A program made the translations under genes and the position numbers. From a virus, in IMG/VR virus record IMGVR_UViG_3300029319_000063, positions 1-55,568 of that record: 55,568 nt of DNA; one strand, given 5' to 3'. This document shows, piece after piece, positions 1-55,568 of the stretch; within the stretch, counting starts at the first letter, position 1; each line of letters starts with the position of its first letter. The notes beneath the pieces are model-generated. The model ran no database searches. It had not been told where the DNA came from and saw only the letters and a list, made by a program, of their open reading frames with translations.

Positions 1-3000
1 CCACCAGATCCAAGAAATGCACTTGAAGCTGTCATGTGAAATTGTCCAGTATCCGTATCATATGTAACAAGTTTATTTATATCAGTTTTTGTTGTAAGTT
101 CAGCAAACAATGTACCACTTGAACTTATTGCTCCACTTGAAGTTATACTTCCAACAAAATTACTTCTACCTGTAATAGTATGTATATCTGCTGGATTATT
201 ATCACCGATAGTTGTATTACCTGTTGATGTTAAAGTTGTGAATGTTCCTGCAACTGCAGTATTTCCACCAATAACAGAGTTATCAATCGTACCACCATCA
301 ATATCAGGTGTATTAATATCTGGACTTGTTAAGGTTTTATTTGTTAAAGTTTGTGCTCCGTCTGTTGTTGAAAACACCGTACCCACATTTGGTAGAGTTA
401 AAGTATTACTAGCTGCATCAGAATGTGGTGCTGCTTTAATTGTTTGAAAATGTGCATTTGCATCGTCACAATACATTTTAATTTGTGATTGAGCACCTTG
501 ATTTTTTATATCTAAAGTTCCTGATACAATTTGAATATCACCTACTGAAAGTATTGATGTTGATGAACCACTTATATTTCCTTGTACTTCAAGGAAAGCA
601 TCTCCAACTCCATCAATTTGTAAATTACCAAATGAACCAGTCAAACTTGAACTTATGTCTCCAGTTGCTCTGATGTTTCCACCCACAGATAGTTTTGCTG
701 AAGAAACTCCACTTGTACCAATACCAATTGCTTCATCACCCGCGTCTGCATGAAACAATGGTGTTCCAGATAAAAAGTTATGAGTATCACCTAAAATATA
801 TGTATCTACATCATTATTAAGTGAATTAATCCAGGTTATAGAAGTTCCTGAATAATTACCCAAAACAATTTTGTTTTGAGCCGTAGCTGTAGCATTACTA
901 TTTTGTAATGTTAAGGTACCAGAACCAGAAACAGCAGGTGTTCTTACATGGCCACTTGCACTTATGTCACCATGAACAGTGAGTTTTTTAGCTGGTGTCG
1001 CAGTGCCAATTCCAACTTTATCACCAGATTGTGGATTAACTTGTAAAAGATTATCATCACTTGAACCTTTTACTTGAAATTTTTTGTCATCATTACCATC
1101 ATTAAATGTAATGTCTGTAGTTTCGGTTAATATAAGACCTGCTTGAAATTGCATCTGAGTAGCAGCATCAGCATCAGCTTTAATTGCATCAACACTTATT
1201 TCACCAACATTTGTAATGTTTCCTTCTTTGAAATCAACTGTTCCATTAGAACTTATTCTTAACCTTTCAACTGGAGTTTCATTCAAACTTACATGAAATT
1301 GTAAATTTCCATCTGCTGTATCAGTAGACGCGTATGTATCATCTCTACCACTTACTATTTTTGAAGTTAATACAGTTGGAACTCCACCTGCTATACTTCC
1401 AGCTGCAGCTCCGAAATTTAAAGTCGTGGTTTCATTCTCTGAATTGGCTGCAGAATTTCTTATTGTGAGTGAAACATCACCACCATCGTTATTTTTTTCT
1501 ATGGTAGTATTACCATGAAAATAACCTGCACTAGCAGTTAAGTCACCACTTGCACTTATATGATTATTGAATGCAGCACTTCCAGCGTCTGACATATCTA
1601 ATGTCAATGCAGTTATGGTAGAACCACCATCTTGTCCTTTAAATATTATATCGTTATTATTTGATTCTGCTTTAATAACAAAGTTTGATGAATCTCTTTT
1701 AAATCTACCAAATGATGTTCCTCCATCTTTTAAAAGTATATCAGCTCCATCCGCGTCAATTGTAAGGTCACCAAGAGCACTTAACTCTGATGTTATAATT
1801 TTTCCACTTGCACTTATGTTTCCACTTGCGGTTATGTGTGATTTTGTTGAAATGAATCCACTTGCACTTATGTTTCCTGCTACTGTTAGTTTTTGTGGAA
1901 TATTATCAAAAATTCCAACACCAACATTTCCATTACTACCACTAATAGTTAAAGCATCACCTGCAAACGGGTCACCTGTATAAAACGACATTCTTGTTCC
2001 AACACCATCATCAAGCATTCCAATGTTTAAATCACCATTAGCTTCTTTTGTAATGGTTTGTTCACCATTCATAAAAATATTAGTACTTGTTGCACTTTTT
2101 AAATCTAATTTATTTCCAAAAAGATTTCCACTTGCACTGATATATCCATCAGCAGTTATGTTTCCACTTGCGGTTATGTGTGATGATGTTTTTAAATCAC
2201 CTGTTATATCTAATTTTGAAGTTGGACTATTGTTGCCTATTCCAATACTATCTGCAGAAGCATCAGCAACAAAAAGAGTATCATCTCCTTGACCTTTTAT
2301 AGTTGTGTCAAAATTATTACCTGAACTATTAAGAGTTGTTGTTCTTGGAACATCTAAACTTAAAGCTGTTAATGTAGAATCATTGAATTGTAGATTTGTA
2401 TTGTCTTTTAAAACTCCATTTGTATCAACATATACTACTCTTCCACTTGTTAAACTTGTGTCTTGTAATTCATTACCGACAATAGTTCCACTTGAACTTA
2501 TGTTTCCACTTGCGGTTATGTGTGAGGTTGTTAAAGTATCTGCAGCTAGTGTACCACCAAAGATTCCAGTTCCTGATGATAACATATCACCATCTTCATC
2601 TATACTAAATCTTTCATTTTGAAGTGCACCTACTACTGTGAATAATTTTTCATTAGAAGAAGCGGTATGTTTTTTTATGTGCAAACCACTTGAAGTTACA
2701 TGACCACTCGAACTTATGTTTCCAACTACTTCCAATGCTTCACCAGGTTCATTAGTAACATCAAATCCTCCACCAATACCAACTTTACCAGATGATGATA
2801 CGAATAAAGCACCTGTTGATGAATGTCCATCTACTCTAAAAGCACCTGCACCTAAACCAGTTGCACCAAGTTGAATAATGTCATTGCTAAAAAACATCTG
2901 TCCATATTGTCCTACACCTCTACCCAAACCAGCACCTTCAGAATCAAATATAATATCATCACCCACATTTAAATCATCTGTTGTTGTTAATTGTTCTGCA

Positions 3001-6000
3001 ATTATTGTTCCACTTGCGGTTATGTGACCACCTAATCCAACAGTTAGATAATCCGTTCCATCTGAACCCTCTACGATTAATGTTTCATTTGTAGCATTCA
3101 CACCTGATACATGTAAAACTGCCCCTGCAGTATCACCAGTTGTAAACGCTCCAACACCCATAATAGGTGAGTCTATGTTTACTTTGACATCTGATTTTAT
3201 GACAGCTTGATTATCTGATTCAAATACTAAAAAATCATCTTTTCCCTCAATTCTTTGAGTATCATTACCAAATTCTATTCTTTGTGTAGCAGTATTATCA
3301 GCTGGATTTATTAGTCTGATTGGTCCACCAAATATATGAGTACCACCACCACTTGCTGAAATATTTCCACTTGCGGTTATGTGTGATGTTGTTTCAATTG
3401 GAACACTAAATTTAGTAGTATTATATTTAAATTCTGTGTTAATTATATTATTAACTCTTAATTCTATTTCATTTTCTGCTGGTGAATGTATAAAATCATC
3501 TTCAGTTCCACCATTAACAAGTATAAATTTATTTGATTTAATATCACCACTCGCACTTATGTTTCCACTTGCGGTTATGTGATTAAATGTAACATTATCA
3601 GATGAACCAAATTGAAGTGAACTGCTTATTACCCCATTAGGTAAAGTCGTTGTGGCAGTTACATTTGTCAATCCACTACCATCACCACTAAAATGTGAAG
3701 CTGATACGAATCCACTTGAACTTATGTTTCCACCTACCACCAATTTTTCTGTGGGAGTTGTGTTTCCTATACCAGTATTACCATCGTTTAATATTCTCAT
3801 TCTCTCAGTATCATTGGTATGAAAAGCTACTGCTCTATTCGCAACTGCATGAATGTTAAACACATCACCAGCGGTGGTTATTTTATATTCAATATTATCA
3901 GATTCATCTTTGAATTGTATTTGATGGTCATCATCATCGGTTGTATCTTTCAATACTAATATTGGTGCACCCTCTGACATTATAATTCCACCATTGGCAG
4001 ATGTAAATCCATCAGCAGTTATTGTTCCACTTGCACTTATGTTTCCACTTGCGGTTATGTTTCCTTCAAATGAAGTTTTACCAATAATTGTATGTGTATC
4101 TACATTACTTTGGTTACCAAATTTTACATTATCACTTGCGGTTAGGTTTCCAACTGCACTTATGTGACGTGTAAATATTTCCTCTGAAACTAAAAATCCG
4201 CTTGAACTTATGTTTCCACTTGCGGTTATTGTTCCATTAGTAAAAATTGATGGTGTGGCATTTTTTCTTCCAAGATTAATTCGACCAAGACCATCAGGAC
4301 TCACTCCATAACCGAATGTTAATTCGTTATCAGATTCTAATGTAAGTAGGTCTTTTCCTTGTATATAATACCTATTACCTTTAATTATTCCACTTGCACT
4401 TATGTCTCCACTTGCGGTTATGTGTGCTCCACTTCTTCCAATTTTTATATTGTTGATACCGCCATCATCAAACAATACACCTGTATCACCACCAGTAGAA
4501 TCTACTGCGACAAAGTTATCAACCGTTAATCTACTTGTTTCTATTATTCCACTTACACTTATGTTTCCACTTGCGGTTATGTGTGAATTTGTAAATATAT
4601 TACCATTAACATCAAGTGTTGCAGTATTGTTATAATTTAATGCTCTATTTATACCAACTCCATTAAAACCTGTTCCTTGAAAATTAATATCTGTGCTTGA
4701 TATTAAAATAGAATCAAAAGTTGGTGAGTAAGTTATATTATCATCATTTAAATCTGAAGGATTCAAAAATACAGAGTGAGCACTTGGACCAACAACTATA
4801 CCACCATTGAAAAAGCTTTTTCCATTTCCACTTGCACTTATAACGCCACTCGCAGTTATATCACCAAAAAATGTATGTGTGTCAGTAGCTTCATTTCCAA
4901 ATATACTATCACCACTTGATGTTATGTTTTCTATCAATATGGATGTGGATGATGAAACTATTGATGAGGTTATTTCATTTACATTCATTGAACCAGCCAC
5001 ATCTAAATTTTGTACATAAACAGTATTGGATGCAGATGTATGTCTACCACTCATACCCAATATAACAGAACCACCATGTAAAACACGATTTGATGAACCA
5101 CCAATTATAGCAGAATCTTCAGGAGCTCCTCCACCAGGTGGTGATGATTGAGATAATATTCTATTATATCTACCACCTACAATTACATTACTAAAACTAC
5201 TGTTTTGGATGTGATTAAATAAACCACCAATAATCACTTGGCCAAACATATCCGCACCTCTATTATTAATAAGGAAATTACCAACACCACCGACAAGAGC
5301 AGAATTTTTTATAGTTCCAGCTGAAGCAGAAATTTCACTACTAGCAGCTCCTATTATTTGAGAGGCTATGTCGTCAGTAGTATCATGGTGAATGATTCTA
5401 GAGTTAGTTCCACCAACTATGGTAGAAAGTTTAGATGCACTAATTCTATTTAGTGTACCACCAAATAATCCAGAATTATCAGAAGCTTCTAATTTACTAC
5501 TACTACCACCAATTATGATAGAATTATCAGAGGCTGTTATGGATGAGGAAACTGAACCTAAAAGTTGAGCATCTATCGAAGATGTTAATTCATTACTTTC
5601 ACTATCACCAATGAATTGTCCTTTTTCTGAAAGTGCAAATGTTTTATCTTTTTGATTGGGTTCTTTGAATGTGAACTCTAAAGTTCTTTCCTCTGGTACC
5701 TTACCACCCCCTTTTGCTTTAAAGCCTAATTCAAATCCGGTATCTTTATCACTACCAAACACGATGGTAGCATTGTCTACCACTACATTATCAGTTGTTT
5801 CTATAGTAAGTGGTGTTCCACCAACAGATGATATTGAACCTGTTACAACTATATCTTTTTCAGATTCATTTGTAAAATCTTGAGCGTATCTTCCTTGACC
5901 ATCAATAAATCTTAATTTAAAATCAACTTGTTTATTTCTACGAACATCTCTTGGTAAGGGAATTTTAGATAAATTTGATAATGGATTTAATCCAGCAGCG

Positions 6001-6692
6001 TATATTGATTCACTAACTTCATATGGACTTCCAGTAATTGGATATCTTGATATAACTTTAAAATCAGGAGTTTGTGATTTTACCTCTCGATAAGATACCT
6101 CTAAAAATTTAATTTGTCCACTAATTAATTTAAGGTGACTAGCACTAACATTTAGGTAACTTCTTTTATATCGAGTAGAACCTACATCTGTAGTTACTGT
6201 TTCTGTAAAATTAGTTCCTATTTGTGTATTGGATATATTATCAAATATAATAGGTGAAATATTTGGAGTGTCTTTTTCTATTTTAATTGGAATAGAATAT
6301 CTTACATTTGGTACACCTCTCCATCTACTTGGAACATTCTCTAACTCACCTATTATAGTTAGTGTTCCTACACCATCTGCAATTTCATCGTAAATTCTTA
6401 ATGGATCTTTTTTCAACCAAACATAACAAATAACAGAACCATTAATCACCTCATAATCAGACACATCAGAAAATATAATATTTCCGTCAGAATCTTTAAA
6501 TTCAAAGTTTAGGGGTGAACTATCTTTTAATCCATCACCATACCACGATATTGAAAAATAATGTTTTCCGTAACTTAAACTATAAGGAAGATTTGAAACT
6601 TTAAAATATTTTCCACCATCCTCAGAGTGTACTGGTATCCTATCTAAATCTTTAACATTAGGATATATATTTTTATATGTTCCTGTTGACAT
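1..6692 (-). CDS. Giant tail fibre protein (3' end beyond window)
   Basis: An uninterrupted minus-strand frame of at least 2230 codons starts at ATG 6692 (N-terminus MSTGTYKNIYPNVKDL) behind a GGAGAA ribosome binding site and runs off the left edge, so the C-terminus is missing. Residues about 1-370 resemble the conserved N-terminal, virion-proximal part of marine T4-like phage fibre proteins (motifs DPLRIYDEIADG, RSYLNVSASHL, EVSYREVKSQ). Residues about 375-550 carry repeated IIGGSSN/IVGGTNSRI units, suggesting a beta-roll-like head. The remainder is a long shaft of alternating ITASGNISASG segments separated by 30-80 residue blocks, several containing VGIGTATPAKKLTVHG-like motifs. This is known fibre architecture; receptor binding is inferred. 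Any C-terminal chaperone or adhesin tip would lie outside the window. Identification as a fibre is confident; the receptor is unknown. Confidence 0.85.
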   Translation of the reverse strand, partial: MSTGTYKNIYPNVKDLDRIPVHSEDGGKYFKVSNLPYSLSYGKHYFSISWYGDGLKDSSPLNFEFKDSDGNIIFSDVSDYEVINGSVICYVWLKKDPLRIYDEIADGVGTLTIIGELENVPSRWRGVPNVRYSIPIKIEKDTPNISPIIFDNISNTQIGTNFTETVTTDVGSTRYKRSYLNVSASHLKLISGQIKFLEVSYREVKSQTPDFKVISRYPITGSPYEVSESIYAAGLNPLSNLSKIPLPRDVRRNKQVDFKLRFIDGQGRYAQDFTNESEKDIVVTGSISSVGGTPLTIETTDNVVVDNATIVFGSDKDTGFELGFKAKGGGKVPEERTLEFTFKEPNQKDKTFALSEKGQFIGDSESNELTSSIDAQLLGSVSSSITASDNSIIIGGSSSKLEASDNSGLFGGTLNRISASKLSTIVGGTNSRIIHHDTTDDIASQIIGAASSEISASAGTIKNSALVGGVGNFLINNRGADMFGQVIIGGLFNHIQNSSFSNVIVGGRYNRILSQSSPPGGGAPEDSAIIGGSSNRVLHGGSVILGMSGRHTSASNTVYVQNLDVAGSMNVNEITSSIVSSSTSILIENITSSGDSIFGNEATDTHTFFGDITASGVISASGNGKSFFNGGIVVGPSAHSVFLNPSDLNDDNITYSPTFDSILISSTDINFQGTGFNGVGINRALNYNNTATLDVNGNIFTNSHITASGNISVSGIIETSRLTVDNFVAVDSTGGDTGVLFDDGGINNIKIGRSGAHITASGDISASGIIKGNRYYIQGKDLLTLESDNELTFGYGVSPDGLGRINLGRKNATPSIFTNGTITASGNISSSGFLVSEEIFTRHISAVGNLTASDNVKFGNQSNVDTHTIIGKTSFEGNITASGNISASGTITADGFTSANGGIIMSEGAPILVLKDTTDDDDHQIQFKDESDNIEYKITTAGDVFNIHAVANRAVAFHTNDTERMRILNDGNTGIGNTTPTEKLVVGGNISSSGFVSASHFSGDGSGLTNVTATTTLPNGVISSSLQFGSSDNVTFNHITASGNISASGDIKSNKFILVNGGTEDDFIHSPAENEIELRVNNIINTEFKYNTTKFSVPIETTSHITASGNISASGGGTHIFGGPIRLINPADNTATQRIEFGNDTQRIEGKDDFLVFESDNQAVIKSDVKVNIDSPIMGVGAFTTGDTAGAVLHVSGVNATNETLIVEGSDGTDYLTVGLGGHITASGTIIAEQLTTTDDLNVGDDIIFDSEGAGLGRGVGQYGQMFFSNDIIQLGATGLGAGAFRVDGHSSTGALFVSSSGKVGIGGGFDVTNEPGEALEVVGNISSSGHVTSSGLHIKKHTASSNEKLFTVVGALQNERFSIDEDGDMLSSGTGIFGGTLAADTLTTSHITASGNISSSGTIVGNELQDTSLTSGRVVYVDTNGVLKDNTNLQFNDSTLTALSLDVPRTTTLNSSGNNFDTTIKGQGDDTLFVADASADSIGIGNNSPTSKLDITGDLKTSSHITASGNITADGYISASGNLFGNKLDLKSATSTNIFMNGEQTITKEANGDLNIGMLDDGVGTRMSFYTGDPFAGDALTISGSNGNVGVGIFDNIPQKLTVAGNISASGFISTKSHITASGNISASGKIITSELSALGDLTIDADGADILLKDGGTSFGRFKRDSSNFVIKAESNNNDIIFKGQDGGSTITALTLDMSDAGSAAFNNHISASGDLTASAGYFHGNTTIEKNNDGGDVSLTIRNSAANSENETTTLNFGAAAGSIAGGVPTVLTSKIVSGRDDTYASTDTADGNLQFHVSLNETPVERLRISSNGTVDFKEGNITNVGEISVDAIKADADAATQMQFQAGLILTETTDITFNDGNDDKKFQVKGSSDDNLLQVNPQSGDKVGIGTATPAKKLTVHGDISASGHVRTPAVSGSGTLTLQNSNATATAQNKIVLGNYSGTSITWINSLNNDVDTYILGDTHNFLSGTPLFHADAGDEAIGIGTSGVSSAKLSVGGNIRATGDISSSLTGSFGNLQIDGVGDAFLEVQGNISGSSTSILSVGDIQIVSGTLDIKNQGAQSQIKMYCDDANAHFQTIKAAPHSDAASNTLTLPNVGTVFSTTDGAQTLTNKTLTSPDINTPDIDGGTIDNSVIGGNTAVAGTFTTLTSTGNTTIGDNNPADIHTITGRSNFVGSITSSGAISSSGTLFAELTTKTDINKLVTYDTDTGQFHMTASSAFLGSG
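1803..4583 (-). repeat. Interspersed 36-nt repeats encoding HITASGNISASG
   Basis: Within the fibre gene a near-identical 36-base unit recurs, for example at 1803-1838, 2487-2522, 3546-3581, 4026-4061, 4389-4424 and 4548-4583. Half units (HITASG alone) occur near 3010 and 3365, and diverged copies near 2130, 4135, 4200 and 4830. Each encodes HITASGNISASG or a one- to three-residue variant. The copies keep similar codons at DNA level, so they could support recombination between shaft segments. They are coding repeats and not a CRISPR array: the spacing is irregular and the reading frame is preserved. Confidence 0.85.
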
Positions 6693-6723
6693 AAAAACAA
6701 TTCTCCGATAAATATATAATTTG

Positions 6724-6737
6724 TCATATATAAATAT
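6724..6737 (-). promoter_or_regulatory. Candidate late promoter element upstream of tail fibre gene
   Basis: The minus-strand 14-mer ATATTTATATATGA lies 32 bases upstream of the fibre start, in the 71-base gap after the recombination gene. Exactly the same 14-mer occurs upstream of the 3103-residue tail gene and the 132-residue gene, and a two-mismatch copy occurs near 23865. Its plus-strand reading contains TATAAATA, the T4 late promoter core, pointing the other way. The repeated position just ahead of minus-strand structural genes favours use on the minus strand. Recognition by the gp55-like sigma factor is inferred. Confidence 0.45.
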
Positions 6738-6763
6738 TCAAAGAAATTATTTTTACTATTTAT

Positions 6764-9700
6764 TTAGTGATAAGTAACCTTACTAATACCATTTTGTACT
6801 TCAATTGGGATTAAACTATCCATATAATCTTTAATTGTATCCAAGTGAGTAATAATCATTGTAAAATCAAATTGAGTCCTCAAGTATTGAAATGCTCCCT
6901 GCATATTAGCAATATTATCACTATCCAAAGCACCGAATCCTTCATCTACGATAATGAAGTTTGGTCGAGGTAATGTTGATACATTGATTAAACCTATCCT
7001 AATAGCCAATGATGATACAAATCTTTCCATTCCACTTGATAATTCAAGATTCCATTTATCCTCACCATAACATATAAAGGCATCAATCATTTTATCTTTC
7101 ATCTCTAATTCAATATGGAAACCTGCATTCATATTTTCCAATACATTGTTGATTTCTCTTTCTATTGATGGAATAGCTTTTGAGATTAATTCATAAGGAA
7201 CACCATCTTTGGATAGAGCCATTAAGTATAAATCATAATCTAATATCTTTTGTTCTATATCAACAAGTTTCTGAATATCATCTTCTATCTGTTGTTTTTG
7301 GTTTTTAGCTACTGATAATGTGGAAAGAACTTGTTTGTATTTTTTATCAATATCAATAGATTCCATTTGTAGTTGGGATATTTTAGAAGTCAAATCAGAA
7401 ATTTGTTCATTTAATTTATTGTTATTTTCAATCTTTTCTTCTAACTCATAATATCTTTTTACACTCGAATCTAAATTAACCAACTCACTATCGATATGTT
7501 TTAATCTACTTTCTTGTGTCGAAATTTTACCACCAATCTTAACAGCATCATGTGATATTTGATTTAGTTCTTCAGAAAATATTTTAAATTCACGATTTCT
7601 TTCATCAGCATCTCCTAACTTTTCTAAAGAGTATGATTTTATTTTAAATTGTGTTTCCCATTTTTGCCATTCATCATCTAAATGGTACATTTGAGTTTTA
7701 ATCTCATCCATCTCATTAATCTGTTCTTTACCATTTTTAACACAATACTCACAATCTTCATCATATTCAAACTTTTCCAAATCGGTTCTATGTTTAGCTA
7801 AAGATTTTGTTTTAGTTTCAATCAACTTCATTTGATTTTGAACATCTCTTAAATCTTTTGTAGTTTCTTTCCAATTTTCATAATCTTCTTGTATTTTCTC
7901 TTCATCTATTTCAGAAAGTTTTTTATGATATTCCATATACATTGGTCTAAGAGTTTCTTTATATTCTTTGTCTTCTTTAAGCTGATTTTCTAATTGTGTT
8001 TTTTCAAGATTTAATTTTCCCCGTAATGAGTTCAATTCATCTATATCATAATTCTCATCAATTTTATATAGTTTTCTAACTAACTCTATTTTATTTTCTT
8101 CTAATTCAGATAAAGTTTTATCAATCAATTCATCTTCAGTTTTTAATTTTTCTTCATCTATTTCCAATTCAGTAATTCGTTGATTAATAACACCAATCTC
8201 TTTGTAAGAATCTTTCTTTTGGAATTGTCGTAACATTACTCGTTCTTCATTGGAATCAGATTTTGCTATCGTTTCGAGTTGTTCAAACACCTCGATATCC
8301 ATAAATGTGGAAAGAATTTTTTTTCGTTCCGCTTGTTTCTTGTCGAGAAAGTTCATACCATTCGTTTGTAGCGACAGTGAGGTAAGGATAAAGTCGTCAA
8401 ATGTACCTAACACTTTACGAATTTCTTCATTCGTACCTGTACCATATGACGAATTAAACCTAGCCGCTCCACTTAAATCCACTTCTTCACCTGCATCATC
8501 TATCATATAGAATCTAACCTTCACTGGACATTGATGAGATACCTTACCATTCTTGTGATTCACTCTTTTATACTTAGCATCTCTCTCTATCCAATAATCA
8601 TTACCATTGATTTCAAGATTTAATTTTGCTTTAAATGTAGTTTTCTTTTTATTCATTACATCCAACGCTCGATTAGTTCTACTACATACATCATAGATTG
8701 TATAAGCAATTGCATCCATTATTGATGATTTACCTGAATGGTTAGGAGCGACAATCCCGACAGTACCATCAAGTTTTTCAAAATCTATTTTATTACCTTT
8801 ACCATAACAAAACATATTATCAAATTCAAATGATTTTATTTTCCAATCTACATTCCTTGTAATATCACCATCGTATATTTCCGGTGAGTTGTTTGTCATT
8901 TTGTTTATCTCTTGAACTCTTTTGATTGTATCTTCATCGACACCTTCAACATTTCTTTTTAGAAAATCTTCTAATAATTCATTTTGATAATTAATATCTC
9001 TTACATCACCAATATCTAACTTATTTTCTCTATCGTCACCAATTGAAATATTGTCTTGTCTTTCGGTTACTATTTCTTTTAACTTTGGATATTGTTTTCT
9101 TAAACCGATTTGAATATCTTTAATTTGTTCCAATGTGGTGTTTGTAAATTTAATTTTAACTCTACCTTTTGGTGGCATAAATGTTAATTCAAATGGATTG
9201 TTTCCAGTTGTTGAGTTTTGTATTTCACCATCTACTACATTTAATATTTTATATCCATAATCATTTTCTACTTGATGATAAGTAGCTTTTCTTTTCTCTA
9301 CATCCCATAATAAGAATCCGTGACTTGGTTCTTCTGAATAATTCTGTTGAATCAATGAACCTGGATAAGCTACTCTTTCATCTTTATCTAAAAATTGCCT
9401 TTTATGGATATCACCTAACATTACCATATCATATCCTTGAAATGTTTCTACTGTGACTCTGTCATCTGTAACAGCAAATCCATTATCATAAAAGTGTTTA
9501 TCCACTCCACCGTGAAACAATGCAACTCTAACATCACCATCTAAATTATGTGGATTAGGTAAATTATTTGTAATTTGTTTACCCTCTTTATCAATATCAA
9601 ATATAGACATCACACCAAAATCAACATTATCCATTGTATAAACACCTGATTTCTTCCAATAATGTAAATTTGGTGTAATCTTCTGAACTAAATCAACAAT

Positions 9701-9991
9701 AGGTGAAAGAGTATCTTCTCTTGATTTATTATTCAAATTACAATCGTGATTACCTGGTATAATAATCGTAGGAGCTATTTTACATAACTCTAAAAAGAAG
9801 TTTGCAACCATTCTGACTTCTTCAGGTGATGTATCTAACTTTCCGTGAACCACATCACCACCAATATAGATTGCATCTGGTTTTAAATCTTTTAATTGTT
9901 TGTATAGTTTTTTAAATACTTGTCTATATTCTACAAACCTATGTAGTTTACGAATATGTATATCTGCTAAATGTGCAATTGTTTTAATCAC
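6764..9991 (-). CDS. Fused Mre11/SbcD (gp47-like) nuclease and Rad50/SbcC (gp46-like) ATPase
   Basis: This 1075-residue protein joins both halves of the double-strand-break processing complex. Residues 1-about 340 form a calcineurin-like phosphoesterase: DIH (10-12), GGDVVHG (D46), GNHD (80-83), FHGG (159-162) and GDIH (193-196). Residues about 383-1075 form an SMC-type ATPase: Walker A PNHSGKSS (416-423), coiled-coil arms around a CEYC zinc hook (747-750), signature LSSGMERF (984-991), Walker B with D-loop FIIVDEGFGALD (1012-1023) and switch histidine ITHLD. All catalytic motifs look intact. In T4 the equivalents are separate gp47 and gp46 proteins, acting in DNA end resection, recombination-dependent replication and host DNA degradation. 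The start is GTG at 9991, overlapping the upstream stop (GTGA), with GGAGAA seven bases before it. It is the last gene of the DNA-metabolism block. Confidence 0.93.
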   Translation of the reverse strand: MIKTIAHLADIHIRKLHRFVEYRQVFKKLYKQLKDLKPDAIYIGGDVVHGKLDTSPEEVRMVANFFLELCKIAPTIIIPGNHDCNLNNKSREDTLSPIVDLVQKITPNLHYWKKSGVYTMDNVDFGVMSIFDIDKEGKQITNNLPNPHNLDGDVRVALFHGGVDKHFYDNGFAVTDDRVTVETFQGYDMVMLGDIHKRQFLDKDERVAYPGSLIQQNYSEEPSHGFLLWDVEKRKATYHQVENDYGYKILNVVDGEIQNSTTGNNPFELTFMPPKGRVKIKFTNTTLEQIKDIQIGLRKQYPKLKEIVTERQDNISIGDDRENKLDIGDVRDINYQNELLEDFLKRNVEGVDEDTIKRVQEINKMTNNSPEIYDGDITRNVDWKIKSFEFDNMFCYGKGNKIDFEKLDGTVGIVAPNHSGKSSIMDAIAYTIYDVCSRTNRALDVMNKKKTTFKAKLNLEINGNDYWIERDAKYKRVNHKNGKVSHQCPVKVRFYMIDDAGEEVDLSGAARFNSSYGTGTNEEIRKVLGTFDDFILTSLSLQTNGMNFLDKKQAERKKILSTFMDIEVFEQLETIAKSDSNEERVMLRQFQKKDSYKEIGVINQRITELEIDEEKLKTEDELIDKTLSELEENKIELVRKLYKIDENYDIDELNSLRGKLNLEKTQLENQLKEDKEYKETLRPMYMEYHKKLSEIDEEKIQEDYENWKETTKDLRDVQNQMKLIETKTKSLAKHRTDLEKFEYDEDCEYCVKNGKEQINEMDEIKTQMYHLDDEWQKWETQFKIKSYSLEKLGDADERNREFKIFSEELNQISHDAVKIGGKISTQESRLKHIDSELVNLDSSVKRYYELEEKIENNNKLNEQISDLTSKISQLQMESIDIDKKYKQVLSTLSVAKNQKQQIEDDIQKLVDIEQKILDYDLYLMALSKDGVPYELISKAIPSIEREINNVLENMNAGFHIELEMKDKMIDAFICYGEDKWNLELSSGMERFVSSLAIRIGLINVSTLPRPNFIIVDEGFGALDSDNIANMQGAFQYLRTQFDFTMIITHLDTIKDYMDSLIPIEVQNGISKVTYH

Positions 9992-10728
9992 TTAGTTTCT
10001 CCATCTATTTGTAACCATTGTAAAATTTCCATTGTTTGTTCAATACCCTCTGTTTGAAAATATTTACAATTATCTGTTTCTTCCATTAATTTTGCAAGTG
10101 GATAATCATTGCCACCTTTTTTGGTTCTGTCACCAATGAAAATATATTCATCTGGTTTTACTAATCTTTCTTGTTCTATAATATCAAGTATTTGAGATTT
10201 ATCTTTTCCCTTTGGATAAATGTCAATTGATATTTGTCCACCCAAAACAGCATCCAAATCTGGAAATTTTTCTTTAATAGCATTTGCTATTATTTTTCTT
10301 TCACTTTTTTCATTATCCCATTTAAAAAAATGTTCTCTTTGTTCTTGTGTACAATCTCTACCTACGATACTAAAGTTTACCATTGAACCTCTATCTTCAA
10401 TATGATTACCATAACGATGTGGGTAAACACTATTACTTAATATTGTTCCTAATAATTTATTTAGTTTTTTTGTAACTTTAAATTTATTATCATAAATTAA
10501 TTCATCATCTCTCCACATTTGATTTCCACAACAAGTAAATATAGCTTCTGCTCTATCAATATAAACTATAGGTAATTGTTCTTTTGTTTTATCCAAATCA
10601 CTACCTGTAACTAAGTAATATTTATTTTTATTACTCCACTTATCAAAAAATTTAGCAAACTTTTCTGTCATTCGTAATCGTGATGGTGTTAATGTTCCAT
10701 CTATATCAAATATGTATACTTTACTCAT
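9988..10728 (-). CDS. Eukaryotic-type phosphomannomutase-like HAD enzyme
   Basis: This 246-residue HAD-superfamily protein has the nucleophile motif FDIDGTLTPSRLRM (residues 7-20), VTGSD (motif II), a cap segment NFSIVGRDCTQEQREHF, then GGQISIDIYPKGKDKSQIL and the motif IV region FIGDRTKKGGNDYPLA. These match, in order, the eukaryotic PMM1/PMM2 phosphomannomutase family (human PMM2 has FDVDGTLTAPR, GRSCSQEER, GGQISFDVFPDGWDK and GDKTMPGGND). Family members interconvert mannose-6-phosphate and mannose-1-phosphate, but related HAD proteins can be simple phosphatases. It overlaps the nucleotidyltransferase upstream by 8 bases and the recombination gene downstream by 4, so it is translated within that operon. 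Ribosome site GGAGAAAAAAATG is good. Sugar-phosphate or nucleotide-sugar metabolism is inferred; the substrate cannot be read from sequence. Confidence 0.85.
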   Translation of the reverse strand: MSKVYIFDIDGTLTPSRLRMTEKFAKFFDKWSNKNKYYLVTGSDLDKTKEQLPIVYIDRAEAIFTCCGNQMWRDDELIYDNKFKVTKKLNKLLGTILSNSVYPHRYGNHIEDRGSMVNFSIVGRDCTQEQREHFFKWDNEKSERKIIANAIKEKFPDLDAVLGGQISIDIYPKGKDKSQILDIIEQERLVKPDEYIFIGDRTKKGGNDYPLAKLMEETDNCKYFQTEGIEQTMEILQWLQIDGETK

Positions 10729-11230
10729 TTTTTTCTCCGTTGATTAACCACGATGATGATTGAATTTTTCCACCACCAATTCCCCATAACATTGTTACAT
10801 CTAATTCTCTACAAGTAGACATTTCAGGTGTATTACCTTTAGTTCTATCTCCACCATTTGCAAAAAATATTTCATAGTCATTTCTACCAGTTGGATTATT
10901 TCCTTCCCAATCATGATTAAACATTCCACCATTATATGTAGAACGTACCTGATGTATTAAAGAACATGCTGTATCATCTGAATCATCAAACTTTACAACT
11001 GAACTTATGTATTTAATACCTTCCAAGATTTCTTTTCTTTCGTAGAACTCCATAAATGGTTTTCCTTTTTTTCTTGTCAACCATTCATCTGAATTTAATC
11101 CTACAATTACTTGATGTCCTAACCAACTAGCTTCTCTGAACATTCTCATATGTCCTTTATGAACTGGGTCAAAACCACCACTTAATATTATTACTGATTT
11201 ACGCCAATCTTTATTCCAATTTCTTTGCAT
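10721..11230 (-). CDS. Cytidylyltransferase-like nucleotidyltransferase
   Basis: A 169-residue protein of the HxGH nucleotidyltransferase superfamily (RfaE/HldE C-terminal and glycerol-3-phosphate cytidylyltransferase type). It has the N-terminal strand and loop VIILSGGFDPVHKGHMRMF (residues about 13-31, HKGH active-site motif), VIVGLNSDEWL, an R-rich helix FYERKEILEGI and a late FANGGDRTKGNTPE segment matching the GGDR substrate loop. Such enzymes transfer CMP or AMP to sugar or alcohol phosphates. Translation starts at an ATG overlapping the upstream stop (TAATG) behind GAGGAGA. The phosphomannomutase-like gene directly downstream suggests a two-step route: phosphosugar isomerisation, then activation to a nucleotide sugar. 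The acceptor is unknown. Confidence 0.8.
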   Translation of the reverse strand: MQRNWNKDWRKSVIILSGGFDPVHKGHMRMFREASWLGHQVIVGLNSDEWLTRKKGKPFMEFYERKEILEGIKYISSVVKFDDSDDTACSLIHQVRSTYNGGMFNHDWEGNNPTGRNDYEIFFANGGDRTKGNTPEMSTCRELDVTMLWGIGGGKIQSSSWLINGEKNE

Positions 11231-11805
11231 TACAATCTCCTCATGAAAATTAATTTTTTATCTTCTCCGGTAGGTTTTACGAATAATTTTTTTAATTGTT
11301 CTTTTGTGTTCCATTTCATAGATGATGATTTATGTTTTGGTAATCCAGCTGTTTCTCCTACCATATCCCAATTATCAGCTTTATAAACAGCACCATTATT
11401 ACCACCACCAACAAAAGTAATTAAATATTTTAAATCATCACCATATTTAGATTTCCAAGCTATTGGAGCTAATTTCCGTAATTCTTTTAATATTTGTGTT
11501 CCACCATTTTTAATTGATTTCCTCATACAAAATCTCCAATTGTTAGAAACACTATTAAATACATCTTTATATTGTGATTTAGATAAATTCATATACCTCA
11601 ACATATCTTTAGGTGGTGGATATACTGAAGAACCAATTCCTATCATACCAACAGCTTCAAGGGGAAATGTATCATCATTATATATTAACCAATCAATTCT
11701 TCTACCTACTGATTGATGTGATGGAACATAAGAATGGTGTTTTTCTATAATTCTTTTTACCATATTTTTTTGCACATCAGATTTAACTATTTCTAGTTTT
11801 ATCAA
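11230..11805 (-). CDS. GNAT-like protein related to Mom / DUF4338 families
   Basis: A 191-residue protein. Its second half reads like a GNAT-fold acyltransferase: a conserved hydrophobic helix GTQILKELRKLAPIAWKSKY, a strand LKYLITFVGGG, then NGAVYKADNWDMVGETAG (residues about 138-155). That closing pattern (YxAxNWxxVGxTxG) is shared by DUF4338/DruA-type proteins and resembles the Mu Mom DNA-modification acyltransferase family. The N-terminal part has HHSYVPSHQSVGRRIDWLIY, also typical of these families. Mom-type proteins modify adenine in phage DNA and protect it from restriction; whether this protein does so is inference. The start is TTG at 11805, overlapping the primase stop (TTGA), with AAGGTAG upstream. 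It is co-translated with primase and nucleotidyltransferase. Confidence 0.55.
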   Translation of the reverse strand: MIKLEIVKSDVQKNMVKRIIEKHHSYVPSHQSVGRRIDWLIYNDDTFPLEAVGMIGIGSSVYPPPKDMLRYMNLSKSQYKDVFNSVSNNWRFCMRKSIKNGGTQILKELRKLAPIAWKSKYGDDLKYLITFVGGGNNGAVYKADNWDMVGETAGLPKHKSSSMKWNTKEQLKKLFVKPTGEDKKLIFMRRL

Positions 11806-12719
11806 GATAATCTACCTTTTATTATATCCGAAAATGTTGATTGTTTTGTTGTATTGACTATATCCCAAAACTTAGTAAAACCTATTTCAGATGGGTCTTT
11901 GTCTTTCATATTTAATAAATATGTTTTAATTCCATAATCCATTAAAAATTTTGATAACTTCACGGCATCTTGTTTGGCATCTTCATCCAAAGCCACATAA
12001 ATCTTTTTTACTTTTTTCTGTATTAATCTTTTCACTAATGTTTTACTTGGAAACTTACCTAATAAAGGTATAACATTTCTTCTTACAGCTATAGCGTCAA
12101 ATACACCTTCACATAAAACAATTGGTTCATTCCAATTTATAAACATTTCAAAACACACAGTATCTTTTGACATTGGTGGATTTTTGTATTTTAGTTTAGA
12201 GTTAGGAAACATATCTCGTGCGATAAAGTAATTTAGTTTACCATCAGCATCATAACTCGGTATAATGATACGATTAGCGTAACCATTAGAAGAACAAAAA
12301 CCTATTGAATAACGAATAATATCTATACCCGTTATACCTCTCCGTTTCAAATAAGCTATTGCATTCTTATGTAATGGGTCATTAGATTTTTGCCAAAGTG
12401 GTTGATAACATTGAGGAAGAGAAACATTGTATTCTGTTTTTTCATCCTTTTCTTGTTTGATACCTTTATAATCACCAAGTATTTTCAATACCTCTGATAT
12501 GATTTGTTTAGGTGCGTTTATTTTACGAAGTAATATACCAATCTTATGTCCACCAGTATTACAAACCCAACAATGCCATTTTTGTGTTTCTGTATTTACT
12601 TGTAGTTTCTTTTTATGATGATTACAAAAAGGACAATGAAATGCATGTTCACCATTTTTCATCTGATGACTTTTATATAACACTTTTTCTAATAATTTAA
12701 CTAATTCGTATTTATACAT
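11802..12719 (-). CDS. DNA primase (zinc-binding plus TOPRIM)
   Basis: A 305-residue DnaG/T4 gp61-type primase that makes RNA primers at the replication fork. The N-terminal zinc ribbon is CPFC (29-32) and CWVC (50-53), preceding an HKIGILLRKI helix. A catalytic core follows from about residue 110. The TOPRIM acidic residues are in VLCEGVFDA (E204) and VALDEDAKQ (D245, D247). Length is close to phage primases rather than full DnaG, which has a C-terminal helicase-binding domain not obvious here. The ATG at 12719 has no clear ribosome binding site and sits only eight bases after a TATATT -10 box, suggesting a leaderless or very short-leader mRNA. The gene heads the primase-to-recombination operon. 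Confidence 0.88.
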   Translation of the reverse strand: MYKYELVKLLEKVLYKSHQMKNGEHAFHCPFCNHHKKKLQVNTETQKWHCWVCNTGGHKIGILLRKINAPKQIISEVLKILGDYKGIKQEKDEKTEYNVSLPQCYQPLWQKSNDPLHKNAIAYLKRRGITGIDIIRYSIGFCSSNGYANRIIIPSYDADGKLNYFIARDMFPNSKLKYKNPPMSKDTVCFEMFINWNEPIVLCEGVFDAIAVRRNVIPLLGKFPSKTLVKRLIQKKVKKIYVALDEDAKQDAVKLSKFLMDYGIKTYLLNMKDKDPSEIGFTKFWDIVNTTKQSTFSDIIKGRLS

Positions 12720-12726
12720 TTATACC

Positions 12727-12755
12727 AATATAAGATAAAAAAAATAATAAAACAA
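12727..12755 (-). promoter_or_regulatory. Sigma70-like promoter upstream of primase
   Basis: In the 61-base gap before the primase, the minus strand has TTGTTT (12755-12750), a 17-base spacer and TATATT (12732-12727). The upstream edge, an A-run followed by AGCTTG, matches the one upstream of the UV endonuclease promoter, and both end at an ATG within about 5-8 bases of the -10 box. The shared layout suggests an early or middle promoter pair using host sigma. It is predicted from sequence only. Confidence 0.5.
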
Positions 12756-12780
12756 GCTTTTTTTTATTTATTTTAATTTT

Positions 12781-13695
12781 TTATCCGTGTAATTCTTTGT
12801 ATTTAATAAGGGCTAGTTCTTTGGCTTTAGCTTCTATCATAATATCTACACGATTACCATAAGTGTCGATATAGTCAAGTACATAATCTGAGTGTGCCTG
12901 TGGTCTAATCTTATCATCTTCTTGTTCTATACTACGAGATTCAGAATAGTGTACAACAGGTACAATGTCAGTAGGCCAAGTAGATATAGCGACTTCTAAC
13001 GCATCTTCTTCTGATAGTCCACCTGTACAGAAACGATGATGATGATAATCAAATACAATCGGTATACCAATAACTTTGTAAACACCTTCATACAAATCTA
13101 CAACGGAATACATTGAAGCCTTATCATCGTTTTCTACCGTCAATCTTGATTTAACTGAATTAGGTAATCGTTCAAAGTTCTTACAGAATCTTTTCATAGC
13201 AGAAACCTTATCACCATAAGCACCACCGATGTGTATATTAATCTTGTTGTATGGTGTACGAGATAATCCCATCATATCAAATACTGCACCATGTATTGAT
13301 AAATCTTTAACACAATTCTCAACGACATGTTCATGTGGTGATGTCAATACATTGAAAGGACCTGGATGAGATGTGATACGAATACCATTCTCATCAGCAA
13401 ACTTACCACATTCACCTAATGTAGCAACAATTTCCCAATGGTCTGGTAATTCATCTAATTTGTATTCAGAAGCCCATGGTATAAGGTCTGAGGATAAACG
13501 AAAAAAATTAATACCATTATCTTTATTCCATTTAAGTATAGTAAGTAAATCTTTACAATTTTGTAAAGCTAATTCAGACGCATAAGGTAAACCTTTTTCG
13601 GTAAATGTTCGTTTAATCATAGAACGATTAGTAGTAATTTTTGGTTTACATTTGGATAAATTCATGTTGATACATGCATAACCTAATTGATTCAT
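12781..13695 (-). CDS. uvdE: UV damage endonuclease (UvdE/UVE1 family)
   Basis: A TIM-barrel UV-dimer endonuclease that nicks 5' of UV photoproducts and starts excision repair. The family landmarks are in order: N-terminal GYACINMNL, FFRLSSDLIPW, RITSHPGPFNVL, INIHIGGAYGDK, RLTVENDDK, IPIVFDYHHHRFC, PVVHYSESR and QAHSDYVLDYI. The metal-binding H, E and D residues of these segments are present. The open frame extends to an ATG at 13734, but I prefer the ATG at 13695. It has AAAGG eight bases upstream and gives the usual family N-terminus (MNQLGYACIN), and the predicted transcription start falls at about 13733. It stands alone between the tailspike and the primase operon. In sunlit surface water such an enzyme would repair phage DNA after entry, which is inference. 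Confidence 0.92.
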   Translation of the reverse strand: MNQLGYACINMNLSKCKPKITTNRSMIKRTFTEKGLPYASELALQNCKDLLTILKWNKDNGINFFRLSSDLIPWASEYKLDELPDHWEIVATLGECGKFADENGIRITSHPGPFNVLTSPHEHVVENCVKDLSIHGAVFDMMGLSRTPYNKINIHIGGAYGDKVSAMKRFCKNFERLPNSVKSRLTVENDDKASMYSVVDLYEGVYKVIGIPIVFDYHHHRFCTGGLSEEDALEVAISTWPTDIVPVVHYSESRSIEQEDDKIRPQAHSDYVLDYIDTYGNRVDIMIEAKAKELALIKYKELHG

Positions 13696-13739
13696 ATTTG
13701 TAACCTTTTTATTATTTTTATGTGACATATACATAGTAT

Positions 13740-13769
13740 AATATAAGAAATATTATATATTTAAGTCAA
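13740..13769 (-). promoter_or_regulatory. Sigma70-like promoter upstream of uvdE
   Basis: The minus strand shows TTGACT (13769-13764), an 18-base spacer and TATATT (13745-13740); each hexamer is one mismatch from consensus. It sits in the only gap between the tailspike and the UV endonuclease. The element just upstream (A-run plus AGCTTG) is the same as at the primase promoter. This would uncouple uvdE from the late structural transcript. Confidence 0.6.
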
Positions 13770-13777
13770 GCTTTTTT

Positions 13778-16700
13778 TTAATTACTATTAACTTGTTTTT
13801 CATATATATCTTCTACCCAAGTAACGGGAGAATAACTATCTACTGGTATTGTTAATTTTCTAGCCTCTGTTGTATTATTATAACCAATGGCATCTACAGG
13901 TATTTCTAACTTATCAATTAAATTTAAATTTTTAACTACAATGTTTTGAATTTTAGATATTAAATTATTATTAAATAAAGGTAAAAATGGATTATTATTT
14001 AAATACAAATTAATAAAAAGGTCGGGTATATCTGAAAAACAATTATTTCCTCCAATTGATAAATCGTCATATGTCATAGATATATCCAAAGCTTCTGAAT
14101 TATAACTATCATCATTTTGATTATAATTTAAATTATTAGTATCTATTTCAACTTCAATAATATAATTATTTGTAGTAACTTCAAAATTATTTTTATAATT
14201 ATTTAAATCATTTCTATCAAATCCATCTTCTTCACTCGTTGGATTTAAATCACATGCAGAATTAAGACAAGTTTGAGGATAAAACGCGAATGGTAGTGTA
14301 AATACCGAAAGCACAGAGGCATAAGTAGAAAACACACTATAACAATCTGGTACAATTAATTCAAAGCCTTCACAACTAGCTTCAGTAGCCCAAAAAGTAA
14401 AAGGAACATTTAACTCTATATCTTCAATATGTAACCTCAATTTCAATATTCCTGTATCAATATATTCATTTATATCAACATTTATGTTTAAATTATAATC
14501 CATTTCTGCAAAATTAGAGTCAAAAAATAAATCACAATTGAATGTCGAAGTAGAGCCTTCAATTGCTGATGTATTGATGTCAAACTCACTAAGCATTTCA
14601 TCTACAGAGTCTCTAATAACCTTATTAAATAAAGAGGTTATGGCTGCGTTTAAAATACTAAATGAACCATTCTGTATAGGAGTATTGGGAACAAGTAAAC
14701 CATTAAATGAATTACTTAAATACTCATACATATCTACATTTTGTTGATAGAAAGTTGTCATGTAGTAAAAATTTGAAGAATTAGGTGGAGTCCAAATCTG
14801 TCCTTCATCATAATTAAAATATTTTGTATATGAAAGACCTGGATAACTTTGTCTCCTCCAATTATTTGGATTGTTTATACCTTCTGTATTACCTGGAGAG
14901 AAAAAGCCTTTTAAATTCCATAAAGTACTATTAATTGATGTAATCCCAGCTCCACCACTTAACTCCCCTCTATTACTGATATCTAATCCATCACTAAATT
15001 CAGAGTTAGTAAATAATATATTATGATTAAAAGATCTATGAGTATCACTTAATCCGGGTGCACCTAAACCGATAACTTCCATTTTAAGTGCTCTAGACCA
15101 ATAATCCATATCTCTACCAAATGCTTTATCTTTAGAAAATTGCCAACCACCAATTGATTTACAACCAGAAACAACAATATTAGAATTTAGTTGTGAAAGT
15201 GTAAAATTATGTCTACCTCTGTGTCCTTCACAATTTTTAAACAATATATCATTTGAAAGGGTGGAAAGAAATAAATATCCATTACTGTTTTGTCCTCTAT
15301 TTTGTGGATTTTTTAATATACAATTTTTAATGGTTATATTTGCACTATCAACAATATTAATACCAACGGATTGTATATGTCTTTGCCAATGCCCTTGTTG
15401 ATAAGAAAAATCTAATGGTAAGTTTTCGTTTTCTGTAAGATATGTTATCATATCTGTAGCTGCTTCATAATATATATCATATAAACTATAATCATTTAAT
15501 TGATTTATTCCACCAGTAAAATAATTATCGAATACAGGTGCATTAACTATCCCAAGTTTTGCAAATTCTTCTATTATTGTTGTAACATCACCTTTTGGGC
15601 GATCTCCTCCGAAGAAACCTGGATTTGTCCAAGTTTGATATTGCCATGGATGATTAACACCATCATTAAACACTATTTCACCGTTTAAATCATATCCAAT
15701 TTCTCCACTTGTATCAACACCTACAAAATAATCACTTGGAGCAAATGAATGGACATTTTCAATCCAACTATTAACAACATTGTTAAAATATATGATATTT
15801 GTCGCGTTATTCTTCCAAGCTTCATCATAAGATCGATTAGCATTAGATATATTTAAATCCATTATTCCAACATTTTCTACAAGTCCTCCAGCTAATTTTC
15901 TAACTTTAGGTCGATGAATATGATTATCTTCAAAATAATTTGTACCTAAACTATCCTCATGATGATAACCACCTTCATAAGCTTCCTTTAACAATTTAAT
16001 AAAAGATGTTGGTAATGGACTTTTAAAATAAAGTTTGTTTCCTTCTATTCTGTCTATTTGCTTTTTATAATTATACGTTACTGGAGCTCCAGTATCTAAA
16101 GTAAATGTTTCATCATTTTCCCAATCATCACCTTCCATATTCATATAATTTATAAAATTTGGCCATAGGCTAAATTCTATAACTATCCAACCAGTATCAT
16201 TAAAATTGTTATCTCCATCAATGGTTATATAATTTTCAGTTATAGATGTTATGGGAGCTCCATGTATATATGATAACTCTTCTTCACCCCCAACTATTAT
16301 ACCAGATGTATTTTCATCTGAATTAAACCATAATTGTGTTAAAGGTTCTCCTACAGGACCTGTAACTTCGCCTTTTAAAATAATGTTAGATTTTAATTCA
16401 ATAGGTGTTTCAAATTCAAAAGAGTCTTGAGAAAAACAAACAACACCTCCATTAGAATTTTCAGATAATTCATTTATTAATCCATTTAAAATACCAGTAT
16501 CACATACACCATCAATATTACAAGGACCCGTAGAAAATTCTTGATATGTTCCCTCTATGTATTGTACATAAGAACCAGGAGTAATTGTTAAATCACATGA
16601 AAGATTTAAATTTTCTGAAGTTGAACCATTGTAATTTCTCCCAACCTTTGAATAATCAGGAATAAGTGGTTCGGTTGTTATGTTTTGAATTTGATTTATT

Positions 16701-17020
16701 ATATCCAACACATTAATCGTATTATCTTGATTAACATCAGCAGCCCATTGTTGACATGGTGTATACTCAACATCACCTAATGTATTCTGAACCATCACAA
16801 TTAAGTCTACAACATTTATAAAACCATCACCATTTATATCTCCCAACTCATACCCAAGTTCTTCAATACATTGTAAAGGACAAGAAGCATCAATAAATGG
16901 ATAAGTATCACATTGTTCGTCTGTAAAAACTTGCCTTGAATCTATTAATGATTTATATATTCTTCTTAACTCATTTGTAGACATTTTTTGTAATTTATAT
17001 TTTGGATATTTATTTTTCAT
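13778..17020 (-). CDS. Tailspike-like protein: two dockerin repeats plus beta-helix
   Basis: A 1080-residue protein. Residues 59-114 contain two dockerin-type calcium loops with their helices, GDINGDGFINVVDLIVMVQ and ADVNQDNTINVLDIINQIQ. From about residue 190 a pectate-lyase-like region begins with GGVVCFSQDSFEF followed by ELKSNIILKGE. It continues to about 680 with right-handed beta-helix rungs such as NIVDSANITIKNCIL and NDILFKNCEGHRGRHN. That is the architecture of phage tailspikes that bind or degrade surface polysaccharide; no catalytic residues can be assigned. The C-terminal 300 residues are unrecognised. The ATG overlaps the stop of the upstream Cys-rich gene and no ribosome binding site is evident, so translational coupling is likely. 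The two genes probably form one adsorption module. Confidence 0.7.
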   Translation of the reverse strand: MKNKYPKYKLQKMSTNELRRIYKSLIDSRQVFTDEQCDTYPFIDASCPLQCIEELGYELGDINGDGFINVVDLIVMVQNTLGDVEYTPCQQWAADVNQDNTINVLDIINQIQNITTEPLIPDYSKVGRNYNGSTSENLNLSCDLTITPGSYVQYIEGTYQEFSTGPCNIDGVCDTGILNGLINELSENSNGGVVCFSQDSFEFETPIELKSNIILKGEVTGPVGEPLTQLWFNSDENTSGIIVGGEEELSYIHGAPITSITENYITIDGDNNFNDTGWIVIEFSLWPNFINYMNMEGDDWENDETFTLDTGAPVTYNYKKQIDRIEGNKLYFKSPLPTSFIKLLKEAYEGGYHHEDSLGTNYFEDNHIHRPKVRKLAGGLVENVGIMDLNISNANRSYDEAWKNNATNIIYFNNVVNSWIENVHSFAPSDYFVGVDTSGEIGYDLNGEIVFNDGVNHPWQYQTWTNPGFFGGDRPKGDVTTIIEEFAKLGIVNAPVFDNYFTGGINQLNDYSLYDIYYEAATDMITYLTENENLPLDFSYQQGHWQRHIQSVGINIVDSANITIKNCILKNPQNRGQNSNGYLFLSTLSNDILFKNCEGHRGRHNFTLSQLNSNIVVSGCKSIGGWQFSKDKAFGRDMDYWSRALKMEVIGLGAPGLSDTHRSFNHNILFTNSEFSDGLDISNRGELSGGAGITSINSTLWNLKGFFSPGNTEGINNPNNWRRQSYPGLSYTKYFNYDEGQIWTPPNSSNFYYMTTFYQQNVDMYEYLSNSFNGLLVPNTPIQNGSFSILNAAITSLFNKVIRDSVDEMLSEFDINTSAIEGSTSTFNCDLFFDSNFAEMDYNLNINVDINEYIDTGILKLRLHIEDIELNVPFTFWATEASCEGFELIVPDCYSVFSTYASVLSVFTLPFAFYPQTCLNSACDLNPTSEEDGFDRNDLNNYKNNFEVTTNNYIIEVEIDTNNLNYNQNDDSYNSEALDISMTYDDLSIGGNNCFSDIPDLFINLYLNNNPFLPLFNNNLISKIQNIVVKNLNLIDKLEIPVDAIGYNNTTEARKLTIPVDSYSPVTWVEDIYEKQVNSN

Positions 17021-20000
17021 GATTTTGTATTTTTAAAATTAATTGAATAAGTTTATTTCTTTCATCATCTTGTGAATTTAAAATTTTATTTATTAGTTTT
17101 CCTTTTACTCTTTTTTTACGAGTTCTTTTTTTATTTTGTTTTAATCTCATTTCAAGTTTTTTAAATAAGGTTGTTAACTCTTGTTTGGTATTTTTTATAC
17201 GATTGTATGAATCTGTATTCATATTAAATGAATCTTCCATATCTTCTTTTGATGCTGGTTGTCCTTCTTCTATAACTTCCATGAATAAGTTAGTGGTTTG
17301 TTCATCATTTAAAATCATATTTACAAGTTCAATAATATCTAATATATCAACATTTCCATCTTGATTTATATCACCATAAGAATACCACTGGTGTTGAAAA
17401 CCAGACATACCATCATCTTCGAAAGCAGCACATTGTTGTGATGTTGTTGGAAATGGTAATAAAGGATTATCAATAGACCATGTAACAAAATCATAATCAT
17501 TATCTTCACAAAACGATTCTAATTCTTCTGGACAATATAAATAACACAATCCAAGTTCATTTGGGAAAGCTTGATTGTTTAAAATATATTGAGTTAAACT
17601 TATTACATCTAACACATTAATTACACCATCTTGATTTATATCTCCAATAATTTCATTTTGAAATGGAAGACCAATACACTCTCTTTGCGGTATAAGAGCG
17701 TCATCGTTATAATCAGCTTCTGTTCCATAAAACCACATATTGGTGTTTGCACCATCACAATGCCCAAATGTAACATCTCGTAGTTGTGAACCTATATCGT
17801 AAATTTTTTCTCTTTTTCTTAAAAATGTTAAGTTTGGATTTGCTCTTGAACTTCCAGGTTTAATTTGACTATTTGTGTAAAACCTATATCCTCCTGTTCC
17901 ACCACCAACGGAATAATTCATAGAACGTATGACAGATCTACATCCAGGAAATTTATGTGGTTCTAAATTATCATCATAAGATTCACATAACATGCCGCCA
18001 CCAATCAAAGGTGAATCTTCTTTATATACAGCATTGTCAGGAAAACAACAAGTATTATTAGTAGCATTATTATAATGTATCCTTAATTCAGATGGTGTTA
18101 TAGTGTATTCACCTCTAGCGTTACCATTCATTGAATGCCATTTTCTATTAGATCTAAAAACTGGTAAAGTTTTATAAGAAGATGAGGTATCATCATCAGG
18201 GTCTGAAGATATTTGCATATCTATACTCCAAACTCTATCAGTAAAACATCCATCTGGTGCACCTTTTAAAAATGGGTGAAAATCCCATTTCCTAACATAA
18301 AATTTACCAGGAATCAATTCTCCTGTTTCTGAACCTACTACATTTTGATATCTATATCTAACACCATGAAATCCATCAACTAAATCATTCATTGATATCG
18401 ATTCTTGACTGACTGGATTTCCTATTTCTAAATAAGTTCCAGACCTATAACCAAGTGTTATGGCTGAATGAGCTTGATTCCAACTCCAAGAACCTGGACA
18501 CAATCTTCCTGCCTTTGTTAAAGCTGTACCAAAGTTACCATCAGGATAAAGATATATTAAAGTATAATATGGATTTTCTTCATCACATAATGGTTGTTCT
18601 AATGTTTCATCATATTCCCAAAATGAACCAGCATAATTTTCTATACCAAGTTCTTCTAAATTTGCACACTCCCATTCCGTAGCTTCTATTGTGTAAACAG
18701 TAGTAACAACATCTTCTATTTCTTCCGTATCATCTACCAATGAATCTCCTGAGGGAGGTGTGTCAAATGGATCAGCATAATCAGGCGTTGGTTCATCAGG
18801 TGGAAGAGTGGGATCTCTAAAAGTGGTTTCTATAACTTCATATGTACATATACCTCGTGGTGGAGCACAAAAACCATCATCACTCCAATAAAACATTTTC
18901 ATGTATATAGTATCACTCCAATCATAAGTGCACGAACCATCATCTATTGTTTTTTGGATACCATAATTGATTGCAAATGGATTAGTACAACCGATACATT
19001 CATTTGGAGCTGGTTGATCTATTGGATAACATACACCGCAATCATCTATATCATGAGTTCCTGCAGGACAATCACAATATGCGTCCTCTTCACCACAGGT
19101 TTGAAAAATCCAACCTGGTCCTGGATCTTCACAAAAGAAAGTACCCTGAAAAACTCCGTTTATAAAACAACAACCAATTCCATCTCCATCTGGATCTGGA
19201 AAGTATCCTAATAATTCAACAGAACCATCACACGAACATTCAGCTCCAGGATCTCCGAGATATGTACAACACCAATTTTCTACCCCATCTTCCGTAGTAC
19301 AAGTAAAAGTAGCGTCTGGATCATAATTACATGCCGATTCATCAGTGCAACCTGTACACGACCAACCATCTCCGCCACATACACCACATTGATCATAGTT
19401 TAGTGGGCAATCATCACAATCACCATCACCATTAAGTACATATAAATTTGGATCTGGATTGTTACAAGCTTGAACAACTAAATCAGGACATCCAAAACCA
19501 TCACCGTCCGTATCAAGATAATATAACAAACCATAATAACATGCTCCATTATCATCGGTTGCTTGACTATCATAATTACATGCGGTAGGGTCAGTACAAC
19601 CAAGAAAAACATAACTACATGAATCATCATGCCAAAATGCATTGGGATTATAATTTGCAGCTTGTGGATCCATGCATCCTGGTACATCATAATACCCACC
19701 ATTTCCTATATATTTACATTGACCATTACATCCGAAAGGATATTGTTCTTCAGGACACATGTTTGAATCACCTGGATTATAACAACCTCCACCACCTAAA
19801 CCTAAATCATTAGTGACACAAATCGTATCTTCAGGACAAATTCCATCATTTGGATTAGGACCTGGAATACACTCACCTGGAGGGTGATAATTTTCTATTG
19901 TACATGGTGGTCCATTTTCTCCAACACAACCATCATAATCATTGTCATATTGTCCACACCAATTTCCATCAAATTCAAAAAATTCAGGATGTGAAGGATG

Positions 20001-20570
20001 ACATGGATGGTTGGTTATAAAATCAGTACAAACACAATCAAAAGTTTCTTCTTGTACACTACCATCACAAGTTGAATAATCAGGTTCAAAATAACAACTA
20101 CATGCAGGATCTCTATCACCATCACCTCTTTGAAATTCTTCATCTCTATAATAATCATCAAAATTATTATTTAAATTTGGTGTAGTGTTTTTAGTATCTT
20201 TTCGACAAACACCTATACAAGGACTTTTAAAATCACTTCCACATTCATGTGTATTTTTTAATCTTTCATTTTTTCTATTATTATTATCGTATTCACACCT
20301 ATAACCGATATCACAAATCTTATAAACACCATCACAATCTACTTTTAAATCTTTAATATCTTCACATACACAATTTCCATTACCTTCATCATAACAAACT
20401 GGTTCAAATCCTTCATGACAATTATTTAGTACAGGAAAAAAATTATATTGTTCTACCCCAAAAAATTCTATATCTGAAACAGAGTTAAGATACCTATCTT
20501 CGACAGTCCACAATCTACAGAAACAATCTCCTGTATTATATTTTTTCTTTACTTTTTTATTTTTTTCCAT
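17010..20570 (-). CDS. Large Cys-rich virion protein with GCTD repeats and dockerins
   Basis: About 1186 residues and extremely rich in Cys, Asp, Gly and Asn up to about residue 560. It holds four GCTD-type repeats (GCMDPQAANYNP, GCTDPTACNYDSQA, GCTDESACNYDPDA, GCTNPFAINYG), a DTDGDGFG metal-binding motif ending GDGDCDDCP, and CGVCGGDGWSC. A roughly 400-residue globular region of unknown fold follows. Two dockerin-type repeats, GDINQDGVINVLDVISLTQ and GDINQDGNVDILDIIELVN, lie near residues 980 and 1070. The C-terminal 80 residues are a Lys-rich helix. No signal peptide is visible, as expected for a virion component. The frame opens at ATG 20582; I prefer ATG 20570 (MEKNKKVKKK), which has GAGA seven bases before it. 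It lies between RuvC and the tailspike, suggesting an adsorption-related structural role. Function is unknown. Confidence 0.6.
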   Translation of the reverse strand: MEKNKKVKKKYNTGDCFCRLWTVEDRYLNSVSDIEFFGVEQYNFFPVLNNCHEGFEPVCYDEGNGNCVCEDIKDLKVDCDGVYKICDIGYRCEYDNNNRKNERLKNTHECGSDFKSPCIGVCRKDTKNTTPNLNNNFDDYYRDEEFQRGDGDRDPACSCYFEPDYSTCDGSVQEETFDCVCTDFITNHPCHPSHPEFFEFDGNWCGQYDNDYDGCVGENGPPCTIENYHPPGECIPGPNPNDGICPEDTICVTNDLGLGGGGCYNPGDSNMCPEEQYPFGCNGQCKYIGNGGYYDVPGCMDPQAANYNPNAFWHDDSCSYVFLGCTDPTACNYDSQATDDNGACYYGLLYYLDTDGDGFGCPDLVVQACNNPDPNLYVLNGDGDCDDCPLNYDQCGVCGGDGWSCTGCTDESACNYDPDATFTCTTEDGVENWCCTYLGDPGAECSCDGSVELLGYFPDPDGDGIGCCFINGVFQGTFFCEDPGPGWIFQTCGEEDAYCDCPAGTHDIDDCGVCYPIDQPAPNECIGCTNPFAINYGIQKTIDDGSCTYDWSDTIYMKMFYWSDDGFCAPPRGICTYEVIETTFRDPTLPPDEPTPDYADPFDTPPSGDSLVDDTEEIEDVVTTVYTIEATEWECANLEELGIENYAGSFWEYDETLEQPLCDEENPYYTLIYLYPDGNFGTALTKAGRLCPGSWSWNQAHSAITLGYRSGTYLEIGNPVSQESISMNDLVDGFHGVRYRYQNVVGSETGELIPGKFYVRKWDFHPFLKGAPDGCFTDRVWSIDMQISSDPDDDTSSSYKTLPVFRSNRKWHSMNGNARGEYTITPSELRIHYNNATNNTCCFPDNAVYKEDSPLIGGGMLCESYDDNLEPHKFPGCRSVIRSMNYSVGGGTGGYRFYTNSQIKPGSSRANPNLTFLRKREKIYDIGSQLRDVTFGHCDGANTNMWFYGTEADYNDDALIPQRECIGLPFQNEIIGDINQDGVINVLDVISLTQYILNNQAFPNELGLCYLYCPEELESFCEDNDYDFVTWSIDNPLLPFPTTSQQCAAFEDDGMSGFQHQWYSYGDINQDGNVDILDIIELVNMILNDEQTTNLFMEVIEEGQPASKEDMEDSFNMNTDSYNRIKNTKQELTTLFKKLEMRLKQNKKRTRKKRVKGKLINKILNSQDDERNKLIQLILKIQNHEK

Positions 20571-21075
20571 TAATGTTCTCATATAAAGACATTACTAAAC
20601 CATCGTACATATCGATGTTCCTTTTATCCCATAATCCTGTTTTTGTTTCTTTACACCATTTTGATGTGTTGTACATTTCTTCAATTTTCATTTTGACTAA
20701 ATCTTTAGCCTTTATTCCTTTGACTCTAGCTTTCCCAAACACTTGTTTTCTAGCAGTCATTGGATTTATACTATGTACATTGAAATCAAAATTTTCTAAC
20801 ATAAAACACAATATCGCATTAAATTTTGCTAATTTAATTATTGTTTGTTGTGATGTTCTTCCACCCATAAATCCTGAAAGATTATCTTCAATATTAATAT
20901 CCATTACTTCATCAATATAATCGTGTTGATTTAATGTATCAAGTACTTTCTGAACCTTATCTTTGGGTGTTTTCTCTTTTTTGATGTCGATGAATCCCAT
21001 ATCGATAATTTTTTTATCTTCTGTGAATGCGTATCCAACACAAGTTGTAGATGCATCTAATCCTAATGAAACCAT
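20557..21075 (-). CDS. RuvC-like Holliday junction resolvase
   Basis: A 172-residue protein with the RNase H-like fold of RuvC. The first catalytic Asp is in SLGLDASTTCVGYAF (D7), the middle acidic residue in DINIEDNLSGF (about E62), and the last acidic pair in NIDMYDGLVMSLY (about residues 153-165). A basic helix TARKQVFGKARVKG precedes the last motif, as in other RuvC-type proteins. It would cleave branched recombination or replication intermediates before packaging, the job of T4 gp49. The ribosome site AGGAGAAAAATATG is strong. Its position inside the tail gene cluster suggests late expression. Family assignment is good; exact substrate is inferred. Confidence 0.82.
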   Translation of the reverse strand: MVSLGLDASTTCVGYAFTEDKKIIDMGFIDIKKEKTPKDKVQKVLDTLNQHDYIDEVMDINIEDNLSGFMGGRTSQQTIIKLAKFNAILCFMLENFDFNVHSINPMTARKQVFGKARVKGIKAKDLVKMKIEEMYNTSKWCKETKTGLWDKRNIDMYDGLVMSLYENINGKK

Positions 21076-21084
21076 ATTTTTCTC

Positions 21085-22026
21085 CTAAAAATCTATACTA
21101 ACATCAAAAACTAAATTAACATCATCTCTTTTCTCAATAGGTTGACTTAATCTTGCTGTTATTATTAAATCATTATTTTCATCATACAAACCTATAGAGT
21201 TAATATAAGGTCTCCAATCAGTGCTACCAGATATATTATCATTTAATAGTGAAGAATTTGAAAGTTTAAATGGTGGTTGAGGTCCATAATCTGTCGAAGT
21301 AACAGCACTTGTAATTGAAGGGTCACTTTTCTTTATAGTTGGATTATTTGTCATATTAAATTCGTTAGCATTTAATTTTAAAGTGTAAGTTCTTGTATAT
21401 ATATTTTTTACAGATTCAAAATTCATAGTAAAAGATTGAAGAGCTTCATTGTATTTAACACTACCAGACCAAGAACCTGTTGTTGTTAAAGCTACTATTC
21501 CTTCTCTATAAAATATGTTTCCAACATAATTTTCTGATGATGAAGCGTTATTTGCACTTTGTGATATTCTAGCGTTGGTTGAATATAAATTACCATAACC
21601 ATCATCTTTTATAATAATGTTTTTATTTTCTTGTGTGTTATCAGTTAATTTAAAAGTTGTTCTTCGTACACCATCACCCAAATATAGTTGTGGTATATGT
21701 GTAAAAACACCTACTTTTTCACCATGAAATTTATGTCTAAAAGTTGGATGTCTATAAATGTTTTCCTGTGAATTAACTGGAGAATTTAATCTATTAGAAC
21801 CAGTTTGATAAAAATTAGCTTTTAAAAAAAAGTAATTATTAGATTGAGTTATCTGAGTAGATGTTTGAGTAATTGGGTGGTTAAAATATCCTGAATGGGA
21901 TTGAAATTGATTTTTAACTTCAACCCCATCAGAAACTAATTTACTTGATGTTATAGTATGACTATGATAAACTTCTTCAGTTCTAAAACTTATATCAGAG
22001 GGATTAATTGATTTATAAATAGACAT
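21085..22026 (-). CDS. Virion structural protein, paralogue of upstream gene
   Basis: A 313-residue protein starting MSIYKSINPSDISFRTEEVY. It has internal motifs THIPQLYLGDG and NIFYREGIVALTTTGSW and the C-terminal block LNANEFNMTNNPT...INSIGLYDENNDLIITARLSQPIEK. That C-terminal block closely parallels the end of the gene upstream (RADEFNYTNNPT...ITEVGLYDNSQDLIAVAKLSSPVEK). Such proteins occur in tail gene clusters of marine T4-like phages, but I know of no assigned role. It is separated by 16 bases from the upstream gene and 9 from RuvC downstream. The ribosome binding site is weak, so coupling to the upstream gene is likely. Confidence 0.6.
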   Translation of the reverse strand: MSIYKSINPSDISFRTEEVYHSHTITSSKLVSDGVEVKNQFQSHSGYFNHPITQTSTQITQSNNYFFLKANFYQTGSNRLNSPVNSQENIYRHPTFRHKFHGEKVGVFTHIPQLYLGDGVRRTTFKLTDNTQENKNIIIKDDGYGNLYSTNARISQSANNASSSENYVGNIFYREGIVALTTTGSWSGSVKYNEALQSFTMNFESVKNIYTRTYTLKLNANEFNMTNNPTIKKSDPSITSAVTSTDYGPQPPFKLSNSSLLNDNISGSTDWRPYINSIGLYDENNDLIITARLSQPIEKRDDVNLVFDVSIDF

Positions 22027-22042
22027 ATCATGACTTTACAAC

Positions 22043-23110
22043 TTAGTATGTCATATTCACTTTAATCACTGCTTCGTTTGAAAAGTTTTTCTCGACCGGT
22101 GAACTTAACTTAGCCACTGCTATTAAATCTTGTGAGTTATCATACAAACCAACCTCTGTAATAAATGTTGTTGGATTAGTTACATAACTCGGATTTGTAA
22201 ACACATTATTACTACCACTAGTAAAAGTTGGGTTGTTTGTATAATTAAACTCATCAGCTCTAGCTCTACAGAAATAAGCGTTAGTAGTTACTTCTTCTTC
22301 ACTTCTGAATTGATGTGTAATATTTGTTGCTCTACCATTAGCGTCACCTGCTGTAGACATACAATCCATAAGTTTTAATATGTTGTTAACACCTGGTGCT
22401 GCAGCGTTTGTAGATCTATTTAAAGTACCAAATCCATCTTTAAGTGCTGTTGAAGCACCTGAACCTGTACCTGGTAAACTTGAAGAAAGTTGATTACCAT
22501 CTAGTGCTAAAACACCAACATTGGGGAAGAAATGTCCAAATACTGTAGATACAGAATTGTTACCTTTGTTACCAGCCGAACCACTAATAATATTAAATCT
22601 TGGTCCTACAGGTGTGGAAACTTCTGTTTCGTATGCTGAATTATCTGTTAAATGAAGTGTGATACCAGCGTCACCTGCAGTATTTGAACCTGTCAATTGT
22701 AATGTCCAATTCTTTTTATTTAACCTATCCTTCATCTGTAATCTTTCAGCAGTTACAAAGAAAACATCATTAACTCTATTTGAAACAATCGCTGAACCAG
22801 AAAATACAAAGCCAATTTCTTCTTGTTGATCTGGATCTAGGAGATAATTTCCAAATTGTCTGTAAACGGCTTTGGTTTGACCAACTGTATCAGTTGAACC
22901 AGAACCATGAAAGTTTCCATAAGCTATACTTAAATGGTCTTTAGAGTTATATTGTAAATTTACATAATATTCACTTTGTCCTGTTGATAGAGAAGCAGAA
23001 GATAAACTTCCACCACCTAGTTGCCCTAATCCACCATCAAAAAAACCAAATGTGGTAATAAAGGTTTCTGTAGTTTCATCGTTATTTAAATCAAATTCTT
23101 TTAGAATCAT
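22043..23110 (-). CDS. Virion structural protein
   Basis: A 355-residue protein whose middle (YYVNLQYNSKDHLSIAYGNFHGSGS, then AVYRQFGNYLL and RLQMKDRLNKKNWTLQLTGS) resembles a structural protein family seen in marine T4-like phages near tail genes. That family typically has an AYGN-GSGS segment and a KNWxLxL segment. The last 80 residues are shared with the next gene. The ribosome binding site is AGGAGAACAATACG before ATG. No enzymatic motif is visible. Its place between a 215-residue structural protein and its own paralogue suggests a tail or baseplate-fibre attachment role, which is inference. Confidence 0.62.
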   Translation of the reverse strand: MILKEFDLNNDETTETFITTFGFFDGGLGQLGGGSLSSASLSTGQSEYYVNLQYNSKDHLSIAYGNFHGSGSTDTVGQTKAVYRQFGNYLLDPDQQEEIGFVFSGSAIVSNRVNDVFFVTAERLQMKDRLNKKNWTLQLTGSNTAGDAGITLHLTDNSAYETEVSTPVGPRFNIISGSAGNKGNNSVSTVFGHFFPNVGVLALDGNQLSSSLPGTGSGASTALKDGFGTLNRSTNAAAPGVNNILKLMDCMSTAGDANGRATNITHQFRSEEEVTTNAYFCRARADEFNYTNNPTFTSGSNNVFTNPSYVTNPTTFITEVGLYDNSQDLIAVAKLSSPVEKNFSNEAVIKVNMTY

Positions 23111-23141
23111 CGTATTGTTCTCCTAGTTTCCTATTTTAATT

Positions 23142-23789
23142 CTATAAGGTGCCTATTACTTTTATAGAACCAAAAGCTATTTGGTCTGTTTTATGACCTC
23201 TTACTGAGTAAGTGACTGTAATATCATTCTGAATAGCTCTGGCCTTTACTTTCAATCCTTTATCTTTATCAACATTATCAAATTGAAAAACTGTTGTATA
23301 TTGTGAATCAGGTAATAATAATCCACCAGCATGATGTTGTATATGTGCTGATCTATCTTTTGTTGGCTGTCGTTCAAAAATAAATGGTCCAGCGTTATAA
23401 ATTGTTATAGAATAATTTTCACCAGCTTGGTCAAATTTATTTGTTTTTGGTCTAATGAAAATAGCTGCTTGTTCTGTTGTATCAGTTATAGTAAAATCTT
23501 CTGTTACAATATTCGGAATAAAAACAGTGTTTCTTGGCATAGTTGTTAATGTATATCTCATAGAAACCAAATTGCTGGCATTAGCTTCAAGTTGTGGTAA
23601 TCGTGTAATAGCTTCACCATATGAATTTGAACCACTTGGATGGTCTGCATTATACAAGTTGTAATCTATACCAGTATCACCGAATGTATAAAATCTTATT
23701 CCTAATTGTCCGTTTTCAGCTAACTTTCTTCTTCCGATATCTGTTAATAGTGCGTCAACTGTAATTGTTGAACCATCTAAATATCCCAT
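23142..23789 (-). CDS. Conserved marine-phage virion structural protein
   Basis: A 215-residue protein starting MGYLDGSTITVDALLTDIGRRKL. It continues with YTFGDTGIDYNLYNADHPSGS and YGEAITRLPQLEA. This N-terminal pattern (GYLDxSTITVDAxLTxxGRxxLA and IDYxLYNxxHPxGS) is recurrent in T4-like phages of marine bacteria, where it is annotated as a structural protein. The function is unknown. The ribosome site is very strong (AGGAGAATATAATG) and identical in core to that of the gp6-like gene. It follows a 126-base intergenic gap that contains a diverged copy of the candidate late promoter element, so it may head its own transcript with the two paralogues and RuvC. Confidence 0.68.
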   Translation of the reverse strand: MGYLDGSTITVDALLTDIGRRKLAENGQLGIRFYTFGDTGIDYNLYNADHPSGSNSYGEAITRLPQLEANASNLVSMRYTLTTMPRNTVFIPNIVTEDFTITDTTEQAAIFIRPKTNKFDQAGENYSITIYNAGPFIFERQPTKDRSAHIQHHAGGLLLPDSQYTTVFQFDNVDKDKGLKVKARAIQNDITVTYSVRGHKTDQIAFGSIKVIGTL

Positions 23790-23858
23790 TATATTCTCCT
23801 AAATTTGCAATTTTTTTTTTGTTTACTGCTCGTAAAAATATTACTATTAATTCTTTAT

Positions 23859-23872
23859 TCATTAATAAATAT
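23859..23872 (-). promoter_or_regulatory. Diverged copy of candidate late promoter element
   Basis: The minus-strand sequence ATATTTATTAATGA differs at two adjacent positions from the 14-mer found three times elsewhere. Flanking bases also match the copy near 53340 (TTT before and ATAA after). It lies 70 bases upstream of the 215-residue structural gene in a 126-base AT-rich gap, which otherwise shows only homopolymer runs and a Shine-Dalgarno site. Confidence 0.35.
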
Positions 23873-23915
23873 AAACATATTTAAAAAATGCAGTTATTTT
23901 TATTTTTTCATTTTT

Positions 23916-26900
23916 TTATTTTTTAGTAATTGTTAATGTTTTTGATGTATTTGAACCACCAACTTCTACTGAATAAGCTTGAGATTCTGGTAAAACATCA
24001 TATTGAGCATTTTTATTATTTGGTAATTTAAAATTCGGAATCCTTGATGATGAAAATTCATTACCACTACTATCTAACTCTATTTGTGTTATAGAAAATT
24101 TATTATCATATAAAAATCTCAATTGATTATCTCTTAAACTTGGAAAATTACTATAATGATTTGTAGGGTATTCTAAAACTCCATTATTATCTCTATAGTA
24201 ATTAGTTCTTCCTACAGGTCTTCCAGGTTCAGTTGAATCTGAATTATTATATAAAGTTTTGTAATTATATTCTTTATCAGCATTTGTCACATTTCTAATT
24301 TGATTTCTAAAGAAATATTTTTTATCAGAGTAATCTGTAATATTTTGGTATCCCAATTCAGCGTTAACAGATTGTGATACATGTTCAATATCACCAATCA
24401 ATTCAAATATAACTCTATCTTCGTATCTATAAATATTATTATATGTGTCACTTATTTTATGACTACTTCCACCAATAAACCATAATGGGTCATAAAAATG
24501 TAAATCGTTTACACCTCTACCCCACATATCTGTTATTTTTGATAAACCATTTTTATAAGCCATTCCACTTTTAAACACACCACCATTTATATTATAATTT
24601 GCTCTACCCAAAGATACATTATCTCCAAACTGATTAGTATCATAATTATTAGCAGACATACTAACAGTATTATCTATATAATCAATATTAAAGTTATAAT
24701 GATTTTCATTATAAGCACCACTTTCACTTAATTCAAGTAAATTGTCAATTTCAATTGTTAAATAATTTTCATTAAATATACCAGAACTAGAATATGATAA
24801 CTCTGTATAAGGAAGATTTTTTTCATAAAAGTTTTCATTATGTGTTCCTGAGTGTGATACATTATTTAAAGATATGGTATCAATATAACTAGGTTTATAT
24901 TTTGCAGATTGTGATAGTTGTGGTGTATTAATCATATCAATATTTACAATATGTGAGGGTGTATATAAAGCACTCTGACTTAATATATTATTATTTGACA
25001 AATCGTAAGTATAATAATTTTGGTTGTAAACCGCACTTTCACTTAATATTGTATTGTTTGAAAGTGTGGCATTGTATTGATTATTATTATATACAGATGA
25101 TATGGTAAACTGCATAGATTGGCTCATAACATCATTACTACCATAATTTTTATTTAAAAGTCCACTCCAGGTTAAAACATCAGTATCATCTATAATAGCT
25201 TTATGTATATCAATAATTTCAGAATCTTTAAGTGAAGAACTATCAAACATACTTATATATCCGTTACGATTAGGGTCTAAATATGATTGATTAAATGATA
25301 TATCGTCTATCACTTTAAATACATCAGCGTTATAAGTTTCTAAATACTTAGATGATGATAAACTAAATAGTAGTTCATTATAATCATCAAAAGAATGATG
25401 TGGATGTTTTAACAAACCATCGTATGAAGGTTGATTTTCTACAGTATGTTTTTTGTGTTCATATTTTACCCTATCTAAAATATCAGGTGTTATTCTTATA
25501 CCTGATTGGTAATCTACTCTTGCTGGAAATATCTGTGGTAATAAATTAGATATTAGTGGATTAAATATACCACTATCAACATGAGTTCTTATATATTTAT
25601 TTATATCAACGATTACACCCCTTAATAAATTTTTTCTAATTGAATCTAATTCTTGATAGTTTGGTTCAAATAAATCTGACCACTTCGAATAGTATTTTGA
25701 CATATCTTTACCAGATACACTATTTAATATATAATCATTAATTTTATCTGATGGTGATTTATACAATTCGATTCTTTTTGAATTTTGTTTTTCATTAAAT
25801 CCATAAGAGGTAATAGAACTTTCTTGTTTTGGATGTAAATCACGAATCATTTCTTGTTTACTTCCCACAGTTATCATTCTATTATTTTTTTGTAAAGCTG
25901 GTGCATTTTTTGTTCCAAACTTAGATATGTTTACAAATTTTCGTTGTGAAATTTGTCCTAAACTACTTGATACTATTATAGTTTTAGTAAAATTTGTTGG
26001 TGTACTTTTTAATCCGTATGGATTAGCATCGTTTATAGTTAATGTCGTAGACCCAGATACTATTTGTTCATTTAATCTAAATCTATAATATAAATTATTA
26101 TGTGAATCTAATATTTCATTTCCAACTACAGACATTGGATTTAATACATGTTCTCTAAATATAGATTGACTTAATGAACCACTCCATACTCTTACTTCTG
26201 CAAAAGAGCCTGTAAAATCTCTACCTAAAAGTAAATTACCAGTTGTACGAGTAGCGTTTGAAGAACTCCAATTAGCTAATTGAGTAACATTATTTACAGT
26301 TGAGGATGTTGTTTCAAAGAAAGAAAATCCATCACCATCAACTGATTTTTTTCCTACAGTTAAACTAAGTGATGCAGAATATTCACCAGTTGGTGATGTT
26401 AAATCTTTTTTCTGTAACATCACATTTATAAAATTTGAACCATCTTTTATTGGTAATTCTTTTGTTTGAACTACATGTGTTATTCCAGCTGCTGATGGTG
26501 TAGCTGATGTATTCATTCTTAATTGTATAGACCCATAATCATTTGTAGAACCTGGTAATAATCTCACATCCCAAAAACTTGAAGTTAAACTACTTCCCCC
26601 AAAATGACTTGATATCAACTCTTGTGTATTAGTAGTTGGTTTAGATAAAAACATAAATTCTATCGTATCATCTGGTCCAACACCACCAACATTTGCAGAA
26701 CTACCCCAATCTAAAGGTATTACATTACTACCCTCAAGATTAAAAAATCCAAATGGAACCGTTTGTCTTTGATATGAATGATTTCCAACAAATCCATCTA
26801 AATTATTAGGTGTATTACTATTACCAAAAAGCTTCATAGAATGTTCCATAGCTGATTGATAATTAACACCACCATACTCATTTACATTTAATACTTCAGA

Positions 26901-29516
26901 TGGATATCCTAAACAATTTAACAAAGCATTTAAACTATTTTTAGTACCTTTTGATTTGTATATGTAGATTAAATTATTTAAAGTTCTTCGCCATAAATTA
27001 TCTGTAATTGTTTTATTAGAAGCTGCAGAACCTGAAAACTGATTATAATAATTAGATAAACTTCCACTAAATGGATTTATTAATTCCCAACCCAAGTTAT
27101 CAGCTAAAATAGGTAGTAAATTTTCAGGTGTAGAAAAATTATCACTGTAACTTCTTTTATAAAAATTACTATAATTATCAATATAATTTCGTATTAAGTC
27201 AAATTGTTCTCCCCACATATTTACAAATGTGTGTAAATTTTCATAATCAGTATCTTCTATAAGTTTAGTTGGTAGATTATTTTTTAATGAGTGTATATTT
27301 TTTTCATCATAAGTTGTAGCTAACGAATACAAGTTATTATACCAATTTTGCCACTCCGTAGAACCTGTTGAATAAACTTCACCAAAAGGTAAAGCTTTAT
27401 CTGGATTTTTTAGAGTAATTTTTATATCTGTTATAAAAGATGATGTTATCGCAGTGGCACCTGAGGTATTTTTCAAGTTTAAATTAAAATACTCACCAAT
27501 TGGTAGAATAGAGCCTGTAAATGGATGACCACTACCAGTCAAAAATGTTCCAAATTCATTATAATTATCATCCAATAATATAGGATAACCTGTACCCGTA
27601 GAACCAGATATTGACGCTGAGAAAACTTTTTCTGTACTACTTAATACTTCCCAATAATCTGAATTTCCAAAATTATCATAAACCGCATCAATACTGCCTT
27701 GATTATCGGCATTCATAGCTGAACCAGATGGTCTCCAATATGATTGTGAAGCTTCAAATATGAATCTACGCCATTCACTTCCTGTAAGTTGTTGTTCTAA
27801 TATTCTATTCCGATACAAACAATCATCTGGTGATTTTATATCTCTAGAATTTGCTATTAAACCTCCATTTGTGTTGCTCCATTTAAATGGTTCAGATAAA
27901 CTATTACCAGCTACTTCATCACCTTTCATAAGAAAGGATAAATATACAGAACCACTATAATTATAAAAAGGTGGATCTTGTGTAAAATATTTATCTTCAA
28001 AAACTTTTGTTTTAAATCCCAAACTCGGATTTTGTAACTTATGTACTAATCTAAAACCATCATAATTATTAAGTTCAGATGCATCTGCCATGTTGACAGG
28101 TACTTGATGTGCTAAATTTGAACCTATGTTAGGTGCAGAATATGAGCCTGAATCATCACCATAATATAAAAATTTTTCATATGGTGTAAATGTTTGTTTA
28201 GTTATCAATATTTTACCGAATAAATCTTCTCTTCTTTTTCTTATATGACTTCCAGTTTGATGTAAAGATTCTGATAATTCATTTAAATAATTTTCTATTT
28301 TAACAACTTTATCTTTAAAATTAGAAACTTTTGATTTTGCTGAACCAAATAATACATGATTATTAAAATCAGAAAAATCTATTTTTAAATTTTTATAATC
28401 ATTGTTATTTTCTAATTGTATAAAATCTATATCGGTATTATTAATTGAAGCTGTAGCTAAAAGTTGGTTATAATTCTGATAATTGTCATCATGGTAATTA
28501 TCAGTTCCACTCCATGCGTCTAAATCAGGAGTTAAACTATTACCAATAACTGTTCGTTTTACATTACTAACATAATATATATTTTCTTGATGAGTTGGTA
28601 AAACTTCTTTTTGAATATTGACATCACTTAAAGTTGTTATATTAGTTGGTACAGGATCATTTAATCTTATCACTATTGTAGTTTCATCTAAAGATTCCGA
28701 ATCAAAAGTCCAATTAACTATTGGTAGGTGAACTGATTTTTCAAAAGTTACGAGATAATCAAATTCATAATAACCATATTGGACTGCAAGTGAATCATTT
28801 AAACTTCCCAATCCACCAACTAACCCATAATTTCTATCCGAAAAGTTTTTTACAAATATTTCATCATCAAAATTTATAATATCATTATTAGCATTTCTGG
28901 CTATTAACCTTATTTCTTTTCTTGAGGGTGATATCTCTTTTATATAAAATTTAGCTCCTTGATAACCCTCTATAGATTGATATGAAGCTTCTGTCCATTG
29001 ATAACCAGTCCAAACATTTGGTTGTTCTCCTTGACATAAAGCTCCATCATCTCCACAACATTCAATTTCAGTTATAAAATCGGTAACACCTTCATCACCA
29101 AAATAATCACATTCACCAAAAGATGAACACTCCTCTTCTGAAGCGATAGTTTCATTTTCATCACCTATTGGACTATTACAACCACCCTCAATTAAGTTAT
29201 AAAAATTACTAAAAATATCTCTTAAAAAATCAAATTGTACAGTGTAATTATCTTCAACTACATAATTTTCATCTAATATCTCATTAATTTTAACATATAT
29301 ATTGTTTGCGGCATCTCTATATATTTGAAATCCAGGATTTCCATTTGAATTAAAAGAATCGACATAACCAGTAGAATCTGTTGAATTGGAATTATAAAGA
29401 GTTAATTTTATAAAATCACCACTTGATTCAGAAAATACGTAAGATACTGTATCTCCAGTACCTGATGTAATTAAATCTAATTGTATATCGTTAAAATTTT
29501 CTATTATTGTTGCCAT
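23916..29516 (-). CDS. Giant tail/baseplate protein with tail-protein-I-like and LamG-like regions
   Basis: An 1866-residue protein. A region near residues 795-870 (LLPILADNLGWELINPFSG, then RRTLNNLIYIYKSKGTKNSL, then LNCLGYPSEV) resembles phage tail protein I / baseplate wedge segments, where a failing-helix element precedes a long fibre. A LamG or concanavalin-like domain follows at about 930-1130 (WDVRLLPGS, NYGSIQLRMN-type strands, LLLGRDFTGSFAEVRVWSGSL). Residues about 1470-1620 are tandem 21-22-residue repeats. Near residues 109-164 a Cys-rich insert (GGCNSPIGD to CCGDDGALCQG) interrupts an otherwise ordinary beta-rich N-terminal part. ATG 29516 is preceded by a weak AAGG. A baseplate or proximal tail-fibre role is inferred from order and architecture. 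Confidence 0.65.
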   Translation of the reverse strand: MATIIENFNDIQLDLITSGTGDTVSYVFSESSGDFIKLTLYNSNSTDSTGYVDSFNSNGNPGFQIYRDAANNIYVKINEILDENYVVEDNYTVQFDFLRDIFSNFYNLIEGGCNSPIGDENETIASEEECSSFGECDYFGDEGVTDFITEIECCGDDGALCQGEQPNVWTGYQWTEASYQSIEGYQGAKFYIKEISPSRKEIRLIARNANNDIINFDDEIFVKNFSDRNYGLVGGLGSLNDSLAVQYGYYEFDYLVTFEKSVHLPIVNWTFDSESLDETTIVIRLNDPVPTNITTLSDVNIQKEVLPTHQENIYYVSNVKRTVIGNSLTPDLDAWSGTDNYHDDNYQNYNQLLATASINNTDIDFIQLENNNDYKNLKIDFSDFNNHVLFGSAKSKVSNFKDKVVKIENYLNELSESLHQTGSHIRKRREDLFGKILITKQTFTPYEKFLYYGDDSGSYSAPNIGSNLAHQVPVNMADASELNNYDGFRLVHKLQNPSLGFKTKVFEDKYFTQDPPFYNYSGSVYLSFLMKGDEVAGNSLSEPFKWSNTNGGLIANSRDIKSPDDCLYRNRILEQQLTGSEWRRFIFEASQSYWRPSGSAMNADNQGSIDAVYDNFGNSDYWEVLSSTEKVFSASISGSTGTGYPILLDDNYNEFGTFLTGSGHPFTGSILPIGEYFNLNLKNTSGATAITSSFITDIKITLKNPDKALPFGEVYSTGSTEWQNWYNNLYSLATTYDEKNIHSLKNNLPTKLIEDTDYENLHTFVNMWGEQFDLIRNYIDNYSNFYKRSYSDNFSTPENLLPILADNLGWELINPFSGSLSNYYNQFSGSAASNKTITDNLWRRTLNNLIYIYKSKGTKNSLNALLNCLGYPSEVLNVNEYGGVNYQSAMEHSMKLFGNSNTPNNLDGFVGNHSYQRQTVPFGFFNLEGSNVIPLDWGSSANVGGVGPDDTIEFMFLSKPTTNTQELISSHFGGSSLTSSFWDVRLLPGSTNDYGSIQLRMNTSATPSAAGITHVVQTKELPIKDGSNFINVMLQKKDLTSPTGEYSASLSLTVGKKSVDGDGFSFFETTSSTVNNVTQLANWSSSNATRTTGNLLLGRDFTGSFAEVRVWSGSLSQSIFREHVLNPMSVVGNEILDSHNNLYYRFRLNEQIVSGSTTLTINDANPYGLKSTPTNFTKTIIVSSSLGQISQRKFVNISKFGTKNAPALQKNNRMITVGSKQEMIRDLHPKQESSITSYGFNEKQNSKRIELYKSPSDKINDYILNSVSGKDMSKYYSKWSDLFEPNYQELDSIRKNLLRGVIVDINKYIRTHVDSGIFNPLISNLLPQIFPARVDYQSGIRITPDILDRVKYEHKKHTVENQPSYDGLLKHPHHSFDDYNELLFSLSSSKYLETYNADVFKVIDDISFNQSYLDPNRNGYISMFDSSSLKDSEIIDIHKAIIDDTDVLTWSGLLNKNYGSNDVMSQSMQFTISSVYNNNQYNATLSNNTILSESAVYNQNYYTYDLSNNNILSQSALYTPSHIVNIDMINTPQLSQSAKYKPSYIDTISLNNVSHSGTHNENFYEKNLPYTELSYSSSGIFNENYLTIEIDNLLELSESGAYNENHYNFNIDYIDNTVSMSANNYDTNQFGDNVSLGRANYNINGGVFKSGMAYKNGLSKITDMWGRGVNDLHFYDPLWFIGGSSHKISDTYNNIYRYEDRVIFELIGDIEHVSQSVNAELGYQNITDYSDKKYFFRNQIRNVTNADKEYNYKTLYNNSDSTEPGRPVGRTNYYRDNNGVLEYPTNHYSNFPSLRDNQLRFLYDNKFSITQIELDSSGNEFSSSRIPNFKLPNNKNAQYDVLPESQAYSVEVGGSNTSKTLTITKK
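24660..25110 (-). repeat. About seven tandem 21-22-residue repeats in the 1866-aa tail protein
   Basis: Consecutive units read SSVYNNNQYNATLSNNTILSE, SAVYNQNYYTYDLSNNNILS, SALYTPSHIVNIDMINTPQL, SAKYKPSYIDTISLNNVSHS, GTHNENFYEKNLPYTELSYS, SGIFNENYLTIEIDNLLELS and SGAYNENHYNFNIDYIDNTV (some trimmed here). The pattern is S[AG]xYNxNYYxxxLxNNxxLS. They are protein-level repeats with diverged DNA, consistent with an elongated beta structure. Confidence 0.75.
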
Positions 29517-29519
29517 AGA

Positions 29520-32500
29520 TTATAAAGCCTTATCATCATCATTTACAATTCTTGGTAGTTTCATTTCAGTTTCTCTCCTTATTGGAGTATCTTTAGATTG
29601 TTTACTTAATTTGTAATCACCAATTAAAATTCCTTTATTACCATTACCACTCGTATCAATTACAACCCTTCCATCTGATTCACCCATATTTAATTCAAGT
29701 AAACATTTTCTGGTTACATGTGGTGGATGTACAGCGTCATCTATAAATATTGAACCAACAGAACTTTCTTCAGGATATTTAGCTACAGAACCATTCCAAT
29801 ACCAAAATTCATTATATTTATAAAAATCATTATCTTTTTTAGGATTAACAAAATTTTCATACGAACTTTCTATACCTAAAAGTTTTGGTATATCAAAAGA
29901 ACCATCTTTAAAATATCTAACTTGTTCTATAGCTGTTGACCCCACATAATCACCAATTTCTCTGTTCTCTAAAGCTTTTTCTAAATTAACTCTATCTATA
30001 ACATCATCTTCAGAAAATTGTCCACCATTTAAAATTTTATCAAGTGATTTAATATATGTACTATCTGAACTTATTCCACTAATGACAGGAGTTGTATCAC
30101 TAAATGGTAAGAATTTAAAATCAGGTCCACTTGTTTCTGCAAAATCCTCGATGTAAACATCATCTAATGTTAAATTAATTTTTATAGTTACAGGTTTTAT
30201 ACTTATTGGCATTTCAATACCAGCATCATTTTCAATCACAGATAGTACGATAGCTTTTATAACTTTTACACCAGGTTCATTATATTGATGTGATAAAAAG
30301 TTTGGTTTCATTACTTCCGATGTATCAAAAACATCCATTGGGATATATGTATTATTCAATTGTTGTTCTAGTTCTATATCAGATTCACTAGTAGGAAATA
30401 CTAATGTATCAAAATCATCATCCTTTGATGAATCAAAATTCCAATTAACAACAAACATTTTAAGTTTTTGCATATAATCTATCGTGTTAGTATTATCGAT
30501 TGATGTATTAATAAACTCATAAACTTGGTCTGATATTACAGAAGCTTCAACCGGATTAATATCAAATCCATATTCTCCAGGATATACACAAGAACCATCA
30601 TCTATCTCTGCTGTTGGTGAATAATTTATAGCTTCTGTATCTGTACATCCACTATAATTATAAGTACAATAATCTGCTGTTGTTTCACCTTCGGGTATAT
30701 ATGCATTACTATTATATTGATCTCCAAATATGTCTGTACAACCAGGATACCATATAATATAATCTACATCATTATAGTTGTCTAATTTTTGTTGAACATA
30801 TGGCTGCCAAGTAAATTGTGTATCCAGCCATTCAGGTCTAAGGTCATAATTATAGAGTCTGTTGTAAGTGTGAGTAATACTTACTCTTGGAAAATAATTT
30901 CTACCATATTCATCTTTTTCATATCTCCAATTTATACCACCAGGATTATTATTGTTAAAATACTCATTATCCGTTCCCTCAAACATAAAGTTTTGATAGT
31001 GTACATCTTGTTCAGGTGTTATAGTAAATTGAATTTCATCACCATCATTTAATCTTAATTGGTTAGTAAGACCATCACCATTATTCAAATCTAAATATAA
31101 AGGTTGTGTACCATTACCTAAATCTATATATATTTCAAACACAGGATCTCCTGTTGGCCAACTTTCATATAAATAACCATAATCACCGAGAAAATCATCT
31201 ATATAATCTTCCCAATTCCAATAAGCTGTTAGTTCAAATGTTATATCATCAGAATATAAACACCCGCCACTTTCATAACCTAAACTACAATCAGTTTCAG
31301 ATTTAAATTCATATTCAAAATGTTGATTTATTTTTTGTACAAAATTAACATTTGGTGTAGAACCATAAAAACAACACTCTGGACAATCTAAAGTAGCTTC
31401 AGGATTATAATTAGTTGCATTTGTATCCATACAACCATATACCCATTGACTGCTATCAATATCATAGTTGGAACAATCAACTTCACATACACAAGGTATT
31501 TGATGATCACCATAACAAGGTTCTTGAACAGGTTCACTTGGAGAAGCTCCAGAAGTACAAGAACATGAGTGACTTAGTCTAACTCCTCCTTGACACCAAC
31601 TAGTACAATATCCTGGTCCGTTACTACAACATTCAGGTGTATCTCTTGATGAAGACCTAACTGGTTGGCCATAATCTGCATATTGATATGTGTTATATGT
31701 ATTGTCTAAATTATGATTTAAGGCAGACATGGGTAATGGAATATTTGCGGCATTTGCATCAGTTAAAAGTTCAGCTCTCTCTACATACTTCTCAAAAACT
31801 TTATCGTAATAACTAACATAACTTATATTGTTTAAACCATCATTTTCAGCTATAAACATATTTAAGTTAACTATATTAGGAGCAGAAGCATAAGGTCTTT
31901 CAGGTTCTAAAAAATCATAATATTTTTGAATATAAATACCTTCTTCATAATTATCTGTTTCTCCTATAAATACATGAGGTATTGGTCTCCATGTAGTATA
32001 CATGTCATCAGGTAAAATTTGTTTTCCATATAAATTACTCACACCATATTCATCAAAGTTGAAGAACGTAGGTGGATATTCAATGTTATAACCAGAATAA
32101 ATTGGATCTGCATCTATTGTATATGTTTCAAGTGGTAAATCTTGTAATCTCTTTCCACCTAAGTTAAAAAAGAAATTATAATTATCAGCTTCCTCCGTTA
32201 AATCGGATACATCTGGAGCATATATTCTAACTCTTGTAAAGGCTGTACTTTTATTTTCTGTAAACCATGTTCCCTCCATATAATAGGGTGCAAATCTACC
32301 ACTACCATCAGTACTACTAACACTATAATTCCCACATTCATATGTTGAGTTGTCAGACCTTATATAAGAAGATGATGAATCCAAACCTGTATCACAAAAT
32401 CTTTTTGTCATTACTGTATCTATTGTACCATCTACTCCACTTCTGATTATACTTCTAATCTCAGCTGATGATATTTCTGAAATACCAAACCATGCACCTT

Positions 32501-33581
32501 CAACATCATCCCCACCACTTAAAGATGATGTTCCCTTAATATCTAAGTATTGTATTATTATAAGTTTCATATCTGGATTTCTCAAAAATTCAACCCACTC
32601 TGAAGAATTACCATCAATTGTTATCATGTTTTCTATATTAGAATCATTTAATACAGCTATGTTTTCATCACTCCCATTGTTAAATTCTGTTGGACCTTGA
32701 TCACTAGCAGTATTTCTATATGCCCAAATATTATTGGGAGAATCATCACCATTACCATCCCATAAAACCCAACCATCTAATGCAGCATAAGATCCACCAA
32801 TCTTACCATAAGTGTGATTATTACCACCCCAAGGACCATGTCCAAGTTGATTGGTATAACCCCCATCTTGACCTGGACAAGTATATTCACCCTGAAAACA
32901 AGAATTTGATTCACCACTCCAAGGACCTCTCCTCGCAAAAGGACTTTTATTTACTACGAATGCTGCTGTTGAAAAGAAATCATACATACCATCATATGTG
33001 GTAGAATCAACAACTTCTACCCACATTTGTTTATCATATTCATCCAAATAATATGGTCCACTTCCACGCATTGGACTATCCCACATAATAGAATGAAGTT
33101 CTATTCTTATTTCATTTTCTCCTGATGTCCATTGTAATTGAGATTCAAGATTAGAATTTGAAAATGGTTCTATTGACATATCCATAGTAGAATATAAATC
33201 ATCCACATCAGTTTCTGTTATTATTCCTGTATCGGTAGTAAATGAATCATAATTATTTGAATGATAATATTGTCCATAACTATTTGGTGTTGGTAAATCT
33301 TTATATATTCTAAATCTTAATCTACCACCAAAAGTGCCTGTATCTACAACATTTAAATCACATGGTGGCGGACACGCATTGTTAATCTCATAATACATTT
33401 CACATGTGGTTGGTGGATTATTTTCACACACACCATCTATTTCATTCCATTGACAATTTGCATAACCCAAAGCTTCAGACGCAGCAGTATATGCATTACA
33501 GAGAGCTGAATCTGTTATGTATCCACATAATGGTGTTCCATCTCCTGTACAAGAAAAACTATCTGGTGCATATTGTGACAT
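29520..33581 (-). CDS. Large Cys-rich/PKD-like tail protein, paralogue of the 3103-aa protein
   Basis: A 1353-residue protein. The N-terminus is Cys-rich (CTGDGTPLCGYITDSALC, CQWNEIDGVC). Residues 100-600 are beta-rich and unrecognised. Cys clusters at about 650-700 are followed by GCTD-type repeats GCMDTNATNYNPEATLDC (about 715) and GCTDTEAINYSPTAEIDDGSC (about 980), here with short variants between. PKD-like strands FVVNWNFDSS and HQYNEPGVKVIKAIVLSV lie near 1040-1110. The C-terminus shares several blocks with the 3103-residue protein: a SDSTYIKSLDKIL-type helix, IEQVRYFKDGSFDIPKLLGI, GDYKL and LPRIVNDDDKAL. Start ATG overlaps the upstream stop (TAATG) behind GGAAGAG. A virion surface or baseplate role is inferred from position. 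Confidence 0.6.
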   Translation of the reverse strand: MSQYAPDSFSCTGDGTPLCGYITDSALCNAYTAASEALGYANCQWNEIDGVCENNPPTTCEMYYEINNACPPPCDLNVVDTGTFGGRLRFRIYKDLPTPNSYGQYYHSNNYDSFTTDTGIITETDVDDLYSTMDMSIEPFSNSNLESQLQWTSGENEIRIELHSIMWDSPMRGSGPYYLDEYDKQMWVEVVDSTTYDGMYDFFSTAAFVVNKSPFARRGPWSGESNSCFQGEYTCPGQDGGYTNQLGHGPWGGNNHTYGKIGGSYAALDGWVLWDGNGDDSPNNIWAYRNTASDQGPTEFNNGSDENIAVLNDSNIENMITIDGNSSEWVEFLRNPDMKLIIIQYLDIKGTSSLSGGDDVEGAWFGISEISSAEIRSIIRSGVDGTIDTVMTKRFCDTGLDSSSSYIRSDNSTYECGNYSVSSTDGSGRFAPYYMEGTWFTENKSTAFTRVRIYAPDVSDLTEEADNYNFFFNLGGKRLQDLPLETYTIDADPIYSGYNIEYPPTFFNFDEYGVSNLYGKQILPDDMYTTWRPIPHVFIGETDNYEEGIYIQKYYDFLEPERPYASAPNIVNLNMFIAENDGLNNISYVSYYDKVFEKYVERAELLTDANAANIPLPMSALNHNLDNTYNTYQYADYGQPVRSSSRDTPECCSNGPGYCTSWCQGGVRLSHSCSCTSGASPSEPVQEPCYGDHQIPCVCEVDCSNYDIDSSQWVYGCMDTNATNYNPEATLDCPECCFYGSTPNVNFVQKINQHFEYEFKSETDCSLGYESGGCLYSDDITFELTAYWNWEDYIDDFLGDYGYLYESWPTGDPVFEIYIDLGNGTQPLYLDLNNGDGLTNQLRLNDGDEIQFTITPEQDVHYQNFMFEGTDNEYFNNNNPGGINWRYEKDEYGRNYFPRVSITHTYNRLYNYDLRPEWLDTQFTWQPYVQQKLDNYNDVDYIIWYPGCTDIFGDQYNSNAYIPEGETTADYCTYNYSGCTDTEAINYSPTAEIDDGSCVYPGEYGFDINPVEASVISDQVYEFINTSIDNTNTIDYMQKLKMFVVNWNFDSSKDDDFDTLVFPTSESDIELEQQLNNTYIPMDVFDTSEVMKPNFLSHQYNEPGVKVIKAIVLSVIENDAGIEMPISIKPVTIKINLTLDDVYIEDFAETSGPDFKFLPFSDTTPVISGISSDSTYIKSLDKILNGGQFSEDDVIDRVNLEKALENREIGDYVGSTAIEQVRYFKDGSFDIPKLLGIESSYENFVNPKKDNDFYKYNEFWYWNGSVAKYPEESSVGSIFIDDAVHPPHVTRKCLLELNMGESDGRVVIDTSGNGNKGILIGDYKLSKQSKDTPIRRETEMKLPRIVNDDDKAL

Positions 33582-36500
33582 TAGTACGCTCTTCCTTTAT
33601 CTTTTCTAATTTGTGGTAAGTTTTCAAAATCACCTTTACTTGGTATCCTTGTATCTTCATCAAATAAAACTTTATAATCACCAAAAACATAATTATATAA
33701 TTCTACACCTGAATTGTTCGGTAATCTATTTTCATCTACATCTATTTCACTAAAGTTTATATCAACAATAGCTTGTGTATAAATATTAAGTAAGTTAGAA
33801 GAATAATCATCATTTAATGCCGGACTACTTTCATCATACTCATACCATAATCTATCAGGACTTCCAAATGGAATGTTATTTTCTATTAGTGCATCTATTC
33901 CAAACAAATCATCATCACCTGGTGAATCACCCTCTTCATTTACCTCACCTTGTATAAGTAAACATTCACAATCAAAAACTCCGTTAGATACAAAAATACA
34001 TTGTGCATCATAACCATAATTACAATTGTAATCATCAACTAATCCTGCAGAATTACATTCACAAGTTCCTGGATCTTCACCAATCGGATTTCCTTCAACA
34101 TCCCATTTTTGAGTTCCTACTTCAACTTCAATTTCTGATTTTTGAAGATTTTCTTCAGAAGAAAATTTTCCAAATAAATCAAATTTAGGTAAAACAGGAT
34201 AGTAAGGTTTGACATTTTCCACTTTAATAATTTCACCAAAACCCGAATCTGAATCGGGAGGATTTATAAATTCAATATCATCTAATTGACGATGTACATT
34301 TGTTGTTCTTGATAACCACTCTTGATTAGATTCAATATCAATTTTTTTACTATGTTTTAATACTGTTGGTAGTATTTTGTTATTTTCTAACTCATCTCGT
34401 TGTAAATCTACCGAAACATACATCTCAAATAAATAATATCTACCTTGTTCCAAAACATTCAAACTTTCACCATCACTACTCCAACTTCCATCATAATAAG
34501 TAGAATTTCTTTTTTTACCATTTTTAATCCAAGTAATTCTTTCTACATTATTATCCCCATCAAACATAGTGTTAAACTCTTCACTACCAATCATCATATT
34601 TCCTAAATTCCAATATACTATATTATCTGATAATGGTGTATCATGTGTAGAAGTTATTTGTAAAGGTGAATTATTGTTTGAGTATTTATTAAAAGAAATA
34701 TCATCATATAATAATTCACAATCGGATTCACCATCTAACCCAATACCACCTATACTTTCATCAGGTAAACATATTGAAAAAGTTTGATTTGAATTTAATA
34801 TGGTATCTATCGGTTTGATAGTTAATTCATTTTCACCACCACGGCGTAAAATATTATTTAGTTCTATAGAATAATCTATAAATCCATCTCTCCAAGTTAT
34901 ATCATAGTTTGATGGTATTATATTTTTCCAATACCTTTTAGATCCAGGATTATCTGGATGTTGTGATAAAGCAATAGAATCATCCAATAATATTTCACCC
35001 TGAGGTTTTAAAAAATTGTGATAAAAATCATATGTTTTTTCATATGTATTTTTAAATTCATCAGAATCAAAATTTGGAATAACAGATTCGTTACCATAAT
35101 GATTATTAACATAAGCTATAAATTCTGACATAGCTTTATACATTCTTAAATCTCTTGGTTCATCTAATTCAAATGTTCTATGATTTCTACTCATCTCAAA
35201 TTGAAATGCATCTACATTTCCAATAAATCCTGCAGGGTCATTAGAACCACCACCATCATCTCCACCGTCATCAACAAAACTATCAGAAACTGTAGCATCA
35301 AGAGTTACAAATCTTGTAACCGTATACTGAGCACCTGCTGTAAAATCTCTTCCTATAACTATAGGTTTTTTAACTCCAGGTTCAGCACAATAGTAATTTC
35401 CATCTAAATATAGTTCCCAAGCATCAGTACAATCATCATATATACCTAAATCACATTCATTTAAATATCCAGCTAAATTATATTGATTATCTTGCCTATC
35501 TGGACAAGAATGACTATCTTGTTCCAAATATTCTCCTGCAAAATATTCATAAGCTATATTTAATCCGTCAGCATATTCATATAATCCTGAATTTCTTCTA
35601 TCGTGATATCCTTCACCATCACCAATATCATTCTGATTTAAAATTTCTATCAACTTTAATAATAAAGAATCTCCATTAGGATTTTGTGGTGAAGTTAATC
35701 CTTTTCCTAAATCGGTTACCATTGATGGTGCATAAGTATCCATATCACTAAAAGTATCCCATTGAGAATCTAAACTACCATCCCAAAATCTATTTTTTAT
35801 AGGTGATGCTGGACCAGGAAAATCAAAATTAAAATCATGTTCACTTAGTGGATATAAATTAAATCCTTCAGTATTATTAGAATACCAACCAAAATCAGTA
35901 TATCCTTTTACATAACTACCATTTGGATCTCTATTTTTATTTGGGTAAGCCACTCCGATATCTACAGCAAATGGTCTATAGTCACCCGCTCCATGAAAAT
36001 CAATAACCAATTTTATTTCAGGATGTTCTAATAGATACTCTTTTAGTTTTTTCTTAAATGGATGAAGTTGTCCTTCCATACCAGAAAAGGCTGGTGTAGC
36101 TGTATTTCCTGTTCTACCAAAATAATCATAACCAATGTAGTGATAATAATTTGGGTCATCCTGCATGTGTGTAGCTATTAACACATGTGAATTTGTCATT
36201 TTTCCTACTTGATATGCCATGGCTCCTGTGTAATAATCTGGAGCATGATCCCAAGCTGGATATTGACCATCTGGATCATAAGATAATGCAGTAGGTCTCA
36301 ATGTTCTAGGACTATGTGGAGCTGTAATTAACACCGCTCCTGAACCCTCTATTAATTGAAAAGATTTATCTGGAGCTATATTAACAAAACCTAACATTTT
36401 ATCCATCGTATAATCACCACGATTAAAAAATCTAACCTGATTTATATCTGCGTTACCAAAATAATTATCTTTTGCAAGTTCCCCATAACCTTTATTATAC

Positions 36501-39500
36501 GAACCACTAACTATAGTAACAGGATTAGGTGCAGGACCTGGAAAAGGATGATCAACAGAACCTGTTTCTTGTAACACACCATACAAATTTACTGAACCCG
36601 ATAATACTGGTTGATTAAAAATATTTAAAGTTGCTGAACTTTCAACTGAATATTCATTCATTTTTGCATATGCATATTCTGTATCAAGTTTATCTTGAAT
36701 ATATTGAAAATCTAAATCTAATTTACCACCTGTTTCTAAATAACCCAACTCTCTTTGAATAGTTCTATAATATATACTTTTATCCGAAACTCCTCCAATA
36801 GTAATATTATTTTCATCAAAGGGTAAGAATACTTCATTATCTTCATTTGATGAAATGTTTATTCTATATTTAAATTTCATGAAGTTAGACACACCACAAT
36901 AGTTTTCATCATTTATTATAAATTGTCCACCAGCACTATCACAATATTCTTGATCTACTCCAAATATATTAGGTGTTGGATTGTCAAATACATTATACCA
37001 TGGAGGAACAGATGTTTCATCTGTTTCATCAACTTGTGATATATAACATCTAGTTCGACAAGCTTCATCTTTATAAACATTGAACATGTAACCTGACACT
37101 TCATATATTCCTGGTCTGGTATATGTATGTTTTATTATTTTTCCAAATTCAAGTTTTTCAGGATTATATTTAAAATCGAAATCTTGTTCTTCTCTCGTTG
37201 TTTCATCACCCCAATCAACTATACCAATATAATAATCATACTTATCAGAATCTAAATCTTTTCTTGATCTATTATTAAATAAAAATTGGGCGTCTATTGT
37301 AGTTCCTGGAGCTACACCTTCTCTTGGTGTAAATAGAAAATAAAATTCACTTGGAGCTGATGTATTTTTATAATACTCAGGAAATGTTTCTTTACTATAA
37401 TATTCGTGAGCTGTGGCTTTTTTTTCTCCAGATTTAACATCTTGATATTGAGCTCTTTTAGTTGTGGAGTTAACATCAGGTGTAAAATAACCAGCACTGA
37501 AATCATCAATACCTGACATACATGCAGTATGATCTGTACAATCTTGTGCGTCCACACCATCACCTCCTGGAGCTTCACAATTACAACCACTACCATTATT
37601 TATTCCACCCAAACAAGTTCCAGCAGTTCCCTCTCCCACATGCTCTATGTTTACACAATAACCATCTAAATGATTTTTGTAAAAAGGTATATCAAGGTTT
37701 TTTTGTAAAGAACTATATGTAGAACCTATAAGCTTCCATTCTGATATATCATCTTGAACAAAATGTTGATTTTCTTCATCGAAGAAAAAACAACCTAAAG
37801 GTAATCTATTAAATAAATTATTTTCTTTCCACCAATATTCTCTATTAAGATAATTAGTTGTACCATCAAGGTAAGGAATATTTATAGCTTGTTCTGGAAT
37901 ATAAATTTGATCTGTTGGAGTATCTCGTAATTCATTTTTTCTTAAAGTTTGTTTTATTTTAAAAATACCATCTATATTTATATCTTTTTGAAGCCTCACT
38001 TTTGTACCTAAACTACCAGTAACTGCCACATCAAAAAAATAAGTACCATCAGTATCTAATGTTTTTCCATACCCACAATTTATAAATGTTTCGAAAGTTT
38101 TCATACCCGCCATATTTTGTGTATCTGGATTTGTATTGGGGTTATCAATAAACCAAGTACATGGTTGTTCTCCAGATGCACCATCATCAATTACCTCACC
38201 TGTACTAACATCTTGTGTAACTCTTTGATTTACTGTAAAACCAGGTTCAGGACCTGTTTGTTCGTCTTTTATTTTTCTATCTATTCTATATTGATATGTA
38301 TAAACTACCTCATTAGAATTTTGAAACTTCCAACCACCAAAATTAGGGTTATAATCATCACCATTAAAATTTGTATTTTGACCGAAATTATCATTACCAA
38401 CAGGTTTTATAAGATAATAATCCAATCCTAATCCAGTAGAACTCTGAGGTACGATTGAAATATCACCATAAACACAATTTAAATTATAATTTTGTGTAGC
38501 TGTAGGGTCATAGTTAATAGCTGTAGGATCTGTACATCCCTCACAATCATTATCACCACCACATTGGCCACAAAAATCTAATATTGTAGAACAACTACTA
38601 TCATTTTGATTATCAACCTCACATGAACAATCACCATTACAATCAAGCCATAAACAAACTCCATTGTCAATAGTATAATCAGGACTATAATTACATGCAG
38701 TTGAATCCATACATCCAACACATTCATTTGGTGGAGATTCTCCATTTCCAGGATTATAACATACTTCGCATAAATCTAAAACTGAACTACCACCACAAAC
38801 ACCGGCACAATCTACTATAGTTAAGCCTTCACAAACGCCTTGACAATCCATAGCCCAATTAGGTGGACAAACACCATTAAAAATACTACTTTCGTTTCCA
38901 GTTTGATATAAAAGTAAAGCTTCAGTATAACCCAATTCATCAACCAAATCAAAACAACCTGTTACTAAAGTTGATGTATTTCCACCAAAACAATTTCCAC
39001 AATCATCTATATCTGCACCATAACCTGGTTCACCTTCACAAGTTCCTGCACAATCTATTGGTGTAGCTGTAAGTACACAATTACCACAATCATCTATAAA
39101 TGAAATTCCACCACAAACTCCAGCACAATCTACAATACATGGATTGTCACCACTCCCTATGTTTTGTCCGTTATCATCACATGTACTAGGACAGAAAAAA
39201 GTATCATCATCATCCAATTGATTTAAAACCCAACCATCAGGAACAAATTCAAAACAATATGTTCTAGAAACATCTGCATTTCCAAGACCATCACCATCTG
39301 AATCTTCATAATAAGTTAATACTTGACTTTCTTCACAACAATTTTCGTATCCATCTGCATCTTCTACATGATTACCAAAACACTCTCCAGCACAATCTAA
39401 ATCACTATCAGCCTCATGTCCTGAATTACCACCAGAACAAATACCACATGAATCAAAGAATGCAGTACCTCCAACATCACCATCATGATTTGGAGTTCCT

Positions 39501-42500
39501 ACAACACAATCTCCATTACAATCCATATCACTATTGGCTATGTGGTCTGTTGTTCCACCTGAACAAACTCCACAATCATCAATAAATGCATTTCCATTTT
39601 CGACTCCAGCACAATCTTCTGGATAAGTACAACAACCGTAATTTGAACCTAAAGCGGTACCAATACAATCAAAATAGTGTCTAGCTTCATAGTCAGAAGC
39701 TTGAGGGTCTCTACAACCTTTTGCTGTTAATCCTTCTAAAAGAATAGTATCACCCTGATGAAACATAATAACACCAGGTCCCCAAACATCATCAGTACCT
39801 TTACATTTGTTTGTAAAGTTACAACCATGATTTACAACTCTACCTAAATCAAAGTTATTGTTAGATGTATACCAATGTATCGTTTCAAAACATTCATTAC
39901 CTATACCATCACCATTAGTATCTGCTCTTTGAGTTCCTGGTGGTTGATTGAATGTGGATGCACCAGGACAAAAACCTGAATCAGGATCAACTCCATCACC
40001 ACAATCTTTTGATGTATTTAAAATTGAAAAATAATTAAAATTATCGGATTCTCCTCCGTATGGTAAATAATGACATAAATCACAATCATCTAATCCATAA
40101 TCATTTCCTGTATAATAATCACCTGTGGTAGCGTTGTTATCACAATAATCATTGTTGTCACCAGAATTTAATACATGACCACCAGGTAAATCTTCCTCAC
40201 AACCAGTCCAAGGTGCATCAGCGTTACCTATACCATCACCATCTATATCTGCATAATAAGTTACAGGTCCAGGTAAGTTACACCCACAACCTAAATCTGT
40301 ACCTTCACCGAAACAATTTCCACTACAATCCGTTTGAGGGCCTCCACCCTCTTGGATATTAGTACCACCACAAATTAAACATGAATCAATACCAATTCCA
40401 TAATTATCATCGTTAGGGCAATTACCAGCACAATCTTGATTGAGAGCTGTATATGCATAATATGGTATTCCACTTTCAGTAAATAATTGAGTTTGTGTTA
40501 CAGGATAATTAGAATGACTAACGTCACCATCATTTAAACTTGAATATAAAACAATGTGTCCAGTATCACCTCCTACACAACTTCCACATTCATCTATTTG
40601 TGCACAACCAGTTATATTATCATCATCACATGTATCAGGAGTACAATCGTTATTACAATCTTGGCCATATACACCACCATATCCATTAGTGTTATCAATA
40701 ATACCAGTAGTACCACCAATACAAACATTACACTCATTTAGATACGCTTCTCCGTTACATGTATCATTACAATCACATCCCAAAAGTCCATTTAAACATT
40801 CAAATGTACCTGTAGCACATCCAAAATTTACAGTGGCTGAAGAATCATATGCACAATTAGTGTCATCCATACAACCATAAACATCATTTCCTGGAATACC
40901 AGGTCCTATATATTCAACATAACCTTCAGGACATTCATTACATGTTGTTGGAACTTCTTGTAAATAATTTGAAACATTGGAATCATCACACAAACCTGTA
41001 TTGTTATAATCTTGACAACATATTAATGGATATGTACATGAACCATCATCTATATTTGCATCAGAATCATAATTACACGCTTCACTATCTGTACAACCAA
41101 ATATTGGTGCAATAGTTTCTGCACATGGTGTACCACGTATGTATAAACTTGATTGCCAACACTCTATTGTTGAATTATCATCAAGACATTCATCCGAAAA
41201 TATTAATTCTAATGTAGAACCTCCACCAGCTATTGAACCATAAGCATAAGGTTGAGATGCATCCCAAGACGATACATCATCCATTATTGGGTTTGTATTA
41301 AAAGTATCAATAAGAGTTCCATGTATATCTCTTATTGAAATAGATTCTCCATTATTTGATAAGTTTCCATTATACAAGTATCTATTTTCACATGAATAAG
41401 ATCCTCCACCACCATTATCAAATCCTTCTTGTCGCATAAATAATAAAAATTCACCAGGTTGAATTATAACCCTTGACATTCCACCAAGTTGAAATTGGTC
41501 GTCTATTTCAATTGGTCTAGCACCAGATGATAATATGTCAATAAAACCTGTTGTATCAATTGGATAATTAGATGAATTATACATCTCAATAAATTCATGT
41601 GTAGCTTCTAATCCAGTAATTGGGTCTATATGAAATTCTGTAAATAAAAATGTTCCACCCAAAAATGTTCTAAATGTAGAACTATTCCATGGAAGAGAAT
41701 TAGGTAATCCTGGAGAGCCACCTTCTATACCAGATCTATACCAATTAGAACCACAATTATTATCCAATTCATCATTGATTAAAACAATAGAAGAAACATT
41801 AGATAAAACATTAGATGGCCAACTATCCAAACAACTATTTATACCATCATCTAATGTATCTTCAGTTCCAGCAAAGTATCTTACTCTTTCAACTAAGTTA
41901 CCTCGATGATTATTGTTTGCTGAAGAACCTGCTAATGTATCTTGAACACTTGGGTTAGCATCTCTTAAAACAATATTTTCTGATGTGTTTGATAATTCTC
42001 TACTCGCACCTGTACCACTCTGCCATTCATAAAGATTTGCAACATCATCATTACTTCCATCGTAAGCTATTAGATGTTCAAATGTTCTATAATCATCTCC
42101 CTCTGGACATGCACTAGCATCACACGATTCATTTGTTGTCCAAATTTCAGTATCAGCTGAAATACAATAACATTTTCCATTATAAGCTTCGGCGTTGTTT
42201 GCAAAAACCATTCTACCATAAGGTTCTAATGATGAATTAATTGGTAATCCACCTCTCCAATTATCACCACATCTATTGTATTCTGTAGCGTTATTTGTAA
42301 ACATAGCAATGGACAAACCTTTTGTTGAAATAGTTTCGTTACTTACATTTTGTATTTCAAAAAACTCCCAAGTAGCTTCGTCATTATTTTGATCTTGTGC
42401 AGTAATTTGTTTAACACCATCTATAGTGTAATGTATTTCTGAAATTTTTATTTTATCTGTAAAATCAAAATATTCACAACTTCCATCATTGTTAGTTACA

Positions 42501-42892
42501 GTAGAATCATAATTTTCTGCGTATACATCTGGACAACCATCCACTTCTAAAATATCAAAAAATATTTGTGTTAGGTTTGTATCAACATGATTTGGAACAT
42601 CAGGAACTTCCCAAGTTACTGGTTCACCACCTTCTTCGGTAACACCATCTAATAATGTTCCTGCTGGAGTCTCAAGTTTAAAACTTAATGTAGTTCCACC
42701 AGGAAAGCCTACTACAGTAACACTACCACCAAAATCAATTTGAGGGGTATCTCCAATTGGTTCAAAATTTCCTGTTAGGATTCCTGTTAAACCTGTATCT
42801 TCACCATTGGAATAAGCTCTCCAAATATATTCTCCAGAAATATCAAGATTGTTATCTAATGTTGCTGTAGCTATTACGACGGTTACATTCAT
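33581..42892 (-). CDS. Giant mosaic virion protein: lamin-tail, Cys-rich array, PKD-like and amidohydrolase-like domains
   Basis: A 3103-residue protein. Lamin-tail-like domains lie near residues 140-260 (KISEIHYTIDG...WEFFEIQNVS) and 405-560 (LFTEFHIDPITG...HEFIEMYNSS). Residues about 600-1475 are a Cys-rich array: GCTDSEACNYDSDA and related repeats, at least eight DxCGxCxGG-type units (DDCGVCSGG, DSCGICSGG), DCAGVCGG-type units, and two metal-binding motifs (YYADIDGDGIG, YYEDSDGDGLG). A PKD-like fold (DWGDE...HTYTRPGIYEVSG) is near 1880-1940. The module INQVRFFNRGDYTMDKMLGF near 2150 precedes a hydrolase-like domain at about 2180-2600 (APHSPRTLRP, DDPNYYHY, LVIDFHGAG, QFEMSR). The C-terminus matches the 1353-residue paralogue. 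ATG 42892 follows GGGGAA; a candidate late promoter lies 26 bases upstream. It is probably a tail adhesin carrying an enzyme. Confidence 0.65.
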   Translation of the reverse strand: MNVTVVIATATLDNNLDISGEYIWRAYSNGEDTGLTGILTGNFEPIGDTPQIDFGGSVTVVGFPGGTTLSFKLETPAGTLLDGVTEEGGEPVTWEVPDVPNHVDTNLTQIFFDILEVDGCPDVYAENYDSTVTNNDGSCEYFDFTDKIKISEIHYTIDGVKQITAQDQNNDEATWEFFEIQNVSNETISTKGLSIAMFTNNATEYNRCGDNWRGGLPINSSLEPYGRMVFANNAEAYNGKCYCISADTEIWTTNESCDASACPEGDDYRTFEHLIAYDGSNDDVANLYEWQSGTGASRELSNTSENIVLRDANPSVQDTLAGSSANNNHRGNLVERVRYFAGTEDTLDDGINSCLDSWPSNVLSNVSSIVLINDELDNNCGSNWYRSGIEGGSPGLPNSLPWNSSTFRTFLGGTFLFTEFHIDPITGLEATHEFIEMYNSSNYPIDTTGFIDILSSGARPIEIDDQFQLGGMSRVIIQPGEFLLFMRQEGFDNGGGGSYSCENRYLYNGNLSNNGESISIRDIHGTLIDTFNTNPIMDDVSSWDASQPYAYGSIAGGGSTLELIFSDECLDDNSTIECWQSSLYIRGTPCAETIAPIFGCTDSEACNYDSDANIDDGSCTYPLICCQDYNNTGLCDDSNVSNYLQEVPTTCNECPEGYVEYIGPGIPGNDVYGCMDDTNCAYDSSATVNFGCATGTFECLNGLLGCDCNDTCNGEAYLNECNVCIGGTTGIIDNTNGYGGVYGQDCNNDCTPDTCDDDNITGCAQIDECGSCVGGDTGHIVLYSSLNDGDVSHSNYPVTQTQLFTESGIPYYAYTALNQDCAGNCPNDDNYGIGIDSCLICGGTNIQEGGGPQTDCSGNCFGEGTDLGCGCNLPGPVTYYADIDGDGIGNADAPWTGCEEDLPGGHVLNSGDNNDYCDNNATTGDYYTGNDYGLDDCDLCHYLPYGGESDNFNYFSILNTSKDCGDGVDPDSGFCPGASTFNQPPGTQRADTNGDGIGNECFETIHWYTSNNNFDLGRVVNHGCNFTNKCKGTDDVWGPGVIMFHQGDTILLEGLTAKGCRDPQASDYEARHYFDCIGTALGSNYGCCTYPEDCAGVENGNAFIDDCGVCSGGTTDHIANSDMDCNGDCVVGTPNHDGDVGGTAFFDSCGICSGGNSGHEADSDLDCAGECFGNHVEDADGYENCCEESQVLTYYEDSDGDGLGNADVSRTYCFEFVPDGWVLNQLDDDDTFFCPSTCDDNGQNIGSGDNPCIVDCAGVCGGISFIDDCGNCVLTATPIDCAGTCEGEPGYGADIDDCGNCFGGNTSTLVTGCFDLVDELGYTEALLLYQTGNESSIFNGVCPPNWAMDCQGVCEGLTIVDCAGVCGGSSVLDLCEVCYNPGNGESPPNECVGCMDSTACNYSPDYTIDNGVCLWLDCNGDCSCEVDNQNDSSCSTILDFCGQCGGDNDCEGCTDPTAINYDPTATQNYNLNCVYGDISIVPQSSTGLGLDYYLIKPVGNDNFGQNTNFNGDDYNPNFGGWKFQNSNEVVYTYQYRIDRKIKDEQTGPEPGFTVNQRVTQDVSTGEVIDDGASGEQPCTWFIDNPNTNPDTQNMAGMKTFETFINCGYGKTLDTDGTYFFDVAVTGSLGTKVRLQKDINIDGIFKIKQTLRKNELRDTPTDQIYIPEQAINIPYLDGTTNYLNREYWWKENNLFNRLPLGCFFFDEENQHFVQDDISEWKLIGSTYSSLQKNLDIPFYKNHLDGYCVNIEHVGEGTAGTCLGGINNGSGCNCEAPGGDGVDAQDCTDHTACMSGIDDFSAGYFTPDVNSTTKRAQYQDVKSGEKKATAHEYYSKETFPEYYKNTSAPSEFYFLFTPREGVAPGTTIDAQFLFNNRSRKDLDSDKYDYYIGIVDWGDETTREEQDFDFKYNPEKLEFGKIIKHTYTRPGIYEVSGYMFNVYKDEACRTRCYISQVDETDETSVPPWYNVFDNPTPNIFGVDQEYCDSAGGQFIINDENYCGVSNFMKFKYRINISSNEDNEVFLPFDENNITIGGVSDKSIYYRTIQRELGYLETGGKLDLDFQYIQDKLDTEYAYAKMNEYSVESSATLNIFNQPVLSGSVNLYGVLQETGSVDHPFPGPAPNPVTIVSGSYNKGYGELAKDNYFGNADINQVRFFNRGDYTMDKMLGFVNIAPDKSFQLIEGSGAVLITAPHSPRTLRPTALSYDPDGQYPAWDHAPDYYTGAMAYQVGKMTNSHVLIATHMQDDPNYYHYIGYDYFGRTGNTATPAFSGMEGQLHPFKKKLKEYLLEHPEIKLVIDFHGAGDYRPFAVDIGVAYPNKNRDPNGSYVKGYTDFGWYSNNTEGFNLYPLSEHDFNFDFPGPASPIKNRFWDGSLDSQWDTFSDMDTYAPSMVTDLGKGLTSPQNPNGDSLLLKLIEILNQNDIGDGEGYHDRRNSGLYEYADGLNIAYEYFAGEYLEQDSHSCPDRQDNQYNLAGYLNECDLGIYDDCTDAWELYLDGNYYCAEPGVKKPIVIGRDFTAGAQYTVTRFVTLDATVSDSFVDDGGDDGGGSNDPAGFIGNVDAFQFEMSRNHRTFELDEPRDLRMYKAMSEFIAYVNNHYGNESVIPNFDSDEFKNTYEKTYDFYHNFLKPQGEILLDDSIALSQHPDNPGSKRYWKNIIPSNYDITWRDGFIDYSIELNNILRRGGENELTIKPIDTILNSNQTFSICLPDESIGGIGLDGESDCELLYDDISFNKYSNNNSPLQITSTHDTPLSDNIVYWNLGNMMIGSEEFNTMFDGDNNVERITWIKNGKKRNSTYYDGSWSSDGESLNVLEQGRYYLFEMYVSVDLQRDELENNKILPTVLKHSKKIDIESNQEWLSRTTNVHRQLDDIEFINPPDSDSGFGEIIKVENVKPYYPVLPKFDLFGKFSSEENLQKSEIEVEVGTQKWDVEGNPIGEDPGTCECNSAGLVDDYNCNYGYDAQCIFVSNGVFDCECLLIQGEVNEEGDSPGDDDLFGIDALIENNIPFGSPDRLWYEYDESSPALNDDYSSNLLNIYTQAIVDINFSEIDVDENRLPNNSGVELYNYVFGDYKVLFDEDTRIPSKGDFENLPQIRKDKGRAY
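35080..36350 (-). other. Putative N-formylglutamate-amidohydrolase-like catalytic domain inside the 3103-aa protein
   Basis: Within residues about 2180-2600 the order of motifs is VLITAPHSPRTLRP, DYYTGAMAYQVGK, THMQDDPNYYHY, KLVIDFHGAGDYRPFAVDIG and finally VDAFQFEMSRNHRT. The PH start, DxHG middle and QxExxR end resemble the N-formylglutamate amidohydrolase superfamily, metal-dependent amide hydrolases of the peptidase M14-like fold. A Cys-rich insert (CPDRQDNQYNLAGYLNEC to YYCAEPGV) sits before the last motif. The substrate is unknown; peptide or gamma-glutamyl bonds at the cell surface are one possibility. Confidence 0.5.
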
Positions 42893-42917
42893 TTAATTAA
42901 ATTCCCCAAGGTTTTTA

Positions 42918-42931
42918 TCATATATAAATAT
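42918..42931 (-). promoter_or_regulatory. Candidate late promoter element upstream of giant virion gene
   Basis: The minus-strand 14-mer ATATTTATATATGA is identical to those near 6730 and 53340. It lies 26 bases before ATG 42892, in the 54-base gap that separates the baseplate genes from the giant tail genes. The rest of the gap holds GGGGAA, the ribosome binding site. Confidence 0.45.
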
Positions 42932-42946
42932 TTCACTTTTATATTT

Positions 42947-44824
42947 TTAACTATTGTTTGTAAATTTGAAATAACCTGATACACTACATCCCTCTGGTCC
43001 AGCAGTGTTAGTTGCGGGTGTTGTTATAGAGTAATAAATACCTGCTTTCAAATCACTTCCTAACCAACCACCTATAAAAGATAAATAAGTTGGAGCATTT
43101 ATGTATTGATTATCAGGACTAAACATTGTAATTGTTTGAACCGTAGTTCCATCACACCAAGTTAAAGGTATTGTACCTTCTGGATCTTCAAACCAAGAAT
43201 TGTCTAAAATACTTACAGGATATTCTATGTCTGGTGGTAATAACATAGCGACACCACTCCATGTATTTGGTGATATGTAAATAGTTGGCCAATCAGGTTC
43301 TTCCACTAAATTATCATCTGCAGTTGATGGTAAACATCTTGTTGCTCCATCATCTACCACTGGATCTAAATAACTTGTACATGTTACACTACCATCATCT
43401 AAATTATAATCAGCTTGAATGTTATTATCTGTGAGAGTATAAGGTAATCCTAAATATGTAGTTAGTAATGTATAATCAGTAAGATTTTCATTTACTAAAT
43501 CAGTCAAATTTGTTATGGTTGATTCTAAACCTGGTATACTATCTACTTGTCCTTGTAATTCTAAAACTTGAGCTTCTAAATCCGATACCAAAGAATTAGC
43601 ATTATCTAAATTAGATTGTATTATAGTTATAAAGTCAGATAATTCACTTATTGCACTCTCATTTGAAGCAATAGTATCATTTAAATCTGCAATTTGAGTA
43701 TTTAAATCCGTAATTTCAGTCTGAAATGTTGTGAAATAACCACCAATTGTTAAAGAATATAATGAGTAATCAACATTTGATAAATCATCATCAGGAAAAT
43801 ATAAATTTATTTGAGCTATAATATCTGCAAAATATGATTCATAATCACTTATAGTATTTTGTAATGATGTATTTTGACTTTCTAAATCACCAATTAAAAA
43901 TTGTAATGTTTGTATTTCAGAAACATAGTAATTTATTGTTTCATTTAATTCTACATTAACATTATCAATATATATTTGTAAATTATCAGAAAGTTGAGGA
44001 TTTACTTCTATAGTATCTTCAAACTCAGTAGATAATATATTTGCTATTTGTCGTAATTCATTGAAATACCATTCAAGTTCTGTAGAGGTTTCTGGAGAAG
44101 ATGGTGGTATGTAAATATCAAATATATCTGGATAAGGACTATTTCCTAATATTATTTGAACCGAAGCAACAATATCAGATACATTGAGTATCCCATCATT
44201 GTTCATATCTCCTGGTAAAATATCTAAACTAATACCATCAAGATTATAACAACAACAATTATCATTGAGCCAATCACCATTGTAATTGTTTGTAGGTAGT
44301 GTTTCATCTAGCCAAGCTTGACATGTAGTTGGATTAGTAGGACATGACCAGTTTCCACTATAAGTACCATCATCAAAATTTAAAGCTAATCGGTCTGAAC
44401 ATGTAAGAGTAGGAAGAGGAATATCATCATTATCATCATCATCAGGTTCAGTTTGTCGTAAACATGTAAAATGTGCACATATGAAATTTTCAGGACAATG
44501 TCTATCTCGAACACATTCTCTACAGGTATTACCACTACAATATATTTCAGGTTCTCCACCCACCGATATTGCACCCATACAATCACGATTTGTTCCATCA
44601 GCATTGTTTTGATTATCAAAACATTCGAAAGTAGGCATAACGGGATCATCATCTATTGGATCAAGATCTGGAGTACTATCTATTGGGTCATCATCATCAA
44701 AATTTAATGGTGTATTATTTGAAGGAGGTTTTAAAAATATATCTGATGGTAATTTAAATTCATCCTTTAATAATTTTAAAACATCTTCTAATGCTTGTTT
44801 TTCTTTTTTATTATGTCCTGGCAT
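42947..44824 (-). CDS. Coiled-coil structural protein with dockerin repeat and Cys-rich N-terminus
   Basis: A 625-residue protein with four parts. Residues 1-45 are charged, beginning MPGHNKKEKQALEDVLKLL. Residues about 60-195 are Cys-rich (CFDNQNNADGTNRDC, CSGNTCRECVRDRHC, CSDRLALNFDDGTYSGNWSC). A single dockerin-type repeat GDMNNDGILNVSDIVASVQ lies at about 203-221. Residues about 255-440 form a long coiled coil with heptads such as LNTQIADLNDTIASNESAIS. A C-terminal beta domain (WSGVAMLLPPDIEYPVSIL...) ends the protein. The coiled coil suggests a trimeric fibre or whisker-like rod displaying the C-terminal domain. The ribosome binding site is weak (GTGAGTGA), so coupling to the upstream gene may matter. 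Precise role is unknown. Confidence 0.58.
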   Translation of the reverse strand: MPGHNKKEKQALEDVLKLLKDEFKLPSDIFLKPPSNNTPLNFDDDDPIDSTPDLDPIDDDPVMPTFECFDNQNNADGTNRDCMGAISVGGEPEIYCSGNTCRECVRDRHCPENFICAHFTCLRQTEPDDDDNDDIPLPTLTCSDRLALNFDDGTYSGNWSCPTNPTTCQAWLDETLPTNNYNGDWLNDNCCCYNLDGISLDILPGDMNNDGILNVSDIVASVQIILGNSPYPDIFDIYIPPSSPETSTELEWYFNELRQIANILSTEFEDTIEVNPQLSDNLQIYIDNVNVELNETINYYVSEIQTLQFLIGDLESQNTSLQNTISDYESYFADIIAQINLYFPDDDLSNVDYSLYSLTIGGYFTTFQTEITDLNTQIADLNDTIASNESAISELSDFITIIQSNLDNANSLVSDLEAQVLELQGQVDSIPGLESTITNLTDLVNENLTDYTLLTTYLGLPYTLTDNNIQADYNLDDGSVTCTSYLDPVVDDGATRCLPSTADDNLVEEPDWPTIYISPNTWSGVAMLLPPDIEYPVSILDNSWFEDPEGTIPLTWCDGTTVQTITMFSPDNQYINAPTYLSFIGGWLGSDLKAGIYYSITTPATNTAGPEGCSVSGYFKFTNNS

Positions 44825-44838
44825 TTAGTTCACTCACT

Positions 44839-46857
44839 TTAAACTTTAAAACCTTTAGCTCTAAGTAAATCACTTTTAGAAATAATTTCAACTTTACATT
44901 TAGCTCCTTCAAATGAATTGTGAGTATATCTACCTACATTTTTATAACAATGTGGATAATTAGGGTCATCTTCTAACACATCTGGACAAGGGTCTGCTTC
45001 AGTACCAACTAATAAATCAGAATTAGAATTAATGTCAGCCTCAGTAGCTTGTATTCCCTCTTCACCATCAGCACCAAAATCTACATGCCATTTCCAATAT
45101 TCATCAAAGTAAGCTTGACTTGTTAATGCATCAGGTCCACATTCATTACCTGTAGCACCACAAGATTGTAATTTTCTATTTTCTTGAATATTTGGATTCC
45201 AATTTGCAACTATGTAATACCATTCGTTAATATCACTTGGTACATGTAAATGATTTAAAACTTTTTGAGAGTAGTTATCACCAAAAGGTTTTATTGAAAA
45301 ATGATTAATCAGTTTAGAGTAACATCTACCAGTACAAGATGTTTCAGTTCCACTTACAGAATAATCGGCTGCTACTCCAGGGACAGGTAAATTCATGGTT
45401 GTGGCTCGATTAGTAAATCTCGATGATATATGTCCATTTCTACCTCTTGATTTTCCAACATGAGAATCCCAAAAAGAACCGTATTGATCTCTAACTATCA
45501 ATCTTATAAATCTTTCATCATCTGTTTTTTTAAAAAAGGGTTGTGCTGATGTGAAATGATTTATATCTGATGGGAATCCATTTGCTACTGTAACCTCATT
45601 ATTTACATATTGTTCCCAAGTTCCATATGAACCATCAGGTTTTACCAAATCATTTTTGTTTAAAGTAAATGTTTGTAGAGCAAAAGATGGTTTTATTTGT
45701 CCTGGTAAACATTCACCTGGATCACCACCATTACATATTGATTCATCATAATCACCATCCTCTGTATAACCTTGAAATGGATTACCTAAATTAAATAATG
45801 TTCCTGTACTTGTTTTATTTAGGAACTTAACCCACATAGCTATCGTAAACCCTTGTTCTAACCATACAGGATTATATTGGTCTGAACCAATAAATGGTAA
45901 GTTGTCTGATTCTTCTTGTCTTATTATTATCCCTTGATTTAAACCATTAATTCTTAAATAACCTTCTGATTGAGGTTCATATTCTGGTCTTTCATCTTCA
46001 GGTTGTATTTCAACAACTTTGTCTATATCAGTTAAATATTCATTTAAATCATCTCTTAAAGATTGTAATGTTTGCCCTTCATTAATAGTATTTTCCGCGT
46101 GTCTATCTAATCTAACAATATTACCTTGATTTGGCTCTGTCACTTGAATATCATTTACATTATGGTGTATATCTTGATTTGCAGATACATTCGTAGCCCA
46201 TGTATCAGGTATATCATCTGAATCCACATCTAAACTGAAGTTTGGTATTACACCTTTTAAAGCTTCGTATTCCGTAAAAAATTTATTTATTCTAGCTTGT
46301 CGTGTAATATTAACAGGTATTAACTCAAAAATATTAGTATCTAATATTTGTTTAGCCTTATCGATATCAATAACATAATTTTGATTTGAAAAAGATATAA
46401 AGTTAGCTAAAAAAGTAAACAACTCTTCGGTAAGATTTATAAAAAATGTAAATTCACCCAAAGCACAATTTTGCATTTCTATTTCAACGAAAGGAACTGA
46501 ATCTGGATTTAAACTTGCATCGTAATTTTCAAAATCAGGATCATCAGGACCATTATAAGTAACAAAATAAGAAAAATCACCCCAATCCAAATATTGATTT
46601 GTTTCGGTATCAAATTGACAATCCGCGGCCGAGTTTAAAACAGTGTCAAGTGATTCTGGTGTTAATTGTTGTTGGTAATCTTGTTGATATACAACTATAT
46701 TTTCTACGTCCTCTACATTATCAGTTTGTACAATATTACCATTCGAAAATATTCTTCTAAAATTATTTACATTGAAGTTTTCAAAGTCATCTGAGTTTTC
46801 CATCATTAAATTAATTATATAATCTAATAAACTCTCTATTAGTTGTATTTTCGTCAT
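44839..46857 (-). CDS. LamG-like baseplate/tail structural protein
   Basis: A 672-residue protein. The first 300 residues look baseplate-associated and are rich in acidic residues. A concanavalin/LamG-like domain spans about 310-560, with the paired strands EQGFTIAMWVKFLNKTSTGTLF and NEWYYIVANWNPN. Cys-containing insertions such as CNGGDPGECLPGQ, SCTGRCYSK and SCGATGNEC interrupt the domain. This is the same style of Cys-rich loop seen in the neighbouring giant proteins. The ATG lies 3 bases after the upstream stop, with GAGGTAA as ribosome site. LamG domains commonly bind glycans; binding by this protein is inferred. It lies in the baseplate block after gp6-like and DNRLRE-like proteins. Confidence 0.62.
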   Translation of the reverse strand: MTKIQLIESLLDYIINLMMENSDDFENFNVNNFRRIFSNGNIVQTDNVEDVENIVVYQQDYQQQLTPESLDTVLNSAADCQFDTETNQYLDWGDFSYFVTYNGPDDPDFENYDASLNPDSVPFVEIEMQNCALGEFTFFINLTEELFTFLANFISFSNQNYVIDIDKAKQILDTNIFELIPVNITRQARINKFFTEYEALKGVIPNFSLDVDSDDIPDTWATNVSANQDIHHNVNDIQVTEPNQGNIVRLDRHAENTINEGQTLQSLRDDLNEYLTDIDKVVEIQPEDERPEYEPQSEGYLRINGLNQGIIIRQEESDNLPFIGSDQYNPVWLEQGFTIAMWVKFLNKTSTGTLFNLGNPFQGYTEDGDYDESICNGGDPGECLPGQIKPSFALQTFTLNKNDLVKPDGSYGTWEQYVNNEVTVANGFPSDINHFTSAQPFFKKTDDERFIRLIVRDQYGSFWDSHVGKSRGRNGHISSRFTNRATTMNLPVPGVAADYSVSGTETSCTGRCYSKLINHFSIKPFGDNYSQKVLNHLHVPSDINEWYYIVANWNPNIQENRKLQSCGATGNECGPDALTSQAYFDEYWKWHVDFGADGEEGIQATEADINSNSDLLVGTEADPCPDVLEDDPNYPHCYKNVGRYTHNSFEGAKCKVEIISKSDLLRAKGFKV

Positions 46858-46860
46858 AAC

Positions 46861-47967
46861 TTACCTCTTTATCTTAAATTCAAAATCATTATCGATTATT
46901 TCTTCTTGACCATCATCATATTTTAATTTGTATAAAATTTTATAAACTCTATCAGGTTCAAATGTATTTAACCATTGAATAAAATAATTTGATTTAGCGT
47001 CACAACTTAAAAATGTGTAATCACTAAATGGAACTATTGTTTCATCAGAAGCTACATCTTTTATAGAGTACGAACCTGATTTTTCTGGTATATAAGAACC
47101 TGTAGCTGTTTGATATGATGTCGAGAAAGTTTTCTTTACAAATTTTTCTCTAGCCTTTAATCTAAATTTAACTTTATCAGATTCTTTATAAAATTCTTTT
47201 AAACCAATCATATTAATATCATTATTAACTAAACCACTCGATGTAATTTGATTTAATGAACCTGTATTTGAACCACTACATGCTATATGGTCATCCCATT
47301 GTACCTCTAACTTTGGTTGAAAAATAGTATTTGTATTTCTCGAAAAGAATTTTAATTTTCCAAATGTTGATGTATCTGTTTCTTGTGTTGTTAAAAATTT
47401 TATTAACATTCCATAGTTTGGTTCTTGTCCTTGCAACCACATATTTACCATATCACTAATATCAACATTTATATCTGCGGATTGTCCAACATCAAATGTT
47501 TGTATAGAAGCACTAAAAAGATGTACTGATCCTCCAGGAGTTTCCCAAGGTGCGCTAGAACCATTTGTTAATTTATTTTTATTTACCCAACTACATCCAT
47601 CAGTATTTTTAGGGTCATCACCGAATTTACCTGTTCCCTCTGTCCAAGACTGTGATATTGGTTGAAAACTTAAAGTATAATTTTTAGTTAACTTATCAGT
47701 ATTACCTTCAGCTTCAAACATTTTTAAAAAATATTTTGGATTTACAATACTACCATCAGAAACAGATTGTGATATAAATGTAAAATCATCACCACTAAAT
47801 TGTACTAATGCTCTTGTTGGATAATCAAATTCAAAATTATGAAATTCTTTTTTAACTTCTAATATTTCATCTTGACCAAAATTTTGATCTGTTTCTGGTA
47901 TACCGGTAATCTTATTAGAACCTGATGATATCCAAGTATCTTGTGATGGGAAAATAAAATAATGCAT
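46861..47967 (-). CDS. DNRLRE-like (CBM96-like) virion protein
   Basis: A 368-residue protein. Residues 1-235 follow the jelly-roll pattern of DNRLRE/CBM96 domains: FPSQDTWISSGSN at the start, NFGQDEILEVKKE, RALVQFSG, LSFQPISQSWTEGTGKFGDD in the middle, INVDISDMVNMWLQGQEPNYG and GMLIKFLTTQE near the end. The remaining 130 residues are beta-rich and unrecognised, ending DNDFEFKIKR. These domains occur in large secreted adhesins, and some bind polysaccharide. Here the gene sits directly after the gp6-like wedge gene, its start overlapping that stop (TAATG) behind GAGGAG. It probably attaches to the baseplate, perhaps as an adapter; this is inferred. Confidence 0.62.
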   Translation of the reverse strand: MHYFIFPSQDTWISSGSNKITGIPETDQNFGQDEILEVKKEFHNFEFDYPTRALVQFSGDDFTFISQSVSDGSIVNPKYFLKMFEAEGNTDKLTKNYTLSFQPISQSWTEGTGKFGDDPKNTDGCSWVNKNKLTNGSSAPWETPGGSVHLFSASIQTFDVGQSADINVDISDMVNMWLQGQEPNYGMLIKFLTTQETDTSTFGKLKFFSRNTNTIFQPKLEVQWDDHIACSGSNTGSLNQITSSGLVNNDINMIGLKEFYKESDKVKFRLKAREKFVKKTFSTSYQTATGSYIPEKSGSYSIKDVASDETIVPFSDYTFLSCDAKSNYFIQWLNTFEPDRVYKILYKLKYDDGQEEIIDNDFEFKIKR

Positions 47968-50210
47968 TATCTAACTACTCCTCTTATGTTTTCTGTTGGG
48001 TTCTTTAATTCAAACACACTTGGTGATACTGATGGTAAAATAACACCATCAGATACAAAATAATCACTTTCATCTGTAGCTTCACTATTAATATAAAATT
48101 GTGAAAAATCATACTGCCAATTATATTTAGAAGAATTTTGTGCAGTACATTGTCCGATATCACCTGATGGACAACTATTATAATTATAATCCCACAACTT
48201 AACTGCACCATCTATATTATTCACAGCTCTGTTGTTAGATAAATTGTTAAAATCTTGTGTTAACTCAACATAACTAACACTCCTAACTCCTTCTAAATCC
48301 ATCAATTCATAATATAAATCATTCGTGTGAATTGTGTCTTTAAAAAACATTTTATTCACATTAAAATAATTTTGAATTGTATTTATACATCTCAATTTTA
48401 CTGCAGATTTATCGGCATTTCTATGAGAGAATACTTCAAAGGCTACACCAAAATTAACAACCATTCCATCTACAATGTTAATTTTATCCGTTAACATTCT
48501 AAAATTATCCAAATAATTTATCAAATTATTTTTTAGTGGATGCATAGTGTTACCATTATTTAATGCTGGAGCTAGATTTCCATTACCATCATATGTTAAC
48601 AGATATAATTCTAGTGTAGCTAACATATCTCCTGCATAATTATTATTAACATCTGAAGTTAGTTGTACATATTGCTCAAAAAATTCTTGTAATTTTACAA
48701 CACTTTCTTGCAAATCTACTGCTGGCTGATCTGGATTTAGTATTGCGTCTGTTATTTGGCTACTGAGAGTATAATAATCACTCATCAAAATTTGACCATC
48801 TTCATTTAAATCTAAATTTGAAAATAATTCATTTTCAACACCTAAACCTGTTCTTTTACAATATACTTTACCTATACTCCCAAATTTAGCTGGTAATGCT
48901 AAAGCTCTAGCTTCATAATCTTCTTTCGTAACACATCTGTTTTGTGCTGCAAAATAAGCTTTTGCACCTCTTCTAATATCTTCTATATTTTGGTTACCTT
49001 GCCCACCTTTAGCTGGTATGTTGTTAGTGGCTGTTAAATTTTTACCTGTATCATCCCCATTTAAAATCACAAAAGAGTTTATGGTTGTTAAATCATTAGT
49101 TGATACATTAGAATCTATACCCCCACCAACCTTATATGTTACTTCTAAAGTTGTATTGAACGGAGCCTCTCCAAGTGTCAATCTATCATTAGCTCTTAAT
49201 GGGTCTATAGATACATCTATTTTATTTAAGACACCATCAGGTAAAGTTATACCTGCAGTATCTAAAACATCAGTTTCATCTAAGGTTGTTTTTTGATTTC
49301 TTAACACACCATTACCAAAAACTAAAGATGTTTTTCCATCTGAATTTATTTCAGTAATAAATTTTTTAGATGTTTTTATATACTTTAATGAGTATGGAAC
49401 TGGATCTTTAGTAGATACAATACTATCATCTGAGAAAGAATAAGCATTATCTCTATCATTATCATCTAAATAATGTGTTTCTAATGGAACTCTATCTTGT
49501 GCTAAAAACTCAACCTCTCTCCATACATTTCCTGTAGATGTATCTCTAACAGATTCTATGGATATTACATTAGTTTCATCCAATGTTAATCTTAAAAATT
49601 TAGTTGGACTTCCAACAGTAAATCTTCGTGTTTTTGTTTCCGATGAAATGGCGTTTACTTGTCGTGTTATTAGATAACTTGTAACCACACCATTTGAATC
49701 AAAAGTTAAAGGTTCAGGTTGTAAATCTGTAGAACCACTTGTTGAAAAATCAACTATATCTGTTGTTTCAAACTTTATATTAGAATCTGAATCTGATGTT
49801 AATGTCATCCCTTTAGCTATAGTCAAACAATCATTAAAGTTTGGTTTTAAATTATTTAAATCTGAATTATCTACTCCTAATTCTTGTGTAACAGTTAATG
49901 TTGTTACAGCTGCAGATGTTGGTTTTACTTTATAACCCAACATATTAGCTATGTTCACCACATTTCTTCTTTCTTGAGCTAATGGTAACATCATCTCTTT
50001 ATATTGTTGATCTATATAAAACGATAATACATCACCAACATATGCCGACATTTCTATTAACATCATACCAGGAGATGTTTCATTAAAATCTTGATATGTG
50101 TCTGGGAAATATGATTTTGCATATTCTAACAATGAAGTTTTAAAATCTGCGAAATCTTTATTAATATATTCTACATTACTAACCGAGTATTCTTTATCTC
50201 TATACGGCAT
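47967..50210 (-). CDS. Baseplate wedge protein, gp6-like
   Basis: A 747-residue T4 gp6 / P2 J-type baseplate wedge protein, part of the ring that triggers sheath contraction. The N-terminal signature FADFKTSLLEYAKSYFPD...NETSPGMMLIEMSAYVGDVL...YIDQQYKEMMLP is characteristic of this family in marine T4-like phages. Other family segments are VFGNGVLRNQ, VGGGIDSNV and RRGAKAYFAAQNRCVTKEDYEA. Unusual is a short acidic insert near residues 465-482 (LDLNEDGQILMSDYYTLSSQ) with the Dx[DN]xDG pattern of a dockerin or EF-hand loop. The ribosome site AGGAGAATATAATG is strong. It follows gp25-like, as in many myophage baseplate clusters. Confidence 0.85.
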   Translation of the reverse strand: MPYRDKEYSVSNVEYINKDFADFKTSLLEYAKSYFPDTYQDFNETSPGMMLIEMSAYVGDVLSFYIDQQYKEMMLPLAQERRNVVNIANMLGYKVKPTSAAVTTLTVTQELGVDNSDLNNLKPNFNDCLTIAKGMTLTSDSDSNIKFETTDIVDFSTSGSTDLQPEPLTFDSNGVVTSYLITRQVNAISSETKTRRFTVGSPTKFLRLTLDETNVISIESVRDTSTGNVWREVEFLAQDRVPLETHYLDDNDRDNAYSFSDDSIVSTKDPVPYSLKYIKTSKKFITEINSDGKTSLVFGNGVLRNQKTTLDETDVLDTAGITLPDGVLNKIDVSIDPLRANDRLTLGEAPFNTTLEVTYKVGGGIDSNVSTNDLTTINSFVILNGDDTGKNLTATNNIPAKGGQGNQNIEDIRRGAKAYFAAQNRCVTKEDYEARALALPAKFGSIGKVYCKRTGLGVENELFSNLDLNEDGQILMSDYYTLSSQITDAILNPDQPAVDLQESVVKLQEFFEQYVQLTSDVNNNYAGDMLATLELYLLTYDGNGNLAPALNNGNTMHPLKNNLINYLDNFRMLTDKINIVDGMVVNFGVAFEVFSHRNADKSAVKLRCINTIQNYFNVNKMFFKDTIHTNDLYYELMDLEGVRSVSYVELTQDFNNLSNNRAVNNIDGAVKLWDYNYNSCPSGDIGQCTAQNSSKYNWQYDFSQFYINSEATDESDYFVSDGVILPSVSPSVFELKNPTENIRGVVR

Positions 50211-50226
50211 TATATTCTCCTAGTGT

Positions 50227-50664
50227 TTATACATCAACAATTACAGAATCCAATGTATTTGGATCTCTAGTCACATGAAAATCTACTTTTATACTTATAG
50301 TATTTTTTCCCAAAGAATCCATCTGACTAATATTAACATCAATATTATTGATAGTGACAAAAGGTAATAGATTTTGAAAGGTTGTAGTTAAATCAGCCTT
50401 TATTTCATCTACTGTACTATTGTCAAGTTGTTGAAATAAGTAAGTTCTTAACCCTAAACCAATTGTTGGTTGCATTAATCTTTCACCTCTTTCAGTTGAT
50501 AAGAGTAGTTTTATATTCTGTTTTACTGCATCCAATGTGGTTCGTGTTGATTGAAACCATCCATCTATACCATCGGATTTAGTAAAGGGTAATGATAAAC
50601 CAATAAATTGTTCTTCATCATTATCTTGTATATATGGTTTTCTACTTTTATCTAGTATAGCCAT
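50227..50664 (-). CDS. Baseplate wedge protein, gp25-like
   Basis: A 145-residue GPW/gp25-family protein. The family signature is clear: AVKQNIKLLLSTERGERLM followed by QPTIGLGLRTYLFQQ, then INNIDVNIS and TISIKVDFHV strands. gp25 proteins link sheath initiation to the inner baseplate and are conserved across contractile systems. The N-terminal 30 residues (MAILDKSRKPYIQDNDEEQF) are an extension common in phage versions. The start overlaps the upstream stop (TAATG), with AAGGAA as ribosome site. Its position immediately before gp6-like supports the assignment. Confidence 0.87.
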   Translation of the reverse strand: MAILDKSRKPYIQDNDEEQFIGLSLPFTKSDGIDGWFQSTRTTLDAVKQNIKLLLSTERGERLMQPTIGLGLRTYLFQQLDNSTVDEIKADLTTTFQNLLPFVTINNIDVNISQMDSLGKNTISIKVDFHVTRDPNTLDSVIVDV

Positions 50665-51098
50665 TATTCAGTTCCTTTTTTAATATTTACTAATTTTACT
50701 TTAGTATTTTGCTCATTTGTTTCATTTCTACTAACAGGATTTCTACCAATATAAGCGTGTCCTTTTGAAACTAATAACCCACCTTGTCCACCTGTTTTAT
50801 TCAAATTAATTTTTGGTATACTGACACCACCTTTTGTACCTATTAAGGGTGCTGGAGCTCCAGAAGGTGTGATATAGTTTACACTAACATTAACATCAGC
50901 TGGTAAAAAAGTTTGGGTTTTAAGTTCTTCAACTTCCAATATAGCTTTCATTTCAGTTATAGTAAACTCTTGTGATTGTATAAACTTTATGATAGCGTCA
51001 GCTTGAAGTTTTGCTATTTTAGGACAATTACCTGCATCTTCAGCTTTAGGTCCTAATCCCTCTACACAAGCTTTTTCTAAATCCATTCTCAAACCCAT
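50664..51098 (-). CDS. Unknown baseplate-cluster protein
   Basis: A 144-residue protein without a recognised family. It begins MGLRMDLEKACVEGLGPKAE, has a helical middle (CPKIAKLQADAIIKFIQSQEFT), and a C-terminal Gly-rich stretch NLNKTGGQGGLLVSKGHAYIG. Its start overlaps the upstream stop and its stop overlaps the gp25-like start, so it is tightly coupled to baseplate assembly genes. No signal peptide or membrane segment is visible. A minor baseplate or hub protein is the likeliest role, from position only. Confidence 0.55.
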   Translation of the reverse strand: MGLRMDLEKACVEGLGPKAEDAGNCPKIAKLQADAIIKFIQSQEFTITEMKAILEVEELKTQTFLPADVNVSVNYITPSGAPAPLIGTKGGVSIPKINLNKTGGQGGLLVSKGHAYIGRNPVSRNETNEQNTKVKLVNIKKGTE

Positions 51099-51544
51099 TA
51101 CATTGGCCTTTTTTCTTTTGCTTTTTCATCCATAGCTTTTAATACTTTACTATAATCTTTTGTAAATATGTTTTTAACATTATCAGGAACACTGTTTGGA
51201 TTAGCTCCCATCGATGCTATCATTTCATCTGGATTTACACCTTGTTTACCATTCATCAAATTACCATATTGATTTTTTAGAACATTACTCATATCATTAC
51301 TTGTATATGTTCCACCACTCATTGTTTTCCATTCATCATCCATGGCAGTTTCATTTAATACATCATTTAATATAGAATTTTTTGTAAATTCTTTTTTCTC
51401 AACTATTTTATTTTTTGATTTTGGTTGAGAAACTTTTTGTTGTGTAGGTTGTTTTAATTCTGTTATTACTTCATGAATTGCCATCGCAACTTCTTCTCTA
51501 ACGATTTGTCTGATTATAGTTTTTATATTTTTTTTCTTTTTCAT
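51098..51544 (-). CDS. Unknown Lys-rich protein in baseplate cluster
   Basis: A 148-residue protein beginning MKKKKNIKTIIRQIVREEVA, followed by a helix AIHEVITELKQ, a Lys/Gln-rich linker and a C-terminal part with NVKNIFTKDYSKVLKAMDEK. The N-terminal REEVAMAIHEVI helix resembles small proteins I have seen near T4-like marine phage baseplate genes, but none has a known function. The ribosome site GAGGTTAAACATG is good. It lies between spike and gp25-like genes, overlapping the next gene by one base. It may be a chaperone or minor hub component; this is unproven. Confidence 0.5.
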   Translation of the reverse strand: MKKKKNIKTIIRQIVREEVAMAIHEVITELKQPTQQKVSQPKSKNKIVEKKEFTKNSILNDVLNETAMDDEWKTMSGGTYTSNDMSNVLKNQYGNLMNGKQGVNPDEMIASMGANPNSVPDNVKNIFTKDYSKVLKAMDEKAKEKRPM

Positions 51545-51553
51545 GTTTAACCT

Positions 51554-52900
51554 CTATTGTTGTTCTTCTTCATTACTTTCAATGAAATGATTATTACTTA
51601 AAAATTCTGGTTTTTTTAATTTTCTAATTAAACTTGCCCATTGACTAGCTAGTGGTTTGTTAGTTGAATCCACTAAAGGTAATGGAGCTCCTTGACATAA
51701 TCCATGTGCTGTTTGTAAAACTTCTAAAACTTCAGTTAAAAATAATTTTAATTGATTTCCCAATACTAAATTTTCAACTTCTGAACCTTCATCAAATTTT
51801 TGTTTTGCTTTTTTACCAATAAAAAAATTAGATGATTCAATTGTAGTTGAGTTTTCAGAAATTAATTCTATAGAATTTGCTGAACCAAATATAATATTAT
51901 CAAAAGATGATAAAAACATACTTTGTTTTTTTGAATTTATTGTTATCTTATCTGATGATAAAAACAATTGTGGATTATCATACTCATAATTATAAATATT
52001 ACTATCTATAAATCTCGTATTACCTTCTTTAGAATTACTAGCTAGAACAAATTTTTTCTCTACTACCTTAGATTCTCCTGAAGAATCATCCAACTCACCA
52101 TCAAATTGAAAATGATCCCATATAGAACCTTTGGTTGTCATTGATAATATAGTATTATCATTTAAAGATTCAAACTTGTTAAATTTAGATCTACCATTTG
52201 ATATCATAAATATAGGATTTTGATCTCTACTACCTAATCTAATACTATTCCCATGTCTACCCTCAATCATCATATCACCATGAATATCTCTATATGCCGG
52301 TTTATCATTTCTCGGATTATCTAATTTTTCTACATAAGGTTTTTGTAATCTTTTATAATCAGATTTTATAAAATTTGGTGATTCACCTTTATTTTCTGCA
52401 ATACTTTTTTTTGTAAATTTTCCAGATTGATCAAAAAAACCTTCAATTGGATTACCATCAGCATCATATTGTTGTGATTTAGACCCTACAATTTTACCAT
52501 TTATTGTTGGTATAGAATCGATTAATCCAAAAGGATCTGTATTATGATTTGGAGAATTTTGAGTATTTAGTGGTCCTAAATAAAAATTTTGTCCTGCAAA
52601 AGAACACAATAGTACAGGATCTCCTACAGCTGGAACATCAACCATACCCCTCATCAATGGAAAATATCTTTTATCAGAACCAAATGTTCTATAAGCGGTT
52701 TGATTATCCTTAATATGTGATTTAGCTATAATACTATTTTGGTGATTATCGTTTTGCCAAGCCTTTGATTGTTGACTTGTAGCTACATCAGTTACTTGTC
52801 CAGGTACAAATTGTAAATATACATCACCTCTTTGACTTGTTCCGAATCCAGCTTTTCCTGTTTTCCTCGATGTATTAGATTTTATAAATGTTGAACTCAT
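51554..52900 (-). CDS. gp5-like baseplate spike protein (OB-fold plus beta-prism)
   Basis: A 448-residue protein. Residues about 25-115 look like the OB-fold of T4 gp5/VgrG-type spikes: VYLQFVPGQVTDV, then FPLMRGMVDVPAVGDPVLLC, then NFYLGPLN. Residues about 215-235 (IHGDMMIEGRHGNSIRLGSR) and 315-365 (LFLSSDKITINSKKQSMFLS, NIIFGSANSIELIS) match the repetitive strands of the C-terminal spike prism. There is no lysozyme domain, unlike T4 gp5. It would form the membrane-piercing needle at the baseplate centre. The ribosome site GGGAA overlaps the upstream stop. Assignment rests on motif pattern and position. Confidence 0.62.
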   Translation of the reverse strand: MSSTFIKSNTSRKTGKAGFGTSQRGDVYLQFVPGQVTDVATSQQSKAWQNDNHQNSIIAKSHIKDNQTAYRTFGSDKRYFPLMRGMVDVPAVGDPVLLCSFAGQNFYLGPLNTQNSPNHNTDPFGLIDSIPTINGKIVGSKSQQYDADGNPIEGFFDQSGKFTKKSIAENKGESPNFIKSDYKRLQKPYVEKLDNPRNDKPAYRDIHGDMMIEGRHGNSIRLGSRDQNPIFMISNGRSKFNKFESLNDNTILSMTTKGSIWDHFQFDGELDDSSGESKVVEKKFVLASNSKEGNTRFIDSNIYNYEYDNPQLFLSSDKITINSKKQSMFLSSFDNIIFGSANSIELISENSTTIESSNFFIGKKAKQKFDEGSEVENLVLGNQLKLFLTEVLEVLQTAHGLCQGAPLPLVDSTNKPLASQWASLIRKLKKPEFLSNNHFIESNEEEQQ

Positions 52901-52903
52901 TTA

Positions 52904-53302
52904 TTAATTCCCTATCGTAGATTTTGTTTTTTGTTTTAAAATAGTAATTTCATCACTCTTTTTTTGTATATCATTCACATCTTCTTGAAGTGCATTTATT
53001 AAATCTTCTTTTTCTGCATCTGTTAATAACATAGATTCTTCATCTCCTGATGATGATTTTGCTAATATCCTTTGATACACACTAGCTAATTTAACTAAAT
53101 GTTCATCATTTTTAATAGCAACATCAAATAATTCTTTTATTAATGGAGCTACCATGACAGCGTCATCAAGTGTTTGAATCATCCCATGTATTTCTTGAAT
53201 TAACAAATCTAATTGAAGTTTTTTATTCTTCTGATTATCATATATGTCTTTTGTTAAATCTTGAAAAGTTTTACCTTCAAATATTTCATCTTTAGATTTC
53301 AT
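52904..53302 (-). CDS. Small helical protein at start of baseplate operon
   Basis: A 132-residue, almost entirely helical, acidic protein: DNQKNKKLQLDLLIQEIHG near the start, IKELFDVAIKNDEHLVKLAS mid-protein and a C-terminal coiled coil (EKEDLINALQEDVNDIQKKS). No family is recognised. The gene begins a transcription unit: it follows a terminator, carries a candidate late promoter 31 bases upstream and has GAGGAAAATT as ribosome site. It is immediately followed by the spike gene. A structural or assembly-chaperone role is plausible from position only. Confidence 0.55.
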   Translation of the reverse strand: MKSKDEIFEGKTFQDLTKDIYDNQKNKKLQLDLLIQEIHGMIQTLDDAVMVAPLIKELFDVAIKNDEHLVKLASVYQRILAKSSSGDEESMLLTDAEKEDLINALQEDVNDIQKKSDEITILKQKTKSTIGN

Positions 53303-53332
53303 AATTTTCCTCTTACTATTAAATAGTATTAT

Positions 53333-53346
53333 TCATATATAAATAT
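53333..53346 (-). promoter_or_regulatory. Candidate late promoter element upstream of baseplate operon
   Basis: Minus-strand ATATTTATATATGA, identical over 14 bases to the copies near 6730 and 42925, lies 31 bases before ATG 53302 and just downstream of the hairpin terminator. That is where a promoter for the baseplate operon would be expected. Confidence 0.5.
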
Positions 53347-53372
53347 AAAATTTGTAAAAATATAAGCAGAAT

Positions 53373-53402
53373 AAAAAAACCTGTTTGAATAAACAGGCTT
53401 TT
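53373..53402 (-). terminator. Rho-independent terminator after late sigma gene
   Basis: A perfect 7-bp stem (CCTGTTT / AAACAGG at 53380-53386 and 53391-53397) with a four-base loop is followed on the minus strand by seven T. The plus-strand side also ends in a T run, so it could work in both directions. It separates the sigma-factor unit from the baseplate unit. Confidence 0.85.
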
Positions 53403-53429
53403 TATAACAATTAATCTAATTAATATTAT

Positions 53430-54161
53430 CTAAAAAAATACACTTTTAACACTACCACTAATATTAGATGATATCTGGCCATGTTTTGCATAGTAATTAT
53501 TGATTTTTCTGTAATGAGTTTTCATAGTATTTAAAACAGAAGTTATATGATTAGTATTAACATTCGTCATTTCTCTGATTAATATATACAAAGATTTTTT
53601 ATTAAAGTTTTCTATCTCATCTCTTTTTTTCAATAATTCAACTATTGAAAATGCAATATCTATATCTCTTTTTTTCTTAAACATTGTTGGTATAGTACCT
53701 TCAAAATAAGTTACAAGTTGATTCATGAAATCTACATAATCTTCTTCAACTGGTTGAGTAACAAAACTTTTATATTTCGATGACATAGTTTTATCAATTT
53801 TAACATGTGATTTTAACTTTTTGTAATTATTATTGTTATGTAAAATTAAATAATTTTTTGCAACAATTGAAAAATAACTAAAAGCTTTAGAACCTTTTGT
53901 ATGGTCATATTTGTGAATGTTCATTACCATGAAAGCCACTACCTCATGTTTAACATCTTCAAAACCATAATCAAAGTAAGTAAACTTAAAGGTGTTAATT
54001 ATATTTTCAGCTAACTTATCAAAAGCTTTATGTATCCTTTCTTGATATATCTTATTTCTCATAGATACATCTTTAGTTTGATCTAACGAATTGTATTCTA
54101 TAATAGCATTTTGTACATTTTCATCGAAATACATTCTTTTTTTACTTTTTGGTCTTGGCAT
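53430..54161 (-). CDS. Late-transcription sigma factor, gp55-like
   Basis: A 243-residue protein resembling T4 gp55, the small sigma factor that directs host RNA polymerase to late promoters. The region 2-like part is DVKHEVVAFMVMNIHKYDHTKGSKAFSYFSIVAKNYLI (trimmed here: HKYDHTKGSKAFSYFSIVAK), parallel to gp55 [20 protein letters not shown]. The N-terminal ENVQNAIIEYNSL also fits. The C-terminal 100 residues, with KSLYILIREMTNVNTNHITS, look like a helix-turn-helix that T4 gp55 lacks, closer to a region 4 substitute. It starts behind GAGGAGATAGAAG and overlaps the upstream gene by 20 bases. It should control the structural genes in this window. Confidence 0.8.
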   Translation of the reverse strand: MPRPKSKKRMYFDENVQNAIIEYNSLDQTKDVSMRNKIYQERIHKAFDKLAENIINTFKFTYFDYGFEDVKHEVVAFMVMNIHKYDHTKGSKAFSYFSIVAKNYLILHNNNNYKKLKSHVKIDKTMSSKYKSFVTQPVEEDYVDFMNQLVTYFEGTIPTMFKKKRDIDIAFSIVELLKKRDEIENFNKKSLYILIREMTNVNTNHITSVLNTMKTHYRKINNYYAKHGQISSNISGSVKSVFF

Positions 54162-54423
54162 CTTCTATCTCCTCTGTTTCAAATAAATTATCTAAAATGT
54201 TCTGTATTTTTTTTATCTCTTCAAAGAAAAACCCTACCTCATCATCCGATTCAAAATGTCCTGAAGAATCAATTTGCTTCATTTTTTCTGTTGAAAAATC
54301 TATTAAACTTTGTATTCGTATTAAATATATTTCATATTGATTTAATCTTTTCATAGCATAATATAAAGTTATACTTGAAAATATTGATATCAATAAAAAT
54401 AATATAAACAATGTCCACCACAT
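54142..54423 (-). CDS. Small single-pass membrane protein
   Basis: A 93-residue protein with an N-terminal transmembrane segment (WWTLFILFLLISIFSSITLY, residues 2-21) and a charged, helical cytoplasmic-type tail (FEEIKKIQNILDNLFETEEI). No lysis signature or known family is seen. The ribosome site AGGAGATAATATG is strong. Its 3' end overlaps the sigma gene by 20 bases in another frame, so the pair is translationally coupled. A membrane-associated regulatory or spanin-like role cannot be decided. Confidence 0.6.
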   Translation of the reverse strand: MWWTLFILFLLISIFSSITLYYAMKRLNQYEIYLIRIQSLIDFSTEKMKQIDSSGHFESDDEVGFFFEEIKKIQNILDNLFETEEIEDAKTKK

Positions 54424-54431
54424 ATTATCTC

Positions 54432-55154
54432 CTAATTAAAAAGCTCATCAAACTTAGCTTTCATATTTTTAATTTCTTTATCAGTTGTTTTTCTTTGTTT
54501 AACAGCCTCATCTGAATGTTCTTCCTCACCTTGTAACCAAGTTTGTTTTTCACATATAGTTGATAACCAATCACCGAAGTGAACTATTGAACCAAGAACA
54601 TGTCTTGTATCTACGTAAGACCTAAAATAAGTTTCAGCTGCTGGGTCGAATAAACCATCAGCACATAAGATAGCTTTATAAACATGTGGGTTAACATCAA
54701 TATGATATTTAGCCAGTAACCATAAAGCTCTATCATGAACTGTCATATAATCCAAATCTTTATTGTGAGTATACCACTCATTTAATTTTTTTCTTCTCCA
54801 CTCATCAGATTGAAATTTATAATATGGTTGTGTTCCATCACCAAGTTTTCCTAAGTCATGAAACATAGCTGCCATCACAACATCACAATCTGGATGAATT
54901 ACTTTCACACCATTTGATTCATATTGTCTTTTAATCATAAGTGAATTTTTAATCACATGTAACACATGGTCAAGATAACCACCTTTAAAACAATTATGAT
55001 AATTTGGACGACCTGACGCAGGTGCTGTTTTATATTCATCTTCAAAGTCACTATGTAACTTTAAGATATTTTCTTTTTGTTCACCTTCGAAATGTTCGTC
55101 AATAATTGACATTAATTCTTTCCAGTTATTATCCATCTGTTCTTGATTTATCAT
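54432..55154 (-). CDS. HD-domain phosphohydrolase
   Basis: A 240-residue protein with HD-superfamily metal-binding residues: GGYLDHVLHVIKNSL (first His), AAMFHDLGKLGDG (HD pair) and LAKYHIDVNPHVYKAI, ending SIVHFGDWLSTICEK with the final Asp. HD enzymes hydrolyse nucleotides or phosphodiesters; phage members often degrade dNTPs, signalling nucleotides or RNA. The N-terminal 60 residues and PASGRPNYHNCFKGG are family-specific. The start ATG overlaps the upstream stop (ATGA) behind AGGAGAA. The substrate is unknown. Confidence 0.75.
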   Translation of the reverse strand: MINQEQMDNNWKELMSIIDEHFEGEQKENILKLHSDFEDEYKTAPASGRPNYHNCFKGGYLDHVLHVIKNSLMIKRQYESNGVKVIHPDCDVVMAAMFHDLGKLGDGTQPYYKFQSDEWRRKKLNEWYTHNKDLDYMTVHDRALWLLAKYHIDVNPHVYKAILCADGLFDPAAETYFRSYVDTRHVLGSIVHFGDWLSTICEKQTWLQGEEEHSDEAVKQRKTTDKEIKNMKAKFDELFN

Positions 55155-55555
55155 CTTCCAACTTCTCCTAAATAATTTTGTTTTGCTTCTTCATAAGTTA
55201 AACCAAATAACTTATCCCAAAAATGTAATTCTGATATTACTTTGTTATCAGATTTTAGTTTATTAAATCTTTTTTCTGCCTTTGGTTTCCACCATTCAGA
55301 TATTAAATTATTATAATATACGAAATCCTGCCGTAAAAGCAAAGAACTTTTTTTAATTTTTCCACATAAAAATTCTCGTGTATTGTCATAGAATGAACAA
55401 AAGTAAATTCCTCGTTGCATTCCACTAACATAATCAGCCGGTTTCATACCACATTCTCTGTATATCTTTGTATCCAAATTAGATCTAACTTTTCGTTTCT
55501 CACCAAAGTATTCTTCCCAAACTCTAACCATATCTTTTGGTAATTTAATCGGCAT
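55151..55555 (-). CDS. Unknown protein, start possibly beyond window
   Basis: At least 134 residues, rich in aromatic and basic residues (MVRVWEEYFGEKRKVRSNL, FCSFYDNTREFLCGKIKK, LISEWWKPKAEKRF). No family recognised. The first in-frame ATG is 13 bases from the window edge, has no visible ribosome binding site, and the frame stays open upstream (codons ACA ACT GGT AAA), so the true start may lie outside. The stop overlaps the HD gene start, placing it in the same operon as the HD enzyme, membrane protein and sigma factor. Confidence 0.55.
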   Translation of the reverse strand: MPIKLPKDMVRVWEEYFGEKRKVRSNLDTKIYRECGMKPADYVSGMQRGIYFCSFYDNTREFLCGKIKKSSLLLRQDFVYYNNLISEWWKPKAEKRFNKLKSDNKVISELHFWDKLFGLTYEEAKQNYLGEVGR

Positions 55556-55568
55556 TTTACCAGTTGTC

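Follow-up and report, generated by a model that had tools for sequence, protein, structure and literature searches.

The window that we analysed is a whole virus record of 55,568 bases, and it carries on its minus strand the gene for a giant protein, P0001, whose features are collected in Table 1. The preliminary description of this DNA had reported one 3103-residue frame, and we found a single intact ORF that spans exactly 33581-42892 and is open across all 3103 codons (3103 aa). An end-to-end homologue of 3104 aa with 57% identity, P0002, is encoded on contig L003 (IMGVR_UViG_3300020438_006412), and on a further contig, L109 (IMGVR_UViG_3300012920_000854), a P0001-type protein is cut off by the contig end after its first 343 residues. 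When P0001 and P0002 were compared over their whole length, the dN was 0.36 and the dS was 0.93 (NG86; dS is near saturation). The full-length alignment and these substitution values together mark P0001 as a genuine gene that is kept by purifying selection, rather than an artefact of joining.

Table 1. Features of the P0001 locus (positions in the window; residue numbers refer to P0001)
Feature	Coordinates	Strand	Evidence
T4 gp25-like baseplate wedge protein	50227..50664	-	phrog_261, E 5.1e-18
T4 gp6-like baseplate wedge protein	47967..50210	-	phrog_219, E 1.1e-25
368-aa gene, CBM96/DNRLRE domain	46861..47967	-	adjoins gp6 in nearly all related phages
672-aa protein	44839..46857	-	conserved with P0001-type genes in L003, L021 and L109
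625-aa coiled-coil protein	42947..44824	-	just upstream of P0001
Giant protein P0001	33581..42892	-	intact ORF; full-length homologue P0002
Lamin-tail domain 1, residues 146-313	41954..42457	-	PF00932, 20.5 bits, E 1.5e-5
Lamin-tail domain 2, residues 418-532	41297..41641	-	PF00932, E 4.1e-8 for that stretch
Cys-rich array, residues 598-1475	38468..41101	-	motif counts; Cys conservation in P0002
DIDGDGIG motif, residues 882-889	40226..40249	-	motif count, strict DxDGDGxG
DTNGDGIG motif, residues 991-998	39899..39922	-	motif count, variant
DSDGDGLG motif, residues 1197-1204	39281..39304	-	motif count, strict DxDGDGxG
Scaffold block A, residues 1801-2172	36377..37492	-	homology to P0003 and to the neighbouring 1353-aa gene
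Putative FGase/PghP-like zinc hydrolase domain, residues about 2173-2600	35093..36376	-	profile links; fold of bridge protein
His2193 (APH motif), candidate metal ligand	36314..36316	-	invariant in phage and bacterial members
Asp2219 (D-x-x-T-G), candidate acidic metal ligand	36236..36238	-	D/E in phage and bacterial members
His2300 (D-x-H-G), candidate metal ligand	35993..35995	-	D-x-H invariant in the phage/bacterial set and FGases
Cys-containing insertion in the hydrolase, residues about 2421-2515	35348..35632	-	absent from bacterial relatives
Glu2566 (F-Q-x-E), candidate catalytic base	35195..35197	-	third collinear block, phage-only HMM; Glu invariant in alignments A4 and A9
Scaffold block B and C-terminus, residues about 2631-3103	33584..35002	-	HPDNPGSKRYWKNIIP, YYPVLPKF, GDYK tail
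1353-aa neighbouring gene	29520..33581	-	block A shared, no enzyme insert

P0001 belongs to a gene cluster in which it is preceded by the gp25-like and gp6-like baseplate wedge genes and then the CBM96, 672-aa and 625-aa genes. The P0001-type genes have the same neighbours in L003, in L109 and in a related phage, L021 (IMGVR_UViG_3300029448_000163), and the 1866-aa gene located two places downstream of P0001 has homologues in 41 related phage loci. As judged by gp6, the nearest cultured relatives are Flavobacterium phage immuto and Microcystis phage Mel-JY01, both of which have homologues of the gp6-like protein; no homologue of P0001 was present in the stretch examined of either phage. The conserved synteny with the gp25 and gp6 wedge genes lends partial support to the preliminary description, where P0001 was called a tail polypeptide. 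From this gene order P0001 is probably part of the phage tail. A Bacteroidota host is plausible.

Several other genes of the window were also noted. The coiled-coil protein just upstream of P0001 has, at about residues 200-233, a dockerin-like stretch, GDMNNDGILNVSDIVASV (in L109, GDVNGDGVSNVQDIVAMV), which is unreported by Pfam and resembles part of a 1190-aa gene. Two overlapping large genes on the minus strand (13778-17020 and 17010-20582) have dockerin type I matches over the Pfam cut-off (E 3e-8 and 7e-10), and the latter also bears Cys modules of the P0001 type, GC.D..A.NY...DDGSC. No match to cohesin was observed within the window. Between the primase gene and the dockerin gene is a gene for the UV-endonuclease UvdE (12781-13734, minus; Pfam E 2e-65). 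A small protein encoded at 11230-11805 (minus) exceeds the Pfam cut-off for DruA of the Druantia defence system (E 1.2e-8) and also matches a PHROG named for Mom-like DNA modification, an odd pairing for a phage. The adjacent minus-strand genes 21085-22026 and 22043-23110, possibly exchangeable tail fibres, have a common C-terminal module, of which several repeats occur in phage Mel-JY01 (L005 28990-37936).

P0001 had been proposed to begin with lamin-tail-like domains, and the PF00932 profile bears this out. Against a curated cut-off of 34.3 bits, it scored 36.1 bits (E 9.4e-9) on the whole protein and 44.2 bits (E 2.8e-11) on residues 1-801 alone, with the matches in two stretches of residues 1-600. 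The same profile gave 49 bits (E 9e-13) in P0002 and 30.8 bits in a third phage, just under the cut-off. The region of the first domain has a counterpart in both L003 and L109. Among the viral contigs searched, only three carry the lamin-tail-bearing form.

The lamin-tail domains are followed by the long Cys-rich array that had been noted in this protein, built from GC(T/M)D..A.NY, DC.G.C and C..C.G units. At 87 aligned positions of the array, P0001 or P0002 has a Cys, and at 86 of them both do, against an overall identity of 60% in this region; Glu, Gln and Ile in the array are conserved at merely 23-29%. Such near-complete retention of Cys is the pattern expected of a disulfide-held stalk, and gives indirect support to the earlier suggestion of disulfide stabilisation. 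The DxDGDGxG motifs are present as two strict copies (882 and 1197) and one variant, DTNGDGIG (991), and may possibly bind calcium. No Pfam family was found that covers residues 598-1475. The profiles of MopE (PF11617), which the preliminary description had named for an HMM search, and of bacterial TSP3 (PF18884) had no match in P0001 at E ≤ 10, and we rejected both as names for it. A PKD-like fold had also been claimed. The PKD profile PF00801 remained below its cut-off of 23.5 bits (14.4 bits at best; E 0.18 on whole P0001 and 0.039 on the segment), while the PKD-like signature WGD...H.Y...GIY recurs in a homologue.

For residues 2180-2600, an amidohydrolase-like domain had been predicted. 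This domain had no direct match in Pfam, NCBIfam, PHROG or PDB sequences. A direct search with PF05013 (N-formylglutamate amidohydrolase, FGase) left it short of the cut-off, with no match at E ≤ 10, as was also the case for PF05908 (poly-gamma-glutamate hydrolase), and hhalign of the phage domain profile directly with FGase proper gave a probability of 0.9%. The connection is provided by a bacterial family. When the two phage sequences were searched against 84,980 bacterial and archaeal genomes, they picked out L008, a protein of 215 aa from an uncultured Clostridia bacterium. L008 forms one family with its relatives L010-L014 and L104, characterised by the motifs APH, (D/E)xxTG, DxN, DxHG and QxExN. 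The phage profile aligned with this family at 98.3% probability in hhalign (E 2.6e-14). An HMM built from the bacterial sequences alone detected the phage homologue (E 1.1e-10). In the other direction, the phage-only HMM matched bacterial members (E 1e-7) over three collinear blocks, in which APH, DxHG and QxE are found. On its other side, the family reaches FGase proper at 96.4% (E 1.1e-9), and its member L104 is over the PF05013 cut-off. Scanning the viral contigs with the bacterial family gave no relative, and a PDB profile search with it gave weak, unrelated matches only. By transitive profile homology, the phage domain is assigned to the FGase/PghP-like zinc hydrolase superfamily. The prediction was therefore right at the superfamily level, by way of the bridging bacterial family, and four catalytic-type residues are present.

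In two genomes of the bacterial family (L011 178-2187 and L012 136-2190, minus), the protein with the FGase-like domain has an additional fused region of 430 aa, and a gene of the FolC (folylpolyglutamate synthase) subfamily, over the TIGR01499 cut-off in both, lies directly beside it (2195-3556 and 2198-3550, respectively). As the FolC class adds gamma-linked glutamate, this neighbour is a weak hint to the substrate; gamma-glutamyl chemistry would fit.

His2193, Asp2219, His2300 and Glu2566 appear, by sequence motif only, to make up a complete signature of a His/acid/His metal site with a catalytic Glu. Asp2219 corresponds by its motif to an invariant Asp of FGases; of the four assignments, its role as acidic ligand is held with the least certainty. 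The position of the Q-x-E block at residue 2566 was set by the phage-only HMM; the MAFFT placement of the bacterial block against the phage sequence was wrong, because of the phage insertion, and was discarded. This insertion is about 95 residues long and contains four conserved Cys. The presence of such a large insertion, as well as of Tyr2250 where the bacterial relatives invariably have a further Asp (DxNxD), could mean that the FGase-like domain is a dead enzyme that serves the adhesin as a binding module. The phage domain keeps, however, all four metal and catalytic positions together with Arg2199, Asp2246 and Asn2248. Moreover, the enzyme core is 78% identical between P0001 and P0002 and is the slowest-evolving part of P0001 (dN 0.17 versus 0.36 overall). 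Loss of activity is, in our estimate, quite unlikely.

With a two-sequence input, AF2 on the phage domain itself gave a pLDDT of 30. The model of the bridge protein L008 (pLDDT 68, pTM 0.73) has a carboxypeptidase-like alpha/beta fold. Its closest folds are PghL (5onj, Z 14.6), the PM1 hydrolase (21dc, Z 14.0) and PghP (3a9l, Z 13.9), followed by Atu2144 (2odf, Z 13.2) and FGase (2q7s, Z 12.2), with carboxypeptidases and amidase_3 further away near Z 11-12. The zinc ligands of PghL are His41, Glu46 and His102, and its Glu165 is the counterpart of the catalytic Glu270 of carboxypeptidase A (PMC6506827). According to this model, the nearest folds of the bridge protein are the gamma-PGA hydrolases, ahead of FGase proper, and this result goes beyond the preliminary description.

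The neighbours of the L008 model also include Csd4 (4wcn, Z 12.1) and amidase_3 (4m6h, Z 11.9; 7rag, Z 11.6). Amidase_3 and Csd4 belong to the same fold superfamily as the FGase/PghP-type hydrolases. The domain could thus be a peptidoglycan amidase or peptidase, a cell-wall enzyme of the virion that acts after receptor binding and lets the tail tube through, and the closeness of the P0001 gene to the baseplate genes would agree with such a role. The gamma-PGA hydrolases, though, score about 2 Z units higher, the sequence links lead to FGase and none to amidase_3, and the enzyme sits inside a large adhesin-like protein with surface-type modules. We consider a peptidoglycan enzyme unlikely.

The hydrolase is inserted between two blocks that recur in other proteins of these phages. 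Block A comprises the PKD-like WGD...H.Y.RPGIY, GGVS..SIYY and, at its end, DINQVRFF...KMLGF, and the hydrolase starts a few residues after it. In the related phage L021, the corresponding position of the cluster is taken by the gene for P0003, which is at least 2400 aa long and contains block A (about residues 1803-2158 of P0001; blastp E 3.6e-17). An HMM of block A built without P0003 also found it there (i-E 5.6e-17 and 4.5e-7). HPxNPGSxRYWKNIIP of block B (2645-2665) is likewise conserved in P0003 (E 2.3e-5; i-E 4.2e-7), and there is an extra YYPVLPKF match that is weak alone. Both proteins have the two blocks in the same order, whereas the part between the blocks is the hydrolase in P0001 and a different Cys-rich stretch in P0003. 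The N-terminus of P0003 is unlike that of P0001 and is PA14-like, weakly (E 0.04).

The adjoining 1353-aa gene repeats the end of block A (FLPF...GISSDS; IEQVRYFKDGSFDIPKLLG), with a weaker match than that of P0003, and has by eye a GDYK-type C-terminus (weak HMM match), with about 115 residues and no enzyme in between. Among the phage loci compared, the GDYK tail was seen in none besides those of the P0001 type and the 1353-aa gene. In cultured phage and plasmid records, no match to the lamin-tail/Cys part, the scaffold or the hydrolase was obtained with the low-complexity filter on, and just two of the three lamin-tail-bearing contigs have the enzyme insert. Two states of the site and the neighbouring gene are few cases, but they support the inference that the tail scaffold can take up varying cargo at one site. 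The scaffold with an exchangeable insert and the related scaffold in the adjoining 1353-aa gene are new relative to the preliminary description.

The scaffold also bears on whether P0001 belongs to the virion. Like PghP of phage PhiNIT1, P0001 could be a non-virion protein that leaves the cell at lysis and clears polymer around neighbouring cells. PghP is among the closest phage fold relatives and is reportedly not a structural virion protein (PMC6966330). It is, however, a free enzyme of about 200 aa. P0001 is encoded in the baseplate gene cluster, and its scaffold is common to the adjacent gene and to the P0003 protein at the same place of another phage. Release at lysis therefore seems very unlikely to us.

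The gene-cluster, scaffold and active-site evidence favours a tail adhesin-enzyme over these alternatives. We put at roughly 60% the probability that P0001 is a modular, baseplate-attached tail adhesin of a T4-type myovirus, perhaps with a Bacteroidota host, that has an embedded zinc amide hydrolase; in this we infer the virion location, the zinc, the catalysis, the substrate and the host. Since the scaffold, the surface modules and the signature of a zinc hydrolase akin to enzymes that degrade capsules occur in one probable tail protein, this phage may bring along an enzyme of its own for digesting surface material. P0001 would stand on the baseplate as a long appendage, in which the scaffold (the PKD-like block, the DINQVRFF strand, the RYWKNIIP block and the GDYK tail) would bear exchangeable parts, and the N-terminal side would consist of the lamin-tail domains and a rigid, disulfide-held, possibly Ca-binding Cys stalk. 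Upon contact, the lamin-tail and Cys/DGDG modules may bind or span a surface layer or polymer. His2193, Asp2219 and His2300 would hold Zn, and Glu2566 would activate water or attack directly. The enzyme may then cut a surface component that has amide links (for example a gamma-peptide capsule, a matrix peptide or peptidoglycan), and the cleavage would open a path to the receptor. For the more specific proposal that a dedicated site takes either a Cys-rich module or an enzyme, and that a virion-borne PghP/FGase-type zinc amide hydrolase acts as a tail peptide-polymer depolymerase, the odds appear to us a little on the unfavourable side. The sequence gives good support to an adhesin-like protein composed of cellular-type modules and an enzyme. 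The preliminary description overall has been confirmed in part in its observations and supported in part in its interpretation.

To our knowledge, the phage tail enzymes that open the host surface are mostly polysaccharide-cutting. If our reading is true, an amide hydrolase at an exchangeable tail site would extend the range of phage-borne enzymes by one chemical class, would point to peptide-type surface barriers on hosts and would mean that adsorption includes the breakdown of a peptide capsule or matrix. It would also offer a sequence rule for finding further cargo in uncultured phages, namely to look between DINQVRFF and HPxNPGSxRYWKNIIP.

Modular phage adhesins of host-type domains, tail depolymerases and free phage gamma-PGA hydrolases are already known. 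In the literature searched, we came across no phage protein with a lamin-tail domain and no FGase/PghP-type enzyme within a tail protein. Among the known systems, PghP (phage PhiNIT1), PghL (Bacillus subtilis) and the hydrolase of phage PM1, enzymes of a kind that occurs in phages, provide the best fold matches of the bridge relative (Z 13.9-14.6), and their His/Glu/His zinc site with a catalytic Glu (PMC6506827) is in kind like His2193/Asp2219/His2300/Glu2566. They differ in being free proteins of about 200 aa, whereas the P0001 domain is embedded in 3103 aa within a tail cluster and has the ∼95-residue Cys-containing insertion. The PF05013 FGase family (2q7s, 2odf) has the PH, D-x-x-T, D-x-N, D-x-H and Q-x-E motifs in common with the P0001 hydrolase and the bridge set, but its profile does not recognise the phage domain, which has no direct alignment with FGase proper.

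Phages infecting Bacteroidota possess large modular BACON/PKD/Ig-like adhesins that combine host-type surface modules (PMC6949934, PMC13370021). P0001 is like these adhesins in its host-type modules, the PKD type among them, and is unlike them in having lamin-tail domains, a long Cys array and an embedded hydrolase, with no BACON match.

Tailspike depolymerases usually have beta-helical lyase or hydrolase domains. As tail-borne enzymes that open a surface layer, the depolymerase tailspikes (PMC6966330) are the counterpart of what we propose for P0001. They cleave polysaccharides (PMC6966330), whereas the domain in P0001 is of the amide-hydrolase type and may have the carboxypeptidase-like fold of its bacterial bridge relative.
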